From Methylobacillus caricis (GTDB lineage: Bacteria > Pseudomonadota > Gammaproteobacteria > Burkholderiales > Methylophilaceae), in NCBI RefSeq assembly GCF_020532705.1, contig NZ_JAJAVD010000004.1, forward strand, positions 558,001 to 622,000: a stretch of 64,000 nucleotides of DNA, written 5' to 3'. The position numbers and the translations under genes were made by a program. Every line of letters begins with the position of its first letter. Position 1 is the first letter of the stretch. Of this stretch, positions 1 to 64,000 are shown one piece after another. Below the pieces are notes generated by a model. It made no database searches. It saw only the letters and a program-made list of their open reading frames with translations, and was not told the DNA's origin.

Positions 1-2
1 AG

Positions 3-224
3 CAACAAAAAATGAAGGCTTGCAATGCAGAAGCAGGGGAGAAAAGCCTGAAAGGTGATGAGCGCAAAGCTTTCATGAAGAACTGCCTGTCTGCAAATCC
101 GCAAGCCAGCAGCAACACGCAGCAACTCAAGATGAAGACTTGCAACACCGAGGCTTCCAGCAAAAAACTGGAAGGCAACGAACGCAAGACATTCATGCAA
201 AGCTGCCTGTCTTCCAGCAAATAA
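3..224 (+). CDS. PsiF-repeat protein, 5' truncated by window
   Basis: The reading frame is open from the first bases of the window, and the residues just before the first ATG (position 12) resemble the inside of a repeat, so the true start and any signal peptide lie outside. Two copies of a Cys-rich repeat are visible, each of the form MK-x-CN-x-EA...L-G-ER-x-F-M-x-CLS, the pattern of the PsiF repeat. In E. coli PsiF is a small phosphate-starvation-inducible periplasmic protein of unknown function. The family call is good; the regulation and role are taken from the family. Stop codon at 222-224. Confidence 0.8.
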   Translation, partial: QQKMKACNAEAGEKSLKGDERKAFMKNCLSANPQASSNTQQLKMKTCNTEASSKKLEGNERKTFMQSCLSSSK

Positions 225-226
225 GG

Positions 227-251
227 CTGACAACGGGTTGCCCGCTGTCAG
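227..251 (+). terminator. hairpin after the PsiF-like gene
   Basis: CTGACA at 227-232 pairs with TGTCAG at 246-251 and CGGG pairs with CCCG inside it, giving a strong stem two bases after the stop codon. There is no clear T-run after it, so it may be a weak terminator or a 3'-end protecting stem. Confidence 0.4.
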
Positions 252-360
252 GCAACCTGCCATTTCCAAGTTTCCTAAGCATGATTAATCCTGCATTTCA
301 TGCTGTGCCGCGATAGAATATAAGCATTATCAATAGACCTACTGTGGGAGGAGCCACGCA

Positions 361-1095
361 ATGCTGATTCAAAGCCATATCGCCGACCTGGAAACCCCAA
401 CCGGTGTCATGCGGACCTATGTTCACCGTCCTGCCGGTGAAGGCCGCTTCCCGGCCATCCTGTTCTACTCGGAAATTTTCCAGCAAACCGGCCCGATTGA
501 ACGTGCAGCCAAGATCATGGCGGGCCATGGTTACGCCGTCCTGGTCCCCGAGGTCTTTCATGAACTCAACCCGATAGGCACCGTACTGGCCTATGATGAT
601 GCAGGCCGTGACAAGGGCAATGCCGACAAGTCCGCCAAGGACGTGCAAGGCTATGACACCGACAACCGTGCCTTGATCGAATACATCAAGCAACAGCCAT
701 GGAGCGCAGGCGAAATCGGTGCCATGGGCTTCTGTATCGGCGGCCACTTGGCATTCCGCGCAGCATTGCAGCCAGAAATCAAGGCCACAGCTTGTTTCTA
801 TGCCACTGACCTGCATACCCAGGTCATCCCCAACCAGCCAGGCCAGCACAGCATGGAACGCTTGTCAGACATCAAGGGCGAACTACTCATGATCTGGGGC
901 AAGCAGGACAACCATATCCCGACAGCAGGCCGCATACAGGTTTACCAACAATTGACGGAAGCTGGCCTCAGCTTTACCTGGCACGAGTTCAACGGCCAGC
1001 ATGCCTTCATGCGTGACGAGGGAGAACGTTACGATCCACAACTGGCTGCCACTGGCTACCAGCTTGCGCTACAACTATTCGGCCGTACCTTGTAA
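361..1095 (+). CDS. dienelactone hydrolase family protein
   Basis: A 244-residue alpha/beta hydrolase of the dienelactone hydrolase family, which hydrolyse lactones or esters with a cysteine nucleophile. The nucleophile elbow GFCIGGH places the cysteine at residue 125; the expected aspartate (WGKQDNHIP, D183) and histidine (NGQHAF, H214) complete the triad. There is no signal peptide, so it should be cytoplasmic. The start is supported by a GGGAGGAG Shine-Dalgarno sequence ten bases upstream. It stands alone with its own terminator at 1144, and the neighbours give no clue to its substrate. Confidence 0.88.
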   Translation: MLIQSHIADLETPTGVMRTYVHRPAGEGRFPAILFYSEIFQQTGPIERAAKIMAGHGYAVLVPEVFHELNPIGTVLAYDDAGRDKGNADKSAKDVQGYDTDNRALIEYIKQQPWSAGEIGAMGFCIGGHLAFRAALQPEIKATACFYATDLHTQVIPNQPGQHSMERLSDIKGELLMIWGKQDNHIPTAGRIQVYQQLTEAGLSFTWHEFNGQHAFMRDEGERYDPQLAATGYQLALQLFGRTL

Positions 1096-1143
1096 TTACT
1101 GCATCAAATTGCCAGCCCATATGTTGCCGGCACCGTTATAACC

Positions 1144-1177
1144 ATCCTGTCCGTGACCGCGCGGACAGGATTTTTTG
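1144..1177 (+). terminator. rho-independent terminator after the dienelactone hydrolase gene
   Basis: A perfect 10-bp inverted repeat (ATCCTGTCCG at 1144-1153, CGGACAGGAT at 1162-1171) with an 8-base loop is followed directly by a T-run. Confidence 0.9.
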
Positions 1178-1231
1178 TATCTAGAAGGACGTTTTATCAG
1201 CCGCTGACCATTTGGAAAAAAGGAGTACTCC

Positions 1232-2248
1232 ATGAAAAGAATTGCGATTTTCGCTGATGGCACCTGGAACTCGCCGGAACAGGGAAAACCTACCAATGTA
1301 TTGAGCATGGCGCAGGCTGTACAACCCACGGCCAAGAATATTGACCAGGTAGCCTTTTACGACTGGGGCATAGGGTCTGACGGCAACAAGATCAGCGGTG
1401 GAATTACCGGCGCAGGCATAGACAAGAACATCATGGATTGCTACCGATTTATTGTCCATAACTATGACCCGGGTGATGAGTTATATTTCTTTGGCTTTAG
1501 CCGCGGTGCCTATACCGTGCGCTCTCTGGCGGGTTTTATCCGCAACAGCGGCCTCTTGAAGCGTGAATTTGCAGGCAGGATCCCCGATGCCTACAAGCTT
1601 TACCGCAAACGCTCCCGTACCAGCGGACCCAGCCAGCCCGATGCTGTCAAATTCCGGCAGGATTACGCGGTGGACGATATCACCTACATCAATTTCGTTG
1701 GCGTTTGGGATACAGTTGGCGCACTTGGCATTCCCATTCCGTTCTGGGGCACCTTGGGTGAACGTGAGTTCCTCTTCCATGACACAGAACCCAGCAAAAT
1801 CATCCTACATGCACGTCATGCAGTCGCCATCGACGAAAATCGCAAGGACTTTGAACCTACGCTGTGGAGCGAGAAACCCGGACTGGATTTGAAACAGGTC
1901 TGGTTTGCGGGCGTGCATTCCGACGTCGGCGGAGGTTATGATCAGCCCGGATTAAGCTATTGCGCCGCTCAATGGATGATCAGTGAAGCTGAAGAATGTG
2001 GACTGATTTTTGAACCTCACCTGAAGAATGCCATCAAACCTGATGCAAACGACCAGCAACACAACGAACGGAAAGGCATTTACTTGGCGCGCGAAGAACA
2101 TGTCCGCGAGATTTCTGGGCCACTTCATATGTCGGTCAAACAACGCTGGGATGCCAACACAGACAATTACCGCAGCAAGAGCAAAGCCCTGGCCCGATTA
2201 TTGGAGGCAAGAGGTAACGACTGGGCAAATATACAGCTGACCAAGTAA
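1232..2248 (+). CDS. DUF2235-domain alpha/beta hydrolase
   Basis: A 338-residue protein of the DUF2235 (T6SS Tle1-like phospholipase) family. The N-terminus KRIAIFADGTWN, the nucleophile elbow GFSRGAYTVR with its serine, and the FAGVHSDVGGGY segment carrying an aspartate are all characteristic. Some family members are type VI secretion effectors that hydrolyse phospholipids, but no VgrG, PAAR or immunity gene lies nearby, so a housekeeping hydrolase is equally possible. The ATG is preceded by AAAGGAG at a good distance. No signal peptide is seen. Confidence 0.85.
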   Translation: MKRIAIFADGTWNSPEQGKPTNVLSMAQAVQPTAKNIDQVAFYDWGIGSDGNKISGGITGAGIDKNIMDCYRFIVHNYDPGDELYFFGFSRGAYTVRSLAGFIRNSGLLKREFAGRIPDAYKLYRKRSRTSGPSQPDAVKFRQDYAVDDITYINFVGVWDTVGALGIPIPFWGTLGEREFLFHDTEPSKIILHARHAVAIDENRKDFEPTLWSEKPGLDLKQVWFAGVHSDVGGGYDQPGLSYCAAQWMISEAEECGLIFEPHLKNAIKPDANDQQHNERKGIYLAREEHVREISGPLHMSVKQRWDANTDNYRSKSKALARLLEARGNDWANIQLTK

Positions 2249-2315
2249 TTAACACGCCACTCAACTCCGTATTTATGCGCAGTTGCCGTTCACGGTAAAT
2301 AAAAAAGGAGCAACA

Positions 2316-3251
2316 TTGGCACTTAACAAGCGTAATTTCTCACAGGAAAACGGCCAGGCTGTGGCCATTTTCGGCGAAGTACTCGCCGATATCTTCCCTG
2401 ATGGCAGCGTACTGGGCGGTGCTCCCTTCAATGTTGCCCGCCATCTGCATGCCTTTGGCTTGCACCCGGTCATGATCACACGCATCGGGCATGATGAGTT
2501 GGGGCAACAACTGCTGGATGAAATGACACGCCTGGGCATGGATACCGCCGGCGTACAGGCTGACCCTATCCACCCTACAGGGCAGGTCAAGGTACATGTC
2601 GAGGAAGATGGCCATCGTTTCGAGATATTGCCCACCCAGGCCTACGATTACATCAATGCAGGCGTCACGCATATGGTGACCATGTCGACCAAGCCCGACC
2701 TGGTCTACTTCGGCACGCTAGCCCAACGCAATATGGAAGCCAGGCTGGCATTGGATAACTTCCTCAATTACGGCACCAGCCCACGCTTCCTCGACATCAA
2801 TCTGCGCGACCCTTGGTATGACAAGCATACGGTACGGCGCTCCCTGTTACGCGCAGACATCGTCAAGATGAATGATGATGAACTTGGCGTGCTGGCCACC
2901 ATGTTGCGCCTGCCTGGCAAGACTGCGCTGGAACATGCTTCCGCGATGATCAAGCGTTTTAACCTAGACATAGTACTTGTTACTGTAGGAGCAGGAGGCG
3001 CATGGTTGATGGATCAACATGGCACGGTTACCGAGATCAAGGGCACCGAACTGCCGGATGCACTCGTTGACACGGTAGGGGCAGGTGATGGCTTTGCCGC
3101 TGCCTATATTCTCGGCATACTCAAGGACTGGCCAAAGGACATCACACTGCAACGGGCCAACCAGTTTGCTGCCGCCCTGTGTACTGTACGCGGTGCCGCG
3201 CCCAAGTCTTCCGATTTTTATCTGCAATTTCTCAAGGAATGGCAGATATGA
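2316..3251 (+). CDS. PfkB-family fructokinase
   Basis: A carbohydrate kinase of the PfkB (ribokinase) family, here most likely phosphorylating fructose to fructose 6-phosphate for the sucrose pathway. The N-terminal glycine motif (LGGAPFNVARHL) and the C-terminal signature DTVGAGDGF with the catalytic aspartate (D258) are present. The chosen start is a TTG at 2316, because AAAGGAG at 2304-2310 lies just upstream; an in-frame TTG at 2283 has no such site. The gene overlaps the sucrose-phosphate synthase gene by four bases (ATGA). In methanotrophs and methylotrophs, fructokinase, sucrose-phosphate synthase and amylosucrase occur together, which supports the substrate assignment. Confidence 0.88.
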   Translation: MALNKRNFSQENGQAVAIFGEVLADIFPDGSVLGGAPFNVARHLHAFGLHPVMITRIGHDELGQQLLDEMTRLGMDTAGVQADPIHPTGQVKVHVEEDGHRFEILPTQAYDYINAGVTHMVTMSTKPDLVYFGTLAQRNMEARLALDNFLNYGTSPRFLDINLRDPWYDKHTVRRSLLRADIVKMNDDELGVLATMLRLPGKTALEHASAMIKRFNLDIVLVTVGAGGAWLMDQHGTVTEIKGTELPDALVDTVGAGDGFAAAYILGILKDWPKDITLQRANQFAAALCTVRGAAPKSSDFYLQFLKEWQI

Positions 3252-5434
3252 CGCCACCAGAAAAACATAATGAGCGCCCCATCTACATCCTGATGATCAG
3301 CATGCATGGGCTGATCCGCTCTGAGAACCTCGAACTGGGCCGTGATGCAGATACAGGGGGTCAGATTACCTATGTGGTGGAATTGGCACATGCGCTTTCC
3401 AAGCATGCACTGGTAGAAAAAGTAGACCTGCTCACACGCCTGATTGACGACGACAGCCTGCCTGAGGATTACAGCCGCCCCTGCGAAAACCTTGAGGACA
3501 ACGCCCGTATCATCCGCCTGCCATGCGGCCCCAAGCGCTATTTGCGCAAGGAGTCCTTATGGCCGCACCTGGACCAGATGGTGGATCAGTGCCTGCACTT
3601 CCTGCGTAGCCAAGGCGGGCGCCTGCCAGACTTATTGCATACGCATTACGCAGATGCCGGCTATGTCGGGCAACAGCTGTCACTGCTGCTGGGCATTCCA
3701 CAGGTACATACCGGCCACTCGCTGGGGCACCCCAAACGTGAGCGCTTGCTGGCATCCGGCAAGAAGCCCCAGAGCATAGAACGGCAATTCAATTTCGAGC
3801 GTCGCATTGCGGTGGAAGAGTCCGTACTGGAGCATGCCTCCATGATCATCACCAGCACACAGCAGGAAATTGATGAGCAATACAGCACATACCGTCACTT
3901 CGACCACCAGCGCTTCCGCGTGATTCCTCCCGGCACCAATACATCCCGCTTTTCCCCGCCGGGACGAAAGAAAATATCTTCCGGCCTGCAGCAAAATATA
4001 GACCGGTTTTTTTCTGACCCTGACAAGCCGCTCATCCTCACGATATGCCGTCCAGAGATGCGCAAGAACCTGAAAGGCCTGGTCACCGCGTTTGGCGAAG
4101 ATCCTGAGCTACAGCAACAAGCCAACCTGCTCATCGTGGCAGGTACACGAGAAGACATACGTACCCTGGAAGAATCGCAGCAGCAGGTCATGCGGGACTT
4201 ATTACTGGATATAGACCGCTATGACTTATGGGGCAAGGTATCCATCCCCAAGCATGTCACACAGGACGATATCCCCGAGCTTTACCGGCTGGCAGCACGC
4301 AGGCGTGGCGTATTTGTCAACGCCGCTCTGACCGAACCATTTGGTCTCACCCTAATTGAGGCCGCCGCCAGCGGCCTGCCTTTTGTTGCACCGGATGATG
4401 GCGGTCCACGCGATATTGCACACAATTGTCGCAGCGGCCTGCTCGCCAATACACTGGATAGCGGCGCCATTGCCCAGGCGCTCAGGGAAATCCTGTCAGA
4501 CAAGAAACGCTGGCGTACCTGGGCCAAGAACGGACTGACCGGCATCAAGCGCCATTACAACTGGCAAGCGCATGTGAATGCCTATATGAGACAGGTACGC
4601 CATGTATTGAGGCGTGATCGCAAACGCTGGCGCCGCCAGCTCGTCATTACTTTGGACTCAGGAAAATCCTATATGCCGCTGGTGAATTCCGCCTTGATCA
4701 GCGATATCGACAACACCCTGTTGGGGGACAAGCGCTCCCTGCGTCAATTGATAGCCTGGCTCAAGGCCCACAAAGGCAAGCAGGCGTTCGGCATTGCCAC
4801 AGGCCGCCCCTTGGAAAGCGCAGTCGCCGTCCTCAAGGAATGGCAGGTGCCTATTCCGGAAGTATTGATCACCTCGGTCGGTAGTGAAATCCATTACGGC
4901 TCACGCCTGATTCCGGACACTGGCTGGGCCAACCATATTCGCCACAAGTGGCGACGTGATGACCTTGCCATAGCCATGAACAAGTTCCCCGGCTTGACCT
5001 TGCAGGCTTCAGAGAACCAGCGGGAATTCAAACTGAGTTATATCGTTGACCAGGAAAAAATGCCCTCGCTGGAAGATATCAACCGCCAGCTGCGTGACCA
5101 ACAACTTTTTGCCCAGTTGATCTACTCCCATGGCGAGTTTCTTGACATCCTGCCCATCCGTGCATCCAAGGGTCATGCCATTCGCTATCTTGCATACAAA
5201 TGGAAAGTACCGTTACGGAACTTCCTGGTAGCAGGGGACTCAGGCAATGATCATGAAATGCTGGTGGGCGATACCCTCGGCGTGGTGGTGGGCAACCACA
5301 GTGAGGAGCTGGAAAAGTTACGCGGCATTGAGCAGGTTTATTTTGCCCAGGGTCATTGTGCTGCGGGTATCCTGGAAGGCATTGAACATTACCGCTTTGA
5401 CGAGATTGAGCCAGAACCTGTGGTCGAGTACTAA
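3248..5434 (+). CDS. sps: sucrose-phosphate synthase with fused sucrose-phosphatase domain
   Basis: A 728-residue two-domain enzyme. The N-terminal GT4 glycosyltransferase (about residues 10-460; GRDADTGGQ near residue 31, HTGHSLGHPKRERLL) joins UDP-glucose and fructose 6-phosphate. The C-terminal HAD-type phosphatase (about 475-728) has the DIDNT nucleophile motif (D486/D488), ATGR, and VAGDSGND near the end, and would release free sucrose. The start at 3248 is favoured because it makes an ATGA overlap with the upstream kinase gene and has AAGGA at 3234-3238. Sucrose in these bacteria serves as a compatible solute or carbon store. The fusion is typical of bacterial bidomain SPS. Confidence 0.93.
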   Translation: MTPPEKHNERPIYILMISMHGLIRSENLELGRDADTGGQITYVVELAHALSKHALVEKVDLLTRLIDDDSLPEDYSRPCENLEDNARIIRLPCGPKRYLRKESLWPHLDQMVDQCLHFLRSQGGRLPDLLHTHYADAGYVGQQLSLLLGIPQVHTGHSLGHPKRERLLASGKKPQSIERQFNFERRIAVEESVLEHASMIITSTQQEIDEQYSTYRHFDHQRFRVIPPGTNTSRFSPPGRKKISSGLQQNIDRFFSDPDKPLILTICRPEMRKNLKGLVTAFGEDPELQQQANLLIVAGTREDIRTLEESQQQVMRDLLLDIDRYDLWGKVSIPKHVTQDDIPELYRLAARRRGVFVNAALTEPFGLTLIEAAASGLPFVAPDDGGPRDIAHNCRSGLLANTLDSGAIAQALREILSDKKRWRTWAKNGLTGIKRHYNWQAHVNAYMRQVRHVLRRDRKRWRRQLVITLDSGKSYMPLVNSALISDIDNTLLGDKRSLRQLIAWLKAHKGKQAFGIATGRPLESAVAVLKEWQVPIPEVLITSVGSEIHYGSRLIPDTGWANHIRHKWRRDDLAIAMNKFPGLTLQASENQREFKLSYIVDQEKMPSLEDINRQLRDQQLFAQLIYSHGEFLDILPIRASKGHAIRYLAYKWKVPLRNFLVAGDSGNDHEMLVGDTLGVVVGNHSEELEKLRGIEQVYFAQGHCAAGILEGIEHYRFDEIEPEPVVEY

Positions 5435-5490
5435 CCCAGGCACGCACGTCCTGTTGCAAAGGCGATCAATAAAAAAGAAAGTGAACCGGC

Positions 5491-7443
5491 ATGTATGAAC
5501 AAGTTTCCCACTCTTTACTCAACGACATCCTGATCGGACTTGACCCCAAGGTCGATTGTGATGACCTCAAGCATTTTTACATCCGCCTTGGGGCTAATTT
5601 CTATGCCATTCACTCCTTATTCCACCAGCTCTATGGTGATCGCCGCGATTTCCGCCTGCAGATGCACAAACTAGTGGATGTGATGGCCAGGCAATATACC
5701 AACCGCCCCACCGAATTACGTCAACGCGATCTTGCGCGCGAAAAAGACCACGACTGGTTCCTGAGTCAAAAACTGGCAGGATATACGCTTTATTGCCAGG
5801 AATACGCAGACAGCATTAACGGAATGCACAGCAAGCTGGACTACCTGCAGGAGCTGGGTATCAACCTGGTGCATGTCATGCCGCTGCTGGACGGCCCCAA
5901 GGGGCGTAACGACGGCGGTTATGCAGTGCGCGACTTCCGCAAGATAGATAGCAAATACGGCACCCTGCAAGATTTGGACAGGCTGAGTGCCGATATGCGC
6001 TCACGCGACATGCTGCTGATATTGGACGTCGTGGTCAACCATACCTCCGATGAGCATGAATGGGCCAGGAAAGCACGCAAGGGCAACAAGAAATACCAGG
6101 ATTACTACTACACCTATTCCGACCGGAAAATACCTGACCTGTTTGAACAGACCATGCCTGAGGTCTTCCCCGAAACCGCGCCGGGTAACTTCACCTGGAA
6201 CGAGGAAATGGGCAAGTGGGTAATGACGGTTTTCAATGACTTCCAATGGGACCTCAACTACAAGAACCCGGCTGTCTTCATCGAGATGATAGACATCATC
6301 CTGTTCTGGGCCAACCACGGCGCCGACGTGATCCGGCTTGATGCAGTGGCATTCCTCTGGAAAAAAGTGGGCAGCACCTGCCAGAACGAGCGTGAAGCCC
6401 ACCTCATCCTGCAATTGATGAAAGACTGCTGCCAGGTCACGGCCCCGGGCGCACTGTTCATCGCCGAAGCCATTGTCGCGCCAGTGGAAATCATCAAGTA
6501 CTTCGGCGAGGACGCAGTCAATGCCAAGGAGTGCGAGATCGCCTACAACGCCACATTCATGGCTTTACTCTGGGAGGCAGTCGCTACCAAGAAAGCCACC
6601 CTGCTGGAAAAAGGCGTACGCAGCCTGCCAACCAAACTGGACCGTGCCACCTGGCTCAATTACATCCGCTGCCATGACGACATCGGCCTGGGTTTCGATG
6701 ACAACGATATCCGCGAAGCAGGTTATGACCCCCAGGCGCACCGCCGCTTCCTGGTGGATTACTACACTGGCCAATACCCGGCTTCCACCGCCACTGGCGT
6801 TGCCTTCGGCCGCAACGAGAAAACCGGCGATGCCCGTATTTCCGGATCCCTGGCTTCGCTGGCAGGGCTGGAAGCTGCCTTGCTGAACCAGGACGAGACC
6901 GCCATCGACATCAGCATCAAGACCATCATTCTGCTGCACAGCATGATCGCCTCGTTCGGCGGTATCCCGTTGCTGTACTACGGTGACTCCATCGGCACCC
7001 TGAACGACAACACTTACCTGACCGACGAGAACAAGCACCATGACAGCCGCTGGGTACATCGGCCACGACTGAACTGGGAGAACGCAGAAAAACGCCATAT
7101 CGAAGGCACGGTGGAACACCGTATTTTCCACCCTATCAAGAAAATCCTCGCCATCCGCAAGCAGATCCCGGCATTTGCCGATCTCAACAACCGTGAGATG
7201 CTGACCATCGGCAACCCGCACCTGTTTGCATTCCTGCGTTTCACCTCCAGCGGCATTCATTCCCGTGTGCTGGTAGTTGCCAATTTCGATACAGCTCCAC
7301 AAACATTGGATTTGAAAGAGCTGGAAGCAGTGAATGTGTTCGGGCACAGCCAGGTACGTGAGCTATACAGCGATAAAGTATTGTCCACCCGTCATGGCCA
7401 ACTGGTGATTCCGCCACTGGGCTTTTACTGGCTGCAACTTTAA
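5491..7443 (+). CDS. ams: amylosucrase
   Basis: A 650-residue GH13 enzyme of amylosucrase length. It transfers glucose from sucrose to alpha-1,4-glucan, releasing fructose, and so links sucrose to glycogen-like reserve. The expected catalytic residues are visible: nucleophile D284 (VIRLDAV), acid/base E326 (FIAEAI) and D396 (CHDDIG). The N-terminal helical domain and the DGGYAVRDFR loop are also typical. It follows sucrose-phosphate synthase after 56 bases, so it is probably cotranscribed; fructose released here can be reused by the kinase at the head of the operon. No signal peptide, so cytoplasmic. Confidence 0.93.
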   Translation: MYEQVSHSLLNDILIGLDPKVDCDDLKHFYIRLGANFYAIHSLFHQLYGDRRDFRLQMHKLVDVMARQYTNRPTELRQRDLAREKDHDWFLSQKLAGYTLYCQEYADSINGMHSKLDYLQELGINLVHVMPLLDGPKGRNDGGYAVRDFRKIDSKYGTLQDLDRLSADMRSRDMLLILDVVVNHTSDEHEWARKARKGNKKYQDYYYTYSDRKIPDLFEQTMPEVFPETAPGNFTWNEEMGKWVMTVFNDFQWDLNYKNPAVFIEMIDIILFWANHGADVIRLDAVAFLWKKVGSTCQNEREAHLILQLMKDCCQVTAPGALFIAEAIVAPVEIIKYFGEDAVNAKECEIAYNATFMALLWEAVATKKATLLEKGVRSLPTKLDRATWLNYIRCHDDIGLGFDDNDIREAGYDPQAHRRFLVDYYTGQYPASTATGVAFGRNEKTGDARISGSLASLAGLEAALLNQDETAIDISIKTIILLHSMIASFGGIPLLYYGDSIGTLNDNTYLTDENKHHDSRWVHRPRLNWENAEKRHIEGTVEHRIFHPIKKILAIRKQIPAFADLNNREMLTIGNPHLFAFLRFTSSGIHSRVLVVANFDTAPQTLDLKELEAVNVFGHSQVRELYSDKVLSTRHGQLVIPPLGFYWLQL

Positions 7444-7462
7444 CCACTAGCAAAGGAAGCAT

Positions 7463-8290
7463 ATGGAACAATATCTAAACTCATTGGGTATCTCCAACGC
7501 TGAAAGTCTCACACACTTCATCCAGTCCGGCCTAAGGATTATCCTGGTCATTATCGCAGCCCTCATCCTTATCCGCCTCAGCAGCAACGCCATCCGCCTG
7601 CTGAAAGGCAGGCTGCGCCAGCATGCCCAGCAAAACCTGGAAGAACTCAAACGCATAGAAACCTTAGGGCGCGTGATCAGCTATATCGCTACCACTGTGA
7701 TTGGCGGTATTGCCGTCGTTGAAATACTCCATGAGCTAGGCATTTCCATCGCCCCCATTCTGGCTGCTGCCGGAATTGTTGGAGTGGCCGTCGGCTTTGG
7801 CGCTCAAAGCCTGGTCAAGGATTACTTCAATGGCCTCGTCATGCTGCTGGAAAACCAGATTCGCCAGGGAGACTCGATAGAAGCCGCAGGCAAACAGGGT
7901 ATCGTGGAAGAGGTCACTCTGCGCCACATCCGCCTGCGCGATTATGAAGGCAGCGTGCACTTCATTCCCAACAGCGTCATCACTACCGTCAGCAACATGA
8001 GCCGCGACTTTGCCTATGCGGTGATTGACCTCAAAGTGCCAGTGATGAGCGATTTCAACCATATCATGCAGGCCATGCGCGAGATTGGCGCTGAGCTACG
8101 TACTGATAAAGATTACAAGGACAAGATAGACAGCGACCTGGAAATTGCCGGTATCGAGCAAATGGACCATGAAACTGCCGTGTTGCGCGGCCGCCTCCAG
8201 GTGAAGCCGCAGGATAAGAGTAGTGTGCGCCGGGAATTTATGTATCGGTTGAAACAAGCGCTGGATACACCAGTACAGGCAGCAAGCTAA
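7463..8290 (+). CDS. MscS-family mechanosensitive channel
   Basis: A 275-residue inner-membrane protein with a hydrophobic N-terminus (about residues 24-42), a second membrane segment (about 70-90) and a pore helix rich in Gly and Ala (IVGVAVGFGAQSLVKDYFNGL, about 103-125), followed by the beta and alpha/beta domains of MscS. It opens on membrane tension to release solutes during osmotic downshock. It lies 19 bases after amylosucrase on the same strand. Placing a release valve behind a sucrose synthesis operon suggests that sucrose is used here as an osmoprotectant; that link is inference. Confidence 0.9.
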   Translation: MEQYLNSLGISNAESLTHFIQSGLRIILVIIAALILIRLSSNAIRLLKGRLRQHAQQNLEELKRIETLGRVISYIATTVIGGIAVVEILHELGISIAPILAAAGIVGVAVGFGAQSLVKDYFNGLVMLLENQIRQGDSIEAAGKQGIVEEVTLRHIRLRDYEGSVHFIPNSVITTVSNMSRDFAYAVIDLKVPVMSDFNHIMQAMREIGAELRTDKDYKDKIDSDLEIAGIEQMDHETAVLRGRLQVKPQDKSSVRREFMYRLKQALDTPVQAAS

Positions 8291-8298
8291 GTAATTTT

Positions 8299-8622
8299 AT
8301 GCTTCCTGTATATTCACCCATATCGGAATCTGAGGCGGCAGTGATTTCGGCAATGCTAGATGCTTATGAAATTCCATTCTTTATTCGAGGCGGCAGCTTC
8401 AGCAAGCTTTATCCTGGCATGCATGTCAAGGATTACAATACGCAAACATTTATGGTGCATATTGAATATTTAGATATCACGAAAGAATTGTTATCAGAAT
8501 TCATAGCACCAGATAAGCTCGAGCTGAATTCAACCAAGCGGTCTACTCAGCGTTCACTGCGTGTTTTATTGGAAGCTGTCTTTTTTGGCTGGATTGTCAC
8601 GGGTAGACGTTGGAAACCATAA
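8299..8622 (+). CDS. DUF2007-like protein
   Basis: A 107-residue protein whose N-terminus (VYSPISESEAAVISAMLDAYEIPFFIRG) matches the DUF2007 / 'putative signal transducing protein' pattern, in which a short alpha/beta domain senses or binds an unknown partner. The C-terminal third is basic and ends in a short hydrophobic stretch (LEAVFFGWIVTG) that could sit at the membrane. It starts eight bases after the MscS gene. Function unknown; the family call is moderate. Confidence 0.6.
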   Translation: MLPVYSPISESEAAVISAMLDAYEIPFFIRGGSFSKLYPGMHVKDYNTQTFMVHIEYLDITKELLSEFIAPDKLELNSTKRSTQRSLRVLLEAVFFGWIVTGRRWKP

Positions 8623-8849
8623 GCCCAAAGGAATCCGGGTAATTATTCATCATGCAAACCAGGCAGGGGAATAACCATGATCCATTCGCCACCTATGATT
8701 TTTCATGACTTTCCCAAGCTCCTGCTCCCCGGCCCGCAGCGTTAAAGTAGCTGGCATACTCTGTGCTGTAATGCTTACTATGTGATTAGCAGCATAATCC
8801 TCGTGATTTCAGTAGTAGAATCCCTTTTTCTCTTTTTCCAGATACCACC

Positions 8850-9341
8850 ATGGGCTTTGAACAACTCGCAGAACTGAAAAAACAACTGGCCGCCACAGCA
8901 AAGGCAGAGCACCCGGCCAAGCCAAAGGGCGTACCGCGCAAGCCGGCAACGGCCAATCCGGTTGACCCGGTAGTGCTTGCAATTGGCAGGTTGCAAAAGC
9001 ATTTCCCCAAGACATTTCCCAAGAACCCGGCACCCAAGCTTCCACTCAAGATTGGCATTTACCAAGACCTCATTGCAAAATCCAAGGAGATTGGACTAGA
9101 TGAAGCGACGATTACGGAAGCAATCAAGACTTGGTGTCGCGGCACCCGCTATTGGGCAAGCATCGTTGAAAATGCGCCTCGCATTGACCTGGAAGGCAAT
9201 CCGGCAGGGCAAGTGACCGCACGGGACGCATCCCTGGCCCGCTCATTGGAGGCACGCCGAAAGCAGCCACGCAAACCCAAGAAGGAAGCCCCAGCCTCAG
9301 AACCTGTGGTTGATGAGCCAGAGCAACCCTCTGTGCAATGA
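8850..9341 (+). CDS. ProQ/FinO-domain RNA-binding protein
   Basis: A 163-residue protein with a ProQ/FinO domain in the middle (about residues 45-110): AIGRLQKHFPKTF, PLKIGIYQDL and the helix-turn segment TWCRGTRYWASI followed by the R-IDLEGN loop. Flanking tails are rich in Lys, Ala and Pro, as is common. These proteins are RNA chaperones that bind structured sRNAs and mRNA 3' ends. The Shine-Dalgarno sequence is poor. The stop overlaps the start of the downstream nucleotidyltransferase gene by four bases (ATGA), so the two are translationally coupled even though their functions look unrelated. Confidence 0.85.
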   Translation: MGFEQLAELKKQLAATAKAEHPAKPKGVPRKPATANPVDPVVLAIGRLQKHFPKTFPKNPAPKLPLKIGIYQDLIAKSKEIGLDEATITEAIKTWCRGTRYWASIVENAPRIDLEGNPAGQVTARDASLARSLEARRKQPRKPKKEAPASEPVVDEPEQPSVQ

Positions 9342-9931
9342 GAATTACAGGCATTCTGCTTGCCGCTGGACACTCTCGCCGTTTTACTCGCGGCAACAAG
9401 TTGCTCCAGCCACTGCAAGCAGACCAGCCAACTGCTGCTGTTTCCGCCCACAACCTGATTACAGCGCTTCCCGATAGCCTGGCAATCACCAGGCCTGAGG
9501 TGCCTGAGCTTGCAGAGCTGATGTCAAGTGCCGGATTGAGGGTATTGACCTGTCAAGCGCATGAGCAGGAAATGGCAGACAGCTTGGCTGTCGCTGTGCG
9601 CCATGTCTCTTCTCGCAACCCGCCGCCTGATGCCATTGTGATTGCGCTGGCGGATATGCCCTTTATTCACCCGCAGACCATCGCCAGCATCAGGCAACAA
9701 CTGGAAACTGATGCTGGCATTGTGGTACCGACGTATCAGCAGCAACGCGGTCACCCGGTGGGTTTCAATAAGCGTTTTTTTGCAGAACTCGCTGACTTAA
9801 ATGGTGATGAAGGGGCACGATCCATCCTGCGTCGCCATGCGCAGGAGATTCATTTTCTGGAATGTAACGACCCGGGCATCCTGCAAGACATTGATACTTG
9901 GGAAGATATGGAGCGACTAAGCTCCAGCTAA
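9338..9931 (+). CDS. mocA: molybdenum cofactor cytidylyltransferase
   Basis: A 197-residue MobA-like NTP transferase. The N-terminal LLAAGHSRRF...NKLLQPL is the nucleotide-binding signature, ALADMPFI carries the metal-binding aspartate, and RGHPVGF...LNGDEGARSIL is typical of MocA, which attaches CMP to molybdopterin to make the cytosine dinucleotide form of the cofactor. That form is needed by the xanthine oxidase/isoquinoline oxidoreductase family, whose subunits lie on the opposite strand just beyond. The gene is convergent with xdhC, with a 29-base gap. Confidence 0.85.
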   Translation: MRITGILLAAGHSRRFTRGNKLLQPLQADQPTAAVSAHNLITALPDSLAITRPEVPELAELMSSAGLRVLTCQAHEQEMADSLAVAVRHVSSRNPPPDAIVIALADMPFIHPQTIASIRQQLETDAGIVVPTYQQQRGHPVGFNKRFFAELADLNGDEGARSILRRHAQEIHFLECNDPGILQDIDTWEDMERLSSS

Positions 9932-9960
9932 GCTAGTTTGCCCAGGGCCTAGAACATGGC

Positions 9961-10974
9961 TTAACTGGCGCAAGCACTGCCTGTAGGGAAAGCCTGGGCA
10001 ATTGACTGGCTGGTGAGTGCGGCAGCACGTTGTTGAGAGCGAATCTGGATGATCTCGGCCAGGATGGCGACAGCGATTTCAGCGGGCGTCCGGCTGCCAA
10101 TCGGCAAGCCTACCGGGCCATGCAACCGGCCAATTTCCTCGTCATTCAAGTCAAACATGCGCAGGCGTTCGCGGCGCTTTTCCTGATTGAGTCTGGAGCC
10201 CAGGGCACCTATGTAGAACGCTTCTGACCTGAGTGCTTCCAGCAGGGCCATGTCATCCAGCTTGGGATCGTGAGTCACGGCTACAATGGCGGTAAAGGAA
10301 TCAGGCGTAATATCCAGCACCACATCGTCCGGCATACCTGCTTGCCAGCTCACACTATCCACACGCCACTGCGCGCGCATTTCCTCACGCGGGTCACACA
10401 TCAATACCTGAAATTCCAGGGCTTGCGCCATACTGGCCAGCATAGCACCGAGCTGATTGGCTCCGATGATGAGCAGCCTCCACTGTGGGCCGAAATAGCT
10501 GTGGAACCAGTCGCCATCCAGCGCTGCCACCGAGCCTGGCATCGCATCGGCCAGCATGACTTCGCCAGTACCCAGGCGTACAGATCGCTTCACCAAACGG
10601 CGCTCATGCAGACTTTGCAGCAACAGCTGGATGTGCTGCGTACTTTTCAATGGCTCAACAAATATCTGTAACCGTCCTCCACAAGGGATGCCATAACGCT
10701 GCGCCTCATCACGGCTGACCCCATACTCAAGCAGCGCGGTCTTGGTGGGCAGTACGCCTTCCCTGGCTTTGTCAGCCAGATCATCCTCAATACACCCCCC
10801 AGAAACCGAGCCAACCAATTGACCATCATCACGCACCGCCAGCAAAGCGCCCGGCAGGCGTGGCGCAGAGCCCCAGGTTTGCACCACGGTGAAAAGATGC
10901 ACCTCATGGTCGGCATTCAGCCATGCCAACGCCTGCTCAAGCACTTCCTGATCCAGTGCATGCATAATGGCCAT
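9961..10974 (-). CDS. XdhC-family Mo-hydroxylase maturation factor
   Basis: A 337-residue XdhC/CoxF-type protein. The N-terminal half has the family pattern VQTWGSAPRLPGALLAV...GSVSGGCIEDDL; the C-terminal half is a Rossmann-like domain (LLIIGANQLGAMLA, VVAVTHDPKLDDMALLEAL, YIGALGSR). XdhC proteins bind the molybdenum cofactor, help its sulfuration and deliver it to xanthine-dehydrogenase-type enzymes. It starts three bases after the stop of the large subunit gene, so it belongs to the same operon and probably serves that enzyme. Confidence 0.88.
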   Translation of the reverse strand: MAIMHALDQEVLEQALAWLNADHEVHLFTVVQTWGSAPRLPGALLAVRDDGQLVGSVSGGCIEDDLADKAREGVLPTKTALLEYGVSRDEAQRYGIPCGGRLQIFVEPLKSTQHIQLLLQSLHERRLVKRSVRLGTGEVMLADAMPGSVAALDGDWFHSYFGPQWRLLIIGANQLGAMLASMAQALEFQVLMCDPREEMRAQWRVDSVSWQAGMPDDVVLDITPDSFTAIVAVTHDPKLDDMALLEALRSEAFYIGALGSRLNQEKRRERLRMFDLNDEEIGRLHGPVGLPIGSRTPAEIAVAILAEIIQIRSQQRAAALTSQSIAQAFPTGSACAS

Positions 10975-10977
10975 GGC

Positions 10978-13281
10978 TTAAGCCTTGCTCAACTGATCAC
11001 GGATAGGCAAGGTACGTATCCGTTTGCCCGTTGCCGCAAAAATGGCATTGCAGAGGGCAGGCGCAATGGTCGGCGTGGCAGGTTCACCTATGCCGCCCAG
11101 TGGAACATCCAAGCCGTGTTCCACAATATGCACCTGAATATCCCGCGGGGCTTCGTTGATGCGCAGCACTTCATATTGGTGAAAATTGCTTTGCTCGGCA
11201 ACCCCGTTCTTGAACGTAATCTCGCCGCTCAACGCCAAGCTGGCACCCATGATACAAGCGCCTTCCACCTGTGAGCGTATGCGGTCAGGATTCACCTGCG
11301 GACCGCAATCCACTGCCAGGTCTACGCGGGGAATGCTGATTTCACCATTGTCCGCGACCACGACCTCAACCACGGTGGCGACATACGTCACAAAGCTATA
11401 GCACAACGACAGGCCCAGGCCGTGTCCTTTGGGCAAATTACGACCCCATCCCGCTTTCTTGCACGCCAATTCAATCACATTGCGCATACGGCCGATATCC
11501 AGCGGATAACGCTCAGGCGACTCCCCATAATTCCAGCTATCGGAAATATCATCAGGGTTGATCTTGCGGGCCGGTCCGAGCAGGTCAAGCAGGTAATCCT
11601 TGTGATCGCGCTTTGCCCTGTGTGCCAGTTCAGCAGCAAAAGACTGCACTGCAAACGCATGCGGAATGTTGGACACTGAGCGGAACCAGCCTATACGGGT
11701 ATGGGCAGCCACTTCAGGGGTTTCCACCCGCACATTAGGAATATTGAACGGCATGTTCACCGCTGACATGCCCAGCTCAAATGGTGCGCCACCTTTGGCG
11801 CCAGCCACAAATGTCGATGCAATGGTAGGCGCCGTGGTACGGTGCAGCCAGGCCGTGGGGAGGCCTTTTTCATCAAGCGCGCACTCAATGCGCTCCAGGG
11901 AGACCGTGTGGAAATAATCATGGTGAATATCATCCTCACGGGTCCAGGTCACCTTGACCGGCTTGCCTTTTATGGCTTGTGACAGGAGTGCTGCCTCAGC
12001 GACAAAATCCGGCTTGGATTTACGACCAAACCCGCCACCCAGCAAGGTGACATTGATCTTGACGTCTTCTGGCTTGAATCCCAAGTGCGCTGCTACTGTT
12101 TCAAGCGTGGCCTGTGGCGCCTGCACGCAGGCCCAGGCTTCGCACTTGCCGTTGATGATACGCACCGTAGCAGCAGGCGGCTCCATGGAGGAGTGCGCAA
12201 TATGGGGCTGGTAATACTCCGCCTCAAATTTTTGCTTGGCCTTGGCCAATACTGCACTCGCATTGCCGTTATTGCGTACCGCCTTGGCCGGTTTACGGGC
12301 AGCGGCTTCCAGTGTTTTCCTGAAGGCAGGCGAGTTATAACTGGCATTTGGGCCGTGATCCCAGGTGATCTTGAGCGCTTCACGCCCCTTGGTCGCAGAC
12401 CATGTGTTGGTTGCGAGCACGGCAATACCGCCCAGCGGATGGAACAGCGGTGGTAAATTGCTGCCCTTGAGCTCCAGCACCTTTACCACGCCTGGCACTT
12501 TCAACGCGGTACTCGCATCAAAGCTCTTCACTTTGCCACCAAACACGGGGGGACGCGCAATCACCGCATGCAGCATGCCGTCCAGCTGGGTATCGATACC
12601 GTAATGCGTAGCGCCAGTCACGATCTTCCGGCCATCAATATTGCGTGTATTCTGCTTACCGATATAGCGGAACTGTGCTGGCGTTTTCAAGTGCAGGCTC
12701 TCACGCGCAGGTACCGCGAGCTTACCAGCCGCGGTCGCAAGTTCGCCGTAGCCTAGCTTCTTGCCCGTGCGTTTATTGATGACCTCATGATGCCTGGCTT
12801 CCACCTCATTGACTGGCACTCCCCATTGGGCCGCCGCCGCGGTTTCCAGCATGTGGCGGGCCGTCGCACCCACGCGTCGCATCGGCTCAAAGGAATGGCG
12901 TATGCTGCGTGATCCGTCGGTATTCTGGTTGCCGTACCTGGCTTCATTGCCTTCAGCCTGCACCACACGTACCTTGCTCCAGTCAGCCTCCAGCTCGTCC
13001 GCTACCACCATAGGCAAGCTGGTGCGCACACCTTGGCCCATTTCAGAGCGATGGGCCACGATGCTGACAATGCCGTCCGTCCCGATGGAGACAAACACCA
13101 GTGCATCATCCTTGAGGCCACCCGGCATGGCGTCACCGCCAAATTTCTTGGGCTCTTCCACCGCTGCACGTACCAGTCCGCTAACACCGATAGTCAATGC
13201 CAGACCAGTGATGGCGCCCGCGCCCTTCAGCCACTGGCGGCGGCTGAGGTTGGGCAAATCCAGTTCAATCTCCAGACTCAT
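10978..13281 (-). CDS. isoquinoline 1-oxidoreductase-type molybdopterin-binding subunit (IorB-like)
   Basis: A 767-residue large subunit of the xanthine oxidase superfamily, with aldehyde-oxidase-type domains ([40 protein letters not shown]). It would oxidise an N-heterocycle or an aldehyde at a Mo centre. The N-terminus has a twin-arginine motif (RRQWLK) before a hydrophobic stretch, so it is probably exported folded to the periplasm by Tat. The start at 13281 is chosen over an upstream in-frame codon because AGGAG lies seven bases before it and it makes an ATGA overlap with the iron-sulfur subunit gene. The substrate cannot be read from sequence. Confidence 0.88.
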
Positions 13282-13739
13282 TTTTCCGCTCCTGTTGCTG
13301 CCTGCTTGATGGCTGCACGGATGCGCGGATAGGTTCCACAACGACAGATATTGCCGCTCATGGCTTCATCAATCTCTTCATCGCTGGGATTGGGCGTTGC
13401 TTTCAACAGGGCAGTAGCAGACATCACCTGGCCAGCCTGGCAGTATCCGCATTGCGCTACTCCAAGATCCAGCCAGGCTTTTTGCACGGCTTTTCCCACC
13501 GGGTCAGCGGAAATCTGCTCCACCGTTGTAATTTTCTTACCGGCTGCCGCCGACACAGGGGTGACACAAGAGCGTACTGGCTCACCATCCAGGTGAATGG
13601 TACAGGCTCCGCACAGCGCCATACCGCAGCCAAACTTGGTACCAGTCAGGTGCTCGATGTCACGCAGGGCCCAGAGGATTGGCATTTCACCGGGCACATC
13701 CAGTTGCCTGTCCTTGCCGTTGATATTCAAACTGACCAT
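13278..13739 (-). CDS. (2Fe-2S) subunit of Mo-hydroxylase (IorA-like)
   Basis: A 153-residue small subunit with two [2Fe-2S] clusters: a ferredoxin-type N-terminal domain ([16 protein letters not shown]...SC) and a helical C-terminal domain (CGYCQAGQV...[11 protein letters not shown]). It passes electrons from the Mo subunit to an external acceptor, often a cytochrome in the Tat-exported members. There is no separate FAD subunit nearby, which fits the two-subunit isoquinoline oxidoreductase type. First gene of the operon; GAGGG lies about nine bases before the ATG. Confidence 0.92.
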
Positions 13740-13876
13740 GAAGCGTTTCCCTCATAAAAAGCAAAAATCCTGTTGATAACGTTATATATACTTGAATATA
13801 TCGTTTAAAATCAACTATATGCCGAGAGTATGCGGAAATTCCCCTATTGAATAAATGGAAATATATTTATTTTAGA

Positions 13877-13893
13877 ATTCCATAATATGGAAT
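13877..13893. promoter_or_regulatory. inverted repeat between iorA-like and lysR genes
   Basis: ATTCCAT-AAT-ATGGAAT is a perfect 7-bp inverted repeat and contains the T-N11-A spacing typical of LysR-type regulator sites. It lies in the AT-rich 186-base gap between the divergent iorA-like gene and the LysR gene, so it is a good candidate operator for both. A second, looser repeat (AATAAAT...ATTTATT) lies just upstream. Confidence 0.55.
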
Positions 13894-13925
13894 AATTGCG
13901 ACATCAACCTTCCTATCGTCCCATC

Positions 13926-14840
13926 ATGCTCAATCGCCTGGAAATGATGCGCATCTTTTGCGCTACTGCCGAAGCCTCCAGCTTCAAGGAGGCAGCCATT
14001 CGCCTTGGGGTATCGCCACAGGCCGTCACGCGCGCAGTGAAGGAGCTTGAAGCAATCCTTGCAGAGCCATTGTTCTACCGCAACACGCGGCAAATGCGTA
14101 TTACCGAATTTGGTGAGCAACTGGCACTACGCGCACGCGACACCATTGCTGATGTGGACGAATTATTCCTGCGGTCAGGCAAACAGCTTGCCAGCGAGAT
14201 GAGCGGCATAGTCCGTATCACGGCCCCCATCGTCATCGGCAAGCGCTTCCTGGTGCCGCTATTGGGCAAGATATCCCGCGAGCATCCGCAGATCACCATT
14301 GATCTTCGCTTGTCGGATACGCACAGTGATGTGGTGGAACAACAGATTGATATCGGGGTCAGGGTCGGCTTTTTACGCGACAGCAGCTTTGTGGCACGCG
14401 CCTTGTCCAAAGTATCCTTTCTGATAGTTGGCACGCCAGAGCTGGTAGCACGTAGCGGCAGGCCACGCACCTTGCAGGAACTGCATGATCATCCCACTAT
14501 CGCCCTCGTCGACAAAAGTAGTGGCAAGACCTGGCCCTGGTTCTTTGCCGACGGACAGCAGCTGACTCCCAAAATGGCAAGTTTCATCACTGATGACTCC
14601 AGCGTAGAACTTGATCTCGCTTTGGACAGCATAGGCTTTGCCCAGATTGGCGCACCGCTGGTCATTCCATATATTAAAAGCGGGCATCTGGTCACGGTGC
14701 TTGATGAACACATTGCTCCCTCATGGGATCTGTATGTATATCGTCCACAACGAGGCCCGGTGCCGGATCGGATACGGCTGGTCTATGACGAAATCGCCAA
14801 AGCCCTCGGTGATAAGAAATTGTTTCCCATCCAGCCCTAG
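13926..14840 (+). CDS. LysR-family transcriptional regulator
   Basis: A 304-residue LysR-type regulator: N-terminal winged helix-turn-helix (MMRIFCATAEASSFKEAAIRLGVSPQAVTRAVKELE) and a periplasmic-binding-protein-like effector domain. The start ATG at 13926 is preferred to an upstream TTG because it begins right at the family's usual N-terminus, though the Shine-Dalgarno site is weak. It is divergent from the iorA-like/iorB-like/xdhC operon with an inverted repeat between them, so it probably controls that operon; the inducer is unknown. Confidence 0.85.
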   Translation: MLNRLEMMRIFCATAEASSFKEAAIRLGVSPQAVTRAVKELEAILAEPLFYRNTRQMRITEFGEQLALRARDTIADVDELFLRSGKQLASEMSGIVRITAPIVIGKRFLVPLLGKISREHPQITIDLRLSDTHSDVVEQQIDIGVRVGFLRDSSFVARALSKVSFLIVGTPELVARSGRPRTLQELHDHPTIALVDKSSGKTWPWFFADGQQLTPKMASFITDDSSVELDLALDSIGFAQIGAPLVIPYIKSGHLVTVLDEHIAPSWDLYVYRPQRGPVPDRIRLVYDEIAKALGDKKLFPIQP

Positions 14841-14853
14841 CCAGCTCTTGAAA

Positions 14854-16101
14854 TCAGTGCAGGTCTCGCATGTTCAGTTTGCGCAGACCTGGCGCAAACC
14901 TGGCCACAGTCCCTACCACCGCAACTGTCATTGCCCCGCCAAATATCACGGATGGAATCAGGCCCATCAGGCGCGCCATCATGCCGGACTCAAATGCGCC
15001 CAGCTCGTTGGATGAACCGATAAAAATACCATTGATCGCGGATACCCGGCCACGCATGGCATCCGGCGTGATCAACTGCATGATGGTGGTACGCACCACA
15101 ACCGAAACACCGTCACATATCCCGGAAATCAATAACAGGGCCGCCGCCATCCAGAAACTGCCACTCAGCGCAAATGCAATAATACTGAGGCCAAACCCAG
15201 CCACGGCAACCAGCAGAATGCGTCCGGCATGCAGGTTCACTGGATGGCGTGTCAACCATATCCCGGTGGCAATCCCGCCAATAGCAGGAGCGGCACGCAA
15301 TATCCCGAGGCCTTCCGGACCATAATGGAATATATCGTGGATAAACATGGGCAGCATGGCTACCGCGCCGCCGAACAGCACGGCAAACATATCAAGCGCC
15401 TGCGCACCCAGCATGATCTGGTTGCCAAATACAAAGCGCAAGCCTTGCGCAATGCTGGCAAATACGGGCGCGCTATCCGTCGCTGGTGGCTCCTTGACCT
15501 TCAGGCTCAGCATGGCAACCACCGCAAACAGGGAAAATAAGGCAGAAGCAAGATAAGCTGCGCTGATGCCTGCCAAGGCGATCATGCCACCGCCGATCGC
15601 AGGCCCTAGCACCAGCCCTGTCTGCAAGACAGAGCTGCCAATGCTTGCAGCACGTGCAAATTGCTGGCGAGGCAATACCAAAGCAAACAGCGCACCGTAG
15701 GAAGGTCCGATAAAAGCACGTGCAAATCCCACACAAGCGACAGAGGCATAGATAAACAGTGAGGACTCGCTATCAGGCAATACCAAGCCAGCCCCAATGG
15801 CAGCCAGAATCAATGCATTAAAAGTGAGGACGACACTGGCCATGACGCCAAACATACGCCTGGAATAATGATCCACTGCATGCCCGGCAAACAATGCGGT
15901 ACAGAAATAAGGAAAGACCTCCGCAAGGCCTATCAACCCCAGTGACAGGGGATCATGTGTAAGCTGGTAAATATGCCATCCCACCACCACCGCCATGATC
16001 TGGTAGGAAAAGGTAATACTCACCCGAAACGCCAGCAGGCGGATGAATGCCGGATTGCGTAAAGGATAGGATGATTCGTTTTCTTGGATATTGGACTGCA
16101 T
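14854..16101 (-). CDS. MFS transporter (EntS/MFS_3 type)
   Basis: A 415-residue inner-membrane protein with about twelve hydrophobic segments. The N-terminal pattern (AFRVSITFSYQIMAVVVGWHIYQLTHDPLSLGLIGLAEVFP, FAGHAVDHYSRR) is that of the MFS_3 branch that includes enterobactin exporter EntS and other drug or metabolite exporters. It is convergent with the LysR gene, with a gap of only 13 bases. The substrate is unknown. Confidence 0.85.
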   Translation of the reverse strand: MQSNIQENESSYPLRNPAFIRLLAFRVSITFSYQIMAVVVGWHIYQLTHDPLSLGLIGLAEVFPYFCTALFAGHAVDHYSRRMFGVMASVVLTFNALILAAIGAGLVLPDSESSLFIYASVACVGFARAFIGPSYGALFALVLPRQQFARAASIGSSVLQTGLVLGPAIGGGMIALAGISAAYLASALFSLFAVVAMLSLKVKEPPATDSAPVFASIAQGLRFVFGNQIMLGAQALDMFAVLFGGAVAMLPMFIHDIFHYGPEGLGILRAAPAIGGIATGIWLTRHPVNLHAGRILLVAVAGFGLSIIAFALSGSFWMAAALLLISGICDGVSVVVRTTIMQLITPDAMRGRVSAINGIFIGSSNELGAFESGMMARLMGLIPSVIFGGAMTVAVVGTVARFAPGLRKLNMRDLH

Positions 16102-16195
16102 ATAGGTTGCTTATGCTGAATTGAAGAATTGGCGAGCCCTATCCCACCAATATCTTATGATGCAAAACTTATTTCGATGACAGAATTCGAGAGGC

Positions 16196-16552
16196 CTAAT
16201 AAATCCACCATTTCCTTAATACGGCAATCACAGGCAGCGCAGCAAACCCGCCCACTGCATCTGCCAGGAGGTCATCCAACCCTGCTTGGCGCCCCTGGAT
16301 AAATATCTGATGGAACTCGTCAGCAGCACCAACAGCAATCACCAGCAGCCAGATCAAGAGCAACGGCACACGCGGAAACGCCAGGCCGGACAAGACGCCT
16401 ATGGCGCCGAAAGCAAGGAAATGGACGACCTTGTCCCATGGCGGTGTAAATAAACCGCCAGCACCAGGTGCCTCGCCTCCAATAAAAATTCCCGCCACGA
16501 TCAGGATAAGCATGCCCAGTGCCAATTGCGAAAGGCGTTCAGGATTAATCAA
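16196..16552 (-). CDS. VanZ-family small membrane protein
   Basis: A 118-residue protein with about four hydrophobic segments and the VanZ-like motif DEFHQIFIQGRQAGLDDLLADAVGG near the C-terminus. VanZ-like proteins are small membrane proteins of uncertain role. The longest frame opens with TTG and has no strong ribosome site; an ATG thirteen codons in (16513) is an alternative but would cut into the first membrane segment. Confidence 0.75.
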   Translation of the reverse strand: MINPERLSQLALGMLILIVAGIFIGGEAPGAGGLFTPPWDKVVHFLAFGAIGVLSGLAFPRVPLLLIWLLVIAVGAADEFHQIFIQGRQAGLDDLLADAVGGFAALPVIAVLRKWWIY

Positions 16553-16739
16553 TATATCAACTAGCTAAATGGTTAAATGATGATGCCGGAATGTCATGCG
16601 CTTTCACTGTTATCACACGAGAAAGCAGGGGGAAGAACGCTCACTGCAACGCATCAATATCGATACATCCTAGCATGTCCCCCTCCATCGCACCAATGTG
16701 CCTGATCCATCAAGAATGCTCCGAAGCATTAAGCAGCGC

Positions 16740-17171
16740 CTATATACGTTTGCTCATGGCGATATGCGGAATCCCCACCTGCAGGAAATACTGCCCTTGC
16801 TCAACAAAGCCGGCACGGCGATAAAAGCTCACTGCCGTTTGCCTTGCATCCAGCGTGAGTTCGGTAAAACCGCGCTCGCCCAGACATGCTATTGCCTGCA
16901 TCAGCAACTGTCGCCCGAATCCACAACCTTGCAGCGAAGGGGCAACGGCCATTTGCCGCAGTTTTGCAACCGGCTTATGCTGTGGCTTGATCACGACGCA
17001 CGCCTGCAATACGTGATCCTGCTCCAATCCCCAATGCCATTGGGCCTCTTCGCCTGCCAAGTCTGTTTCACTTAATATCAAACCCAGCGGGGTCCGTAGC
17101 ACTAGCTGCCGCAAATCCAGGCTGGCCTGGTACAGGCCTGAGCCAAACTCGATTTCAAGCATCCTGCCCAT
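16740..17171 (-). CDS. GNAT-family N-acetyltransferase
   Basis: A 143-residue acetyltransferase with the GNAT core: LRQMAVAPSLQGCGFGRQLL is motif A, which binds acetyl-CoA, and AVSFYRRAGF is the typical C-terminal motif B. Its substrate is unknown. The start overlaps the end of the upstream diguanylate cyclase gene by 17 bases, so the two are coupled; an ATG three codons in (17162) is an alternative start. Confidence 0.85.
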   Translation of the reverse strand: MGRMLEIEFGSGLYQASLDLRQLVLRTPLGLILSETDLAGEEAQWHWGLEQDHVLQACVVIKPQHKPVAKLRQMAVAPSLQGCGFGRQLLMQAIACLGERGFTELTLDARQTAVSFYRRAGFVEQGQYFLQVGIPHIAMSKRI

Positions 17172-18963
17172 CCGCTCCCACTACACGGTTGCGCCCGCTC
17201 TGCTTGGCCTTGTATAAAGCAGTATCTGCCCGGGGCAGCAGCTCGGCGGAAGGTTCGTCCTGCTTGCGCTCGGCAACGCCCGCACTGAACGTGATAAGCA
17301 CACGCTCATTTTTGTGCATGAAGAAGCTTCGCGTCAGCTCGCGCTGGGAACGCCTTATGATATCTACCGCCTCCGTTTCACCAGTCCCGGGCAAGATGAT
17401 AATAAACTCCTCGCCACCATAGCGTGCCAGCACATCGGTCGTACGCAGGGACTCCTTGATGACCTTGGCCAAATGAGCCAAAGCCTTGTCTCCCGTAGCA
17501 TGGCCCAACTTGTCATTGAGCTGCTTGAAGTGATCAACATCCATCATGGCAACACTGAGCTGGGTGGAATGCCGGTCGGCCCGGTCAAACTCTCGCTCCA
17601 GCGCTTCTTCCATGCCGCGACGATTGAGAGTGCCTGTCAGATAATCCTCATGGGCCACCTCGCTAAAGTATTCCAGCTTGGATGTCAGCTCATCGATCAG
17701 GCGCTCTGCCTCAATCACTTTCAGTTGTGTCTCACTCAGCATTTCCCGGGACTGGCGTATGTTCAGGCCTATGTTCCGGGTGTCCTCCATCATGCTGTTG
17801 ATAAGGCTGTTGAGTTCCAGGATATCTTCGGTCTCGGTAATGCGCTGCTTGTATCCATCGATCTTGTTCTGGTATTCGCTGGTGCTTTCCGTCATATCCG
17901 CCAAGCGTACGACAAATATTTCAGCCATCTTCTTGACCGCATCCCTGGCATCAATCAGGCGAGGCTTGATCTGCCCCTGCTTGAAAACCAGCTCCTTGAA
18001 GCTGCTCTCGGCGTCGTAGAGCATGTCCAGATTAAGCGGACGGGCAAGAATATCCCGTAGTATCAGGGTTTGCCCATGCAGCCATTTATCCTCCATCACC
18101 AGCTCGCTCATACTGGTCGTTGACAAGCGCAGTAACTGCAGCAAGGCTTCATGAATCCGGTGCTGTGTATCACCATGCATTTCCAGCGTAAACAAAATGG
18201 ATTTGAGATTTTCACCCTGGCGTAGTACATCTTCCTCCGAATAGGCCAACTTGATATCCGCCAATACGGCCTCTGCCTTTTGCGCCATCTCCGGCAGGGC
18301 TGCCAATTGAGGAATAATGATCAGGCCCAATGTCCTCATCAGCATGTCGCGCCAATAGTCGGATATGCGTGCGTAATATTCGCGGGCGGGCTCTTTTGGT
18401 TTTTCGGTGTATGCCGGCACCGCATTGACCAATGGTGCTGCAACGTCATCCACAGAATCAACCACCTCGACCTCGTCACTGCTGGTGATACCCCATGAGT
18501 TGATCAGGGCCTGGATTTTCTGCGGCAATGCTTCATCATGCTCAAATTTGCTGAGCAGGCGGTTCAGGCCATCCCGCTTGCGCGTCAAGGTCACACCCTT
18601 GTGGCTCATTTCCAGCTGCTTCAACAAGTTGCGTATTGTTGCAGGCCAGCTCACATCATCATCTACCACACTGGAAACAGGTAACAGATTGCCTAACTGC
18701 TCTGCCAGCTTCGTCCAATTACGGCTTTCTATCGACTGCCTGACAGATTGGGCAGCCGCAATATATTTGGGATTCTGTTGCCCGGCGTTCACCAGGACTT
18801 CGTTCAAAGTGTTTGCAAGCTCAATCGAACTGTCTGCGGATTTAACACCGGCAATCTCATCATAAACCGTACGGAAATTATCGGGTGTAGGCTGGATCTT
18901 GCGCGACGCCAGTTGCATCAGGGTCTGGCGTGCAATATCTATGGAAGAGGCTGGTTGTTGCAT
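17155..18963 (-). CDS. diguanylate cyclase (GGDEF domain)
   Basis: A 602-residue soluble protein. Residues 1-400 are mainly helical, with no recognised sensor domain, leading to a probable coiled coil (about 390-440, ETQLKVIEAERLIDELTSKLEYF). The C-terminal GGDEF domain begins at DYLTGTLNRRG and has an intact active-site GGEEF (516-520) with an RxxD inhibitory site (RTTD) five residues before it, so it should make cyclic di-GMP and be feedback-inhibited. The helical N-terminus resembles that of several proteobacterial cyclases of unknown signal. No EAL domain is present. Confidence 0.9.
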   Translation of the reverse strand: MQQPASSIDIARQTLMQLASRKIQPTPDNFRTVYDEIAGVKSADSSIELANTLNEVLVNAGQQNPKYIAAAQSVRQSIESRNWTKLAEQLGNLLPVSSVVDDDVSWPATIRNLLKQLEMSHKGVTLTRKRDGLNRLLSKFEHDEALPQKIQALINSWGITSSDEVEVVDSVDDVAAPLVNAVPAYTEKPKEPAREYYARISDYWRDMLMRTLGLIIIPQLAALPEMAQKAEAVLADIKLAYSEEDVLRQGENLKSILFTLEMHGDTQHRIHEALLQLLRLSTTSMSELVMEDKWLHGQTLILRDILARPLNLDMLYDAESSFKELVFKQGQIKPRLIDARDAVKKMAEIFVVRLADMTESTSEYQNKIDGYKQRITETEDILELNSLINSMMEDTRNIGLNIRQSREMLSETQLKVIEAERLIDELTSKLEYFSEVAHEDYLTGTLNRRGMEEALEREFDRADRHSTQLSVAMMDVDHFKQLNDKLGHATGDKALAHLAKVIKESLRTTDVLARYGGEEFIIILPGTGETEAVDIIRRSQRELTRSFFMHKNERVLITFSAGVAERKQDEPSAELLPRADTALYKAKQSGRNRVVGADGQDA

Positions 18964-19136
18964 GGTATCTGCATCTCAGGAAAAAGTTGAGTTGTCTCCC
19001 CCTGTACAGGGCCCCAGTCATCACACAATGTGATCACCGATGCAGTAGCATATAGCAATATTGAAGTTTCAATACACCGATCAGAGCGATTTTTAAAGGC
19101 TATTAATCCCTGGACCGGGATCACGGCCAATCATGT

Positions 19137-19568
19137 TTATTCCACCGAGAATACCTTGGGTTGCTGGCCGTTAGCAGGAATGTTGTAGACCGTGAGCGCC
19201 CCTGGCTTCATCTCACCCATGCCGGGAGAATTCATCGGCATATCCGGCACGCTGATGCCAATAATGGCGGGTTTTTCCTTGAGCAGCCTGTTGATCGCAG
19301 CGACAGGTACATGGCCTTCCACCACGTAACCGCCAACCAGTGCAGTATGACAGCTCGCCACCCTGGAGACGCCATACTTCTGCTTGATCTGCTGCATATC
19401 AGCACGATCAAATGCTTCCACCTTGAATCCATGCTGCCGCAAATAGGCAACATATTTTTGGCAACATCCACAATTGGCATCCTTGTACAAAGTTACCAAT
19501 GGAGCAGCCCATGCCGTCATCGAGCTCATTAACAGCAAAACCGCGCAAAAACGTATCCCACCCAACAT
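19137..19568 (-). CDS. DUF411-family metal-binding protein
   Basis: A 143-residue exported protein. After a hydrophobic signal peptide (FCAVLLLMSSMTAWA) the mature part begins VTLYKDANCGCCQKYVAYL, with the CxCC motif of DUF411 proteins, and ends in a Met-rich segment (DMPMNSPGMGEMKPG). DUF411 proteins are linked to copper handling in the periplasm. The start at 19568 is chosen because it gives a clean signal peptide and has GGGGG about five bases upstream; an ATG eleven codons earlier would add a charged leader. Single gene. Confidence 0.82.
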   Translation of the reverse strand: MLGGIRFCAVLLLMSSMTAWAAPLVTLYKDANCGCCQKYVAYLRQHGFKVEAFDRADMQQIKQKYGVSRVASCHTALVGGYVVEGHVPVAAINRLLKEKPAIIGISVPDMPMNSPGMGEMKPGALTVYNIPANGQQPKVFSVE

Positions 19569-19675
19569 GGCGTCCCCCATCCAGTCATCAAGCATGAACA
19601 ATAGTAAGCAGCAACTTGACCGTATTCTACTGCATAGCGTACACCCTCTATTGCAGTAAGGATCCCTTAAATGAA

Positions 19676-19706
19676 AAACCCCTTGGAGTTTCCAAGGGGT
19701 TTCCGG
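19676..19706 (-). terminator. rho-independent terminator for the small exported protein gene
   Basis: A perfect 12-bp inverted repeat (AAACCCCTTGGA at 19676-19687, TCCAAGGGGTTT at 19691-19702) with a 3-base loop. On the minus strand the stem ends in a T-run, about 30 bases after the stop of the gene that ends at 19735. Confidence 0.9.
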
Positions 19707-19734
19707 GAGTGTCTCCGACTACAGCCGGTCAATT

Positions 19735-20016
19735 TTATTTAGTACACTTTTCTTTTTTCTTGCTTTCGATTTCATGCACCAGGCCGTCCTCAATTTCCAC
19801 TTCCACACAGGCGCCCTTGACCAGGGGACCATGGTCCTCTTCCAGTTCGGTATCCTTGGTCACATTCAGCTTGCGCCCACCAATCACCCATGTCCCGACA
19901 TCTCCTTGCGGACGGCTCTCGATCACGCCATAAAACTCTTCATCTGCCGCCTGTGCTCCCAAAGACAAGCCGCTCAATACGCCCGCGGAAAAGATCACCA
20001 ATAGAGCTTTTTTCAT
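19735..20016 (-). CDS. small exported protein, DUF5666-like
   Basis: A 93-residue protein with a clear signal peptide (KKALLVIFSAGVLSGLSLGAQA, cleavage after AQA). The mature part is one small beta-rich domain (FYGVIESRPQGDVGTWVIGGRKLNVTKDTELEEDHGPL) resembling DUF5666-type OB-fold proteins, ending in a Lys-rich tail with a second cysteine. Function unknown. GAGGAG lies just before the ATG and a strong terminator follows, so it is a single-gene unit. Confidence 0.75.
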   Translation of the reverse strand: MKKALLVIFSAGVLSGLSLGAQAADEEFYGVIESRPQGDVGTWVIGGRKLNVTKDTELEEDHGPLVKGACVEVEIEDGLVHEIESKKKEKCTK

Positions 20017-20105
20017 ACTTTCTCCTCATATGAATACATCATTGCCATGAAATTTTTTCATGACATGAGGGAATAGTTCCCGATACTCCATTGAATGTCA
20101 ACCGC

Positions 20106-23100
20106 TCAGGCCAATCCAAATTCCTGCTCAAACCGGATTAAAGGTGCAGGCATGCCGAACAAATAGCCTTGATAGGCCAGGCAGCCATTTTGTGCCAGGA
20201 ATGCTTGCTGCTCCTGGGTTTCTACTCCTTCGGCAATCACCTTCAGGCCCAGACCCTGCCCTAGGGCAATAATGGTACGCACAATAGATGCATCGTTTGC
20301 GTCAATCAGGACATCGCGCACAAAGGTCCGGTCAATTTTCAGCTGCGACAATGGCAAACGCTTGAGATAGGACAATGATGAATATCCGGTGCCAAAATCA
20401 TCCATGGAGAACCCCACCCCCATCGCCTTGAGGGCATTCATCTTGATGATCATGTCCTCAATGTTTTCCACCAGCATGCTCTCGGTCAGCTCAAGCTTGA
20501 GGTACATAGGGTCAACACCGGTTTCATTGAGGATGGCCAGTACCCGCTCAACAAAATCCGGCTGACGGAACTGGCGTGCGCTGACATTGACTGACAGGCT
20601 CAGCGCAGAAGTTTCTGCCCGTTTGGACCAAGCCACCAACTGCAAACAAGCAGTCTTCAAAACCCAGTTGCCTATCGGCAGTATCAACCCGGTTTCCTCA
20701 GCCAGGGAAATAAATCCTGCGGGGGACAACAAGCCGTGCCTTGGATGTTGCCATCGCAATAACACCTCCGCACCAAACAGCTTCGCCGCTTCATCCACCT
20801 GAGACTGATAAAAGAGCACCAATTCATTGCGCGCCAACGCCTGCCTCAAATCCTCTTCCATGGCGGCGCGCTGAGTGATGAGTGCCTGCATGGCAGGATC
20901 AAAGAAACGGAATGTGTTCCTGCCCGCTGCCTTGGCCTGGTACATGGCCACATCCGCCCGCTTCAGCAGCTCATCGACAGTCACTTGCTGCTGGGCACCA
21001 AATAAGGCGACACCGACGCTGCTGGAAGAATAATGCTCATATCCGGAAAGATGGAAAGGCGCCAGGAAAGTTGCCAGGATTTTCTCTGCAACCCCTCCCG
21101 CCTCCTGTGCTGCAACCTGCAAATCCTTACTCAGGCCGTCCAACACCACCACAAACTCATCCCCTCCCAGCCGCGCTACGGTATCCCTGATACGTACACT
21201 CTCGACAATACGCTGCGCCACCAGCTCCAGCAGCATGTCACCAAAATCATGTCCATGCGTATCGTTCAGGGTTTTGAAATTATCAAGGTCAATAAAAAGC
21301 AAAGCACCTGAATTATTGAGCTTGATGGAGTTCACTAGCACATGCTCCAACCTGTCCAGCAGCAACAGCCGGTTAGGCAGGTTGGTCAGCACATCATAGA
21401 AGGCCAGATGCTGGATCTTGCGTTCAGCAGCCTTGCGCTCCGTGATATCCCGCTCCACTGCCACCCAATGCGTGAATTGCCCTGCCGTATTGGCAATGGG
21501 CAGGATATCCATCTCCAGCCAGATCTCCTCGCCATTCTTTTTGTAATTGATTAATTCAGTTCTAATGGATTGTCCATTTTTCAGCGCGGCTTTCACCTTG
21601 CCTAGCTCATCCTGTTGCGTGTTCGGGCCATCCAACAGGCGCACAGGCTCGCCAATCACCTCCTCAGCAGTGTATCCGGTCAAGCGTTCAAATGCCTTGT
21701 TCACAAAAATGGTTCGCGGGCTATGCAACCCTTGCGGATCAGCCTCGGCAATCAGCACGATATCGTTCAGGCGGGCTATGCTGGCTTCAAGCAGCTTGAG
21801 TTGATTCTCCGCCCGGGCACGCTCAATCGCAATGCCTGCAATATGCGAACAGGCGCTGACCAGCTCCATCTCTTCATTTCCAGGCACGCGAGGATGCTTT
21901 CCATAGACTGCAAACGTTCCCAACACCTGTTGTGTGCTGGAGAAAATAGGCATGGACCAACAGGCACACAGATCATATTGCCTGGCAATCTGGCGATAAT
22001 CCTCCCACAGCACGTCCCCCTCAATATCTGCCACCACCACCGTTCTGCGCTCATAGGCGGCAGTACCGCAAGAGCCGACGCAAGGGCCTATCTTTAACCC
22101 ATTGAGCAATCCAAGATACGCCTCAGGCAACCTGGTCGATATCCCCCGGACAAAGCATTCATTCTTATCCAGCAACATGATGGAGCACATGACCTCTGGA
22201 AATTGCGCCTCTATCAACTCCACGACAGCGCTCAAGGTATCATCCAGCATGCTTCCTACCGCAATACGCTCCAGCAGCCCACGTTGCTCAATCCTCAAGT
22301 TCTCAAGCCTTTTTTGCTGCTCAATGTTCTCCACCACCTTGATGATATTAACAGGTGCTCCATCAGCTCCCAGCACACGCGAAGCACTGATACGCACCCA
22401 GACGGGACGGCCTGATTTTGTGCGATAGCGCTTTTCAGCCACTGAATAATTGATGCTGCCATCCAGCAACCGTTGTCTGTTGCTGGTGGCCTCGACACTG
22501 TCCTGCTCATATGCCAGGACATCACAAGTCAGGTCTTTTAATTCTTCCTCTGTATAACCGACAATCTCACAATATGCGGGATTAGTGAGTACGAAGCGAC
22601 CGTCTATAGTAATCATTGCAATACCGGCTGCAGCTGCACCAAATGTCAGTTTCACCAGCTCCTGGCTGGATTGCAGCTCTTTCTCGATGAACTTGCGCTG
22701 CAAAATCTCGGCATTCAGTTCGCGCGTACTTTCTCGCACCTTGCGTCGTATCTGCAGATTCCAGAGCAGGACTAGCGCCATCACGATACCAACCACCAGG
22801 ATGATCACGGCAAGCCACCGTATAAGATGAGCGCTTTCTTCAGAAGGCGGCCGCATAAAACCGGACAGGTCATATCCAGGCTTGGCAAAGCCGACATTCT
22901 CCATGACCTTGGCAATGAACTCCCAACGGGCCTGGTTCATGTGCCCGATTTCAACCACTTCCGGCATAACGTAGCGCTCCATGTCGCGCGCCTCGTGCAA
23001 GAGCTGCTTCATGGTGACATTTCGCTCTGCCACACCGGGCATCGCCAGAATCAACTGTGCAGTTTCGTGGGGATTATCCAACGCGTATTTCCAGCCCTTA

Positions 23101-23834
23101 AGGCTGGCACGGACAAATGCCGCAACGCGGTCGGGATGTGCAGCGATTTCAGCGTCAGAGGTAAATAGGGTATCGCCATAGAAATCAATGCCGTAGTCCA
23201 TACTGCTCAAGAGCGCCGGCTCAACGCCCAGCTCTTTCATGCGTGCAGGTTCCACAGTGGCATAAGCAGAAATCACGTCCACTTTATCTGTCAGCAAATC
23301 CTCCAGGTTGCGACTATGAGGCACAATCGTCACAGCTCGGATATCAATTCCCTCCTTCAAGAGCAATGCCTTGTGCTGTGCGTCTCGCCTATCCCCAGAC
23401 AACATGATGCGCTTTCCGGCCAGGTCTGCAGGAGTATTGATACTGCTGGATTTCTTGCTGAGGAGAATATGGGGAGAATGCTGAAATATGGCAGCAAGGG
23501 CCACGATAGGCTCTCCCTGCATGCGGGCTAATACAATTTCAGAGTCCCCGACGCCAAATTGCGCCTGACCGCTCATCACCTGCTTGATTGCAGCGCGGCC
23601 TGTCCCGCCTTCGATGAATTCGACATCCAGCCCTTCATCGCGATAGTAGCCCTGGGCCTGGGCTGCATAATATCCGGCAAACTGGAACTGGTGATACCAC
23701 TTGAGTTGAAGAGTCACTTTTTGCAAGGGAGCTGCAGTAACATCAAGGCACGAGAAAAATATGACGAACAGTGCGGCCCATCTAACTGTACGATGAATTG
23801 AAACACGCTTGATGGTTAGACTCCAATCAAGCAT
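20106..23834 (-). CDS. NMT1-like sensor with PAS, GAF, GGDEF and EAL domains
   Basis: A 1242-residue membrane signalling protein. After a signal/membrane segment, about residues 40-300 form an ABC-type substrate-binding domain of the NMT1/THI5 (ssuA-like) kind (LQLKWYHQFQFAGYYAA, GGTGRAAIKQVMSGQAQFGVGDSE). A membrane helix (LAVIILVVGIVMALVLLW) leads to PAS, GAF and a second PAS domain, then GGDEF (intact GGDEF near 890, with an RxxD site) and EAL. The EAL motif reads EVL (near 1023), a variant still seen in active phosphodiesterases; DDFGTGYSSL and IAEGVETQEQ are intact. The ATG at 23834 is preferred to a TTG five codons earlier. Probably a periplasmic small-molecule sensor that tunes cyclic di-GMP. 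Confidence 0.9.
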   Translation of the reverse strand: MLDWSLTIKRVSIHRTVRWAALFVIFFSCLDVTAAPLQKVTLQLKWYHQFQFAGYYAAQAQGYYRDEGLDVEFIEGGTGRAAIKQVMSGQAQFGVGDSEIVLARMQGEPIVALAAIFQHSPHILLSKKSSSINTPADLAGKRIMLSGDRRDAQHKALLLKEGIDIRAVTIVPHSRNLEDLLTDKVDVISAYATVEPARMKELGVEPALLSSMDYGIDFYGDTLFTSDAEIAAHPDRVAAFVRASLKGWKYALDNPHETAQLILAMPGVAERNVTMKQLLHEARDMERYVMPEVVEIGHMNQARWEFIAKVMENVGFAKPGYDLSGFMRPPSEESAHLIRWLAVIILVVGIVMALVLLWNLQIRRKVRESTRELNAEILQRKFIEKELQSSQELVKLTFGAAAAGIAMITIDGRFVLTNPAYCEIVGYTEEELKDLTCDVLAYEQDSVEATSNRQRLLDGSINYSVAEKRYRTKSGRPVWVRISASRVLGADGAPVNIIKVVENIEQQKRLENLRIEQRGLLERIAVGSMLDDTLSAVVELIEAQFPEVMCSIMLLDKNECFVRGISTRLPEAYLGLLNGLKIGPCVGSCGTAAYERRTVVVADIEGDVLWEDYRQIARQYDLCACWSMPIFSSTQQVLGTFAVYGKHPRVPGNEEMELVSACSHIAGIAIERARAENQLKLLEASIARLNDIVLIAEADPQGLHSPRTIFVNKAFERLTGYTAEEVIGEPVRLLDGPNTQQDELGKVKAALKNGQSIRTELINYKKNGEEIWLEMDILPIANTAGQFTHWVAVERDITERKAAERKIQHLAFYDVLTNLPNRLLLLDRLEHVLVNSIKLNNSGALLFIDLDNFKTLNDTHGHDFGDMLLELVAQRIVESVRIRDTVARLGGDEFVVVLDGLSKDLQVAAQEAGGVAEKILATFLAPFHLSGYEHYSSSSVGVALFGAQQQVTVDELLKRADVAMYQAKAAGRNTFRFFDPAMQALITQRAAMEEDLRQALARNELVLFYQSQVDEAAKLFGAEVLLRWQHPRHGLLSPAGFISLAEETGLILPIGNWVLKTACLQLVAWSKRAETSALSLSVNVSARQFRQPDFVERVLAILNETGVDPMYLKLELTESMLVENIEDMIIKMNALKAMGVGFSMDDFGTGYSSLSYLKRLPLSQLKIDRTFVRDVLIDANDASIVRTIIALGQGLGLKVIAEGVETQEQQAFLAQNGCLAYQGYLFGMPAPLIRFEQEFGLA

Positions 23835-23961
23835 GGCAGATTTTCTCAATACAATTCATATTCCCGGAATTTCATGTGGTATCTATTTTTATATTAGCAA
23901 AAGTTATACTTTGCACGTATTCGTTGATATATGAAATTTTACTAGCACGGGTTTAGCAAAA

Positions 23962-24699
23962 TTAAGCTCTATCGGCAAACGTCACCACAAGCACATCCCG
24001 ATAGGCTGGCAATACAGGATCAATCTGCTCTACAGGCGTCACTCCATGCATACGCCGCCTGTCATCCACCAGAGCCCAATCCAGCGGGTTGGTCAATGTG
24101 AAGCTGTCCAGCATCTGCTTATCCAAATCATGTAATGTGGTAGTGCCGCTGGAAATATTCACGCGCTTGACCATCATCACCAGAACATAATCGACCCCAT
24201 CCCTGTGCACTCCCTCAGGCGCAGGTTGACCATGCTCACGCTGATTTGCCTCTATGCGGAACTGATGGCATTCGATATGCCAGCGTGCCTCAGGACGCAT
24301 GTGACTGAACAGATCCCGGCAGAAATGCAGTACGCTTTGCATGGTCTGTCCCTGAATGATTGCCTCTGGAATGGGCTCATAGATGCGCGCCACGCCACCA
24401 TTCAGGCTATTGTATTCACGGCTTTGGTAATGCGGCTGGTGAGGCTCCAATAAGATTGCCCCTTTACTGTCCGCACTCAAGGTGGCGAAACGCCGACGCC
24501 GATAGCGACCGCCATCCGCCATATACTTATCCAGCGGCATATTCTCCCAGCTGGCATCAAATGCCGCCCAATCTGCCAACGATTCTGCATTTTTTTCCTG
24601 CAGCCATGTTCGTGCCTGGGCACCATTGACAAAGCTGAAACCAGCTTCGTTGATTCTTGCCGCAAGGGATATCAAGTCTGTTACCTGCTGATCGCTCAT
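23962..24699 (-). CDS. 2OG-Fe dioxygenase family protein
   Basis: A 245-residue protein of the '2OG-Fe dioxygenase' (PF10014) family, which includes free-amino-acid hydroxylases such as L-isoleucine dioxygenase. Candidate iron ligands are visible: HxD in GVHRDGVDYV and the distal histidine in RRRMHGVTPV, followed by an arginine near the C-terminus (LVVTFADR) that could bind 2-oxoglutarate. Predicted to be cytoplasmic. It is divergent from the ArsR-type gene across a 100-base gap containing a palindromic operator. The substrate is not known; hydroxylation of an amino acid is only a family-based guess. Confidence 0.82.
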   Translation of the reverse strand: MSDQQVTDLISLAARINEAGFSFVNGAQARTWLQEKNAESLADWAAFDASWENMPLDKYMADGGRYRRRRFATLSADSKGAILLEPHQPHYQSREYNSLNGGVARIYEPIPEAIIQGQTMQSVLHFCRDLFSHMRPEARWHIECHQFRIEANQREHGQPAPEGVHRDGVDYVLVMMVKRVNISSGTTTLHDLDKQMLDSFTLTNPLDWALVDDRRRMHGVTPVEQIDPVLPAYRDVLVVTFADRA

Positions 24700-24764
24700 A
24701 AATACTTATACCTAGGAAAGATAAGCATATTAGCGAATCACACAGCATCTTTGAAATAAAGTTA

Positions 24765-24799
24765 TTGACACACTTAACTAAAAAACTAAATATTTAGTT
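24765..24799 (+). promoter_or_regulatory. promoter and palindromic operator of the ArsR-type gene
   Basis: TTGACA at 24765-24770 is a consensus -35 box. A 16-bp perfect palindrome AACTAAATATTTAGTT occupies 24784-24799 and ends directly at the ATG at 24800; a further AACTAAA half-site lies just upstream. With normal spacing, the -10 box falls inside the palindrome and transcription would begin at or within a base or two of the ATG. No Shine-Dalgarno sequence precedes the start. The likely reading is an autoregulatory operator on a leaderless transcript. Confidence 0.65.
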
Positions 24800-25105
24800 A
24801 TGAAAAACATCCGCCACATTCCAGCAGAGTGGAAAAACATCTCCGATTTATTTGTTGCTCTCGGCGATGAACACCGGCAACGCATCCTGCTCTCATTTGA
24901 ATCAGGAGAACGCATGAGCATCAGGCAGATTGTTGATGCATCAACCCTGAGCCGCACTGCAGTAACGCATCACCTGAAAGTGCTGGAGCAGGGCGGAGCG
25001 CTTAGAAGCGAGAAGGTTGGCAAGGAAGTACTGTTCCATATTGATAAAAACCATATGCAAACCGCATTACAGGATGTTCTTAACTACATTAATGAAAAAA
25101 TATAA
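24800..25105 (+). CDS. ArsR-family transcriptional regulator
   Basis: A 101-residue winged-helix repressor: FVALGDEHRQRILLSF, then the recognition region SIRQIVDASTLSRTAVTHHLKVLEQGGAL and the wing (RSEKVGKEVLFHID). There are no cysteine clusters of the metal-sensing ArsR members, so the signal is probably not a metal. It is the first gene before aas and lplT (16-base gap to aas), and probably represses itself and that lipid operon through the palindrome at its start. The start codon has no ribosome site; no other in-frame start would keep the first helix, which supports leaderless translation. Confidence 0.88.
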   Translation: MKNIRHIPAEWKNISDLFVALGDEHRQRILLSFESGERMSIRQIVDASTLSRTAVTHHLKVLEQGGALRSEKVGKEVLFHIDKNHMQTALQDVLNYINEKI

Positions 25106-25120
25106 ACCAGAGGAGACCCC

Positions 25121-27241
25121 ATGCTGTTGTCATTAACAAGGTGGATAACCAGGCTGCTGTTCCGTGTAGAAGTCACTGGCCAACAACATATCCCTGCACC
25201 GGAAAAACTGCTCGTCATCGCCAACCACGAGTCTTTCCTGGATGGCTTCCTGCTCGGGCTGTTTCTGCCCGTACGTACCACTTTCGTGGTTCATACTACA
25301 GTGCTGGATAACTGGTTTTTCCGACGAATACTCAGTTATGTGCCGCATTTGGCCGTGGACCCACACAGTCCACTGGCAATGAAGAAAGTCATCCGGCTGC
25401 TGGAAGCAGGCGAGTCGGTCATGATCTTCCCGGAAGGCCGGATCACGCTGACCGGCAGCCTGATGAAAGTCTATGCAGGCCCGGCATTTGTCGCCGCCAA
25501 GACTGGTGCCACTATCCTGCCAGTACGTATCATGGGAGCTGCACATAGCTGGTTTGGCCGCCTGGATAGCGGCTATCCGCACCAGCTTTTGCCAAAAATC
25601 ACATTATCCATCCAGCCACCAACCCACATTCCCATGCCAGAAGCGCCAACCGCCAAGGCAAGACGACGTATTGCGGGCGAACGCATGCAACGGATCATGC
25701 AGGAAATGCTGTTCACCTCACGGCCTATTACCACCATTTACAGCGCATTCCTGGAAGCCATCAAGACTTATGGCAGGCGAACCAAAGTCATGGAAGACGC
25801 GCAAATGGTGGAAGAGAGCTATGGCGACCTGCTGAAGAAGAGCCTGGCTTTGGGCCGTCTGGTTGGGAAAATCACCAGGCCTGAAGAAACCGTAGGGGTG
25901 CTCATGCCTAATGTCACCAATACGGTTTGCCTGGTTTTCGGCATGAATGCCATGCGGCGCATCCCGGCTATGCTGAATTACACTGCAGGCACCAGTGGCA
26001 TGCAGGATGCCTGCGCTACAGCAGCCATCAATACCGTAATCACTTCGAGAAAATTCCTGGAGACAGCGAAACTGACGGGCGCAGTTGAAAAACTGCAACA
26101 CTTGAATATCGTTTATCTGGAAGATTTACGCAGCCAATTCACGCTGGCTGACAAATTGTGGCTGATGGCCTATGCAATCTGGCTACCCAGACGCATAGAA
26201 AAAAACCGCAATCCCGACGCTCCGGCTGCCGTGTTATTCACATCGGGCTCTGAAGGCAAACCCAAGGGGGTAGTGCATTCCCACCGCAGCATCATGTCAA
26301 ATATTGCCCAGATCCGGGCCGTGATCGATTTCTCGCACAAAGACAAGTTCATGATGGCATTGCCGCTATTCCATGCATTTGGATTCAGCTGTGGCGGCAT
26401 CATGCCCTTGGTATGTGGCAGCAAAACGTTCATCTATCCATCACCATTGCATTACCGCGTCATTCCGGAAGTTGCCTACGACCGTGGTTGTACCGTCATT
26501 TTCGGTACCAGCACGTTCCTCGGAAATTACGCCAAGTTTGCCCATCCTTATGACTTCTACAAGATGCGTTATGTTGTCGCTGGTGCTGAGAAACTCAGCA
26601 GCGAGGTTCGCAAGCTATGGATGGACAAGTTCGGCATCCGCATCCTGGAAGGATATGGCGTTACCGAGTGTGCCCCGGTACTTGCCGTGAATACACCAAT
26701 GGCTCATCTTGCCGGCACTGTCGGCATGTTGCTCCCATCGCTGGATTACAAACTGACCCCGGTTCCCGGTATAGATGAAGGCGGCCTGCTCCATGTAAAG
26801 GGGCCTAACGTGATGCTGGGTTATTACTTTTACGACCATCCAGGAAAACTGCAGCCGCCATCGGATGGCTGGTATGACACCGGGGATATCGTCAATATTG
26901 ATCGCAATGGCTTTGTCACGATCTGCGGCCGTGTAAAACGCTTTGCCAAAGTTGCGGGGGAAATGGTCTCGCTGGAAACCGCGGAACAGCTGGCCGTTAT
27001 CGCATCACCAGGACATCAACATGCGGCAACTACACAAACTGACATACAGCGCGGCGAGAATATCGTGCTATACACCACTGACCCAGGCTTGGGCCGAGAA
27101 CCACTGACAAGCGCCGCAAAAAAACTGGGGGCTAGTGAGCTGGCGATTGCACGCAAGATTATCGCCATAAAAACCTTGCCCCTGCTTGGTACCGGCAAGA
27201 CAGATTACGTCACCCTTAAACAAATGGCTGAAAGCGCCTAA
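25121..27241 (+). CDS. aas: bifunctional 2-acylglycerophosphoethanolamine acyltransferase / acyl-ACP synthetase
   Basis: A 706-residue protein close to the length of E. coli Aas. The N-terminal domain is a PlsC-type acyltransferase (NHESFLDG, the HX4D motif, and FPEGRITLTG). The C-terminal domain is an AMP-forming acyl-ACP synthetase (VLFTSGSEGKPKGVVHSH, EGYGVTECAPV, YDTGD). Together they reload fatty acids onto ACP and reacylate lysophosphatidylethanolamine in the inner membrane. GAGGAG lies before the ATG. The next gene, lplT, flips lysophospholipid inwards, so the two form a known functional pair. Confidence 0.92.
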   Translation: MLLSLTRWITRLLFRVEVTGQQHIPAPEKLLVIANHESFLDGFLLGLFLPVRTTFVVHTTVLDNWFFRRILSYVPHLAVDPHSPLAMKKVIRLLEAGESVMIFPEGRITLTGSLMKVYAGPAFVAAKTGATILPVRIMGAAHSWFGRLDSGYPHQLLPKITLSIQPPTHIPMPEAPTAKARRRIAGERMQRIMQEMLFTSRPITTIYSAFLEAIKTYGRRTKVMEDAQMVEESYGDLLKKSLALGRLVGKITRPEETVGVLMPNVTNTVCLVFGMNAMRRIPAMLNYTAGTSGMQDACATAAINTVITSRKFLETAKLTGAVEKLQHLNIVYLEDLRSQFTLADKLWLMAYAIWLPRRIEKNRNPDAPAAVLFTSGSEGKPKGVVHSHRSIMSNIAQIRAVIDFSHKDKFMMALPLFHAFGFSCGGIMPLVCGSKTFIYPSPLHYRVIPEVAYDRGCTVIFGTSTFLGNYAKFAHPYDFYKMRYVVAGAEKLSSEVRKLWMDKFGIRILEGYGVTECAPVLAVNTPMAHLAGTVGMLLPSLDYKLTPVPGIDEGGLLHVKGPNVMLGYYFYDHPGKLQPPSDGWYDTGDIVNIDRNGFVTICGRVKRFAKVAGEMVSLETAEQLAVIASPGHQHAATTQTDIQRGENIVLYTTDPGLGREPLTSAAKKLGASELAIARKIIAIKTLPLLGTGKTDYVTLKQMAESA

Positions 27242-27243
27242 GC

Positions 27244-28452
27244 ATGACAAGGCAGAACATGAACCAACCCGACCCGCTCCTTTCACGCGGCATGATCGCG
27301 GTAATGATTGCGCAGTTCATTTCTGCGCTAGCTGACAATGCCCTGCTTTTTGCAGCCATTGCCTTGCTCAAGAGCAATATGGCTCCTTCCTGGCAGATTC
27401 CTTTATTGCAGGAATTTTTCGTGATTGCCTATATTGTCCTTGCCCCGTTCGTTGGCCCTTTTGCCGACAGCCTTCCCAAGGGCAGGGTAATGCTCATTGC
27501 CAACACCATGAAATTCCTGGGGGCTGCCTCCATGCTGGCAGGCCTGCACCCCCTGCTGGCTTATGGCATGGTAGGGCTGGGAGCTGCTGCCTATTCCCCT
27601 GCCAAATACGGCATCCTCGCTGAAATGGTCAGTGCCGACAAACTGGTCAAGGCCAACAGCCTCATGGAGGGTTCCACCATAGTGGCCATTTTATTGGGCG
27701 CCGTGCTCGGCGGCCTGCTGGCTGACAACTGGTTGGCTGCCGCCCTCTATATCGTTGCAGGCTGCTATCTGCTTGCAGCCGCTGCCAACCTCATGATTCC
27801 GCGCCTGGTTCCATCCCACCCGGTTGCTGCCTTTGCGCCCATGACACTGCTAAATGATTTCGTCAATGCCACGCGCAAACTGATGGGCAATAGCGATGCG
27901 CGCTTCTCCATCATCGGCTCCAGCATCTTCTGGGGCGCAGGTAGTACATTGCGCTTTCTGCTGGTTGCCTGGGTACCGGTTGCCCTCGGCATGCATGACC
28001 TCAGTACCCCTGCCAACCTTAGTGGGGCAGTGGCAATAGGGGTTGCAATGGGTGCGATTGCTGCCGCGCGCTATGTATCGCTGTACACCATCAACCGGGC
28101 ACTGCCTGCCGGCGTGCTGATCGGCCTGCTGATCATTGCTTTCGCATTCTCAAGCAATCTCTATGTGGCCAGTATGTGGCTGGTGCTGATAGGCTTTTGC
28201 GGCGGCTTTTATGTCGTCCCCCTTAACGCGCTATTACAGGAACGTGGTCATGAAACCGTAGGCGCAGGCCACGCCATTGCCATCCAGAACCTGTTCGAGA
28301 ACCTCTGCATGCTGATCATGATGGGGATATACATTCTGCTCAGCCGGCAACAAATGCCTGTAATCCCTGCCACCGTGGCCATCGGCATGCTGGTATTCCT
28401 GAGCATCGGCATATTGGCTTGCTTGCGTATCAGGAGTGTCAGAATTGTCTGA
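27244..28452 (+). CDS. lplT: lysophospholipid transporter LplT
   Basis: A 402-residue MFS-type membrane protein with about twelve hydrophobic segments and the LplT-like N-terminus (MIAVMIAQFISALADNALLFAAIALLK) and YSPAKYGILAEM segment. LplT moves lysophospholipids across the inner membrane to Aas for reacylation. It starts two bases after the aas stop, so it is translationally coupled. An ATG five codons in (27259) has a better ribosome site (AAGG) and may be the true start. Confidence 0.92.
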   Translation: MTRQNMNQPDPLLSRGMIAVMIAQFISALADNALLFAAIALLKSNMAPSWQIPLLQEFFVIAYIVLAPFVGPFADSLPKGRVMLIANTMKFLGAASMLAGLHPLLAYGMVGLGAAAYSPAKYGILAEMVSADKLVKANSLMEGSTIVAILLGAVLGGLLADNWLAAALYIVAGCYLLAAAANLMIPRLVPSHPVAAFAPMTLLNDFVNATRKLMGNSDARFSIIGSSIFWGAGSTLRFLLVAWVPVALGMHDLSTPANLSGAVAIGVAMGAIAAARYVSLYTINRALPAGVLIGLLIIAFAFSSNLYVASMWLVLIGFCGGFYVVPLNALLQERGHETVGAGHAIAIQNLFENLCMLIMMGIYILLSRQQMPVIPATVAIGMLVFLSIGILACLRIRSVRIV

Positions 28453-28538
28453 CATTCAATTCAGCTTGCATCCTAACCTGCTGCAGAGCTAAACGTTCTA
28501 TATTGGTCACACACATTAATTTGTTAAGGAATAAGCAA

Positions 28539-28673
28539 ATGAAGAAACTGACTGCTTTTTTGTTGCTATGTGGATTCATCATGCTCACAGGCTGTAATAC
28601 CATGAAAGGCGCTGGCCAGGACATACAGCGCGGGGGCGAAAAACTTGAAGGTGCAGCAGAGCGCCATAATTAG
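28539..28673 (+). CDS. entericidin A/B-like small lipoprotein
   Basis: A 44-residue lipoprotein: a hydrophobic signal (KKLTAFLLLCGFIMLTGC) with lipobox LTGC and a short mature part (NTMKGAGQDIQRGGEKLEGAA) matching the entericidin EcnA/EcnB pattern. Entericidins are small envelope lipoproteins of the antidote/toxin type in enterics, but in most bacteria their role is unknown. AAGGA lies eight bases before the ATG; an attenuator-like hairpin follows the stop. Only one entericidin-type gene is present here. Confidence 0.85.
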   Translation: MKKLTAFLLLCGFIMLTGCNTMKGAGQDIQRGGEKLEGAAERHN

Positions 28674-28691
28674 TTAGCCACTGCCTCGTTC

Positions 28692-28718
28692 AGCTCATGA
28701 AAATCATGAGCTTCTTTT
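28692..28718 (+). terminator. terminator after the entericidin-like gene
   Basis: AGCTCATGA (28692-28700) and TCATGAGCT (28704-28712) form a perfect 9-bp stem with a 3-base loop, followed by TCTTTT. Confidence 0.85.
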
Positions 28719-28820
28719 AATGGCTAACACTCATGCGTAGAAAGCTTGAGGCGGGTAAAGTCTGGTTCACGTGCTGCATAACAGTACGCTCACTCTGAAA
28801 ATACTCTAAGGAGATCTACC

Positions 28821-28892
28821 ATGTGGACCAAACCAGAAGTTACTGAAATGCGTTTTGGCTTTGAAGTAACAATGTACGTTTGCAATCGCTAA
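28821..28892 (+). CDS. pqqA: PqqA, pyrroloquinoline quinone precursor peptide
   Basis: A 23-codon gene. The peptide begins [11 protein letters not shown] and contains the conserved glutamate and tyrosine at positions 15 and 19 (EVTMY, the E-x3-Y motif) that PqqE and later enzymes crosslink to make PQQ, the cofactor of methanol dehydrogenases. AAGGAG lies seven bases before the ATG and a strong terminator follows, so it is expressed as a single-gene unit. No pqqB, C, D or E is present in the window, so it is an orphan copy that must be processed by enzymes encoded elsewhere. Confidence 0.93.
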
Positions 28893-28927
28893 TTGACCAT
28901 TTAAAGTCAATCAATGCATGTAAGATC

Positions 28928-28953
28928 AACGGGAGCATAAGCTCCCGTTTTCT
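28928..28953 (+). terminator. terminator after pqqA
   Basis: AACGGGAGC (28928-28936) and GCTCCCGTT (28941-28949) form a perfect 9-bp stem with an ATAA loop followed by TTCTTTTC. It may also serve the converging LysR gene. Confidence 0.9.
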
Positions 28954-28962
28954 TTTCAGGAA

Positions 28963-29841
28963 CTAGCTGTGGTTCTTGAACCAAGCTTGCAGAAAATCAG
29001 CAAATGTTCGCACCATCAAGGACGATTGCCTGTGCTGTGGGTAGAGCGCATACACAGCCCCAATATCGCCCGTGAATTCCTGCAACACTTCTACCAATTG
29101 CCCGGTTTCCAAGGCTTTTCTGACATAAAACTCCGGCAGCCCCGTAATACCCAAACCCGCAATGGCTGCTTCACACATCACTTCGCCGTGGTTGGATCTG
29201 AATGTGGGATGTACTTGCATCTTGAGCGTTTCTCCATTTCTCTCAAAAACCCACTCTCCTGCACGTGCAGTAATGCACTTGTGCATGCCCAGCTGCATTG
29301 GCGATTCTGGCCTGCCATGCTTGGCGATATAACCTGGACTGCAACAGTAAACCAAGGGGGAACTAGCCAGCTTACGAGCCACCATGCCTTCATCGGGATG
29401 CTTGGTAATGCGAATTACCATATCGTAGCCCTCCCCAATCACATCCACCATACGGTTATCTACATCCAGCGCCACTTCCAGCCTGGGATGCTGCAACATG
29501 AAACTATTGAGGGCTGGTGACAGTACCATACTGGCAAAGGATACTGGCGCAGAGAGACGCATCAGGCCCCGTAACTCCCCACTACTGCTGGAAACCTCCT
29601 GTTCCGCTTCTGAGACCTCTTGAAGAATGCTTAGGCATCGTTCAAAAAATACCTTGCCGAGCTCAGTGGGAGACAGCTTGCGCGTAGTGCGGTTGAGCAA
29701 GCGCGCACCCAGCCGCTGCTCCAGATCCATGACGCGGCGGCTGACCAGTTGCTTGCTGATTCGGAGATGGTTGGCCGCCGCAGTGAAATTACCGCTTTTG
29801 ACCACTTCCACATAAATACGCATTTCTTCAAGTTGGCTCAT
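28963..29841 (-). CDS. LysR-family transcriptional regulator
   Basis: A 292-residue LysR-type regulator with a standard N-terminal helix-turn-helix (MRIYVEVVKSGNFTAAANHLRISKQLVSRRVMDLEQRLG) and effector domain; it belongs to the CrgA-like group by general pattern. The ATG at 29841 is preferred, since it puts MSQLEEMRIYVEVV at the N-terminus, over a start 22 codons upstream that would add an unusual leader. It is divergent from the doxX-like and extradiol dioxygenase genes and probably regulates them; the 105-base gap is AT-rich. Confidence 0.85.
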   Translation of the reverse strand: MSQLEEMRIYVEVVKSGNFTAAANHLRISKQLVSRRVMDLEQRLGARLLNRTTRKLSPTELGKVFFERCLSILQEVSEAEQEVSSSSGELRGLMRLSAPVSFASMVLSPALNSFMLQHPRLEVALDVDNRMVDVIGEGYDMVIRITKHPDEGMVARKLASSPLVYCCSPGYIAKHGRPESPMQLGMHKCITARAGEWVFERNGETLKMQVHPTFRSNHGEVMCEAAIAGLGITGLPEFYVRKALETGQLVEVLQEFTGDIGAVYALYPQHRQSSLMVRTFADFLQAWFKNHS

Positions 29842-29946
29842 AATTGTCAACCTATTATTGACAGTCCTACCAATTAAATCTGGATTATCAACATAAATAT
29901 TCAACACTACAATACATCAATCCCAATCTTGATAAGGAAGTCTCCA

Positions 29947-30336
29947 ATGAATGCCCTTTCCAGCACCATCTTGTTGCTTGGCCGCGCCCTGCTGGCATTG
30001 ATTTTTATTGTCAGCGGTTTCAGCAAATTGGCGGACCCCACTGGTACCATTGCCTATATCAGCAGCATAGGAGCTCCATTGCCCGAATTGGGCTATGCAA
30101 TTGCACTGATTGTAGAAATTGGCTTAGGCCTGGCCCTGCTGTTCGGTTATCGCACCAAGATAGCAGCAGTCCTGATTGCAATCTTCACATTGGCAACTGC
30201 CCTCATGTTCCATACAGACTTCAGCAACCAGATCCAGCTCATCATGTTCCTCAAGAACCTGGCAATCATAGGCGGGCTATTGCAAGTGGCTATCCATGGC
30301 GCAGGTGGTTACAGCCTGGATCGTGAACGGCGCTAA
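29947..30336 (+). CDS. DoxX-family membrane protein
   Basis: A 129-residue inner-membrane protein with four hydrophobic helices and the DoxX/YphA pattern (LLGRALLALIFIVSGFSKLADPTG, ALIVEIGLGLALLFGYRTKIAAVLIAIFTLATALMFH). The role of these proteins is poorly known; some act in oxidative stress or as quinone-linked subunits. The start at 29947 is set by AAGGAAG a few bases upstream. It forms a small operon with the following dioxygenase, a pairing common in proteobacteria together with a LysR gene. Confidence 0.88.
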   Translation: MNALSSTILLLGRALLALIFIVSGFSKLADPTGTIAYISSIGAPLPELGYAIALIVEIGLGLALLFGYRTKIAAVLIAIFTLATALMFHTDFSNQIQLIMFLKNLAIIGGLLQVAIHGAGGYSLDRERR

Positions 30337-30393
30337 CCCTGGCCAGAACAGAATTCCATGGCCGCATTTTCTGGCTCATCCACAGGAGTAACC

Positions 30394-31161
30394 ATGACAA
30401 CTCTATTCATCTCGCACGGTGCTCCAACCTTGGCAATGGAACCGGGTGCAACTGGGCGCTTGCTGGCGGAACTAGGGCGATCATTGCCACGCCCCGATGC
30501 CATCCTGGCCGTCTCGGCCCATTGGGATACGACACAACCACGCGTCAGTGCCGTACAACATCCGGAAACCATCCATGATTTTGGAGGTTTTCCACGCCAG
30601 ATGTATGAAATACAGTATCCAGCCCCAGGCGCACCAGCCCTTGCCATGCGTGTTCTGGAAATACTGGCCGATTCTTTCCCTACCGCTCGCATGGATGCAA
30701 AGAGGGGGCTGGACCATGGTGCCTGGGTGCCCTTGATGCTGATGTACCCACAGGCCGACATCCCCGTCACCCAGCTTTCCATCCAAAGCAGCGCCGGGCC
30801 ACTAGTACACTACAAGCTAGGCCAGGCATTATCAGCCCTACAACAGGAGAACATCATGCTGCTCTGCTCAGGCGCCATCACTCACAACCTGCATGATTTC
30901 TTCACCTCGGATAGGAATGCAGCCGTACTGGACTATGTACCAGCATTCAGCGACTGGGTAGCAGGAAGAATTGCCTCAAAGGATATCCAATCGCTGCTTG
31001 ACTACAGGCAGCTCGCTCCAGGAGGAAACCGTGCCCACCCGCATGAGGATCACCTGATGCCACTGTTTGTGGCACTCGGTGCCGCCCAAGGCAAGAGCGT
31101 GCGCTACGAGCCGGAAAACACCTATGGCATCCTGGCCATGGATACCTATGTCTGGCATTAA
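30394..31161 (+). CDS. 4,5-DOPA-dioxygenase-type extradiol dioxygenase (LigB superfamily)
   Basis: A 255-residue class III extradiol ring-cleavage dioxygenase of the DODA/YgiD type. Putative zinc/iron ligands occur in LFISHGAPTLAME, AVSAHWDTTQPRV and GLDHGAWVPLMLMYP. It would cleave a catechol-like substrate, or act as an uncharacterised YgiD-like enzyme. AGGAG lies before the ATG. It follows the doxX-like gene after 57 bases and probably shares its promoter and LysR regulator. Confidence 0.88.
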   Translation: MTTLFISHGAPTLAMEPGATGRLLAELGRSLPRPDAILAVSAHWDTTQPRVSAVQHPETIHDFGGFPRQMYEIQYPAPGAPALAMRVLEILADSFPTARMDAKRGLDHGAWVPLMLMYPQADIPVTQLSIQSSAGPLVHYKLGQALSALQQENIMLLCSGAITHNLHDFFTSDRNAAVLDYVPAFSDWVAGRIASKDIQSLLDYRQLAPGGNRAHPHEDHLMPLFVALGAAQGKSVRYEPENTYGILAMDTYVWH

Positions 31162-31371
31162 ACGAAGAGGTATGCCGGGATTTAATAGCCCGGACGTGTC
31201 AATCTCGAACCAAGGACATCATTGTTTAACAGGGACTCATACAGATAGCAGAAACCCTGCATTCACTCTCGGTTGAACTAGCAACAACAGGGCGGCTCCT
31301 GACGGAGGCCAGCCGCGCTATCTGCCTTACCAGCTCAGTGCATAATGCACGGATCACCCAAATATAAGCGA

Positions 31372-32640
31372 TTAATTTCCAGCCGCTGGCAGGACAAAAC
31401 CCTTGGGCAGCAATACCCAGATACGTCCATCCTGTTTCATGGAGCCGGCTTTCTGACCTGCTGCTTCACCGGCCCCCCAGAAGAAATCTGCTCGCACCCC
31501 GCCCTTGATGGCACCGCCAGTGTCCTGCGCCAGCACCAGGCGGTTAAGCGGAGTATTGCTATTGGGGTAGGTCGTGGCGAGGAAAACCGGGGCGCCCAGC
31601 GGGATATACTTTGGATCGACCGCTATCACACGCTCTCCCAGAATAGGCACACCAAGCGAGCCAAGTGGGCCTGGCAGACCTGCGGGAAGTTCACGGAAGA
31701 AAACATAGCTGGGATTGGTGTTCAGCAGCTCCTGTAACTTGCCTGGATTGCTGCGTGCCCAATTCTTGATGCCCTGCATCGAAGCCTTGTCCAGCGTCAT
31801 CTCACCTCGTTCCACCAGGGTACGGCCTATGGATTGATACGTCATGCCATTCTGGTCCGCATAGCCCACGTGTACTTCCTGGCCATTATTGAGCTGAACC
31901 AGGCCTGATCCTTGCACTTGCAGGAAGAACAGGTCTATTGGATCACTCACCCACAACAACTCGTTGCCCTGCACTGGCGCCATGCCACCCTCGATCTCGG
32001 CACGGTTGTAGTAGGGGACCAGTTTGTTTCCCACCAATCGGCCGCGCACCCGTTTATTGGCAAGCTCTGGAAACAGGCTGGCAAGCTCCACCGTGATCAG
32101 GTCGGCAGGACGACCATACAGCGGATAACGATACAGCTCGCTACGAGTGCGGCTACCCTTGAGCAAGGGTTCATAATAGCCGGTGATCATGCCGCTATCG
32201 CTGCCGTCAGCATTGGTTGCCTGGTACACATTGAAATATTGCCTGAAATAGCTTTGCACCATGGCATCCGTGGGACTGACTGGCAACAGGCTGGCCGCCT
32301 GGCAGGCCGCTTGCCAGTGCTGGCGATTTTTCATGGTAGTACATCCCTGCAGCCAGGCGGGCCAAGCCTTGGCCAAATCCGCCTGTTCAAAACCAGCCAG
32401 TGCATCCCAAGCGGCTGGCTTCAATAAACCATAGTCAGGAATCTTGGTTGCCGATGGCTTTTCCACTGGAGGCTGCTTTGGAGTCTCAGGTATTGGAAGC
32501 GGCTGCGGGGCGGGTTGTTGTTCCGCAGGGCATGGACAGGTCTGGAGAGGGCGCTCCTCCAGCTTGACGTGCTTATGGCCGCCACAGGCAGCCAATAGCA
32601 ATGCAATAATCAGGGGCAGATAACTTCTGGTCAGCGTCAT
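31372..32640 (-). CDS. mltA: membrane-bound lytic murein transglycosylase A
   Basis: A 422-residue outer-membrane lipoprotein: signal LPLIIALLLAAC with lipobox LAAC, a Pro-rich linker (about residues 30-65), then the MltA barrel domain (GYYEPLLKGSRT, WVSDPIDLFFLQVQGSG) and the 3D domain at the end (LAQDTGGAIKGGVRADFFWG) with the catalytic aspartate. It cleaves peptidoglycan glycan strands. The ATG at 32640 is chosen because it gives the lipoprotein signal; it starts 10 bases after the apaG stop, so the two genes are probably cotranscribed. Confidence 0.92.
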   Translation of the reverse strand: MTLTRSYLPLIIALLLAACGGHKHVKLEERPLQTCPCPAEQQPAPQPLPIPETPKQPPVEKPSATKIPDYGLLKPAAWDALAGFEQADLAKAWPAWLQGCTTMKNRQHWQAACQAASLLPVSPTDAMVQSYFRQYFNVYQATNADGSDSGMITGYYEPLLKGSRTRSELYRYPLYGRPADLITVELASLFPELANKRVRGRLVGNKLVPYYNRAEIEGGMAPVQGNELLWVSDPIDLFFLQVQGSGLVQLNNGQEVHVGYADQNGMTYQSIGRTLVERGEMTLDKASMQGIKNWARSNPGKLQELLNTNPSYVFFRELPAGLPGPLGSLGVPILGERVIAVDPKYIPLGAPVFLATTYPNSNTPLNRLVLAQDTGGAIKGGVRADFFWGAGEAAGQKAGSMKQDGRIWVLLPKGFVLPAAGN

Positions 32641-32650
32641 GCGGCCGGGC

Positions 32651-33034
32651 TTAATGCAATACTCGTGGCATATTGAGGGTAAAAGGGGCGATCTCGCTGT
32701 CAAACTGCGTGCCATCCTCTGCCGTCATGTGATAGCTGCCACGCATCGTTCCCACAGGAGTAGCCACTATGGTGCCGCTGGTATATTCGAAATGCTCACC
32801 TGGCTTAAGTAAAGGCTGCGCACCTACCACGCCAAGGCCTCGTACTTCATGCACCTTGCCGGTGGCATCGGTAATGATCCAGTGACGGCTGATGAGCTGT
32901 GCTGCCACGTTGCCGGTATTGATAATACGGACAGTGTAGGTGAATACGTAGCGGTTCTGCTCCACGTCCGATTGATCAGGCACAAATGCCGTCGCTACCT
33001 TGACCGAGAACTCATAACGCTTATGTTCTGGCAT
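32651..33034 (-). CDS. apaG: ApaG protein
   Basis: A 127-residue beta-sandwich protein of typical ApaG length (FVFTYTVRIINTGN-like region, HWIITDATGKVHEVRGLGVVGAQPLL, FEYTSGTIVATPVGTMRGSY). ApaG is a cytosolic protein linked to diadenosine tetraphosphate turnover and Co/Mg tolerance, of uncertain biochemical role. It lies eight bases after thiG. Confidence 0.95.
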   Translation of the reverse strand: MPEHKRYEFSVKVATAFVPDQSDVEQNRYVFTYTVRIINTGNVAAQLISRHWIITDATGKVHEVRGLGVVGAQPLLKPGEHFEYTSGTIVATPVGTMRGSYHMTAEDGTQFDSEIAPFTLNMPRVLH

Positions 33035-33042
33035 GCGATGCC

Positions 33043-33822
33043 TCAGGCAATCAGGCCGCTGGTAGGCGAACTGGGGGAGGCGGAGTAGAGTTTTTTGGGC
33101 ATGCGGCCGGCGAGATAGGCCTCGCGCCCGGCTTCTACAGCTTTTTTCATGGCAGCTGCCATCAGGACCGGATCCCTCGCCGCGGCAATGGCCGTATTCA
33201 TCAACACCCCCTGGCAGCCCAGCTCCATCGCAATGGCGGCATCGGAAGCGGTGCCCACGCCTGCATCCACCAGCACCGGAATGTTGGCATTATCAATAAT
33301 GATCTGCAGGTTCCATGGATTGAGTATGCCCATGCCGGAACCAATGAGCGAGGCCAATGGCATCACGGCGGCACAGCCCAGCTCTTCAAGCTGCTTGGCG
33401 ATAATAGGATCGTCCGAGCAGTAAACCATGACATCGAAGCCATCCTTGACAAGGGTTTCCGCTGCCTTGATGGTTTCCAGCATATTGGGGTAAAGCGTAT
33501 TGGGATCACCCAGCACTTCCAGTTTGACCAGCTTGTGTCCATCCAGCAGTTCACGCGCCAAACGCAGGGTACGCACTGCATCATCCGCTGAGTAACAGCC
33601 AGCGGTGTTAGGCAGGTAGGTAAATTCTTCCGGCGGCAGGAACTCCAGCAATGAAGGCTCGCCAGCGTTCTGGCCGATATTGGTGCGGCGTATCGCCACG
33701 GTGATGATTTCGGCGCCGCTGGCATCTATCGCCGCGCGCGTCTGGGCAAAATCCTTGTACTTTCCTGTCCCCACCAGCAGGCGCGAGTGATAGCTCTTGC
33801 CTGCAATATTCAATGTATCCAT
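33043..33822 (-). CDS. thiG: thiazole synthase
   Basis: A 259-residue TIM-barrel enzyme that makes the thiazole phosphate part of thiamine from deoxyxylulose 5-phosphate, dehydroglycine or iminoglycine, and sulfur from ThiS-thiocarboxylate. [12 protein letters not shown]-like and [34 protein letters not shown] segments, the active lysine in LVKLEVLGD and [30 protein letters not shown] at the C-terminus are all typical. It shares a TAATG stop-start overlap with thiS. Confidence 0.96.
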
Positions 33823-34028
33823 TAACCACCTCCTACTGCGCCGACAATCTCGAGTTTGTCATGGCTGTTTAATACCGCTTCGGCAAATGCGCCGCGCGGG
33901 ACGATTTCACCATTTCGTTCGATTGCCAGACGTTTACCGGTCAGCCCGAGCCTTTCTACAAGCTCGCCAACTGTCAGGCTTTCAACCTCGAACTGCCGTG
34001 GATTTCCGTTGATGGTCAGATGAATCAA
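33822..34028 (-). CDS. thiS: sulfur carrier protein ThiS
   Basis: A 68-residue ubiquitin-like protein starting at TTG ([13 protein letters not shown]) and ending in GAVGGG; the C-terminal Gly-Gly is adenylated and thiocarboxylated to donate sulfur to ThiG. There is no ATG in reach, so the TTG start is the best choice, with AGG about ten bases before it. No TPP riboswitch was recognised upstream. First gene of the thiS-thiG-apaG-mltA operon. Confidence 0.93.
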
Positions 34029-34342
34029 TTGAATACTACCTAGTGAAATACCAAGAATAATTTAGATATCCGGCAAACATCATGCCGCCCCTGTATTTTA
34101 CGTAGGTTCATGGACAATTAGCAAACCAGTTTGGAAAACTCGCTTGCCAAGGCGGCAACTCCCGAATAGCACGGTAATTACCTGACTGATCTCAAATTTC
34201 AATCCTGATAGCCGATAGTAATATCAAATACCCATCGTGCCTGCCGCCCCGCTTGACGGGATATGTCGCGGGATATAGGCTTGCGCAGGTTCTACCTAGC
34301 AATGGCAACATCATAATAAGTGAGATAGACAAGGCAAAGAAA
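34029..34342. other. intergenic region between thiS and the glycosylation island
   Basis: The 314-base gap holds the upstream region of thiS on one side and the sigma-28-type promoter (34192-34218) of the island on the other. An in-frame TTG at 34253 would extend the first island gene into this gap. A short stem (TTGCC...GGCAA, near 34144) has no T-run. No riboswitch, sRNA or repeat was recognised. Confidence 0.5.
34192..34218 (+). promoter_or_regulatory. sigma-28 (FliA) type flagellar promoter
   Basis: TCAAATTT (34192-34199), then exactly 11 bases, then GCCGATAG (34211-34218). The FliA consensus is TAAAGTTT-N11-GCCGATAA; this site matches six of eight bases in the -35 box and seven of eight in the -10 box at the ideal spacing. 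It reads towards the glycosylation island, about 125 bases before the first gene's likely start. It puts at least the first part of the island under late flagellar control. Confidence 0.8.
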
Positions 34343-36001
34343 TTGTCACAGCAGCCAACCACCACCTCTGAAGAGTTATTCCAGGCCGGCCTTGATGCCG
34401 AAGCTGCGCACAATTATCTCGAAGCCCTCTACAAATTCACTGCGGCACTGGAACTTGGCGGCGACCAGATTCCGATTTGGCTCAAGATCGGCAATATTTT
34501 CCTGCGTACCATGAAATACCAGCAAGCCGCAGAAACCATGGAATTTGTGCTTGGCATGGAGCCTGGCAATATCCAGGCAATTTACGGTCTCGCCATTTCA
34601 TATTTCTACCTGGGACGGCTGGAAGAGGCATGCGCTTTCATAGACCATGCAGTGGAAATGCAGCCAGACAACTCCTCATTTGCGCTGGATCGCGCCAATA
34701 TCCACTCCATCGCCCATTCTGATCCACGGAAAAAACTGGCGCTTTACAGAGAGTGGGGAAAGCGTTTTGCCGATCCGCTTGGCGTGAACAGCAAACCCTT
34801 CAACTATGACCGCTCTCCAGACCGCATACTGCGCATCGGCTATGTATCTGGCGATATGCGTGACCATGCCGTGGCTTATTTCATGGAGCCAGTGTTTGCC
34901 CACCACAACCCCAAACAGGTCAACGTGCATGTGTTCTCCACATCCAAGCAACAGGATGCAACAACAGAGCGCCTGAAAAAACTGGTGCCTCATTGGCACG
35001 ATGTGTCCACACTTGATGATGATGCACTTTACCACCTGATACGCCAGCAGAAGATTGACATCCTCATCGACTTGTCTGGCCATACCCAGGGACATCGCCT
35101 CTATGTATTTGCCAGGCGCGCAGCCCCGGTACAAGTCACCTGGCTAGGCTATGTCGGCAGTACCTTGGGGATGAAAGAGATGGATTACCGTCTAACTGAC
35201 TGGGGTATGGATCCTCTCGGCAATGAGCAATTCTATGTAGAAAAGTTATACCGCCTGCACTGCATGGCAAGCTATATTCCGCCTGCCAATACACCGCTGG
35301 AGACAACCCCACCAATGCTACGCGGCAATCCGCCTACGTTGGCATCGTTGAACAGCTCGCGCAAACTGAGCGACCAGGCCTTGCTGGTATGGAAACGTAT
35401 CCTGGAAGCCAGGCCCGAGGTTCAGTTGCTGATCCATGTGCAGGAAACCAACGTTGACGATGCGGTCAACACGATAGAACCTCGCCTGGTCAACCTTGGC
35501 CTACCTCTGGACCGCATTATCGTATCGCCCATCGTGCCCATGGAGGAGTTCATGTCCCGTGGTGATATTGTAGATATCGCGCTCGACAGTTTCCCGATTT
35601 CCGGCGGCACCACCACGTTGCATACATTGTGGATGGGATTACCGATAGTGGCCATGAACGCCACCGAGGCAGTTTCCGCTTCCACCTCTACTACACTGAA
35701 AGGCCTGCGCCTGGAGCAGTGGATAGCGGATAACGAGGAAGACTATATTGCCAAGGTACTACACTTGCTTGACCACCCAGAATTGCTGACAGAACACCGC
35801 AACCAGGCGCGCCATATCATGCAGCAATCCGCCTTGATGAGTTATGCCAACCGTTGCCGCAACCTTGAAACCAGTTATCGTCATATGTGGCTGAATTACT
35901 TGCTGGACACGCCAACATTTCTCATGGTGCAGGCACCATACGCCGATACCTTGCAGCAGTTGCGTGCGACCTATGAGCAATCCCAAGGACAATCCAAATG
36001 A
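34343..36001 (+). CDS. SPINDLY/OGT-type O-linked glycosyltransferase (GT41) with TPR repeats
   Basis: A 552-residue protein (from the TTG at 34343). About residues 1-130 hold TPR repeats (LFQAGLDAEAAHNYLEALYKF, IWLKIGNIFLRTMKYQQAAETM, AIYGLAISYFYLGRLEEACAF). The rest is a GT41 catalytic region: LRIGYVSGDMRDH, ILIDLSGHTQGHRLYVF, APVQVTWLGYVGSTLGMKEMDYRLTD, SLNSSRKLSDQALLVWKRIL and ALDSFPISGGTTTLHTLWMGLPIV. It would add the first sugar to Ser/Thr of a protein. The TTG has AAGG at a good distance; a TTG at 34253 is possible. First gene of the island, behind a flagellar promoter, so flagellin is the likely target. Confidence 0.88.
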   Translation: MSQQPTTTSEELFQAGLDAEAAHNYLEALYKFTAALELGGDQIPIWLKIGNIFLRTMKYQQAAETMEFVLGMEPGNIQAIYGLAISYFYLGRLEEACAFIDHAVEMQPDNSSFALDRANIHSIAHSDPRKKLALYREWGKRFADPLGVNSKPFNYDRSPDRILRIGYVSGDMRDHAVAYFMEPVFAHHNPKQVNVHVFSTSKQQDATTERLKKLVPHWHDVSTLDDDALYHLIRQQKIDILIDLSGHTQGHRLYVFARRAAPVQVTWLGYVGSTLGMKEMDYRLTDWGMDPLGNEQFYVEKLYRLHCMASYIPPANTPLETTPPMLRGNPPTLASLNSSRKLSDQALLVWKRILEARPEVQLLIHVQETNVDDAVNTIEPRLVNLGLPLDRIIVSPIVPMEEFMSRGDIVDIALDSFPISGGTTTLHTLWMGLPIVAMNATEAVSASTSTTLKGLRLEQWIADNEEDYIAKVLHLLDHPELLTEHRNQARHIMQQSALMSYANRCRNLETSYRHMWLNYLLDTPTFLMVQAPYADTLQQLRATYEQSQGQSK

Positions 36002-37161
36002 GTGTGCGCACTGCCATCCCCCTTCTGACTCCGCTCTTGCCAGACCGGGATTCGCTCGCGCCCTATCTCGACCAGCTAGACAGGAACCGCCACTACTCAA
36101 ATTTTGGCCCGCTTAACACCGCACTGGAACAGCGCCTGTCTGGCCTGTTTGAAGCACACAGCAACCACCCCATCCATGTCACCACCACCAGCAGTGCCAC
36201 ACTGGGGCTGGAGCTGGTGCTCAGTAGCCTGGACCTACCTCCAGGCAGCAAGGTGATTGTCCCGGCATTGACTTTTGTTGCATCCCTGACCACCATCATC
36301 CGTGCAGGCTATATCCCGGTCATTGCAGATATAGACCCGGATAGCTGGTTACTCACGCCAGCCATTGCCGCAGAAGCGGCGACTCAAAGCGGCGCAAAAG
36401 CCGTGCTTGCGGTGGCAGCATTTGGCCAGCCGCAAGATACACTGGGCTGGAGTGAATTCCAGCGCCAGTCTGGCCTCAATGTCGTGATTGATGCTGCAGG
36501 TGCATTTGGCAGTCAGTGGGTAGAGGCGCCAGATATTCCCGTGGTTTACAGCATGCATGCCACCAAATCGCTTGCAGCGGGTGAAGGAGGAATGGTGGTC
36601 AGCGGCAACGCCACCGTCAATAACACTGTGCGCCAGCTCAGCAATTTTGGCATCAACCTAGATGCAAACGCAGGCTTCCCGGTCGGCCATCTTTCCTTTG
36701 TCGGCAGCAATGCCAAGCTTTCCGAGTATCATGCCGCGGTCGCCCATGCCAGCCTGGATCAATGGGATGCACAGGCCCGCCTCAGACAACGCATTTATCA
36801 CGACTACCGTGAAGCACTGGTGCAAGCTTGTGGTGCAGACCTGCAATGGCAAGCAGGTATACAGTTGGCAGCGCCAACGATTTTCTGCGTACGCATGGCT
36901 ACAGATGCACGCGACCGCCTGGAAAAAATTTGCCAGCAACGACAAATTGCCACCCGACGCTGGTATCAGCCATTGCTGCACCAGCATGCAGCCAAAGTAG
37001 CGCCCATCATCAAACAACCAACCCCCATCGCTGAAGCAGTGGCGAACGGACTGATTGGCCTGCCGTTTTCTACCTTTATCTCGCGCCAAGACATTACAGA
37101 TGTAGTAGAAGCCGTGAGCCTCGCCACCGTAAATATCGCGCCTATTAATCAATTGAAATGA
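35998..37161 (+). CDS. DegT/DnrJ/EryC1-family sugar aminotransferase (VioA-like)
   Basis: A 387-residue PLP enzyme. It has the DegT pattern (RHYSNFGPLNTALEQRL near the N-terminus, HVTTTSSATLGLELVL, VIVPALTFVASLTTIIRAGYIPVIADID) and the PLP-binding lysine K190 in SMHATKSLAAGEGG. These enzymes convert a 4-keto-6-deoxy nucleotide sugar to the 4-amino sugar; the N-terminus resembles VioA, the dTDP-viosamine aminotransferase. It overlaps the glycosyltransferase gene by four bases (ATGA) and the ACP gene likewise. The amino group made here is the probable acceptor for the acyl group made by the next genes. Confidence 0.9.
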   Translation: MSVRTAIPLLTPLLPDRDSLAPYLDQLDRNRHYSNFGPLNTALEQRLSGLFEAHSNHPIHVTTTSSATLGLELVLSSLDLPPGSKVIVPALTFVASLTTIIRAGYIPVIADIDPDSWLLTPAIAAEAATQSGAKAVLAVAAFGQPQDTLGWSEFQRQSGLNVVIDAAGAFGSQWVEAPDIPVVYSMHATKSLAAGEGGMVVSGNATVNNTVRQLSNFGINLDANAGFPVGHLSFVGSNAKLSEYHAAVAHASLDQWDAQARLRQRIYHDYREALVQACGADLQWQAGIQLAAPTIFCVRMATDARDRLEKICQQRQIATRRWYQPLLHQHAAKVAPIIKQPTPIAEAVANGLIGLPFSTFISRQDITDVVEAVSLATVNIAPINQLK

Positions 37162-37394
37162 GAATGACCATGGATAACATCGATACCTTTATTGAAAAAT
37201 TCATCACTGCAGTGGACTTTCAGGAGGCGGTGGAAATCACCCCTGACACCGTCCTCAAGGACTTGCCGGAATGGGATTCCCTGGCAGCACTGGGCGTGAT
37301 CGTCCTGAGTGATATGGAATACGGCAAAACGATTACTGGCGAACACTTGAAGCAAGTGACCACCGTCAATGACCTCTATCAATTACTGACTTAA
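37158..37394 (+). CDS. acyl carrier protein
   Basis: A 78-residue ACP. The phosphopantetheine serine is in EWDSLAALGVI (S41), with the usual acidic helix before it and the short C-terminal helix (TTVNDLYQLL). Two further ATGs lie at codons 3 and 5. It is not in a fatty-acid operon but is coupled to a sugar aminotransferase and precedes a KAS III gene, which marks it as a dedicated ACP for acyl-sugar synthesis, as in Pseudomonas flagellin glycosylation islands. Confidence 0.9.
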   Translation: MRMTMDNIDTFIEKFITAVDFQEAVEITPDTVLKDLPEWDSLAALGVIVLSDMEYGKTITGEHLKQVTTVNDLYQLLT

Positions 37395-37403
37395 GTTGTC
37401 GAT

Positions 37404-38456
37404 ATGGCCACTTCAACGCTAAAAAATGTACGTTTTGCCGGCATGGCGACCTGCGTGCCCAAGCATGTGGTCCACAACGTCAATGACGTGCCACCGCACC
37501 TGCGTTCCGAGCGTGAGCGACTGGTGCGCAATATCGGCATAGAGACGCGCCGGGTATGCCCGGACTGGCAGTGCTTTTCTGATTTAGCCTATGACGCTGC
37601 CGACAAACTGCTGAACGACCTGCAATGGTCACGCGACGAAGTGGATGCCTTGATTGTAGTAACGCAATCCCCTGACTACCTGGTACCGGCCACGGCCATC
37701 ATCCTCCAGGACAGGCTGGGCCTGGCGCATTCCACGATTGCGTTTGACGTCAACCTGGGCTGTTCGGCCTATCCATTCGCCTTGCAGATTCTGGGCAGCA
37801 TGATTGCTTCAGGAGCCATCAAGAAAGGGCTGATCCTGCTGGGTGACCGATCCAGCTACAAGCACAAGGACCCACTGAAGGATCCCCTATTTTCTGATGC
37901 CGGGACAGCGACCGCGCTGGAATACCAGGAAGGTGCGCCACCCATGTACTTTGACCTCAACAGTGATGGCAGTGGTTGCAAGGCGATCATCGTGCCGGTT
38001 GGCGGTCATAGAAACCCGTTCCAGCTTGAGCATGGCATTGCCCGCAAAGGAGACGATGGCTTCTGGCGCTCAGACCTGGACCTGATCCTGGATGGCCCCG
38101 CCGTGATCAGTTTTTCCACCCAGCGCGTGCCGCCCATGGTGGAAAAGCTGCTTGGATATGCAGATATCCCCAAGGAGGACATCGATTACTTCATCTTCCA
38201 CCAGGCCAACCGCATGATCAACGAAACCATCCGCAAGAAACTGGGGCTGCCTGAAGAAAAGACCCCTTCCACCCTGCGTGAGTTCGGCAATACCAGCGGC
38301 GCCTCATTACCCGTCACCGTCAGCGTACGCCTGCGCGATGCCCTGGTGGCAGGCAAGAAACGTCTGCTCTTCTGCGGTTTTGGTGTAGGCTTGTCCTGGG
38401 GCGGCGCAATTGTGGATGTGGAAGATGCCATCTTCCCCGAACTGATTATTTCATGA
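37404..38456 (+). CDS. 3-oxoacyl-ACP synthase III (KAS III)-like
   Basis: A 350-residue KAS III-type condensing enzyme with the full triad: C120 (NLGCSAYPF), H266 (FHQANRM) and N296 (GNTSGASLP). It would join a short acyl-CoA to malonyl-ACP; with acetyl-CoA the product is acetoacetyl-ACP. Compared with FabH the C-terminal signature is kept (LFCGFGVGLSWG), so it should be active. It starts nine bases after the ACP gene and overlaps the next dehydrogenase gene by four bases. Confidence 0.9.
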   Translation: MATSTLKNVRFAGMATCVPKHVVHNVNDVPPHLRSERERLVRNIGIETRRVCPDWQCFSDLAYDAADKLLNDLQWSRDEVDALIVVTQSPDYLVPATAIILQDRLGLAHSTIAFDVNLGCSAYPFALQILGSMIASGAIKKGLILLGDRSSYKHKDPLKDPLFSDAGTATALEYQEGAPPMYFDLNSDGSGCKAIIVPVGGHRNPFQLEHGIARKGDDGFWRSDLDLILDGPAVISFSTQRVPPMVEKLLGYADIPKEDIDYFIFHQANRMINETIRKKLGLPEEKTPSTLREFGNTSGASLPVTVSVRLRDALVAGKKRLLFCGFGVGLSWGGAIVDVEDAIFPELIIS

Positions 38457-39217
38457 GTGTAGCGCAGGACCCTTTTTCACTCAGCGGCAAGCGTGTGCTG
38501 GTCACGGGAGCTTCTTCCGGCATCGGCCGACAGATTGCCATCACCTGCTCGCAGGTGGGGGCAGAGTTGGTGATCAGCGGGCGCAATCCAGAGCGTTTGC
38601 AGGAAACTAAGGCCGCGCTACAGGGGGAAGACCATCTCGCCATCACGGCAGACTTATCGCAGCAGGAAGGCATAGACCAGCTGGTAGCAGTGGCGGACAC
38701 ACTCCATGGCGTGGTGCATGCAGCCGGCATTTCCAAGTTGGTGCCTTTTCGCCTGATCAACAAACAGCACCTAACCGACATCTTCGACAGCAACACATTT
38801 GCCCCCATGCTGCTGACCAGGGACTTGCTCGTGAAAAAACGCATTGCCCAGAACGGTTCCATCCTCTTCATATCGGCACTGGCCTCCCACAGCGGGGCCG
38901 TGGCAACGGGTGCCTATGCTGCGAGCAAATCGGCCCTGCTAGGCGCAATGCGCAGCCTGGCTATCGAAACCGCTAAACAGGGCATACGTGCCAACTGCAT
39001 TGCACCAGGCTACGTACGTACGCCCATGCTGGATGGGCTTGCCCAAGGCGGCGCCAACATGGATGAACTGATTGCCCGCACGCCGCTGGGCATCGGTGAA
39101 CCAGAAGACATTGCCCATGCCGCCGTGTTTTACCTCTCGGATGCCAGCCGTTGCCTCTCGCGTCACTACACCTTTATCGATGGTGGCTTGAGCATCCCGC
39201 TGGATATCTACGCATGA
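38453..39217 (+). CDS. SDR-family reductase, probable 3-oxoacyl-ACP reductase
   Basis: A 254-residue classical short-chain dehydrogenase: cofactor motif TGASSGIG near the N-terminus, Y155 and K159 in GAYAASKSAL, and FabG-like PGYVRTPML. From its place behind ACP and KAS III it probably reduces the 3-oxoacyl-ACP to 3-hydroxyacyl-ACP. The asparagine of the usual NNAG motif is replaced (HAAGIS). Coupled by ATGA overlaps to genes on both sides. Confidence 0.88.
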   Translation: MSVAQDPFSLSGKRVLVTGASSGIGRQIAITCSQVGAELVISGRNPERLQETKAALQGEDHLAITADLSQQEGIDQLVAVADTLHGVVHAAGISKLVPFRLINKQHLTDIFDSNTFAPMLLTRDLLVKKRIAQNGSILFISALASHSGAVATGAYAASKSALLGAMRSLAIETAKQGIRANCIAPGYVRTPMLDGLAQGGANMDELIARTPLGIGEPEDIAHAAVFYLSDASRCLSRHYTFIDGGLSIPLDIYA

Positions 39218-39813
39218 GCGCCCAGGCATTTTCACTGCAAGACAAGACCATACTGGTCAATGGCATGGCATCCGGCCTGGGACAAGTCATTGCCCAGGCT
39301 TGCAGTCAGCGTGGTGCAAAAGTGCTGCCAGCAGCACAGCCCAGGCAGCCCATCCATGGCCTTGTGCATTGCGTGGATCATGCACTTGAATGCGCAGTGG
39401 CTGACTTGAGCGAAGCAGAGTTGACCAGGCTGTTTCATTCGAATGTGGTACAGCCGGTCATGCTGACACAACAATTGCTGCAAACTGACAGCCTGGCGCC
39501 CAATGCCTCTATCGTGTTCCTGCTCTCCACCGCCGCCCATATGGGTGCCAAGGGGCAGGGGGCTTATGCCGCCAGCAAGGCTGCCTTGCTGGGCATGATC
39601 AAGTGCCTGGCTCTGGAGCAGGCGGCCCAGGGCATACGCGTCAATGGCGTGTCACCACGTGCAGATGAAGCCATCTGGCCTGATGTGGCCAACAGCGTGA
39701 TTTTCCTGTTGGCTGATGCCAGCCGCTGGATCACGGGCACCAGCTTGCTGATCAATGGCGCTGGCTCGGACTCTGCATCCCGCTCGCAGATGGAAACAGG
39801 GGCAGCAGCATGA
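39214..39813 (+). CDS. compact SDR-family protein
   Basis: A 199-residue, shortened relative of the preceding SDR. It keeps a cofactor-binding-like start (NGMASGLGQVI), the active-site pair Y118/K122 (GAYAASKAAL) and the C-terminal ADASRWITGTSLLINGAG. About 50 residues between the first and fourth strands are missing (QRGAKVLPAAQPRQPIHG follows directly), including the cofactor-specificity loop, and the NNAG motif is gone. It may be a second reductase, a partner subunit of its neighbour, or inactive. It overlaps the genes on both sides by four bases, and the start at 39214 rests on that overlap. Confidence 0.8.
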   Translation: MSAQAFSLQDKTILVNGMASGLGQVIAQACSQRGAKVLPAAQPRQPIHGLVHCVDHALECAVADLSEAELTRLFHSNVVQPVMLTQQLLQTDSLAPNASIVFLLSTAAHMGAKGQGAYAASKAALLGMIKCLALEQAAQGIRVNGVSPRADEAIWPDVANSVIFLLADASRWITGTSLLINGAGSDSASRSQMETGAAA

Positions 39814-40445
39814 AAAAACTCTACATCATTGGCGCAGGTGGCTGGGGCAGGGAGGTGCTGATCCTGTTAAGGGACCACGTGGATTGTGGCACAGCCTGGG
39901 ACATTGCCGGCTTCCTCGATACGCGACCGCACATGCTGGATGGTATTGATTGCGGTGCCCGCATCACGGGTGACCCACTGACGCACCAGCCACAGGCAGA
40001 TGACTTGTTCGTATGCGCCATCGGCCTGCCCAATGGCAGGCAATCTTTTGCACAGCCTATCCTCGACAAGGGTGGCCATTTTCTCACCTTGCACGATGCC
40101 CCACTAGGCTGGATCAGTGTGCGTGTGCAGATCGGCCAGGGTGCTATCCTGTCGCACCGCGTGCAGGTGAGCCCTGATGTGCAGATCGGCGATTTCGCCA
40201 ACATCCACAGTGCCAGTATCCTCAGCCATGACGTGCGCATTGGGAACTATGCGCAGATTAGCGCCATGGTGTTTATTGGGGGCGGCGCCCAGATCGGCAA
40301 CAAAGCTATCGTTTATCCCCATGCCACCATCACGCCCGGCATCAAGATAGGTGAGGGAGCCACTGTAGGCGCTGGTGCAGTGGTGATCAAGGATGTGCCA
40401 CCGGGTGCCACCGTATTTGGCAACCCGGCCAAAGTCATTTTCTAG
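39810..40445 (+). CDS. NeuD/PglD-family sugar acyltransferase
   Basis: A 211-residue transferase with a small Rossmann-like N-terminus (KLYIIGAGGWGREVLILL) and a left-handed beta-helix of hexapeptide repeats (VQIGDFANIHSASILSHDVRIGNYAQISAMVFIGGGAQIGNKAIV), ending ATVFGNPAKVI. The histidine in LSHDVRIG sits where PglD has its catalytic base. These enzymes acylate the amino group of 4-amino nucleotide sugars. Its place after ACP, KAS III and reductases suggests that it uses the acyl group made by them rather than only acetyl-CoA; that is inference. Confidence 0.88.
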   Translation: MKKLYIIGAGGWGREVLILLRDHVDCGTAWDIAGFLDTRPHMLDGIDCGARITGDPLTHQPQADDLFVCAIGLPNGRQSFAQPILDKGGHFLTLHDAPLGWISVRVQIGQGAILSHRVQVSPDVQIGDFANIHSASILSHDVRIGNYAQISAMVFIGGGAQIGNKAIVYPHATITPGIKIGEGATVGAGAVVIKDVPPGATVFGNPAKVIF

Positions 40446-40470
40446 CTACAGATCATCCAGGAAACGACTG

Positions 40471-41619
40471 ATGCAATCGCGCATGCTCCCGAAATACTAC
40501 TTGTCGCAGGAAATCTTTGATCGCGAACAGGCCAAGATTTTCCGCAAGGTCTGGCTGTTTGCAGGACTGAGCTCGCTGGTGTCCGAAAACAACGCCTTCA
40601 TCACGCGCAAGATCGCAGGTATTCCGGTAGTGATCCAGAATTTCAAGGGTGAGCTCAAGGCATTCGAGAATGTCTGCCTGCACCGCAGTGCACCTTTGCA
40701 GCAAGGGTTTTGCGGACGCCGCGCATTGGTCTGCCCCTATCATGCCTGGAGCTATGATGAGAATGGCAGCATCAAGCATATCCCTGATTGTGACGCGCTA
40801 TACCGCTTCAGTGATGCAGAAAAGCAATCGCTCAAACTTCGTGAGTTTGGACTGAAGCAGGTCGGTACGCTGTTGTTCATCAATCTCAGTGATGACCCGA
40901 TGCCACTGGAAGCCCAGTTTTCGCCCAAGTTTATCGAGCTTCTGACAGATAGCTCCAATCAATATGACACGGAAGTCATGGTTACGACCTGGCATGCCAA
41001 GTTCAACTGGAAGCTGGTGTACGAGAACCTGCGTGATCTCAATCATGTGCGCTACATACATCCCAAGAGCCTGGGCCAGGCACTGAAATTCCAGAAACAT
41101 GAAAGTGATATATTCGTTGATGAGGCAGCTGACCCGTTAGCTGACTTGTCACCCCAAGGCCTGCGCACGGAAATGCGCCGCTTCAGCCATGCCGGGGCAG
41201 AAGATGCAGAATATGCCCAATCGCGCCAATACGCCTGGATGAGCATGGTGGAGCCCTGGCAGGGCGTTCACGGCTATTACAATTGGCTGGCATATCCCAA
41301 CCTGCACATTGCCAGCGGCACTGGCGGATACTCGTTTTCCATCGAGAACCATATCCCTGTCTCCCCTGGAGAGACAGACGTCGAAATCTATTACTTCACG
41401 GCAAAAAAGAAGCAGGCTTATGCCACCTCTCATCAAGTGCTGCTCACCCACATGCACTACAGCAAGAAGGTGGTCGGGGAGGATATCGCGATCCTGGAAG
41501 CTGTGCAGTCGACCCTGCACCACCATGCATCCATCCCCAGACAAGGCGCTTATGAGACGCAGAACCGCCTGGTGGAACGTTGGTATACCACCTTGATGGA
41601 GACCGATCATGAGATCTAG
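40471..41619 (+). CDS. Rieske-type ring-hydroxylating oxygenase alpha subunit homologue
   Basis: A 382-residue Rieske non-heme iron oxygenase. The Rieske cluster ligands are C69/H71 and C88/H91 (CLHRSAPLQQGFCGRRALVCPYHAW region), and the mononuclear iron site has D189, H192 and H197 in ENLRDLNHVRYIH. It would hydroxylate or demethylate a substrate, needing a reductase encoded elsewhere. The start has AGGA eight bases upstream. It is unusual for a glycan cluster: it sits between two acyltransferase genes, so the acyl chain or the sugar is the likely target. Confidence 0.88.
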   Translation: MQSRMLPKYYLSQEIFDREQAKIFRKVWLFAGLSSLVSENNAFITRKIAGIPVVIQNFKGELKAFENVCLHRSAPLQQGFCGRRALVCPYHAWSYDENGSIKHIPDCDALYRFSDAEKQSLKLREFGLKQVGTLLFINLSDDPMPLEAQFSPKFIELLTDSSNQYDTEVMVTTWHAKFNWKLVYENLRDLNHVRYIHPKSLGQALKFQKHESDIFVDEAADPLADLSPQGLRTEMRRFSHAGAEDAEYAQSRQYAWMSMVEPWQGVHGYYNWLAYPNLHIASGTGGYSFSIENHIPVSPGETDVEIYYFTAKKKQAYATSHQVLLTHMHYSKKVVGEDIAILEAVQSTLHHHASIPRQGAYETQNRLVERWYTTLMETDHEI

Positions 41620-42232
41620 ATGGATCGTTGGCGGGGGAGAGTACCTGGACCTGGTATATCACGCGTGGAAGCAGGCCAGCCGGGAAGAGGATGTGCAGAA
41701 AATCGAGATTGTGCAAGGCGAGGACTATGAATTCGATTTCTCTATCTTCAAGCAATTGAGCCCCGACAATGGGGATGTCTTCATTGCCGTCGATGACCGC
41801 TTTGGTAACTTCAAGCGCATGGAGTTGTTCCGCGCAGCGCTGGAAAGAGGCTTCGTCATGGCATCTCACATCAGCGCCAGTGCCGATGTGGCAAAAGATG
41901 TAGGAATAGGGAAAAACGTATTCATCGGTCCACGTGCAGTGATCAACCACGGTTGCAAGGTGGAATACAACAGCGTGATCCATGCCGGTGTGCAGCTCGG
42001 AGCCAACAGCCACCTGCGCTCATCCGTGTGGATAGAACCAGGAGTGCAGATTGGCAGCGGGGTCAAGGTGGGGGCACATGCCATCATCCGCACCGGCGCC
42101 ATCGTGCACAGCAATATCAAAATAGGCAAGGCAGCCGAGCTGGGATGGCCACAAATTTACAGCGCCGATGTAGCAGACAAAACCGTATACGACATCCGTT
42201 ACGATGAGCCGATATACGTCTACAACCATTAA
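41609..42232 (+). CDS. second NeuD-like hexapeptide acyltransferase
   Basis: A 207-residue protein with a short N-terminal alpha/beta part (MRSRWIVGGGEYLDLVYHAW) and a left-handed beta-helix (ISASADVAKDVGIGKNVFIGPRAVINHGCKVEYNSVIHAG...VWIEPGVQIGSGVKVGAHAIIRTGAIV). It differs from the first NeuD-like protein in its N-terminus and C-terminus, so it probably acylates another position or sugar. It overlaps the Rieske gene by 11 bases. Confidence 0.82.
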   Translation: MRSRWIVGGGEYLDLVYHAWKQASREEDVQKIEIVQGEDYEFDFSIFKQLSPDNGDVFIAVDDRFGNFKRMELFRAALERGFVMASHISASADVAKDVGIGKNVFIGPRAVINHGCKVEYNSVIHAGVQLGANSHLRSSVWIEPGVQIGSGVKVGAHAIIRTGAIVHSNIKIGKAAELGWPQIYSADVADKTVYDIRYDEPIYVYNH

Positions 42233-42244
42233 GCCATCACTCAC

Positions 42245-44479
42245 ATGATGACCAGCCAAGCCAAGCCACCCCTCATCTCCGTGATCGTACTGGGCTCCCC
42301 AGCGTCCAGTTTTCTCCCACAGGCCCTCGCATCAGTGCATGCGCAAGGGATAGCTGACCTAGAACTCCTGATCGGCAGCAGCGTGACGGAGGCCAGCGGC
42401 AGGTATATTGCCTTTCTGGAAACAGATGGTCTGTTTGAACCGGGGGCATTGCAAGCCCGACTGGATTACCTGCAACAGCACCCTGGCACCAGGCTACTCC
42501 ACAGCCCGGTCAAGCTGATTGATAGGGATGGCAACGATCTGGGCGCAGTGATTTCGCGGCCCAAGGCCATGACATTTGAAGCGGCGATCAACCCCATCCA
42601 TCTCAGTGGCGTGATGATGGAAACCGCCTTGTTGCGAGAGATCGGTGGCATAGAAATAACTGTTGCGGGATGGCATGCGGGGTGGCTGACATTTGCCCGC
42701 GCATTACGCACGGGAGCCATCTCGCAATTCCTTGCCCATGGAGGAGCCAGTCACAGAATCCGGCAAGCCCCCACACTGGCATCGGAACAACAACTTCACA
42801 GGGCGGCCATCCGGGATGTACTCGACTGGATGTATGCCGCATCGCCAGATGCATGCACGGCACCGCAATATAGGCAAGGCCTGAGCAGCCCACCCCTTAC
42901 AGCCGCCAAACGCTTGCGGGACTTATCGTTGTTCACCTGGTGCCTGGTGAGCGGTCATATGCAGGAATGTCGCTTCATGCTGGAAAACGCTGGCCTGGAG
43001 GCATTCCTCAATACCTGGCTGGTGGTCTCACTCAAGGAGGAAATCCAGAGGCAGATCGCCCGCCACTACCAGGTCAACCTGCAAGCGCATCCGGGACAAT
43101 TAGGGGATAACATCAAGGCCAGGATGCTGAGTGATGCGCTTACACTAGGATTACGTGATAAAGCTCCCGCAGTATTGCTGGCCCTGTGTGAATGCCTGGG
43201 AATGCCCTATCCGCAGGAGCAGGCCAGCCATCATGAAGATCATGCTGCTGTTACGTCAGAGACTGCCATACCAGCCGGGCTACGTCCTTTCATATTGATC
43301 ACAACATTTCGCAGCCATGGGCCCGCAACAGAAGTCAGCAACTGTAGAGAAATCCTGCTGGGAAATTGCAGCAACCCTTTGATCTACCAGGTACACGTCC
43401 TGCTCGAAGGGCCGATCGACAAGCTGGAACATGGCCTGCAAGCCTCGCAACTCATCGCGCTACGCCGCTTTGTTGAATCGGGCAAACTGGTGTTCTTGCC
43501 TCTCTCGTCACGCCCGCATTACCTTGCCCTGTTCACATACGCCAATGCCCTGGGGCAGGTCACGGCAGCCGTAGTCAATGCCGACATCGTGCTTACTGCA
43601 CAGGCAGTCCATGACATCCAGCTTGGGCGCCTTGCGGACGGACATCCCGTGTATGCACTCACGCGCTGGAACCGGACAGCAACGGGCGACTTCTTGCAGG
43701 GCATGCAGGCACACCCACCCTGGCCAACATGGCCACCTGATGGACGCAGCCATTTTGAGCGACACTGCCTGTCTTACGACACCTATGTGTTTGATACACC
43801 TGTCACCGTGCCAGATGCCCTGGCTGACATATCTGTTGCCACCTATGGCTGCGATACGGCGCTGGCAGCCATCCTGCGCACGGAAGGCAATGTGGTGAGA
43901 AATCCATGCCTCTCGGTGCGGACCGTACACATTGACGAGAAAATGCGTGACTATATTGGTGAACAGGGCCAACAAGACCTGTGCACCAATATCCAGGCTT
44001 TTGCCAAGGTGATATTGGACAGGTATGGATCGCATCCATCCTATGGCGACAGCTTGCAACAGCTACACTTGTTGAACAAGCAAACGGCATGGCTGGGAGG
44101 CCCGGGTAATGCCGATGTCATGCATACCATGTTCCTCAACCTGGGTGCCAGTCCCTGGATGAAACTGGGGAAATACCCGGCTTTTTCTGCAATTAAAATC
44201 ACTATCCCCCATGGTAACCTTGATCTTGTGGCGGCAGAGCTGGCACAAGTGCCCGATGCCATTGAGCATAATCTGTTCATCCACTGGGAGCTGTACGGCT
44301 TCCCCCAGGGCGGCCATATCGCTGACCTGCTGGTCAACCATCCCCAGTTTGAAGCCATCGGCTACCCACTGTTTCGTTATCAGTGGCAGAGCATGGTGCA
44401 TAGGGATATCGCCAGTGAAGAGGCGCAACAAGTAATAGATAGCCTGGGCCAGATGGTGGCTGAGGTCTTGCACCAATAG
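42245..44479 (+). CDS. large putative glycosyltransferase of unknown specificity
   Basis: A 744-residue protein, not recognised as a named family. Residues 10-160 resemble a shortened GT2 domain (ISVIVLGSPASSFLPQALASVHAQG, then YIAFLETDGLFEPGAL, with ETDG in the DxD position), missing much of the usual nucleotide-binding region. After a helical middle, residues about 345-560 resemble a second transferase-like domain (RPFILITTFRSHG, YALTRWNR, SYDTYVFDTP, YGCDTALAAILRTEGNVVRNPCLSVRTVHID), a pattern seen in some uncharacterised bacterial sugar transferases. A C-terminal part of unknown type follows. Twelve bases after the acyltransferase gene. Confidence 0.65.
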   Translation: MMTSQAKPPLISVIVLGSPASSFLPQALASVHAQGIADLELLIGSSVTEASGRYIAFLETDGLFEPGALQARLDYLQQHPGTRLLHSPVKLIDRDGNDLGAVISRPKAMTFEAAINPIHLSGVMMETALLREIGGIEITVAGWHAGWLTFARALRTGAISQFLAHGGASHRIRQAPTLASEQQLHRAAIRDVLDWMYAASPDACTAPQYRQGLSSPPLTAAKRLRDLSLFTWCLVSGHMQECRFMLENAGLEAFLNTWLVVSLKEEIQRQIARHYQVNLQAHPGQLGDNIKARMLSDALTLGLRDKAPAVLLALCECLGMPYPQEQASHHEDHAAVTSETAIPAGLRPFILITTFRSHGPATEVSNCREILLGNCSNPLIYQVHVLLEGPIDKLEHGLQASQLIALRRFVESGKLVFLPLSSRPHYLALFTYANALGQVTAAVVNADIVLTAQAVHDIQLGRLADGHPVYALTRWNRTATGDFLQGMQAHPPWPTWPPDGRSHFERHCLSYDTYVFDTPVTVPDALADISVATYGCDTALAAILRTEGNVVRNPCLSVRTVHIDEKMRDYIGEQGQQDLCTNIQAFAKVILDRYGSHPSYGDSLQQLHLLNKQTAWLGGPGNADVMHTMFLNLGASPWMKLGKYPAFSAIKITIPHGNLDLVAAELAQVPDAIEHNLFIHWELYGFPQGGHIADLLVNHPQFEAIGYPLFRYQWQSMVHRDIASEEAQQVIDSLGQMVAEVLHQ

Positions 44480-44531
44480 CGGATTTTATTTCTATCGAAT
44501 AACTATGATTGCCGTTTGCCAATAAACTGTC

Positions 44532-46199
44532 ATGAACTCTACTCTTCGTATTCCTGTGCACATGCTCGGCCAATCGGGCTGCCGATTGGACTTTCCCGGC
44601 TGCACGGTCTATGTAGACCCCTATCTCTCGAACTCGGTCAAAGAGCTGGATGCGCCTGACCTGGAACGACTGCTGCCCATCCCCATGCTCCCGGAAGAAG
44701 TCCAGGATGCGGATTGGGTGCTGATCACGCATGCGCACATTGATCATTGCGACCCACACACCTTGCCCAAGCTGGCAGCCGCATCGCCGCAGGCACGGTT
44801 TGTCGGGCCTGCTCCCGTCATTCAGCTACTGGCAGAATGGGGTATTGCTGATGACCGCTTATTGCTTGCCGAGCAAACCTGGAGGGAGTTGAATGCTGGA
44901 GGACTACGCCTACATGCCATCCCGGCAGCGCATCCTGAGCTGGTGCGGGACAAAGCAGGCAACCTGGCCTGTGTGGGCTTTGTGCTGGAGTACGCCGGGC
45001 AAAAGCTCTATGTCGCCGGCGATACCATGGTCAAGCAGGAGATCATTGATGCCCTGACCCAGCTTGCGCCAATACACACTGCGTTCCTGCCGGTGAATGA
45101 ACATAATTTCTTCCGGGGCAGGCGCGGCATCATCGGCAATATGTCGATACGTGAAGCCTTCCAGTTTGGCCAGGAGATTGGCGTGCGCCAGGTGGTAACG
45201 GTGCACTGGGACATGTTTGCCATCAATGCGGTAGACCCGGATGAAATCCGCCTGCTGTACCAGAAGCTGAATCCTGGGTTTGACCTGCTGCTGCGCCCGA
45301 CCAGCATCAATTTGGGCCAGGTACGCGCCAGCATCATCATCCGCACCCTGAACGAAGCCCGGCATCTGGCATCCGTGCTACAAAGCATTGCCAGTCAGGC
45401 ACTCCCCGACTGGGGACATGAAGTGATAGTAGTGGATTCAGGATCTAGCGATGGCACTCTGCAGATTGCCGAGCAGCATGGCTGCCGCATCCTGCATATC
45501 TCGCGTGAGGAGTTCTCGTTTGGTCGCTCGCTGAACCGCGGATGCGACGCTGCCATGGGCGATATCCTGGTCTTCATCAGCGGCCACTGCGTGCCGACTG
45601 ATACGCATTGGCTGCACACGTTATGCCAGCCGATACTGGAACAGCGTGCGGATTATGTCTATGGCCGACAGTTGGGGGGAGACAGCAGCCACTTCAGTGA
45701 GAAGCGTATTTTTGCCAAGTATTTTCCGCCCACCTCGGCGGTGCCGCAAGCCGGTTTTTTCTGCAATAACGCCAATGCCGCGCTATCCCGCAAGGCCTGG
45801 CAACAATACCGCTTTGACGAAGAGCTGACCGGGCTGGAAGATATGGACCTGGCGCAAAAGCTGGCCAGGGATGGTGGCAAGGTGGGGTATATTGCCGAAG
45901 CAGGGGTATACCATCATCATGATGAACACTGGTCGCAAGTGCGGCGGCGCTTTGAGCGCGAGGCGATTGCCTTGCAGAGAATCATGCCGCAACTGCATGT
46001 GGGCCTGCTGGATACCGTACGCTATATCTTCAGCAGCGTCCGCAAGGATGTACGGCAAGCCTGGCGTGATGGTACTAAAATCAGCCTCTTGGATGTTTTC
46101 CGTTACCGGCTGAACCAGTACTGGGGCGCCTATAAAGGCAACCATGAGCACAGGCGCATGTCACGTGCCGAAAAAGAAAAATACTTTTACCCTCAATAA
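44532..46199 (+). CDS. metallo-beta-lactamase-fold hydrolase fused to GT2 glycosyltransferase
   Basis: A 555-residue two-domain protein. Residues 1-260 form a metallo-beta-lactamase-fold domain of the UlaG (ascorbate-6-P lactonase) kind, with the metal motif HAHIDH (H67, H69, D71, H72), AGDTM and VTVHWDMF. Residues 264-555 form a GT2 transferase: ASIIIRTLNEARHLASVLQS, VVDSGSSDGT, FISGHCVPTD, GFFCNNANAAL and LTGLEDMDLAQKLARDGGKVGY. The join is direct (LGQVRASIII), with no stop or frameshift. The hydrolase may act on a lactone or phosphate of the sugar. I know of no described protein with this order. Confidence 0.85.
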   Translation: MNSTLRIPVHMLGQSGCRLDFPGCTVYVDPYLSNSVKELDAPDLERLLPIPMLPEEVQDADWVLITHAHIDHCDPHTLPKLAAASPQARFVGPAPVIQLLAEWGIADDRLLLAEQTWRELNAGGLRLHAIPAAHPELVRDKAGNLACVGFVLEYAGQKLYVAGDTMVKQEIIDALTQLAPIHTAFLPVNEHNFFRGRRGIIGNMSIREAFQFGQEIGVRQVVTVHWDMFAINAVDPDEIRLLYQKLNPGFDLLLRPTSINLGQVRASIIIRTLNEARHLASVLQSIASQALPDWGHEVIVVDSGSSDGTLQIAEQHGCRILHISREEFSFGRSLNRGCDAAMGDILVFISGHCVPTDTHWLHTLCQPILEQRADYVYGRQLGGDSSHFSEKRIFAKYFPPTSAVPQAGFFCNNANAALSRKAWQQYRFDEELTGLEDMDLAQKLARDGGKVGYIAEAGVYHHHDEHWSQVRRRFEREAIALQRIMPQLHVGLLDTVRYIFSSVRKDVRQAWRDGTKISLLDVFRYRLNQYWGAYKGNHEHRRMSRAEKEKYFYPQ

Positions 46200-46214
46200 T
46201 TTTTGTGTGAGCCA

Positions 46215-46928
46215 ATGAACATGAGCAACCCCAAGCCACGCATCGTCGCGTTGCTACCGATGAAAGCCAATAGCGTACGCGTCAAGGGCAAGAATTTCCG
46301 TGAATTCTGCGGAAAGCCGCTGTTCCGCTGGATTCTGGACACATTGCTGTCCGTCGATGAAATTGACGAGATCATCATCAACACCGACGCACGCGATATC
46401 CTTGCCGAGAATGGCCTGGTGGATGGTGGCAAGATCCGCATCCGTGACCGCAAACCCGACATCTGCGGCGACCTGGTCAGCATGAACCTGGTGCTAGCAG
46501 ATGATATCGCCGCTATTCCAGCTGATATCTACCTGATGACCCACACCACCAACCCGCTGATGTCTGCAGACACCATACGCCAGGCACTGGCAGCCTATCA
46601 GGCAAAGCTGGCAAGCGGGGAGGCAGACTCGCTGTTTACCGTGGACAAGATCCAGACGCGCTTCTACCGTGCTGATGGCAGCGCAGTCAACCATGACCCG
46701 GACAACCTGATCCGTACCCAGGACCTGGAACCCTGGTTTGAGGAAAACTCCAATCTTTACCTGTTCACAGCGGAAGGCTTTGCCAAGACCCAGGCCCGTA
46801 TCGGCAAAAAACCGATGATGTATGAAGGACCGCGTATTGAATCGATTGATATCGACGATCAGGAAGACTGGGAGTTTGCCGTGATTGCCACCCATTACCT
46901 GCAAAGCCAGAAAGCGGGTGCCCAATGA
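46215..46928 (+). CDS. acylneuraminate cytidylyltransferase-family protein
   Basis: A 237-residue CMP-sugar synthetase-like enzyme (NeuA/PseF/KdsB superfamily): LLPMKANSVRVKGKNFREFCGKPLF is the nucleotide-binding start, YLMTHTTNPLMSADTIRQAL and EGPRIESIDIDDQEDWEFA follow as in the family. It would activate a sugar acid (a nonulosonate or Kdo-like acid) as CMP-sugar. ATGs at 46215 and 46221 are both possible starts. No nonulosonate synthase (NeuB-like) gene lies in the window, so the acid must be made elsewhere or be of another type. It overlaps the dehydrogenase gene by four bases. Confidence 0.87.
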   Translation: MNMSNPKPRIVALLPMKANSVRVKGKNFREFCGKPLFRWILDTLLSVDEIDEIIINTDARDILAENGLVDGGKIRIRDRKPDICGDLVSMNLVLADDIAAIPADIYLMTHTTNPLMSADTIRQALAAYQAKLASGEADSLFTVDKIQTRFYRADGSAVNHDPDNLIRTQDLEPWFEENSNLYLFTAEGFAKTQARIGKKPMMYEGPRIESIDIDDQEDWEFAVIATHYLQSQKAGAQ

Positions 46929-47863
46929 AAATCCTGGTGACCTGCCCGCCCATGCTGGGCATGATAGACGCCTTCCGTCCACGCTTTGCTCAATATGGCG
47001 TGGAGCTGACCGCGGCCAAGGTGGTGCAGACCTTATCGGTGGAAGAACTGAAAGACATCGTGCCTCAGCATGACGGCTGGATCATCGGCGATGACCCAGC
47101 CACGCGCGAGGTGTTCCTGGCTGGACAGGCGGGCAAGCTGAAGGCTGCCGTCAAATGGGGCATAGGCGTCGATAACGTCGATTTTGCCGCCTGCAAGGAA
47201 CTGGGCATCCCCATTACCAACACCCCCAATATGTTTGGCGGCGAAGTTGCTGACATTGCGGTGGGTTATGTGATTGCCCTGGCGCGCGAAACCTTCCAGA
47301 TTGATGCCGCTGTCAAACAAGGCCAATGGCCCAAGCCGCGCGGCATTTCGCTGGCAGGCAAAACCGTGGCACTGGTCGGCTTTGGGGATATTGGCAAACA
47401 CACTGCCCGCCGCCTGCTGGCCACAGACATGCAAGTGATTGCTTACGACCCCAGCGCCGCTGATGCACCTGAACTGACCTCGGTGCAACGCGCCACCTGG
47501 CCTGAGCGCCTGCCAGAAGCGGACTTTATCGTGATCACCTGCGCGCTGACCGCCAGCAGCCGCCACATGCTGAATGTAGACACACTGGCACAGGCCAAGG
47601 ATGGCGTGAGAATTGTGAACGTCGGACGCGGGCCGATTATTGACGAACCCGCGCTGGAGGCCGCCCTGCAGTCCGGCAAGGTCTATTCCGCCGCGCTGGA
47701 TGTGTTTGAAACGGAGCCATTGCCCTCGACCTCCTCATTGCGTTCCCATCCCCGCTGCATTTTCGGCTCACACAATGCCTCCAACACCGCTGACGCGGTG
47801 GTACGCACCAGTGAAATCGCCATCGACAAGCTGATGGGCTTCCTGGGAGTCAAGACACCATGA
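46925..47863 (+). CDS. D-isomer-specific 2-hydroxyacid dehydrogenase
   Basis: A 312-residue NAD-dependent dehydrogenase: NAD-binding ALVGFGDIGKHTARRL, NVGRGPIIDEPALEAAL and the catalytic histidine in FGSHNASNTADAV. The family interconverts 2-keto and D-2-hydroxy acids, such as hydroxypyruvate and glycerate or 3-phosphoglycerate. Here, between a CMP-sugar synthetase and an SDR, it may act on a keto-acid sugar precursor or a glycerate side group. Overlaps both neighbours by four bases. Confidence 0.88.
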   Translation: MKILVTCPPMLGMIDAFRPRFAQYGVELTAAKVVQTLSVEELKDIVPQHDGWIIGDDPATREVFLAGQAGKLKAAVKWGIGVDNVDFAACKELGIPITNTPNMFGGEVADIAVGYVIALARETFQIDAAVKQGQWPKPRGISLAGKTVALVGFGDIGKHTARRLLATDMQVIAYDPSAADAPELTSVQRATWPERLPEADFIVITCALTASSRHMLNVDTLAQAKDGVRIVNVGRGPIIDEPALEAALQSGKVYSAALDVFETEPLPSTSSLRSHPRCIFGSHNASNTADAVVRTSEIAIDKLMGFLGVKTP

Positions 47864-48618
47864 CTGCCGCGCCGCAGCGCCATGTGCTGATCACGGGAGC
47901 CGCTGGCGGCATCGGCCGTGCGCTGGTGGAGACTTTCCACAACGATGGCTACCACGTGATTGCCACCGATATCGGCCCACAGCCTGCATGGTTAGCCAGT
48001 GATGACACCTGGTTGAGTGCAGATCTGGTGCGCGTAGTAAGGGAGCCGGACTACGCCGCCAACTTTCTTGTGGAAGTACGCACAGCGTTACAGCAATCCG
48101 CCTTGCACAGCCTGGTGAACAATGCCGCCATCCAGATCCTGGCCGGTACCGCTGAACTGAGTGATGCGGATTGGCAAACCACGCTGGATGTCAACCTGAG
48201 TGCCCCATTTCTGCTGATCAAACACCTGTTGCCAGAACTGGAAGCAGCGCGGGGGGCGGTGGTCAATATCAGCAGCATTCATGCAGCACAAACCAAACAG
48301 CGTTTCGTGGCCTATGCCACCAGCAAGGCCGCCTTGAGTGGCATGACCCGCGCCCTGGCCGTGGACCTGGGTGAGCGCATCCGGGTCAACGCGATAGAAC
48401 CTGCCGCCATCGATACCGAAATGTTGAAGGCAGGTTTCAGCGACAACCCCGAAGGACTGGTTGCATTACAGCAATACCACCCGGTAGGCCATATCGGGCA
48501 GCAGGAAGAAGTGGCCAGACTGGCGCTGATGTTGTGCAGCGACATCTTGCCCTTTGCCAATGGCAGCTGCATTGCATTGGATGGTGGTATTCGTGGCAGG
48601 TTGCATGACCCGGATTGA
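47860..48618 (+). CDS. SDR-family oxidoreductase
   Basis: A 252-residue classical SDR: TGAAGGIGRALVE at the N-terminus, NNAAIQI, and Y152/K156 in YATSKAALSGM, with intact C-terminal AIEPAAIDTEML and IALDGGIRG. It is more complete than the two SDRs further upstream. An SDR next to a CMP-sugar synthetase recalls the ptmA-ptmB pair of Campylobacter legionaminic acid genes. Coupled to the dehydrogenase by an ATGA overlap. Confidence 0.87.
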   Translation: MTAAPQRHVLITGAAGGIGRALVETFHNDGYHVIATDIGPQPAWLASDDTWLSADLVRVVREPDYAANFLVEVRTALQQSALHSLVNNAAIQILAGTAELSDADWQTTLDVNLSAPFLLIKHLLPELEAARGAVVNISSIHAAQTKQRFVAYATSKAALSGMTRALAVDLGERIRVNAIEPAAIDTEMLKAGFSDNPEGLVALQQYHPVGHIGQQEEVARLALMLCSDILPFANGSCIALDGGIRGRLHDPD

Positions 48619-48627
48619 GGCCTTGAA

Positions 48628-50592
48628 ATGACGATGACCCATATTGTGTGCCTGCCGGACCTGTTCAAGGGCAAGTTTTCCCGCCAGCACGGTATATTTG
48701 ACCTGATGCGTGAGCCCATTCTCCAGGGTTGTGGCATCCATATTGGCTACTCGCCCTCAGTCAAGAAAAACCCGACAGGATTGGCAGGATTTAACCTCGA
48801 AACATTTCTGGCCCTTGCCAGTGATGCGCAGCACAACATGCAACCCTTGCAATGGATCGCCCCCCAGGCATCTGTGGATTACCTGTTTTCCTGCCTGCCT
48901 GACAATAGCCTGGTGTTATCGGTGGACATGCCTCCCTGGTTGATCAGCGCCTGTGAAGAACGCGGTTATCACTACATCAACGTCACTACCTCTCCACTAC
49001 GTTTTGCGCGCGATTTATACATGGCCATCCGCTGCTCGGATGCTGCCATTTTCCAAGGCATCAGCACTTATGCCGTCAAGCGGGAAGAAATCAGGCTCGA
49101 AGCCTCCGCATTGGCCGCCAATGTGCGCATGCACAAAACACTGCTGGAAGAAGAGGGCAGCTTTCATTTTGATGATCTTGAGGGCAGCCTGGTCTATATC
49201 GGCCAAAGCCCTTATGAATCCTCCCTGCAACTGGCAGATGGTCATATCCTGGTGTGTGATGATTTTGCTGACCAACTGCAAACCCTGAGCCAGGGACACC
49301 GCCTGCTTTACAAGGGACATCCACTAGTCGCGGATTTTGCACAGAAGGAACGTGCTGCACTGGCGCGCATTACCGGGCAAGCCGTGCCCCCCTGCATGCA
49401 AGGCAGCTATCAACTGCTATCAGCCATCGAAGACCTGGCATTGACCGGCATCACCGCTGAACTGCTGCAAGAGGCCGAATGGTTCGACAAGACAGCCCAT
49501 ATGTTGCACCAACCCGCTGTGCCATTGGGACAGCAGGCAGGGTTCTCCTCACGCCATTATCAGCAGGTACATTTCAGGGACTTCCTCTCGCCCGCGTTCT
49601 GGCACCAAGTGCTGACACCGGCACGACCAGCACCTGTAGTGGCCGCTATCCCTGTGGTAGCGCATCACCATGCGCGAGAAACCCTTGATCAATGGGATGA
49701 CTATTCCGCCGTCCTGACCTGGGGCAGGTCGCTACCCAATGACGCATTCCTGCGTTCAGGTGGGCTCAGCCTGATCCAACGTATTGAATCACTGGAGGAG
49801 ACCGCCGCGCAGCAACAGCCAACGGATAACGACTTTTGCCAGCACAGAAAGCTGGTCATCCTTGGCAACGGTCCATCGCTTAAAGGCTTTGACCTGCATA
49901 GCCTGACAGGTGTTGATACCCTGGGCATGAATGCGGCCTATCGCTACTGGGAACGCGTGAACTGGTACCCGGACCACTATGTGTGCCTGGATGATCAATT
50001 GATAGAGACCCATGCCAGTGCGATTCACGACATGATCGTATCAGGCAAGGTGAAAACCGCTTTCCTGATCGCCAAGATATTGAACGACTACCCAGACTTG
50101 CGTGGTAGGAAGAATGTGTTTTTCCTGGAAGGGTTCAAGAACTCATCCCGCAAGAGCGCCTATTTACGCGGGATCAGGATACAGTCTTCGCTCCCGTTCA
50201 AGGGCACCACCTCGCTGGAACACACCACGGGCGCATTTGCTGTCCGCTATGGCGCCCACCTGGGTTATGAAGAGATTGCGATCCTGGGCGTGGATTTACG
50301 GTACGTGGAAATCCTGCCCGAAGCCAAGCATGCAGGTGACATCAAGCTCATCATGACTGACACGCCCAAGCACAACCCCAATTACTTCTTTGACGATTAC
50401 CAGCAGGCAGGCGATAAATACAATATCCCCAACCCGAGCTGGAACCTGCACGTAGGCGCATTCAAGCGCGTGGCAGCAGACAAGGAGGCTTACGCCTGGA
50501 ACACGCGGATTGTAAACGCCAACCCCCAGTCCGTGTTGTTCGATGAAGCCATCTTTCCCTTTGTTTCAATTCAAGCATTCCTGGAAAAATAA
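48628..50592 (+). CDS. two-domain glycosyltransferase with C-terminal DUF115/GT42-like domain
   Basis: A 654-residue protein. Residues 1-400 are not firmly recognised; a KGHPLVAD motif (H231, P232) and the following SYQLLSAIEDLALTG segment recall GT-B capsule/polysialyltransferase-type enzymes. Residues 405-654 begin KLVILGNGPSLKG (G413-P416) and contain TTGAFAVRYGAHLGYEEIAILGVDLRY; this pattern fits the DUF115/Maf and GT42 sialyltransferase-like fold (GNGPSL and SGVY-like motifs of CstI/CstII). The domain is a close paralogue of the start of the protein at 55077. Starts nine bases after the SDR gene. Confidence 0.7.
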   Translation: MTMTHIVCLPDLFKGKFSRQHGIFDLMREPILQGCGIHIGYSPSVKKNPTGLAGFNLETFLALASDAQHNMQPLQWIAPQASVDYLFSCLPDNSLVLSVDMPPWLISACEERGYHYINVTTSPLRFARDLYMAIRCSDAAIFQGISTYAVKREEIRLEASALAANVRMHKTLLEEEGSFHFDDLEGSLVYIGQSPYESSLQLADGHILVCDDFADQLQTLSQGHRLLYKGHPLVADFAQKERAALARITGQAVPPCMQGSYQLLSAIEDLALTGITAELLQEAEWFDKTAHMLHQPAVPLGQQAGFSSRHYQQVHFRDFLSPAFWHQVLTPARPAPVVAAIPVVAHHHARETLDQWDDYSAVLTWGRSLPNDAFLRSGGLSLIQRIESLEETAAQQQPTDNDFCQHRKLVILGNGPSLKGFDLHSLTGVDTLGMNAAYRYWERVNWYPDHYVCLDDQLIETHASAIHDMIVSGKVKTAFLIAKILNDYPDLRGRKNVFFLEGFKNSSRKSAYLRGIRIQSSLPFKGTTSLEHTTGAFAVRYGAHLGYEEIAILGVDLRYVEILPEAKHAGDIKLIMTDTPKHNPNYFFDDYQQAGDKYNIPNPSWNLHVGAFKRVAADKEAYAWNTRIVNANPQSVLFDEAIFPFVSIQAFLEK

Positions 50593-50659
50593 ATGCGCCG
50601 CTCAATCAAGGCAGGAACAGCTTTTCATCTGAGTCTATCCGGCAAGAGGCACTAAACGC

Positions 50660-53434
50660 ATGTCACAGATAGCCTATCCCCGTTTGTTAGTGGTTGACCC
50701 AACCCCATTCGGGCTGATGTGTGCCACCAGCCAGTTGAGGCAGGTATTTATTGAAGGCTGGCCGCAAGATCATGTGTTGCAGGTGTGGTATGAAGATGAA
50801 GTTGCACAGCCCTTGCACACCATGACACCTGGGCAATCTTTCAAGGAGAGTGCCAGCCGTGCCTGCTCCCCAGAAGCTGTCCAGGAAGCATGCATCCGCT
50901 TCAAGCCTGACGTGATTTATTTCCGGCCAGTGGAGTCCGGCACCTTGCTGGGATTTGTGGAGCGCCTGCTGGAGAAGCTTCCCGTCTCGCTGATCGTGCA
51001 TATGATGGATGACTGGCCAGAGCGCCTGCGCATCCAGAACCCTGCGCGATTTCCCTGGTTTGATGCAGGTTTGCGACGCATCCTGGCAAAAAGCCAGCGG
51101 CGATTGAGCATAGGCACGACCATGTCCCGGGCTTATGCATCGCGCTACGGCGGTTACTGGCTGCCCCTAGCCAATGGCGTGGCGTTATCAGACTTCACGC
51201 AATACCAGCCCAAGACCTACACCCTGCCAACCGCAGCATCGCCGTTCATCATCCGCTATATGGGATCGCTGGCAGAGGACATGACCTACGACAGTGTCCG
51301 GGATGTCGCCGAGGCAGTCACCTCATTACAGGGCGAGTGCGCAGTCCGCCTTGAAATCTACACCGGAGAAAAATGGTTTGAACAGGCACTGGATGCTATG
51401 GGGAGCTGGGCTGGGGTATCTGTGCTGCCCCAGGTAGATGCAGATGCTTACCATCGCACCTTGAGCGAGGCAGATGCCCTCCTGATTGCCTATAACTTTG
51501 ATGCCACCAGTATCAGATATACGGGCTTGTCGATTGCCAACAAAATGCCGGAGTGTCTGGCCTCTGGTACGCCAGTACTGGCTTATGGGCCAGCTGGTAG
51601 CGCCACCATGGCCTATTTGCGTGATGCCGGATGTGCAGCGCTTGTCACCGACCGGGCGCCTGGCAAGTTAAGAGATGCCATTCAGGCGCTGGTGATGGCG
51701 CCTGAAGAGAGACAAGCACTGGCAGCCAAGGCACAGGCACATGCGGCCGACCACCTATCACGACAAGTAGTGCAAGAAAATTTCCGGCAATATGTTTCCC
51801 CTCGGCAGTTTGCGGCAGGGCATCTGCTGGTCGGGCCTTTCGAGAGAAAGCAATCCGCCCATTATGACGAAACGCAATCAATCGCCCATCTGCTGGCCGG
51901 GGCATATCGCCCTGGTAGCACCATGATCGATGTCGGTGCGCATGTGGGCTCCGCATTCCGGCCTTTCCTGAATAAAGGATGGCATATCTACGCGTTTGAG
52001 CCGGATGACACCAACCGGAGCAAGTTGCTGGAATGGTTGTCCTGCCATGTCAGCAGGCACCTGGTGACACTGGATACACGCTGTGTGAGTAACACCACGC
52101 AGCATGACCTGTCGTTTTACCGATCAGAACAAAGTTCGGGGATCAGCGGACTGTCAGCCTTTCATGAGTCCCACACAGAGGCCCAGCGGGTGAGTAGTGT
52201 CACGCTAAGCGACTTTTTTGCAGGCGGTGCCATCCCGGACATTGATTTCCTGAAAATCGATACCGAAGGACACGACCTTTTCGTGCTGCAAGGCTTCCCG
52301 TGGGACCAGACCAGACCTGACGTGATCGAATGCGAATTCGAGAATGCCAAGACCGTCTCGCTAGGGTATGACTTTCATGACCTGGCGCAATTCCTGGTGG
52401 ACAAAGGCTACACGGTATATGTCAGTGAATGGCACCCCATCCTGCAATATGGCACGCGCCATGACTGGCACTGCCTGGCGAAATATCCCTATGCCCTACA
52501 GGATGAAGCATCCTGGGGCAACTTGCTGGCGTTCCGTGACCCGGTGGATGAACTCGCCCTCGCAGCCGCCGTCAGCAACCTGGTTCGCCTGTCTCCGCGC
52601 GAATCCTCATCGCTGGGCTTTGTGTCGCAATTGCTCAACCTTGATGGCCTGCCACTTGAGGTGCTGGATGATAAATTTGACGTGACCTGGTATCAGCAAC
52701 GCAAGATTTTTGAAGAAAAAGCCTCATTGCTTTACCGCTTTATTGCTGACGAAGGGTTTACCCAGTTTGTCGATGTCGGTGCCAATGTCGGCTTTATCTC
52801 TATCCTGGCCCGGCTTGCTGCCCTCAGGCTGAATGTGGTTGCGCTGGAACCAGACCCGCGCCTGGTTGAGCTTATGCATCGCAATATTGCCCGGCTTGGA
52901 CTCAAGAACATTGAAGTGATTAATGCCATTGTTGGTGCGGAGTCACGCCCCGATACCTCTTTCAGCCTCAATCCGCACAGCAGCCTGGATAATCGCGTCA
53001 ATGTCAGTGGATGGCATAAAACGCTGCTGCCTATGGTACGGCTGGACCAGGTGCTGCATGACAGAGGCATCACGGGGAAAACATTTTTCAAGATTGATGT
53101 CCAGGGCTTTGAACATATGGTGTTGCGCGGCTGTGAACCATGGTTGCGCGCGCATCAGGACTGGGTCATCAAGATGGAATTTGCGCCAGGCCTGCTACGT
53201 TCACAAGGGGCAGACCCGCTAGCCTTGCTTGCCTGGCTGCAGGATGACTGCGGTTTTGCAGTCACCGAGCTCAGCGAGCGGATTCCCTATGGCACCACCG
53301 AGTTGGAATCATTGTTTGCCTACCCATTGCAGAAGGAGCAGAGGACAGCTTTTGTGTCCTATGTCACCTCCCTCAACCGGGGTGAGCTAGGCGGCCAGGT
53401 GGATGTATTGATTCGCCCAGGCCGGAAACATTGA
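50660..53434 (+). CDS. GT4-like glycosyltransferase fused to two FkbM methyltransferase domains
   Basis: A 924-residue three-domain protein. Residues 1-385 form a GT-B glycosyltransferase (VSLIVHMMDDWPERL, FIIRYMGSLAEDMTYDSV, ANKMPECLASGTPVLAYGPAGS). Residues about 420-600 hold one FkbM-type methyltransferase (MIDVGAHVGSAFRPF near 422, AFEPDD, FLKIDTEGHDLFVLQGF). Residues about 700-920 hold a second (FVDVGANVGFISILARL near 703, ALEPDPR, FFKIDVQGFEHMVLRG). It could transfer a sugar and O-methylate it twice, or two sugars. The frame is continuous throughout. A 67-base gap precedes it. Confidence 0.85.
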   Translation: MSQIAYPRLLVVDPTPFGLMCATSQLRQVFIEGWPQDHVLQVWYEDEVAQPLHTMTPGQSFKESASRACSPEAVQEACIRFKPDVIYFRPVESGTLLGFVERLLEKLPVSLIVHMMDDWPERLRIQNPARFPWFDAGLRRILAKSQRRLSIGTTMSRAYASRYGGYWLPLANGVALSDFTQYQPKTYTLPTAASPFIIRYMGSLAEDMTYDSVRDVAEAVTSLQGECAVRLEIYTGEKWFEQALDAMGSWAGVSVLPQVDADAYHRTLSEADALLIAYNFDATSIRYTGLSIANKMPECLASGTPVLAYGPAGSATMAYLRDAGCAALVTDRAPGKLRDAIQALVMAPEERQALAAKAQAHAADHLSRQVVQENFRQYVSPRQFAAGHLLVGPFERKQSAHYDETQSIAHLLAGAYRPGSTMIDVGAHVGSAFRPFLNKGWHIYAFEPDDTNRSKLLEWLSCHVSRHLVTLDTRCVSNTTQHDLSFYRSEQSSGISGLSAFHESHTEAQRVSSVTLSDFFAGGAIPDIDFLKIDTEGHDLFVLQGFPWDQTRPDVIECEFENAKTVSLGYDFHDLAQFLVDKGYTVYVSEWHPILQYGTRHDWHCLAKYPYALQDEASWGNLLAFRDPVDELALAAAVSNLVRLSPRESSSLGFVSQLLNLDGLPLEVLDDKFDVTWYQQRKIFEEKASLLYRFIADEGFTQFVDVGANVGFISILARLAALRLNVVALEPDPRLVELMHRNIARLGLKNIEVINAIVGAESRPDTSFSLNPHSSLDNRVNVSGWHKTLLPMVRLDQVLHDRGITGKTFFKIDVQGFEHMVLRGCEPWLRAHQDWVIKMEFAPGLLRSQGADPLALLAWLQDDCGFAVTELSERIPYGTTELESLFAYPLQKEQRTAFVSYVTSLNRGELGGQVDVLIRPGRKH

Positions 53435-53458
53435 GCTGATAGTCGGGCGCTATAAACC

Positions 53459-54277
53459 ATGATGACACTGAACCATATGCCACCCGCAGCCCGGAAAGAA
53501 CCTTCTGTGCGTGAGCCCTACCCTGTATGCGCCTCTCCATACACAGCCTATGTGAGGGATGTGCCTACACGCAGGACCAAGAGGCAGATCGCCTTGTTTT
53601 CTTGCCTGGAATGCCAGAGTTTCTGGAATCCCTCCGGCTATGTCGAAGATGTAGCCCAACTTGAAAAAGACCTGGCCTGGGGCTTGTCGGTTGAAAGCAG
53701 GAACAAGGCAGCCGCTGTCACCCTGTTCAACACACTATTGTCCCTGGGCGTTGAGTTTCAATCCATTGCCGAAATAGGCTGTGGCATAGACACATTATTG
53801 TCGGTCGCCAAGCAGCTCGGATATGAAACCATAGGGTTTGATGTCAATGCACTTGCCATTGAGCATGCCACTGTGGCGCATGGGCTGGAAGCCTACTCTG
53901 TGCTGTGGTCAGCTGAAACACCCACCAGGAAAATTGATTTGTACCTGTCGATATCGGTGCTGGAACACATCGAACGACCAAGGGAGTTGATTAGGAATCT
54001 CTGTGAAGCCGCGCTTAGGCATCATGCCACACTATTTATCAGTGTGCCCTTCCTGGAAAAAGCACACTGGAAGTTTATGCTGGCACCTGACCCATTTACA
54101 CCCGGCACCCCATTTTTTGACAATGACGTGCACGTCACCCATTTTTCCATCAAAGGCCTGATGCAGGCGATGGCCGATTTTGGCTGCCACAACACGACTT
54201 ACATCCAGGCCGGATTATGGAATGGCGTTTTGTTCACCCCGCCCCAAGCTGATCACTCCGGGACAACCAGTGCATAG
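53459..54277 (+). CDS. class I SAM-dependent methyltransferase
   Basis: A 272-residue methyltransferase with SAM-binding motif EIGCGIDTLLSVAKQLGY (E105 onward), the acidic strand end GFDVN, and SISVLEHIERP. The N-terminal 60 residues (CASPYTAYVR, SCLECQSFW) contain three cysteines, CxxC included, perhaps a zinc site as in some sugar methyltransferases. Probably O- or N-methylates a sugar of the island's glycan. Starts 24 bases after the fusion protein gene. Confidence 0.82.
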   Translation: MMTLNHMPPAARKEPSVREPYPVCASPYTAYVRDVPTRRTKRQIALFSCLECQSFWNPSGYVEDVAQLEKDLAWGLSVESRNKAAAVTLFNTLLSLGVEFQSIAEIGCGIDTLLSVAKQLGYETIGFDVNALAIEHATVAHGLEAYSVLWSAETPTRKIDLYLSISVLEHIERPRELIRNLCEAALRHHATLFISVPFLEKAHWKFMLAPDPFTPGTPFFDNDVHVTHFSIKGLMQAMADFGCHNTTYIQAGLWNGVLFTPPQADHSGTTSA

Positions 54278-54359
54278 CAGAAGGACAGATCAGCCAAGGC
54301 CAGCTCAAGATTGCATATGAAATATATAAGGCGATAAATGATGGCACAGTTGAAAATTC

Positions 54360-55073
54360 ATGTTTGATATCATCCGCAAAACCGATTATTGGGCAGCCCT
54401 GGATGACCCTCAGGTATTCTCGCGGCTGGGAGGATTTACCCTCAAGGCACTGGATGGCTTGAAGCACATCCAGGATGCCTGGTCACTGCATCAATTGCTC
54501 CCACTACGCAATCTGCGGATCATTGAAATAGGCGGAGGAGTCAGCCGCGTATTGCCTGCGCTGGATGCAAGCAATGAACGCTGGAACCTGGACGAATTCC
54601 TCGGCGATGGCAATGGCGTAACAGCACCGGTGGAGCTTGAAGGATGCAAGTTGTTGCGCAAAAAACTGGGCGACTTTTCGCCCGAGCTACCAGACGCTTA
54701 CTTTGATCTGGCATTCAGCATTTCCGTCATTGAGCACATTCCTGCAGAGGCCTTGCCTGATTTTTTTGCAGATCATGCACGCATCATGAAACCAGGAGGA
54801 ATGGCCTACCATGCGATAGACATTTATGTCGGGGATGAAGGCAGACCAGAGCTTGAAGATAGTATAGACCTCTATTTGAACAGCATACGTAACCATGGCT
54901 TCGTTTTTGTCTCCCCTCCGGCATTGGCTCGTCCCGCCTCTTTCCGCTGCGAGATGGCATCCAATTCCGATTGGGGTATGTGGCGCTGGAACAAAAACGT
55001 GCCTGCGTTACAAGACATGCGGCGCATATCTCAATCTGTCAGCATTGCCATGATGATCCAGAAAGCCTTCTAA
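54360..55073 (+). CDS. SAM-dependent methyltransferase
   Basis: A 237-residue methyltransferase: IIEIGGGVSRVLPAL (near residue 56) is the SAM motif, and DAYFDLAFSISVIEHIP...DHARIMKPGGMAYHAIDIYV the typical motif II/III region. It differs from its upstream neighbour in lacking the Cys-rich start. Role in methylating the glycan is inferred from position. An 82-base AT-rich gap precedes it and the ribosome site is weak. Confidence 0.82.
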   Translation: MFDIIRKTDYWAALDDPQVFSRLGGFTLKALDGLKHIQDAWSLHQLLPLRNLRIIEIGGGVSRVLPALDASNERWNLDEFLGDGNGVTAPVELEGCKLLRKKLGDFSPELPDAYFDLAFSISVIEHIPAEALPDFFADHARIMKPGGMAYHAIDIYVGDEGRPELEDSIDLYLNSIRNHGFVFVSPPALARPASFRCEMASNSDWGMWRWNKNVPALQDMRRISQSVSIAMMIQKAF

Positions 55074-55076
55074 GCC

Positions 55077-56801
55077 ATGTTCACTGCCAGCAAAAAATTG
55101 GTTGTCCTTGGCAATGGCCCATCGCTCAAGGGCATTGATTTCCATACATTGCATGGTGTGGATACGCTGGGCATGAATGCGGCATATCGCCACTGGGAAA
55201 GAATCCAGTGGTATCCGGACCATTATGTATGCCTCGATGACCAGCTGATTGAAACCCATGCTGATGCCATCCATGACATGATCGTCACCGGCAAGATCAG
55301 GACCGCTTTCCTGATCAGCAAGATACTGGATTTTCACCCAGACCTACGCGACAGGGAGAACGTTTTCTTTCTGGAAAGCTTCAATCCAGTGCGGCAAAAA
55401 CGCGTGGCCGAGCGTGGCATCCCGTTTATCTACTCGGTGCCATTCCAGGAATCCGACGCCAGCAAGGTCACCACCGGGGCCTATGCCGTGCGTTACGGCG
55501 CCCATCTTGGCTACAGCGAGATCACCATCCTGGGCGTGGATTTGCGTTACGTTGAAATAATCCCCGAGGCGCGGCAGGCAGACGGCATCAAGCTGGTGAT
55601 GGCTGAAACACCCCAGCACAACCCAAATTACTTTTTTGATGATTACCAGCAGGCGGGAGACAAATTCAACGTGCCCAACCCGGCATCGCATGGAGTCAAC
55701 CTGCACGTGACTGCATTTGAAGTGGTGGCCAATGACCGCGAGCAATTTGGCTGGGGCACCCGCTTATTCAACTCGAATGCAGAATCTGTGTTGTTTGACG
55801 ACCAGATATTCCCTTTCATACCCTTAGCGGAATTTATGCAAAAACGCGCCCTGGGTGCGGTGGTGGTGCCAACAACAACAGCAGAACTGGAGCAATTACT
55901 GCTCAATATCCAGATATGGGATCAAGCCGCCTTTTTCCCATTGCATGCAGAGTTGTCCAACCATCAAAAACCAGACCTCCTGTTTGCCTTCAGTGGCCAG
56001 CATGATGCAGCGATTGCGACCCGATTACGCGATGCCATGGGCGCCACACGCCGCCTGCAACATTGTTTCTCGCTGGTTGATGTGCACTTTATTGGGCTTG
56101 ATGCCTCGTTGGATTATTACCAGCGCGATTACAGCCAACCGGTGACAGGCAAGGGCTTCAAATCCGGACCAAACGAGCAGTTCTTTACACTGATGGCCAT
56201 GTGCAGGGATATGGGAGAGTTCATTTTCTATATGGAAAGTGACTGCATTCCCCTGCAGGCAGGCTGGCTGGATCAGTTGATCATGCTGGCAGCCAGCGAT
56301 CAGGAATCATGGCTGATTGGCAGCTATTATCGCGGGATTGCCAAGCTCAACCCGCGATTCTTCCAGCATCTCAATGGCAATGCACTGTACCGGGTTGGCA
56401 ATGCAGAATTCATGGCATTTGTCAGGGATTTCTGGCACCCGACACTGCACCACATCATTGACTCCGTTGACCCGCGTATGGCCTACGACTGCGTACTGAG
56501 CTATATCTTTACCGATGCTGACCCGGTGCAGGGCAATGACGCATGGCAAGCGTTCCAGCAAATTGGGCATCGGTTCCGCGCAACCGGGCTGATCCAGAAT
56601 ATTTCCGCATCGGCAGATACCGCCCGCGACGATATCCCCCAACTTGTGCATCACATATTGCAACAGCACCCGGAGACATTCCTGTTACACGGCAACGCCT
56701 TCATGACACTGGTGCAGAAACATGCCTCTCAAGAGGACATGCAGCAAGACAACAGCCTGTCCTGGACGAGCATCATTGCGCAGGAAACAGGCTGCACTTG
56801 A
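55077..56801 (+). CDS. DUF115/GT42-like domain fused to a second glycosyltransferase-like domain
   Basis: A 574-residue protein. Residues 8-260 are a close paralogue of the C-terminal domain of the protein at 48628 (LGNGPSLKGIDFHTLHGVDTLG-type start, TTGAYAVRYGAHLGY, ILGVDLRYVEI, NPNYFFDDYQQAGDKF). Residues about 285-570 look like a GT-A transferase (DLLFAFSGQHDAAIATRL, FIFYMESDCIPLQAGWLDQL with ESD at 387-389, LNGNALYRVGN). It starts three bases after the methyltransferase stop. Probably a sugar-acid or sugar transferase of the island; the exact chemistry is not known. Confidence 0.72.
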   Translation: MFTASKKLVVLGNGPSLKGIDFHTLHGVDTLGMNAAYRHWERIQWYPDHYVCLDDQLIETHADAIHDMIVTGKIRTAFLISKILDFHPDLRDRENVFFLESFNPVRQKRVAERGIPFIYSVPFQESDASKVTTGAYAVRYGAHLGYSEITILGVDLRYVEIIPEARQADGIKLVMAETPQHNPNYFFDDYQQAGDKFNVPNPASHGVNLHVTAFEVVANDREQFGWGTRLFNSNAESVLFDDQIFPFIPLAEFMQKRALGAVVVPTTTAELEQLLLNIQIWDQAAFFPLHAELSNHQKPDLLFAFSGQHDAAIATRLRDAMGATRRLQHCFSLVDVHFIGLDASLDYYQRDYSQPVTGKGFKSGPNEQFFTLMAMCRDMGEFIFYMESDCIPLQAGWLDQLIMLAASDQESWLIGSYYRGIAKLNPRFFQHLNGNALYRVGNAEFMAFVRDFWHPTLHHIIDSVDPRMAYDCVLSYIFTDADPVQGNDAWQAFQQIGHRFRATGLIQNISASADTARDDIPQLVHHILQQHPETFLLHGNAFMTLVQKHASQEDMQQDNSLSWTSIIAQETGCT

Positions 56802-56958
56802 TCTCACCATGACTGCATTGCTTGATGAGGCTGCTGCCCGCCGCAATTCGACTATTAACTGGTCTTTATCGCCACTGTTCTGGCAATCAAACCGCATGTC
56901 TCACGCCTATAATATTGCCCTATGATCTTGCTCAACAATCACGAAAAGGTATTTCAGG

Positions 56959-59900
56959 ATGGCAGGTAGATTTCCGCTAGTCAGCATTGTCATACCCGCA
57001 TACAAGATCAAGTTTTTGACAAAAACGCTACGCAGTGTGATTGGGCAGACTTATCCCATGCTGGAAGTCATTGTCTGCGACGACAGCAATCACCAGTACG
57101 TGGCAGAAATCGCCAACACCATTCAGTCCCAGACAGCCATTCCCATCCGGTATTTCAAAAACGATATCCAACTGGGTGAATTCAGCAGCACGGCAAAAGG
57201 CATCAAGCTCGCCCAGGGCCAATACATCAAGTTGCTGCATGACGACGATGTGCTGGAACCTGAATGCATTGCGCAACAGGTAGCCGCCATCGAGAATGAA
57301 GCCAATGTGTCCCTGGTGTCTTCACGTCGCCAGCGGATTGATGATGATGACCAGCCATTGCCGGACATCCTGCCTACCTGCTTCCCTTTTGCCAGTGATG
57401 TGCTGATTGATGGCAAGGAGCTAGTGTCATTTCTCGGCGACCATACCATCAACTTCATTGGCGAGCCCAGCTGCATCCTTGCGCGTCGGGATGACCTGCT
57501 GAAGATTGCTGATGAACTGATGTCACTCAACGGCAAGGTGATTCACTGGGTGGGTGACTTGGCGCTATGTGCCCAGTTGCTGCAACAAGGCAAGCTGGCA
57601 TTTCTGTCTAGGCCTTTGGTCAAGTTCCGGGTATCGCAAGCGCAGTTCAGCCAGGTCGGACGGGATCAGCCTGGGATAGGCAAGCAGGGACATGATGATT
57701 TTCGCCAGACCATCCGCGACCTGGGTTGGTACCGCACCGTTGGCGATAACCGCTTGGTCAATGTAGCCCCCATCACGCGTCTCAAGGCACGTGTGTTCAA
57801 GCCGGTGAACCTGCTGGCAGCCTTGCACCGTGCAGCAGGCCTGGGTAGTGTGCCATTGTCGTCATGGCTGGAGGCACGTGTGCCCAGCGCTGCGCAACAT
57901 CGCCTGATTGAGCAGCGCCTCTCATCCCTCCATAGCGGGCCGCGCATCGCCATTTTCTTGATTGATCGCACAGGGAACCCAGCGGCGATTGAACGTACAC
58001 TGAACAGCCTGGCTGATCTCAATCGCTATCAGAACCTGGAAGTGTTGGTATTGACGCCATCATCCTTGCCCACGATTCAACAGCTGGCGAGGGTGTTAAC
58101 TTTCAGCGAGGGTCATCTTCTCCATGTCCTCAACCAAGAGGCTGCCGGACTGGAAACAGACTGGCTACTATTGGTGGACGCTGGTAGCGAATTCATGCCC
58201 AGCGGCCTATTGATCACTGCCCTGGAGCTAGCCACCTTACCCGACACTTGCCATGCCGCTTATGCCGATGAACTGGTGCGCCTGGAGGATGATGAACTGG
58301 GGCTGATATTGCGGCCAGACTTCAACCTCGACCTCCTGCTCAGCTTTCCGGCGAGCGTGTCTCCGCATTGGTTGTTGCGCAGGACAGCCTGGCTGGACCA
58401 TGGCGGATTCAATACAGAATTTTCACAGGCTTTTGAGCTGGAATACCAGCTACGCCTCATTGAGCAGCATGGTACAAACACTATCGGCCATATTAGTGAA
58501 CCGCTACTGACAGGCAACTCTTTCTTGCTGGAAGAACACGCTGAAGAGCAGATGGTGATTGAACGCCATCTCAGAGCACGCGGTTATGAACAGCCCCAAA
58601 TCACCAGCCGCTTGCCCAGATGTTACGACATCCATTATGGTCACCCGCAAAACCCCACGGTGAGCATAGTGATCGTCGTCAAAGATCGCCTTTCTCAGGT
58701 CCAGCGTTGTCTGGACACCTTGTTGGCAAACACCACCTACCCGCACTATGAAGTCCTGTTGCTGGATCATGGCAACCAGGCATCGGATGTCTGCACCTGG
58801 CTCGCTGGCATTGAAGCCATGGAAGTACCACAGCTACGCGTCTTGCGCTTTACGGGTGAACTCTCCCACACCATATTGTGCAACCAGGGCGCCCAGCAGG
58901 CGCGGGGGGATTTCCTGCTATGGCTGGGTGCCGGTGCTGGCATATTAAGCCAGGACTGGCTCCAGCAACTCCTCAACCATGGCCTGCGCCCTGAAGTGGG
59001 CGCCGTGGGCGGCAAGCTGCTGTCGGCCGATGGCAAAATACGCCACGCTGGCTTGCTGCTAGGCTTGAATGGCCCGGCTGGGCGCGCTTTTGAAGGGCTC
59101 TCCCATGATGATGGCGGCTATATGCAACGCCTGCAGGTGGACCAGAATTATTCCGCCCTCAGCAACGAATGCCTGATGCTGCGCCGGGATTTGTTCCTGG
59201 AAGCGGGCGGCTTTGATGAAGAGCCCTTGCTGTCACGCTGGTCGGATGTGGACCTGTGCCTGAAACTACAACAGGCCGGCTTTCTCAATGTCTGGACACC
59301 ACGTGTGCAGCTACTGATGGATATGCCTGCTGCCACTAGCGCCAGCTCGGAGGAAGAGGATGCCATGTATGCCCGATGGCTGCCCGCCTTGGCCCGTGAC
59401 CCGGCCTACAACCCAGGATTTTCGCTACATAATGAACAAGGCTTCAAGCTGGCCGAATCTTATTTGTCCTGGCAGCCATTACAATCCTGGCGGCCTTTAC
59501 CGACCCTGCTGGCTCATCATTCAGATTTGGCAGGCTGTGGTCATTATCGGGTCATTCAACCATTAACTGCTTTGCGTGATGCGGGCGTGGTGGAGGGTGC
59601 GCTGTCCATGCAGTATCTATCCCCAGCCGAACTGGAACGCTTTGCGCCCGATGTAATTGTGCTACAGCAGCCTACCTCAGAGGATCGCCTGGAATCCACA
59701 CGCAGGATCCAGGCCTTTTCCCAAGCCTTCAAGGTCTATGAACTGGATGACTATTTGCCCAACCTGCCCATGAGGAGCATACATCGCCAGCGCATGCCCA
59801 AGGACATCATCAAGACCATGCGGCGCGGATTGAGCCTGGTAGACCGCTTTGTCGTCTCCACCCCGGCGTTGGCAGAAGCACTTGCTGGCATGCATCCCGA

Positions 59901-60489
59901 TATCCGCGTAATCAAGAATCTCCTGCCTGTTGCCTGGTGGAAGGGCTTGCAGGGCCAGCGCCGCACCAGTGCCAAACCACGGGTTGGTTGGGCCGGCGGA
60001 GACAGCCATACCGGTGACCTGGAGCTGATTATCGATGTCGTCAAGGAACTGGCTGATGAGGTTGAATGGGTATTTTTCGGCATGTGCCCAATCCAATTGC
60101 AGCCCTATGTGCACGAGTACCATACTGGCCTGCCCATCAGCCAATATCCGGCAGCCCTTGCGAGGCTGAACCTGGACCTGGCGTTGGCGCCGGTTGAGCA
60201 GAACCTGTTCAATGAGTGCAAGAGCAACTTGCGTCTGCTGGAATATGGCGCCTGCGGCTTCCCTGTCATTTGTAGCGATGTACGCTGTTATCAGGAAGAC
60301 AATCTGCCTGTTACGCGTGTTAAAAACCGCTTCCGCGACTGGGTGGATGCCATCCGTATGCACATCCATGACCTAGATGCCACGGCCAAGGCCGGCGACG
60401 CACTGCAAAGTGTTATCCATACCGACTGGATGCTGGAGGGAGCGCATCTGGAAACATGGCGCACGACATGGATGCCAGATAGCCCCTGA
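56959..60489 (+). CDS. multidomain glycosyltransferase, Fgt/RfbC-like
   Basis: A 1176-residue protein with four transferase-like units. Residues 5-230: GT2 (VSIVIPAYKIKFLTKTLRSV, active-site DDD at 95-97). Residues about 330-540: a GT2-like unit (LLLVDAGSEFMPSGLL, AYADELVRLEDD). Residues 570-800: a third GT2 (VSIVIVVKDRLSQVQRCLDTL), but the DxD position reads GAGAG (657-661), so it is probably inactive. Residues 840-1170: a GT-B unit (HHSDLAGCGHYRVIQPL, YELDDYLPNLP, VGWAGGDSHTGDLELI, LRLLEYGACGFPVI). In size and layout it resembles Pseudomonas FgtA/Fgt1 flagellin glycosyltransferases. A 157-base gap separates it from the upstream gene, so it may have its own promoter. Confidence 0.85.
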   Translation: MAGRFPLVSIVIPAYKIKFLTKTLRSVIGQTYPMLEVIVCDDSNHQYVAEIANTIQSQTAIPIRYFKNDIQLGEFSSTAKGIKLAQGQYIKLLHDDDVLEPECIAQQVAAIENEANVSLVSSRRQRIDDDDQPLPDILPTCFPFASDVLIDGKELVSFLGDHTINFIGEPSCILARRDDLLKIADELMSLNGKVIHWVGDLALCAQLLQQGKLAFLSRPLVKFRVSQAQFSQVGRDQPGIGKQGHDDFRQTIRDLGWYRTVGDNRLVNVAPITRLKARVFKPVNLLAALHRAAGLGSVPLSSWLEARVPSAAQHRLIEQRLSSLHSGPRIAIFLIDRTGNPAAIERTLNSLADLNRYQNLEVLVLTPSSLPTIQQLARVLTFSEGHLLHVLNQEAAGLETDWLLLVDAGSEFMPSGLLITALELATLPDTCHAAYADELVRLEDDELGLILRPDFNLDLLLSFPASVSPHWLLRRTAWLDHGGFNTEFSQAFELEYQLRLIEQHGTNTIGHISEPLLTGNSFLLEEHAEEQMVIERHLRARGYEQPQITSRLPRCYDIHYGHPQNPTVSIVIVVKDRLSQVQRCLDTLLANTTYPHYEVLLLDHGNQASDVCTWLAGIEAMEVPQLRVLRFTGELSHTILCNQGAQQARGDFLLWLGAGAGILSQDWLQQLLNHGLRPEVGAVGGKLLSADGKIRHAGLLLGLNGPAGRAFEGLSHDDGGYMQRLQVDQNYSALSNECLMLRRDLFLEAGGFDEEPLLSRWSDVDLCLKLQQAGFLNVWTPRVQLLMDMPAATSASSEEEDAMYARWLPALARDPAYNPGFSLHNEQGFKLAESYLSWQPLQSWRPLPTLLAHHSDLAGCGHYRVIQPLTALRDAGVVEGALSMQYLSPAELERFAPDVIVLQQPTSEDRLESTRRIQAFSQAFKVYELDDYLPNLPMRSIHRQRMPKDIIKTMRRGLSLVDRFVVSTPALAEALAGMHPDIRVIKNLLPVAWWKGLQGQRRTSAKPRVGWAGGDSHTGDLELIIDVVKELADEVEWVFFGMCPIQLQPYVHEYHTGLPISQYPAALARLNLDLALAPVEQNLFNECKSNLRLLEYGACGFPVICSDVRCYQEDNLPVTRVKNRFRDWVDAIRMHIHDLDATAKAGDALQSVIHTDWMLEGAHLETWRTTWMPDSP

Positions 60490-60642
60490 TCGCATCTGTT
60501 ATCAGGCTCTGTCAGCGAGCACTGACACTCAGTTCAGTGAGCGACCGACTGCCCGACCACGGCTCTCCCTTTATGATGTGCTTCATGGTGAGTCGCATGG
60601 CGATCAATCACCAGTTTTTTACTCACTCCTAAGGAGCACATA

Positions 60643-60849
60643 ATGAATTGGGATCAAGTTGAAGGTAACTGGAAACAACTTAAAGGCAAGGTTCGCCAGC
60701 AGTGGGGCAAGCTGACTGACGACCAGTTTGAACAGATCAAGGGCAACCGTGAAATGTTGTCCGGTAAATTGCAGGAGCTCTATGGTATCTCAAAGGAAGA
60801 AGCTGAGAAGCAGATTGAGTCCTTCAATAAGAGCTGTACTAAACACTAG
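60643..60849 (+). CDS. CsbD-family stress protein
   Basis: A 68-residue protein with the CsbD pattern (MNWDQVEGNWKQLKGKVRQQ, WGKLTDDQFEQIKGNREMLSGKLQELYGISKEEAEKQI). CsbD-like proteins are small, abundant, stress-induced and of unknown biochemical role. AAGGAG lies seven bases before the ATG and a terminator follows. Confidence 0.95.
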   Translation: MNWDQVEGNWKQLKGKVRQQWGKLTDDQFEQIKGNREMLSGKLQELYGISKEEAEKQIESFNKSCTKH

Positions 60850-60894
60850 TCAAATAGTGTGATTTGATTCTCCTCTAGTCATACCCCCCCATTT

Positions 60895-60920
60895 AACCGG
60901 TCCACGTGGCCGGTTTTTTT
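60895..60920 (+). terminator. terminator after the csbD-like gene
   Basis: AACCGG (60895-60900) and CCGGTT (60910-60915) pair around a CCACGTGG centre that can extend the stem, followed by a run of seven Ts. Confidence 0.88.
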
Positions 60921-60980
60921 ATGGCGGCTGGTGCAGCTTTTGCTTAACATGAAGGTAAATATCTTTCATTGATCCAACAT

Positions 60981-61979
60981 ATGCCCCTGCCCAGCTTCAG
61001 TTATGTCAATTGCAGTATTGCCGGAATGGACTTCATCCTGCGCATAGAGAGCAGACTGCTTCCGCCGGCCATACTTGCTGGCAGCAGAATCGTGCAAACC
61101 ATGCCTGCCCCTGCATTTTGCCAGGGGATTCCTGTTGAATATTTTTCTGCGATTGAAGGCAACAAGCTATACAAGCTGGCATATTTCCTGGAAAACATTT
61201 CATCCCCGCCAACGACCAAATCCATCTGGAGCCACGGGTCAGCACAATCCAACGCCATGCTGGCCTTGAGTGCGCTTGCACAACTGATGGGCGTAGAATT
61301 CCATTACGTACTGCCTTATCTGTCTGATGAACTCAAAGCCAGGCCTCGGGGAAACCTGATGTCAGCATTGGAGCGCGGCATGCACATGCATATTGACAGC
61401 GAACTATACCGTCGCATGACACGCAAGGCTTTTGTGCCAGCTGAAGGAGACCTGGTATTCGGCGAGGGCGCTCATCACGCATCCGTCGGGTACGGTTTTC
61501 ACCTCCTTGCCCAGGAAATCGGACAGGTGGCAGCAGGGTTGGGAATAAAGCGCGTATTCCTTCCATCTGGTACCGGGGTAAGCGCCTTTCATCTTGCAGG
61601 AGCAATGCATGAAATGGATGTATTCACTACACCGACATATGGAGATGCACTATACCTGCAAGCAGAATTCAACTCGCTACGGCAGCATGCCCAAATCCCG
61701 CACCAGATGCCGAAGATACTCACAGGCAGCCGCCATTATCATTTTGGCGCGCTTTATCGTGAACTATGGCGACTTCAGGCCGAGCTGCAAGCGGAAACCG
61801 GGATCGAGTTTGACCTGCTTTATGACATACCGGCCTGGGCCAACATTCTGGAAAACCGCGAAGCGCTCGGACATGGCTGGTTATACCTGCACCAAGGTGG
61901 CATACAAGGCAGCGTCACCATGCGCGAGCGCTACCACAGGATGTTTGGGCCGGCCATCCCGATGAAAATATCGGCCTGA
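60981..61979 (+). CDS. D-cysteine desulfhydrase / ACC deaminase-family PLP enzyme
   Basis: A 332-residue PLP-dependent enzyme of the tryptophan-synthase-beta fold. The PLP lysine lies in IEGNKLYKLAYFL, the substrate-binding SxSN-like region is WSHGSAQSNAMLALSALAQLMG, and LPSGTGVSAFHLAGAM binds the phosphate. Relatives include D-cysteine desulfhydrase and 1-aminocyclopropane-1-carboxylate deaminase; the sequence does not decide between them. The N-terminal leader is short and the ATG at 60981 is the best start (a TTG lies at 60969). Convergent with the receptor gene, with a 7-base gap. Confidence 0.82.
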   Translation: MPLPSFSYVNCSIAGMDFILRIESRLLPPAILAGSRIVQTMPAPAFCQGIPVEYFSAIEGNKLYKLAYFLENISSPPTTKSIWSHGSAQSNAMLALSALAQLMGVEFHYVLPYLSDELKARPRGNLMSALERGMHMHIDSELYRRMTRKAFVPAEGDLVFGEGAHHASVGYGFHLLAQEIGQVAAGLGIKRVFLPSGTGVSAFHLAGAMHEMDVFTTPTYGDALYLQAEFNSLRQHAQIPHQMPKILTGSRHYHFGALYRELWRLQAELQAETGIEFDLLYDIPAWANILENREALGHGWLYLHQGGIQGSVTMRERYHRMFGPAIPMKISA

Positions 61980-61986
61980 GGCCTGG

Positions 61987-64000
61987 CTAGAAATCGAGTG
62001 TCAAACCAACATTGACCGAGCGGCCCATGCCAGCAACCGGCCCGATTGCGCCTTGTGAATTGTCGGCTTTCCAGTCTGCATAGTTCACGCCACCCAATGG
62101 TAATGCGTAGTAACGATCAAACAGGTTGGTGACGCTGAAGTCCAACCTGGCTTTCTGCCATTGGTAACTGCTGCGCAGGTCCACCAAGGTATAGCCCCCA
62201 GTTTCACGTTCAAAGCGCGCATCGTCCACCCGGGTCTTGCTGTCGACAAACTGCAAATCCAACCCATTGGACCAGGCATTCTTCTTGTGCTCCAGGCTAA
62301 TACGCACATTGAGCGGCATGATCTGGTAGAGCGAATCCCCATTGGTGCGTTCGCCACGCGTCCACGCCAGGTTGCCACGCAGGCGGCCTTCGCCAAGCGA
62401 AGTATCTTCCCAAAGCTGTTTGGCAGCCTCCATGTTGATGCCATAAAAACGGGCATCTTGATTATCAAAGCGCAGGAATGCATTAGTGGTACCAACACGG
62501 TTCAAGGGATTAAACGTACCAATCTGTTCAACACCAATATAATCCTGCACATAGGTAAAGTAGGGCGTCACCCTGGCCTGCCAGGATTTTTTCTCAGCGT
62601 CATGCCAATCCAAGGTAGCGCTCAAAGTATTGGCCTTCTCTGGGTGTAGCCCAGGATTGCCCTCATAACCATTGGCATCGCCAAACCAGCCAATCATGGT
62701 ACGGGCCATGGTTCCGGTTCCCCATGAGTAACGCTCGTAAAGGTTAGGAGAACGGGTTTTGCGGGCATAGCCAAACTCCACGCTGGCAGTCTCGGAAAAT
62801 TCATACTTCCCTGTTGCAGTGAGATCCAGGTGATTATCACTGGCAGTGCGGCTGCCCCCATTGAATCGCTGGGCTGCAGCATTATCGGCAGCATTCATGC
62901 CCATGGTGGAATACGCCTGCACCTCTCCCGTGCTGGTGCGCACATGGTCTACACGTGCACCGAGCAAGGAACTCCAGCGGCTGTCCCATTTGGACTCCAC
63001 CTCGGCAAAGATGCCAATGCGATCCCGGCGGCCATCGTTGATATTCACATAGGTACGCGGGCCCATCATCATGCTGCCTGCCACAGGCGGCCAGACATCA
63101 TTCAGGGTATTGCGGTGAAAGTCATGTCCCAAGCGCAGGGTATGTACATCATCCAGTGGAATCGTTGCCTTGATGTTGTAACCCATATCCTTGCCATGGG
63201 TCTTCATCGGCATCATCCCGGTCTTCTCGGAGGAGAAGAATCCCATTTCATGCTGCACTTCTTGCCAATAAACGCGCGTATCCAGGTCACCCCAGCCAAG
63301 ATGGCGGCTGTAACTTGCGTTGATCGAATCAGCTTGGTTGCCCACCAGATCCATGTACTGGTTAGGAAAGCCCTGATGCGGCACTTCCTGATGGCTGAGC
63401 CTTAATACAAAATCCTCGTTGTCGCCCCTGGCGCCGATGGTCAAGGTCTGGATGTGACGCTCAAACTGGGTAGCGCGCACCTTGCGGCCATTGCCATCCT
63501 CGTAACTCTGTCCGCGATCCATGGTGCTCGTGAAATTGAGACTGAGATTGTCGCTGGCAGCCGTCGCGTTCAGTGCGGTGCTCAGGCCATTGTTATTGCT
63601 GCGGTATACGGTAGAGAAACTGCCCTTATAAAGCCAGGCATCAGGATTGCTGGCATAAATGGGCTTGGCAGAATCCACAGTAATGGTGCCTGCAATACTG
63701 TCACCTCCCATACTGACCGGGGTAATGCCTGCCAGCACGCTGACATTTGCCACTGCCGTTGGTGAAATATAGGTTAGCGGCGCATTCATGTTATTGGCAC
63801 AGGCCGCGGTCAATTCTGCTCCATCCACCAGAATACGAATACGGTTGTCATTCATGCCGCGAATATTCGGCAGGGCGGAGATACCGCCTGCCTGATAGGA
63901 ATAGGCCCCGACGTAATCCTGTAATAACGATGCTGTATCGGCACTATTGATCATGTGCCGGTGGAGGCTGCTATCGCTAGCATGGGCATGGGCTTTCACC
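61987..64000 (-). CDS. TonB-dependent receptor, copper (OprC/NosA)-like, 5' end outside window
   Basis: The last 670 residues of an outer-membrane receptor; the signal peptide and start of the plug lie beyond the window. The plug region has LPNIRGMNDNRIRILVDGAELTAACANNMNAPLTYISP, and the barrel ends with the usual aromatic C-terminus (VNVGLTLDF). The AC-NNMN-PLTYISP segment, VWPPVAGSMMMGPRTY and the Met-rich loop (TGMMPMKTHGKDMGY) match the TonB-dependent copper receptor type (OprC/NosA), so uptake of copper or a copper chelate is likely. Lanthanide or siderophore receptors, also found in methylotrophs, are less likely alternatives. Confidence 0.85.
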   Translation of the reverse strand, partial: VKAHAHASDSSLHRHMINSADTASLLQDYVGAYSYQAGGISALPNIRGMNDNRIRILVDGAELTAACANNMNAPLTYISPTAVANVSVLAGITPVSMGGDSIAGTITVDSAKPIYASNPDAWLYKGSFSTVYRSNNNGLSTALNATAASDNLSLNFTSTMDRGQSYEDGNGRKVRATQFERHIQTLTIGARGDNEDFVLRLSHQEVPHQGFPNQYMDLVGNQADSINASYSRHLGWGDLDTRVYWQEVQHEMGFFSSEKTGMMPMKTHGKDMGYNIKATIPLDDVHTLRLGHDFHRNTLNDVWPPVAGSMMMGPRTYVNINDGRRDRIGIFAEVESKWDSRWSSLLGARVDHVRTSTGEVQAYSTMGMNAADNAAAQRFNGGSRTASDNHLDLTATGKYEFSETASVEFGYARKTRSPNLYERYSWGTGTMARTMIGWFGDANGYEGNPGLHPEKANTLSATLDWHDAEKKSWQARVTPYFTYVQDYIGVEQIGTFNPLNRVGTTNAFLRFDNQDARFYGINMEAAKQLWEDTSLGEGRLRGNLAWTRGERTNGDSLYQIMPLNVRISLEHKKNAWSNGLDLQFVDSKTRVDDARFERETGGYTLVDLRSSYQWQKARLDFSVTNLFDRYYALPLGGVNYADWKADNSQGAIGPVAGMGRSVNVGLTLDF

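Follow-up and report, generated by a model that had tools for sequence, protein, structure and literature searches.

The window analysed here is a stretch of 64,000 nucleotides (C4:558001-622000) belonging to the 2.97-Mb, six-contig genome of Methylobacillus caricis, a methanol-consuming bacterium; statements made for the whole genome are based on pattern searches and selected stretches. An operon spanning positions 34343-60489 adjoins the divergent thiSG genes on contig C4, and two putative promoters in tandem, P1 and P2, precede its first gene. The features of the locus are the following, in window coordinates.

33043-33822, minus strand: thiG (Pfam).
33822-34028, minus strand: thiS-like gene, read from the sequence; divergent neighbour, upstream of and overlapping thiG.
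34092-34127, minus strand: conserved block TATTTTACGTAGGTT...AATTAGCAAA (TATTTTACGTAGGTT-N8-AATTAGCAAAC), near-invariant in all species aligned.
34192-34218, plus strand: P1, candidate FliA (sigma-28)-type promoter; -35 TCAAATTT (34192-34199), N11, -10 GCCGATAG (34211-34218).
34253-34281, plus strand: P2, putative sigma-70-type promoter; TTGACG (34253-34258), N17, TAGGCT (34276-34281).
34343-36001, plus strand: g01, TPR plus GT41 glycosyltransferase with an FlmG-like layout (Pfam PF13844 and TPR).
35998-37161, plus strand: g02, DegT-type sugar aminotransferase with a predicted VioA/OrfA-like role (PF01041; the best NCBIfam model, DesI, stays below its cut-off).
37158-37394, plus strand: g03, acyl carrier protein (ACP; ORF with a DSL motif), likely start at 37170.
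37404-38456, plus strand: g04, 3-oxoacyl-ACP synthase III (KASIII), VioS/OrfC-like (PF08541/PF08545); the basis of the query for the neighbourhood search.
38453-39217, plus strand: g05, 3-oxoacyl-ACP reductase-like SDR (PF13561).
39211-39813, plus strand: g06, shortened SDR (PF13561).
39810-40445, plus strand: g07, acyltransferase of the NeuD/PglB/VioB family (TIGR03570, 170.9 bits, cut-off 160.8).
40471-41619, plus strand: g08, Rieske oxygenase (PF00355, PF00848).
41609-42232, plus strand: g09, hexapeptide-repeat transferase (PF00132).
42245-56801, plus strand: g10-g19, variable middle (Pfam), with a 744-aa protein, an MBL-GT2 fusion, a cytidylyltransferase, a 2-hydroxyacid dehydrogenase, an SDR, two GNGPSLKG-domain proteins, a GT4-FkbM fusion and two methyltransferases.
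56959-60489, plus strand: g20, 1176-aa glycosyltransferase with two GT2 domains in tandem (PF00535 twice), similar to VioT/OrfN in its size and position.

The upstream region of the island was compared with that of ten relatives, namely M. gramineus (G005) and M. arboreus (G001), G210 from another genus, G004, G002, G003 and the Methylovorus group (G020, G021, G205 and G206); the closest named relatives are Methylobacillus. Matches to g01-g08 exist in each of the six flagellated relatives with which the comparison began, g08 being weak in G002 and G021, where g09 is missing. The variable middle is largely present in M. gramineus and M. arboreus and mostly absent in the other relatives. The true start of g01 is the TTG at 34343, a TTG/GTG start conserved in nine species (GTG in G021), and the nearest solved chain to its product is 5djs, a TPR protein, followed by SPINDLY and OGT.

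Several genes of the window are of interest in themselves. g06 (39211-39813) is shorter than its homologues and may be degenerate. The proteins encoded at 48628-50592 and 55077-56801 share a GNGPSLKG..D domain joined to different partners, with a weak PF01973 match in the first, and neither matches NCBIfam. The fusion of a metallo-beta-lactamase fold to a GT2 glycosyltransferase (44532-46199) is 82-89% identical in two congeners, and at 50660-53434 a GT4-like domain is fused to two FkbM methyltransferase domains. At 1232-2248, the window also encodes a protein with a Tle1-like phospholipase domain (PF09994, a T6SS effector family).

Judged by its gene content, the operon probably belongs to the known viosamine/PAK kind of flagellin-glycosylation islands, and the find is mostly a new example of it. 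With the P. syringae viosamine island (vioA, vioM, vioT, vioS, vioB, vioR, acp) and the P. aeruginosa PAK island (orfA-orfN) it has in common an aminotransferase, an ACP, a KASIII, a reductase, a VioB-family acyltransferase and a transferase of about 1175 residues, all encoded in one operon. In P. syringae, flagellin does not acquire its modified sugar without the vio genes that encode the aminotransferase, the reductase, the acyltransferase and the transferase; the ACP and KASIII genes share the island, and VioT measures 1173 aa (PMC3927599). Homologues of g20 at 55-64% are found in flgL-linked Pseudomonas-type islands. Unlike these systems, the present island lies at thiSG, is headed by a TPR-GT41 gene and includes a Rieske oxygenase gene as well as a long variable middle part; the likeness is one of gene content, not of PAK/Pta sequences. 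Its location away from flagellar genes need not exclude it from this kind, since the viosamine island of Pta 6605 is also flanked by non-flagellar genes (PMC3927599) and a flagellar-side location is thus not strictly defining. The first gene brings in a further known system, FlmG of Caulobacter crescentus, a TPR plus GT-B protein that binds flagellins through its TPR part and glycosylates them (PMC7591256). g01 resembles FlmG in its N-terminal TPR, its C-terminal GT-B transferase and its length (552 aa, against 596 in FlmG), a likeness of layout rather than of directly compared sequences. FlmG uses pseudaminic acid and flmG is controlled by CtrA, whereas no pseudaminic-acid synthase is visible in the present island. 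The literature searched held no description of flagellin glycosylation in Methylobacillus.

The genomic context of related islands also points to flagellin. Among 80 homologous loci, defined as genome loci with a close KASIII and all carrying the ACP gene, 43 have flagellar genes at most 10 kb from the island (fliC in 38, fliD in 32, fliS in 31); the other 37 show none in the stretch available, which for some of them is due to the end of the contig. The Pseudomonadaceae locus L149 shows the order flgK-flgL-island-fliC, which is the layout of the PAK island. The six Methylophilaceae loci all lack flagellar genes over this distance, so that the island is detached from them here; in M. caricis the flagellar cluster lies on contig C1. 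The island KASIII occurs in 10 of 187 family genomes, all ten with flagellin, and the island in none of the 104 flagellin-less genomes (Fisher 2e-4, a value that ignores relatedness). The Methylobacillus congener G003, a single loss event, has neither flagellin nor FlhA and has lost g02-g20, its g01 being followed by CsbD and deaminase-like genes. This g01 (L090:5480-7009) still reads as an open frame, and the P2-type promoter before it is intact, but it keeps only 136 of the 202 residues that are invariant in the other eight, against 86-99% kept in the others; its conserved catalytic motifs have decayed, with DLSGHTxGH, SGDMRxH and SGGTTTLH altered. Because of the co-occurrence, the joint loss and decay in G003 and the FlmG layout, flagellin is the likely acceptor independently of P1, and the island products likely modify it. 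The earlier note had named flagellin the most likely acceptor on the strength of the promoter; support for this acceptor comes from the genes in and around such islands and from their joint occurrence and loss with flagellin, not from the promoter alone.

The candidate promoter P1 reads, in full, TCAAATTT-CAATCCTGATA-GCCGATAG and points towards the island. It agrees with the FliA consensus TAAAGTTT-N11-GCCGATAA at 13 of 16 positions with a spacing of exactly 11, and its sequence, coordinates, strand, spacing and match are exactly as the earlier note had given them, as is its place before the first gene of an island in which Pfam finds no flagellar structural gene. Matches with at most three mismatches number two in the window, where 0.30 are expected per 64 kb, and 25 in the whole genome, where a reversed control pattern gives 29; there is no genome-wide excess over this control, and on mismatch counting alone P1 does not rise above chance at that scale. 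The second match of the window (57431-57457, minus strand), antisense inside g20, was rejected as a chance occurrence. P1 itself was first favoured as a chance match in view of the missing genome-wide excess, its three departures from the consensus and the poor agreement of the relatives that were aligned at the outset, a reading that was overturned by an E. coli matrix and by the site in G210.

This matrix was built from 22 FliA sites determined by ChIP-seq (Table 2 of PMC4183435). P1 scores 19.0 on it, inside the leave-one-out range of the training sites (5.7-26.4), and scores of at least 17 occur twice in 567 kb (strand-bases) of non-flagellar sequence, that is, 0.0012 times per 330 nt on one strand. 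With a genus matrix P1 scores 10.8, below all 19 flagellar FliA training sites of the genus (17.7-28.8), which have TAAA in the -35 box where P1 has TCAA. Sites bound by FliA in vivo in E. coli include TCAA-type -35 boxes, as in modABC, flgKL and fliL, and several strong E. coli sites carry at least three mismatches (PMC4183435). The modABC (TCAACTTC-N11-GCCGATAT) and flgKL (TCAAGTCC-N11-GCCGATAA) promoters are like P1 in boxes, spacing and TCAA -35 (PMC4183435); they differ from it in that their binding by FliA was observed in vivo, while P1 is a candidate read from the sequence, and in that P1 has a second, sigma-70-type promoter downstream. Since it falls within the range of E. coli sites and yet below all those of the genus, P1 is plausible as a weak FliA promoter, and probably functional as such.

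The genome encodes its own FliA (NF005413, 319 bits, cut-off 201), along with FlgM, FlhD, FlgK and FliC. Its flagellin gene fliC, before which the earlier note proposed to look for the motif of P1, is preceded by a FliA-type site, as are flgM and flgK, but with a TAAA -35 rather than TCAA. Six of seven flagellated species share identical fliC promoter boxes; in G020 one base differs. Upstream of flhD, three FliA-like sites stand in a row (L028:15649-15906; C1:1735648-1735905), and similar clusters precede flhD in several relatives, which suggests a possible feedback of FliA on this master regulator.

Boxes of the P1 type are found at the aligned place upstream of the g01 orthologue in three of the ten relatives: M. 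gramineus (TCAAATTC-N11-ACCGATAG, score 14.5), M. arboreus (TCAACATT-N11-ACCGATAT, 17.1) and G210 (TCAAATTT-N11-ACCGATAT, 17.2). Compared with G210, 14 of the 16 box positions are identical against 44 of 103 in the flanks (binomial 3e-4); for M. arboreus the figures are 12/16 and 50/103 (binomial 0.03), and M. gramineus is too closely related to be informative. Both tests were made after the site had been pointed out. P1 is absent or broken in G003 and in G004, G002, G020, G021, G205 and G206, the last six being flagellated and retaining the core island. Outside the Methylophilaceae, FliA-like sites precede g01 in two of about 33 homologous islands, so islands of this type are not generally under FliA control.

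P2 is kept with its exact N17 spacing in nine of the ten relatives (all but G020), six of which lack P1. Its consensus over the relatives is TTGAC[GT]/TAG[GT]CT, with TTGACT in M. arboreus and G210 and TAGTCT in G205; 11-12 of its 12 box positions are kept in M. gramineus, M. arboreus, G210 and G004, and the spacer has diverged in G003, G002 and G210. The pattern TTGAC-N18-TAGGCT has two exact matches genome-wide and none for the reversed control. An E. coli-style consensus promoter scan missed P2, whose -10 TAGGCT would rank as poor in E. coli; it is its conservation that marks P2 as a putative sigma-70-type promoter, one that the earlier note had overlooked. The TTG of its -35 box doubles as the start of a mechanical ORF at 34253. 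A transcript from P1 would have a 5' leader of about 118 nt, and one from P2 a leader of about 55 nt. On the other side of the intergenic region, the conserved block between thiS and the island is probably the divergent thiSG promoter, which a consensus scan reads as TTGCTA-N18-TAAAAT (34124-34095, minus strand). The earlier note had placed P1 at the head of the island and tied the latter to late flagellar expression. The tie is likely to hold in this lineage, where P1 is probably real, although the site is weak and missing in flagellated relatives; a role as sole or primary head is contradicted, because P1 scores below the other FliA promoters of the genome, is patchy among relatives, being absent in six flagellated ones, and lies upstream of the more widely kept P2.

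The reading that we favour, and consider probable, is that the operon would be a viosamine/PAK-kind flagellin-glycosylation island at thiSG served by both promoters. P2, as a housekeeping promoter, would secure a basal supply, to which P1, as a weak FliA promoter, would add late-flagellar expression. The enzymes would produce an acylated amino-deoxy sugar, with g02 as the aminotransferase, g03-g06 providing the acyl chain, g07 transferring it, and g08 and g09 tailoring the sugar further. Flagellin would be bound by g01 while still in the cytoplasm, and g01, g20 and the remaining transferases would assemble the glycan prior to export. We infer here FliA dependence, P2 activity, sugar chemistry and flagellin modification, with the enzyme families as the only guide to the structure of the sugar. 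We also suggest, tentatively and as a possibility short of probable, that P1 acts as a FliA tether of the detached island, placed ahead of the housekeeping promoter after the island had become separated from the flagellar genes. Such a tether would be evolving fast: some Methylophilaceae retain it, and close relatives that are flagellated and have the core island have lost it.

Two alternatives concern P1. It might be unused, the flagellin-glycosylation island being driven by P2 only, as in the relatives devoid of P1. The retention of P2 in nine of ten relatives against three for P1, the departure of P1 from the genus FliA consensus and the lack of a genome-wide excess of FliA-like matches all speak for this; the presence of both boxes, again exactly 11 nt apart, in two more Methylobacillus species and another genus, amid diverged flanks, and the low background of high-scoring sites make it rather unlikely. 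The CTCAAATTT-N11-RCCGATA block could also serve a different regulator, or belong to P2 as an upstream element, its FliA likeness being accidental, as conservation around P1 extends a few bases past the boxes (ATCTCAA, TAA-AT) and all four P1-type sites have TCAA instead of TAAA. We deem this very improbable, for the spacing and both boxes fit FliA, ACCGATA starts three of the four -10 boxes, as in the fliC promoters of the genus, and no inverted repeat was found at the block.

An alternative of another kind leaves the promoters aside and takes lipopolysaccharide, exopolysaccharide or pili as the acceptor, the flagellar association being indirect. The generic glycan enzymes of the island, its distance from the flagellar cluster (C4 versus C1) and the homologous loci that are not beside flagellar genes would suit such an acceptor. 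The fliC, fliD and fliS neighbours in other taxa, the co-occurrence of island and flagellin in the family, the co-loss and decay in G003 and the FlmG-like first gene leave it improbable, and flagellin modification remains the reading that we prefer. G003, flagellum-less with its island deleted and its g01 decayed, amounts to a natural knock-out that points to flagellin, and the locus would allow one to test how a modification island that lies apart from the flagellar cluster stays coordinated with the synthesis of flagellin.
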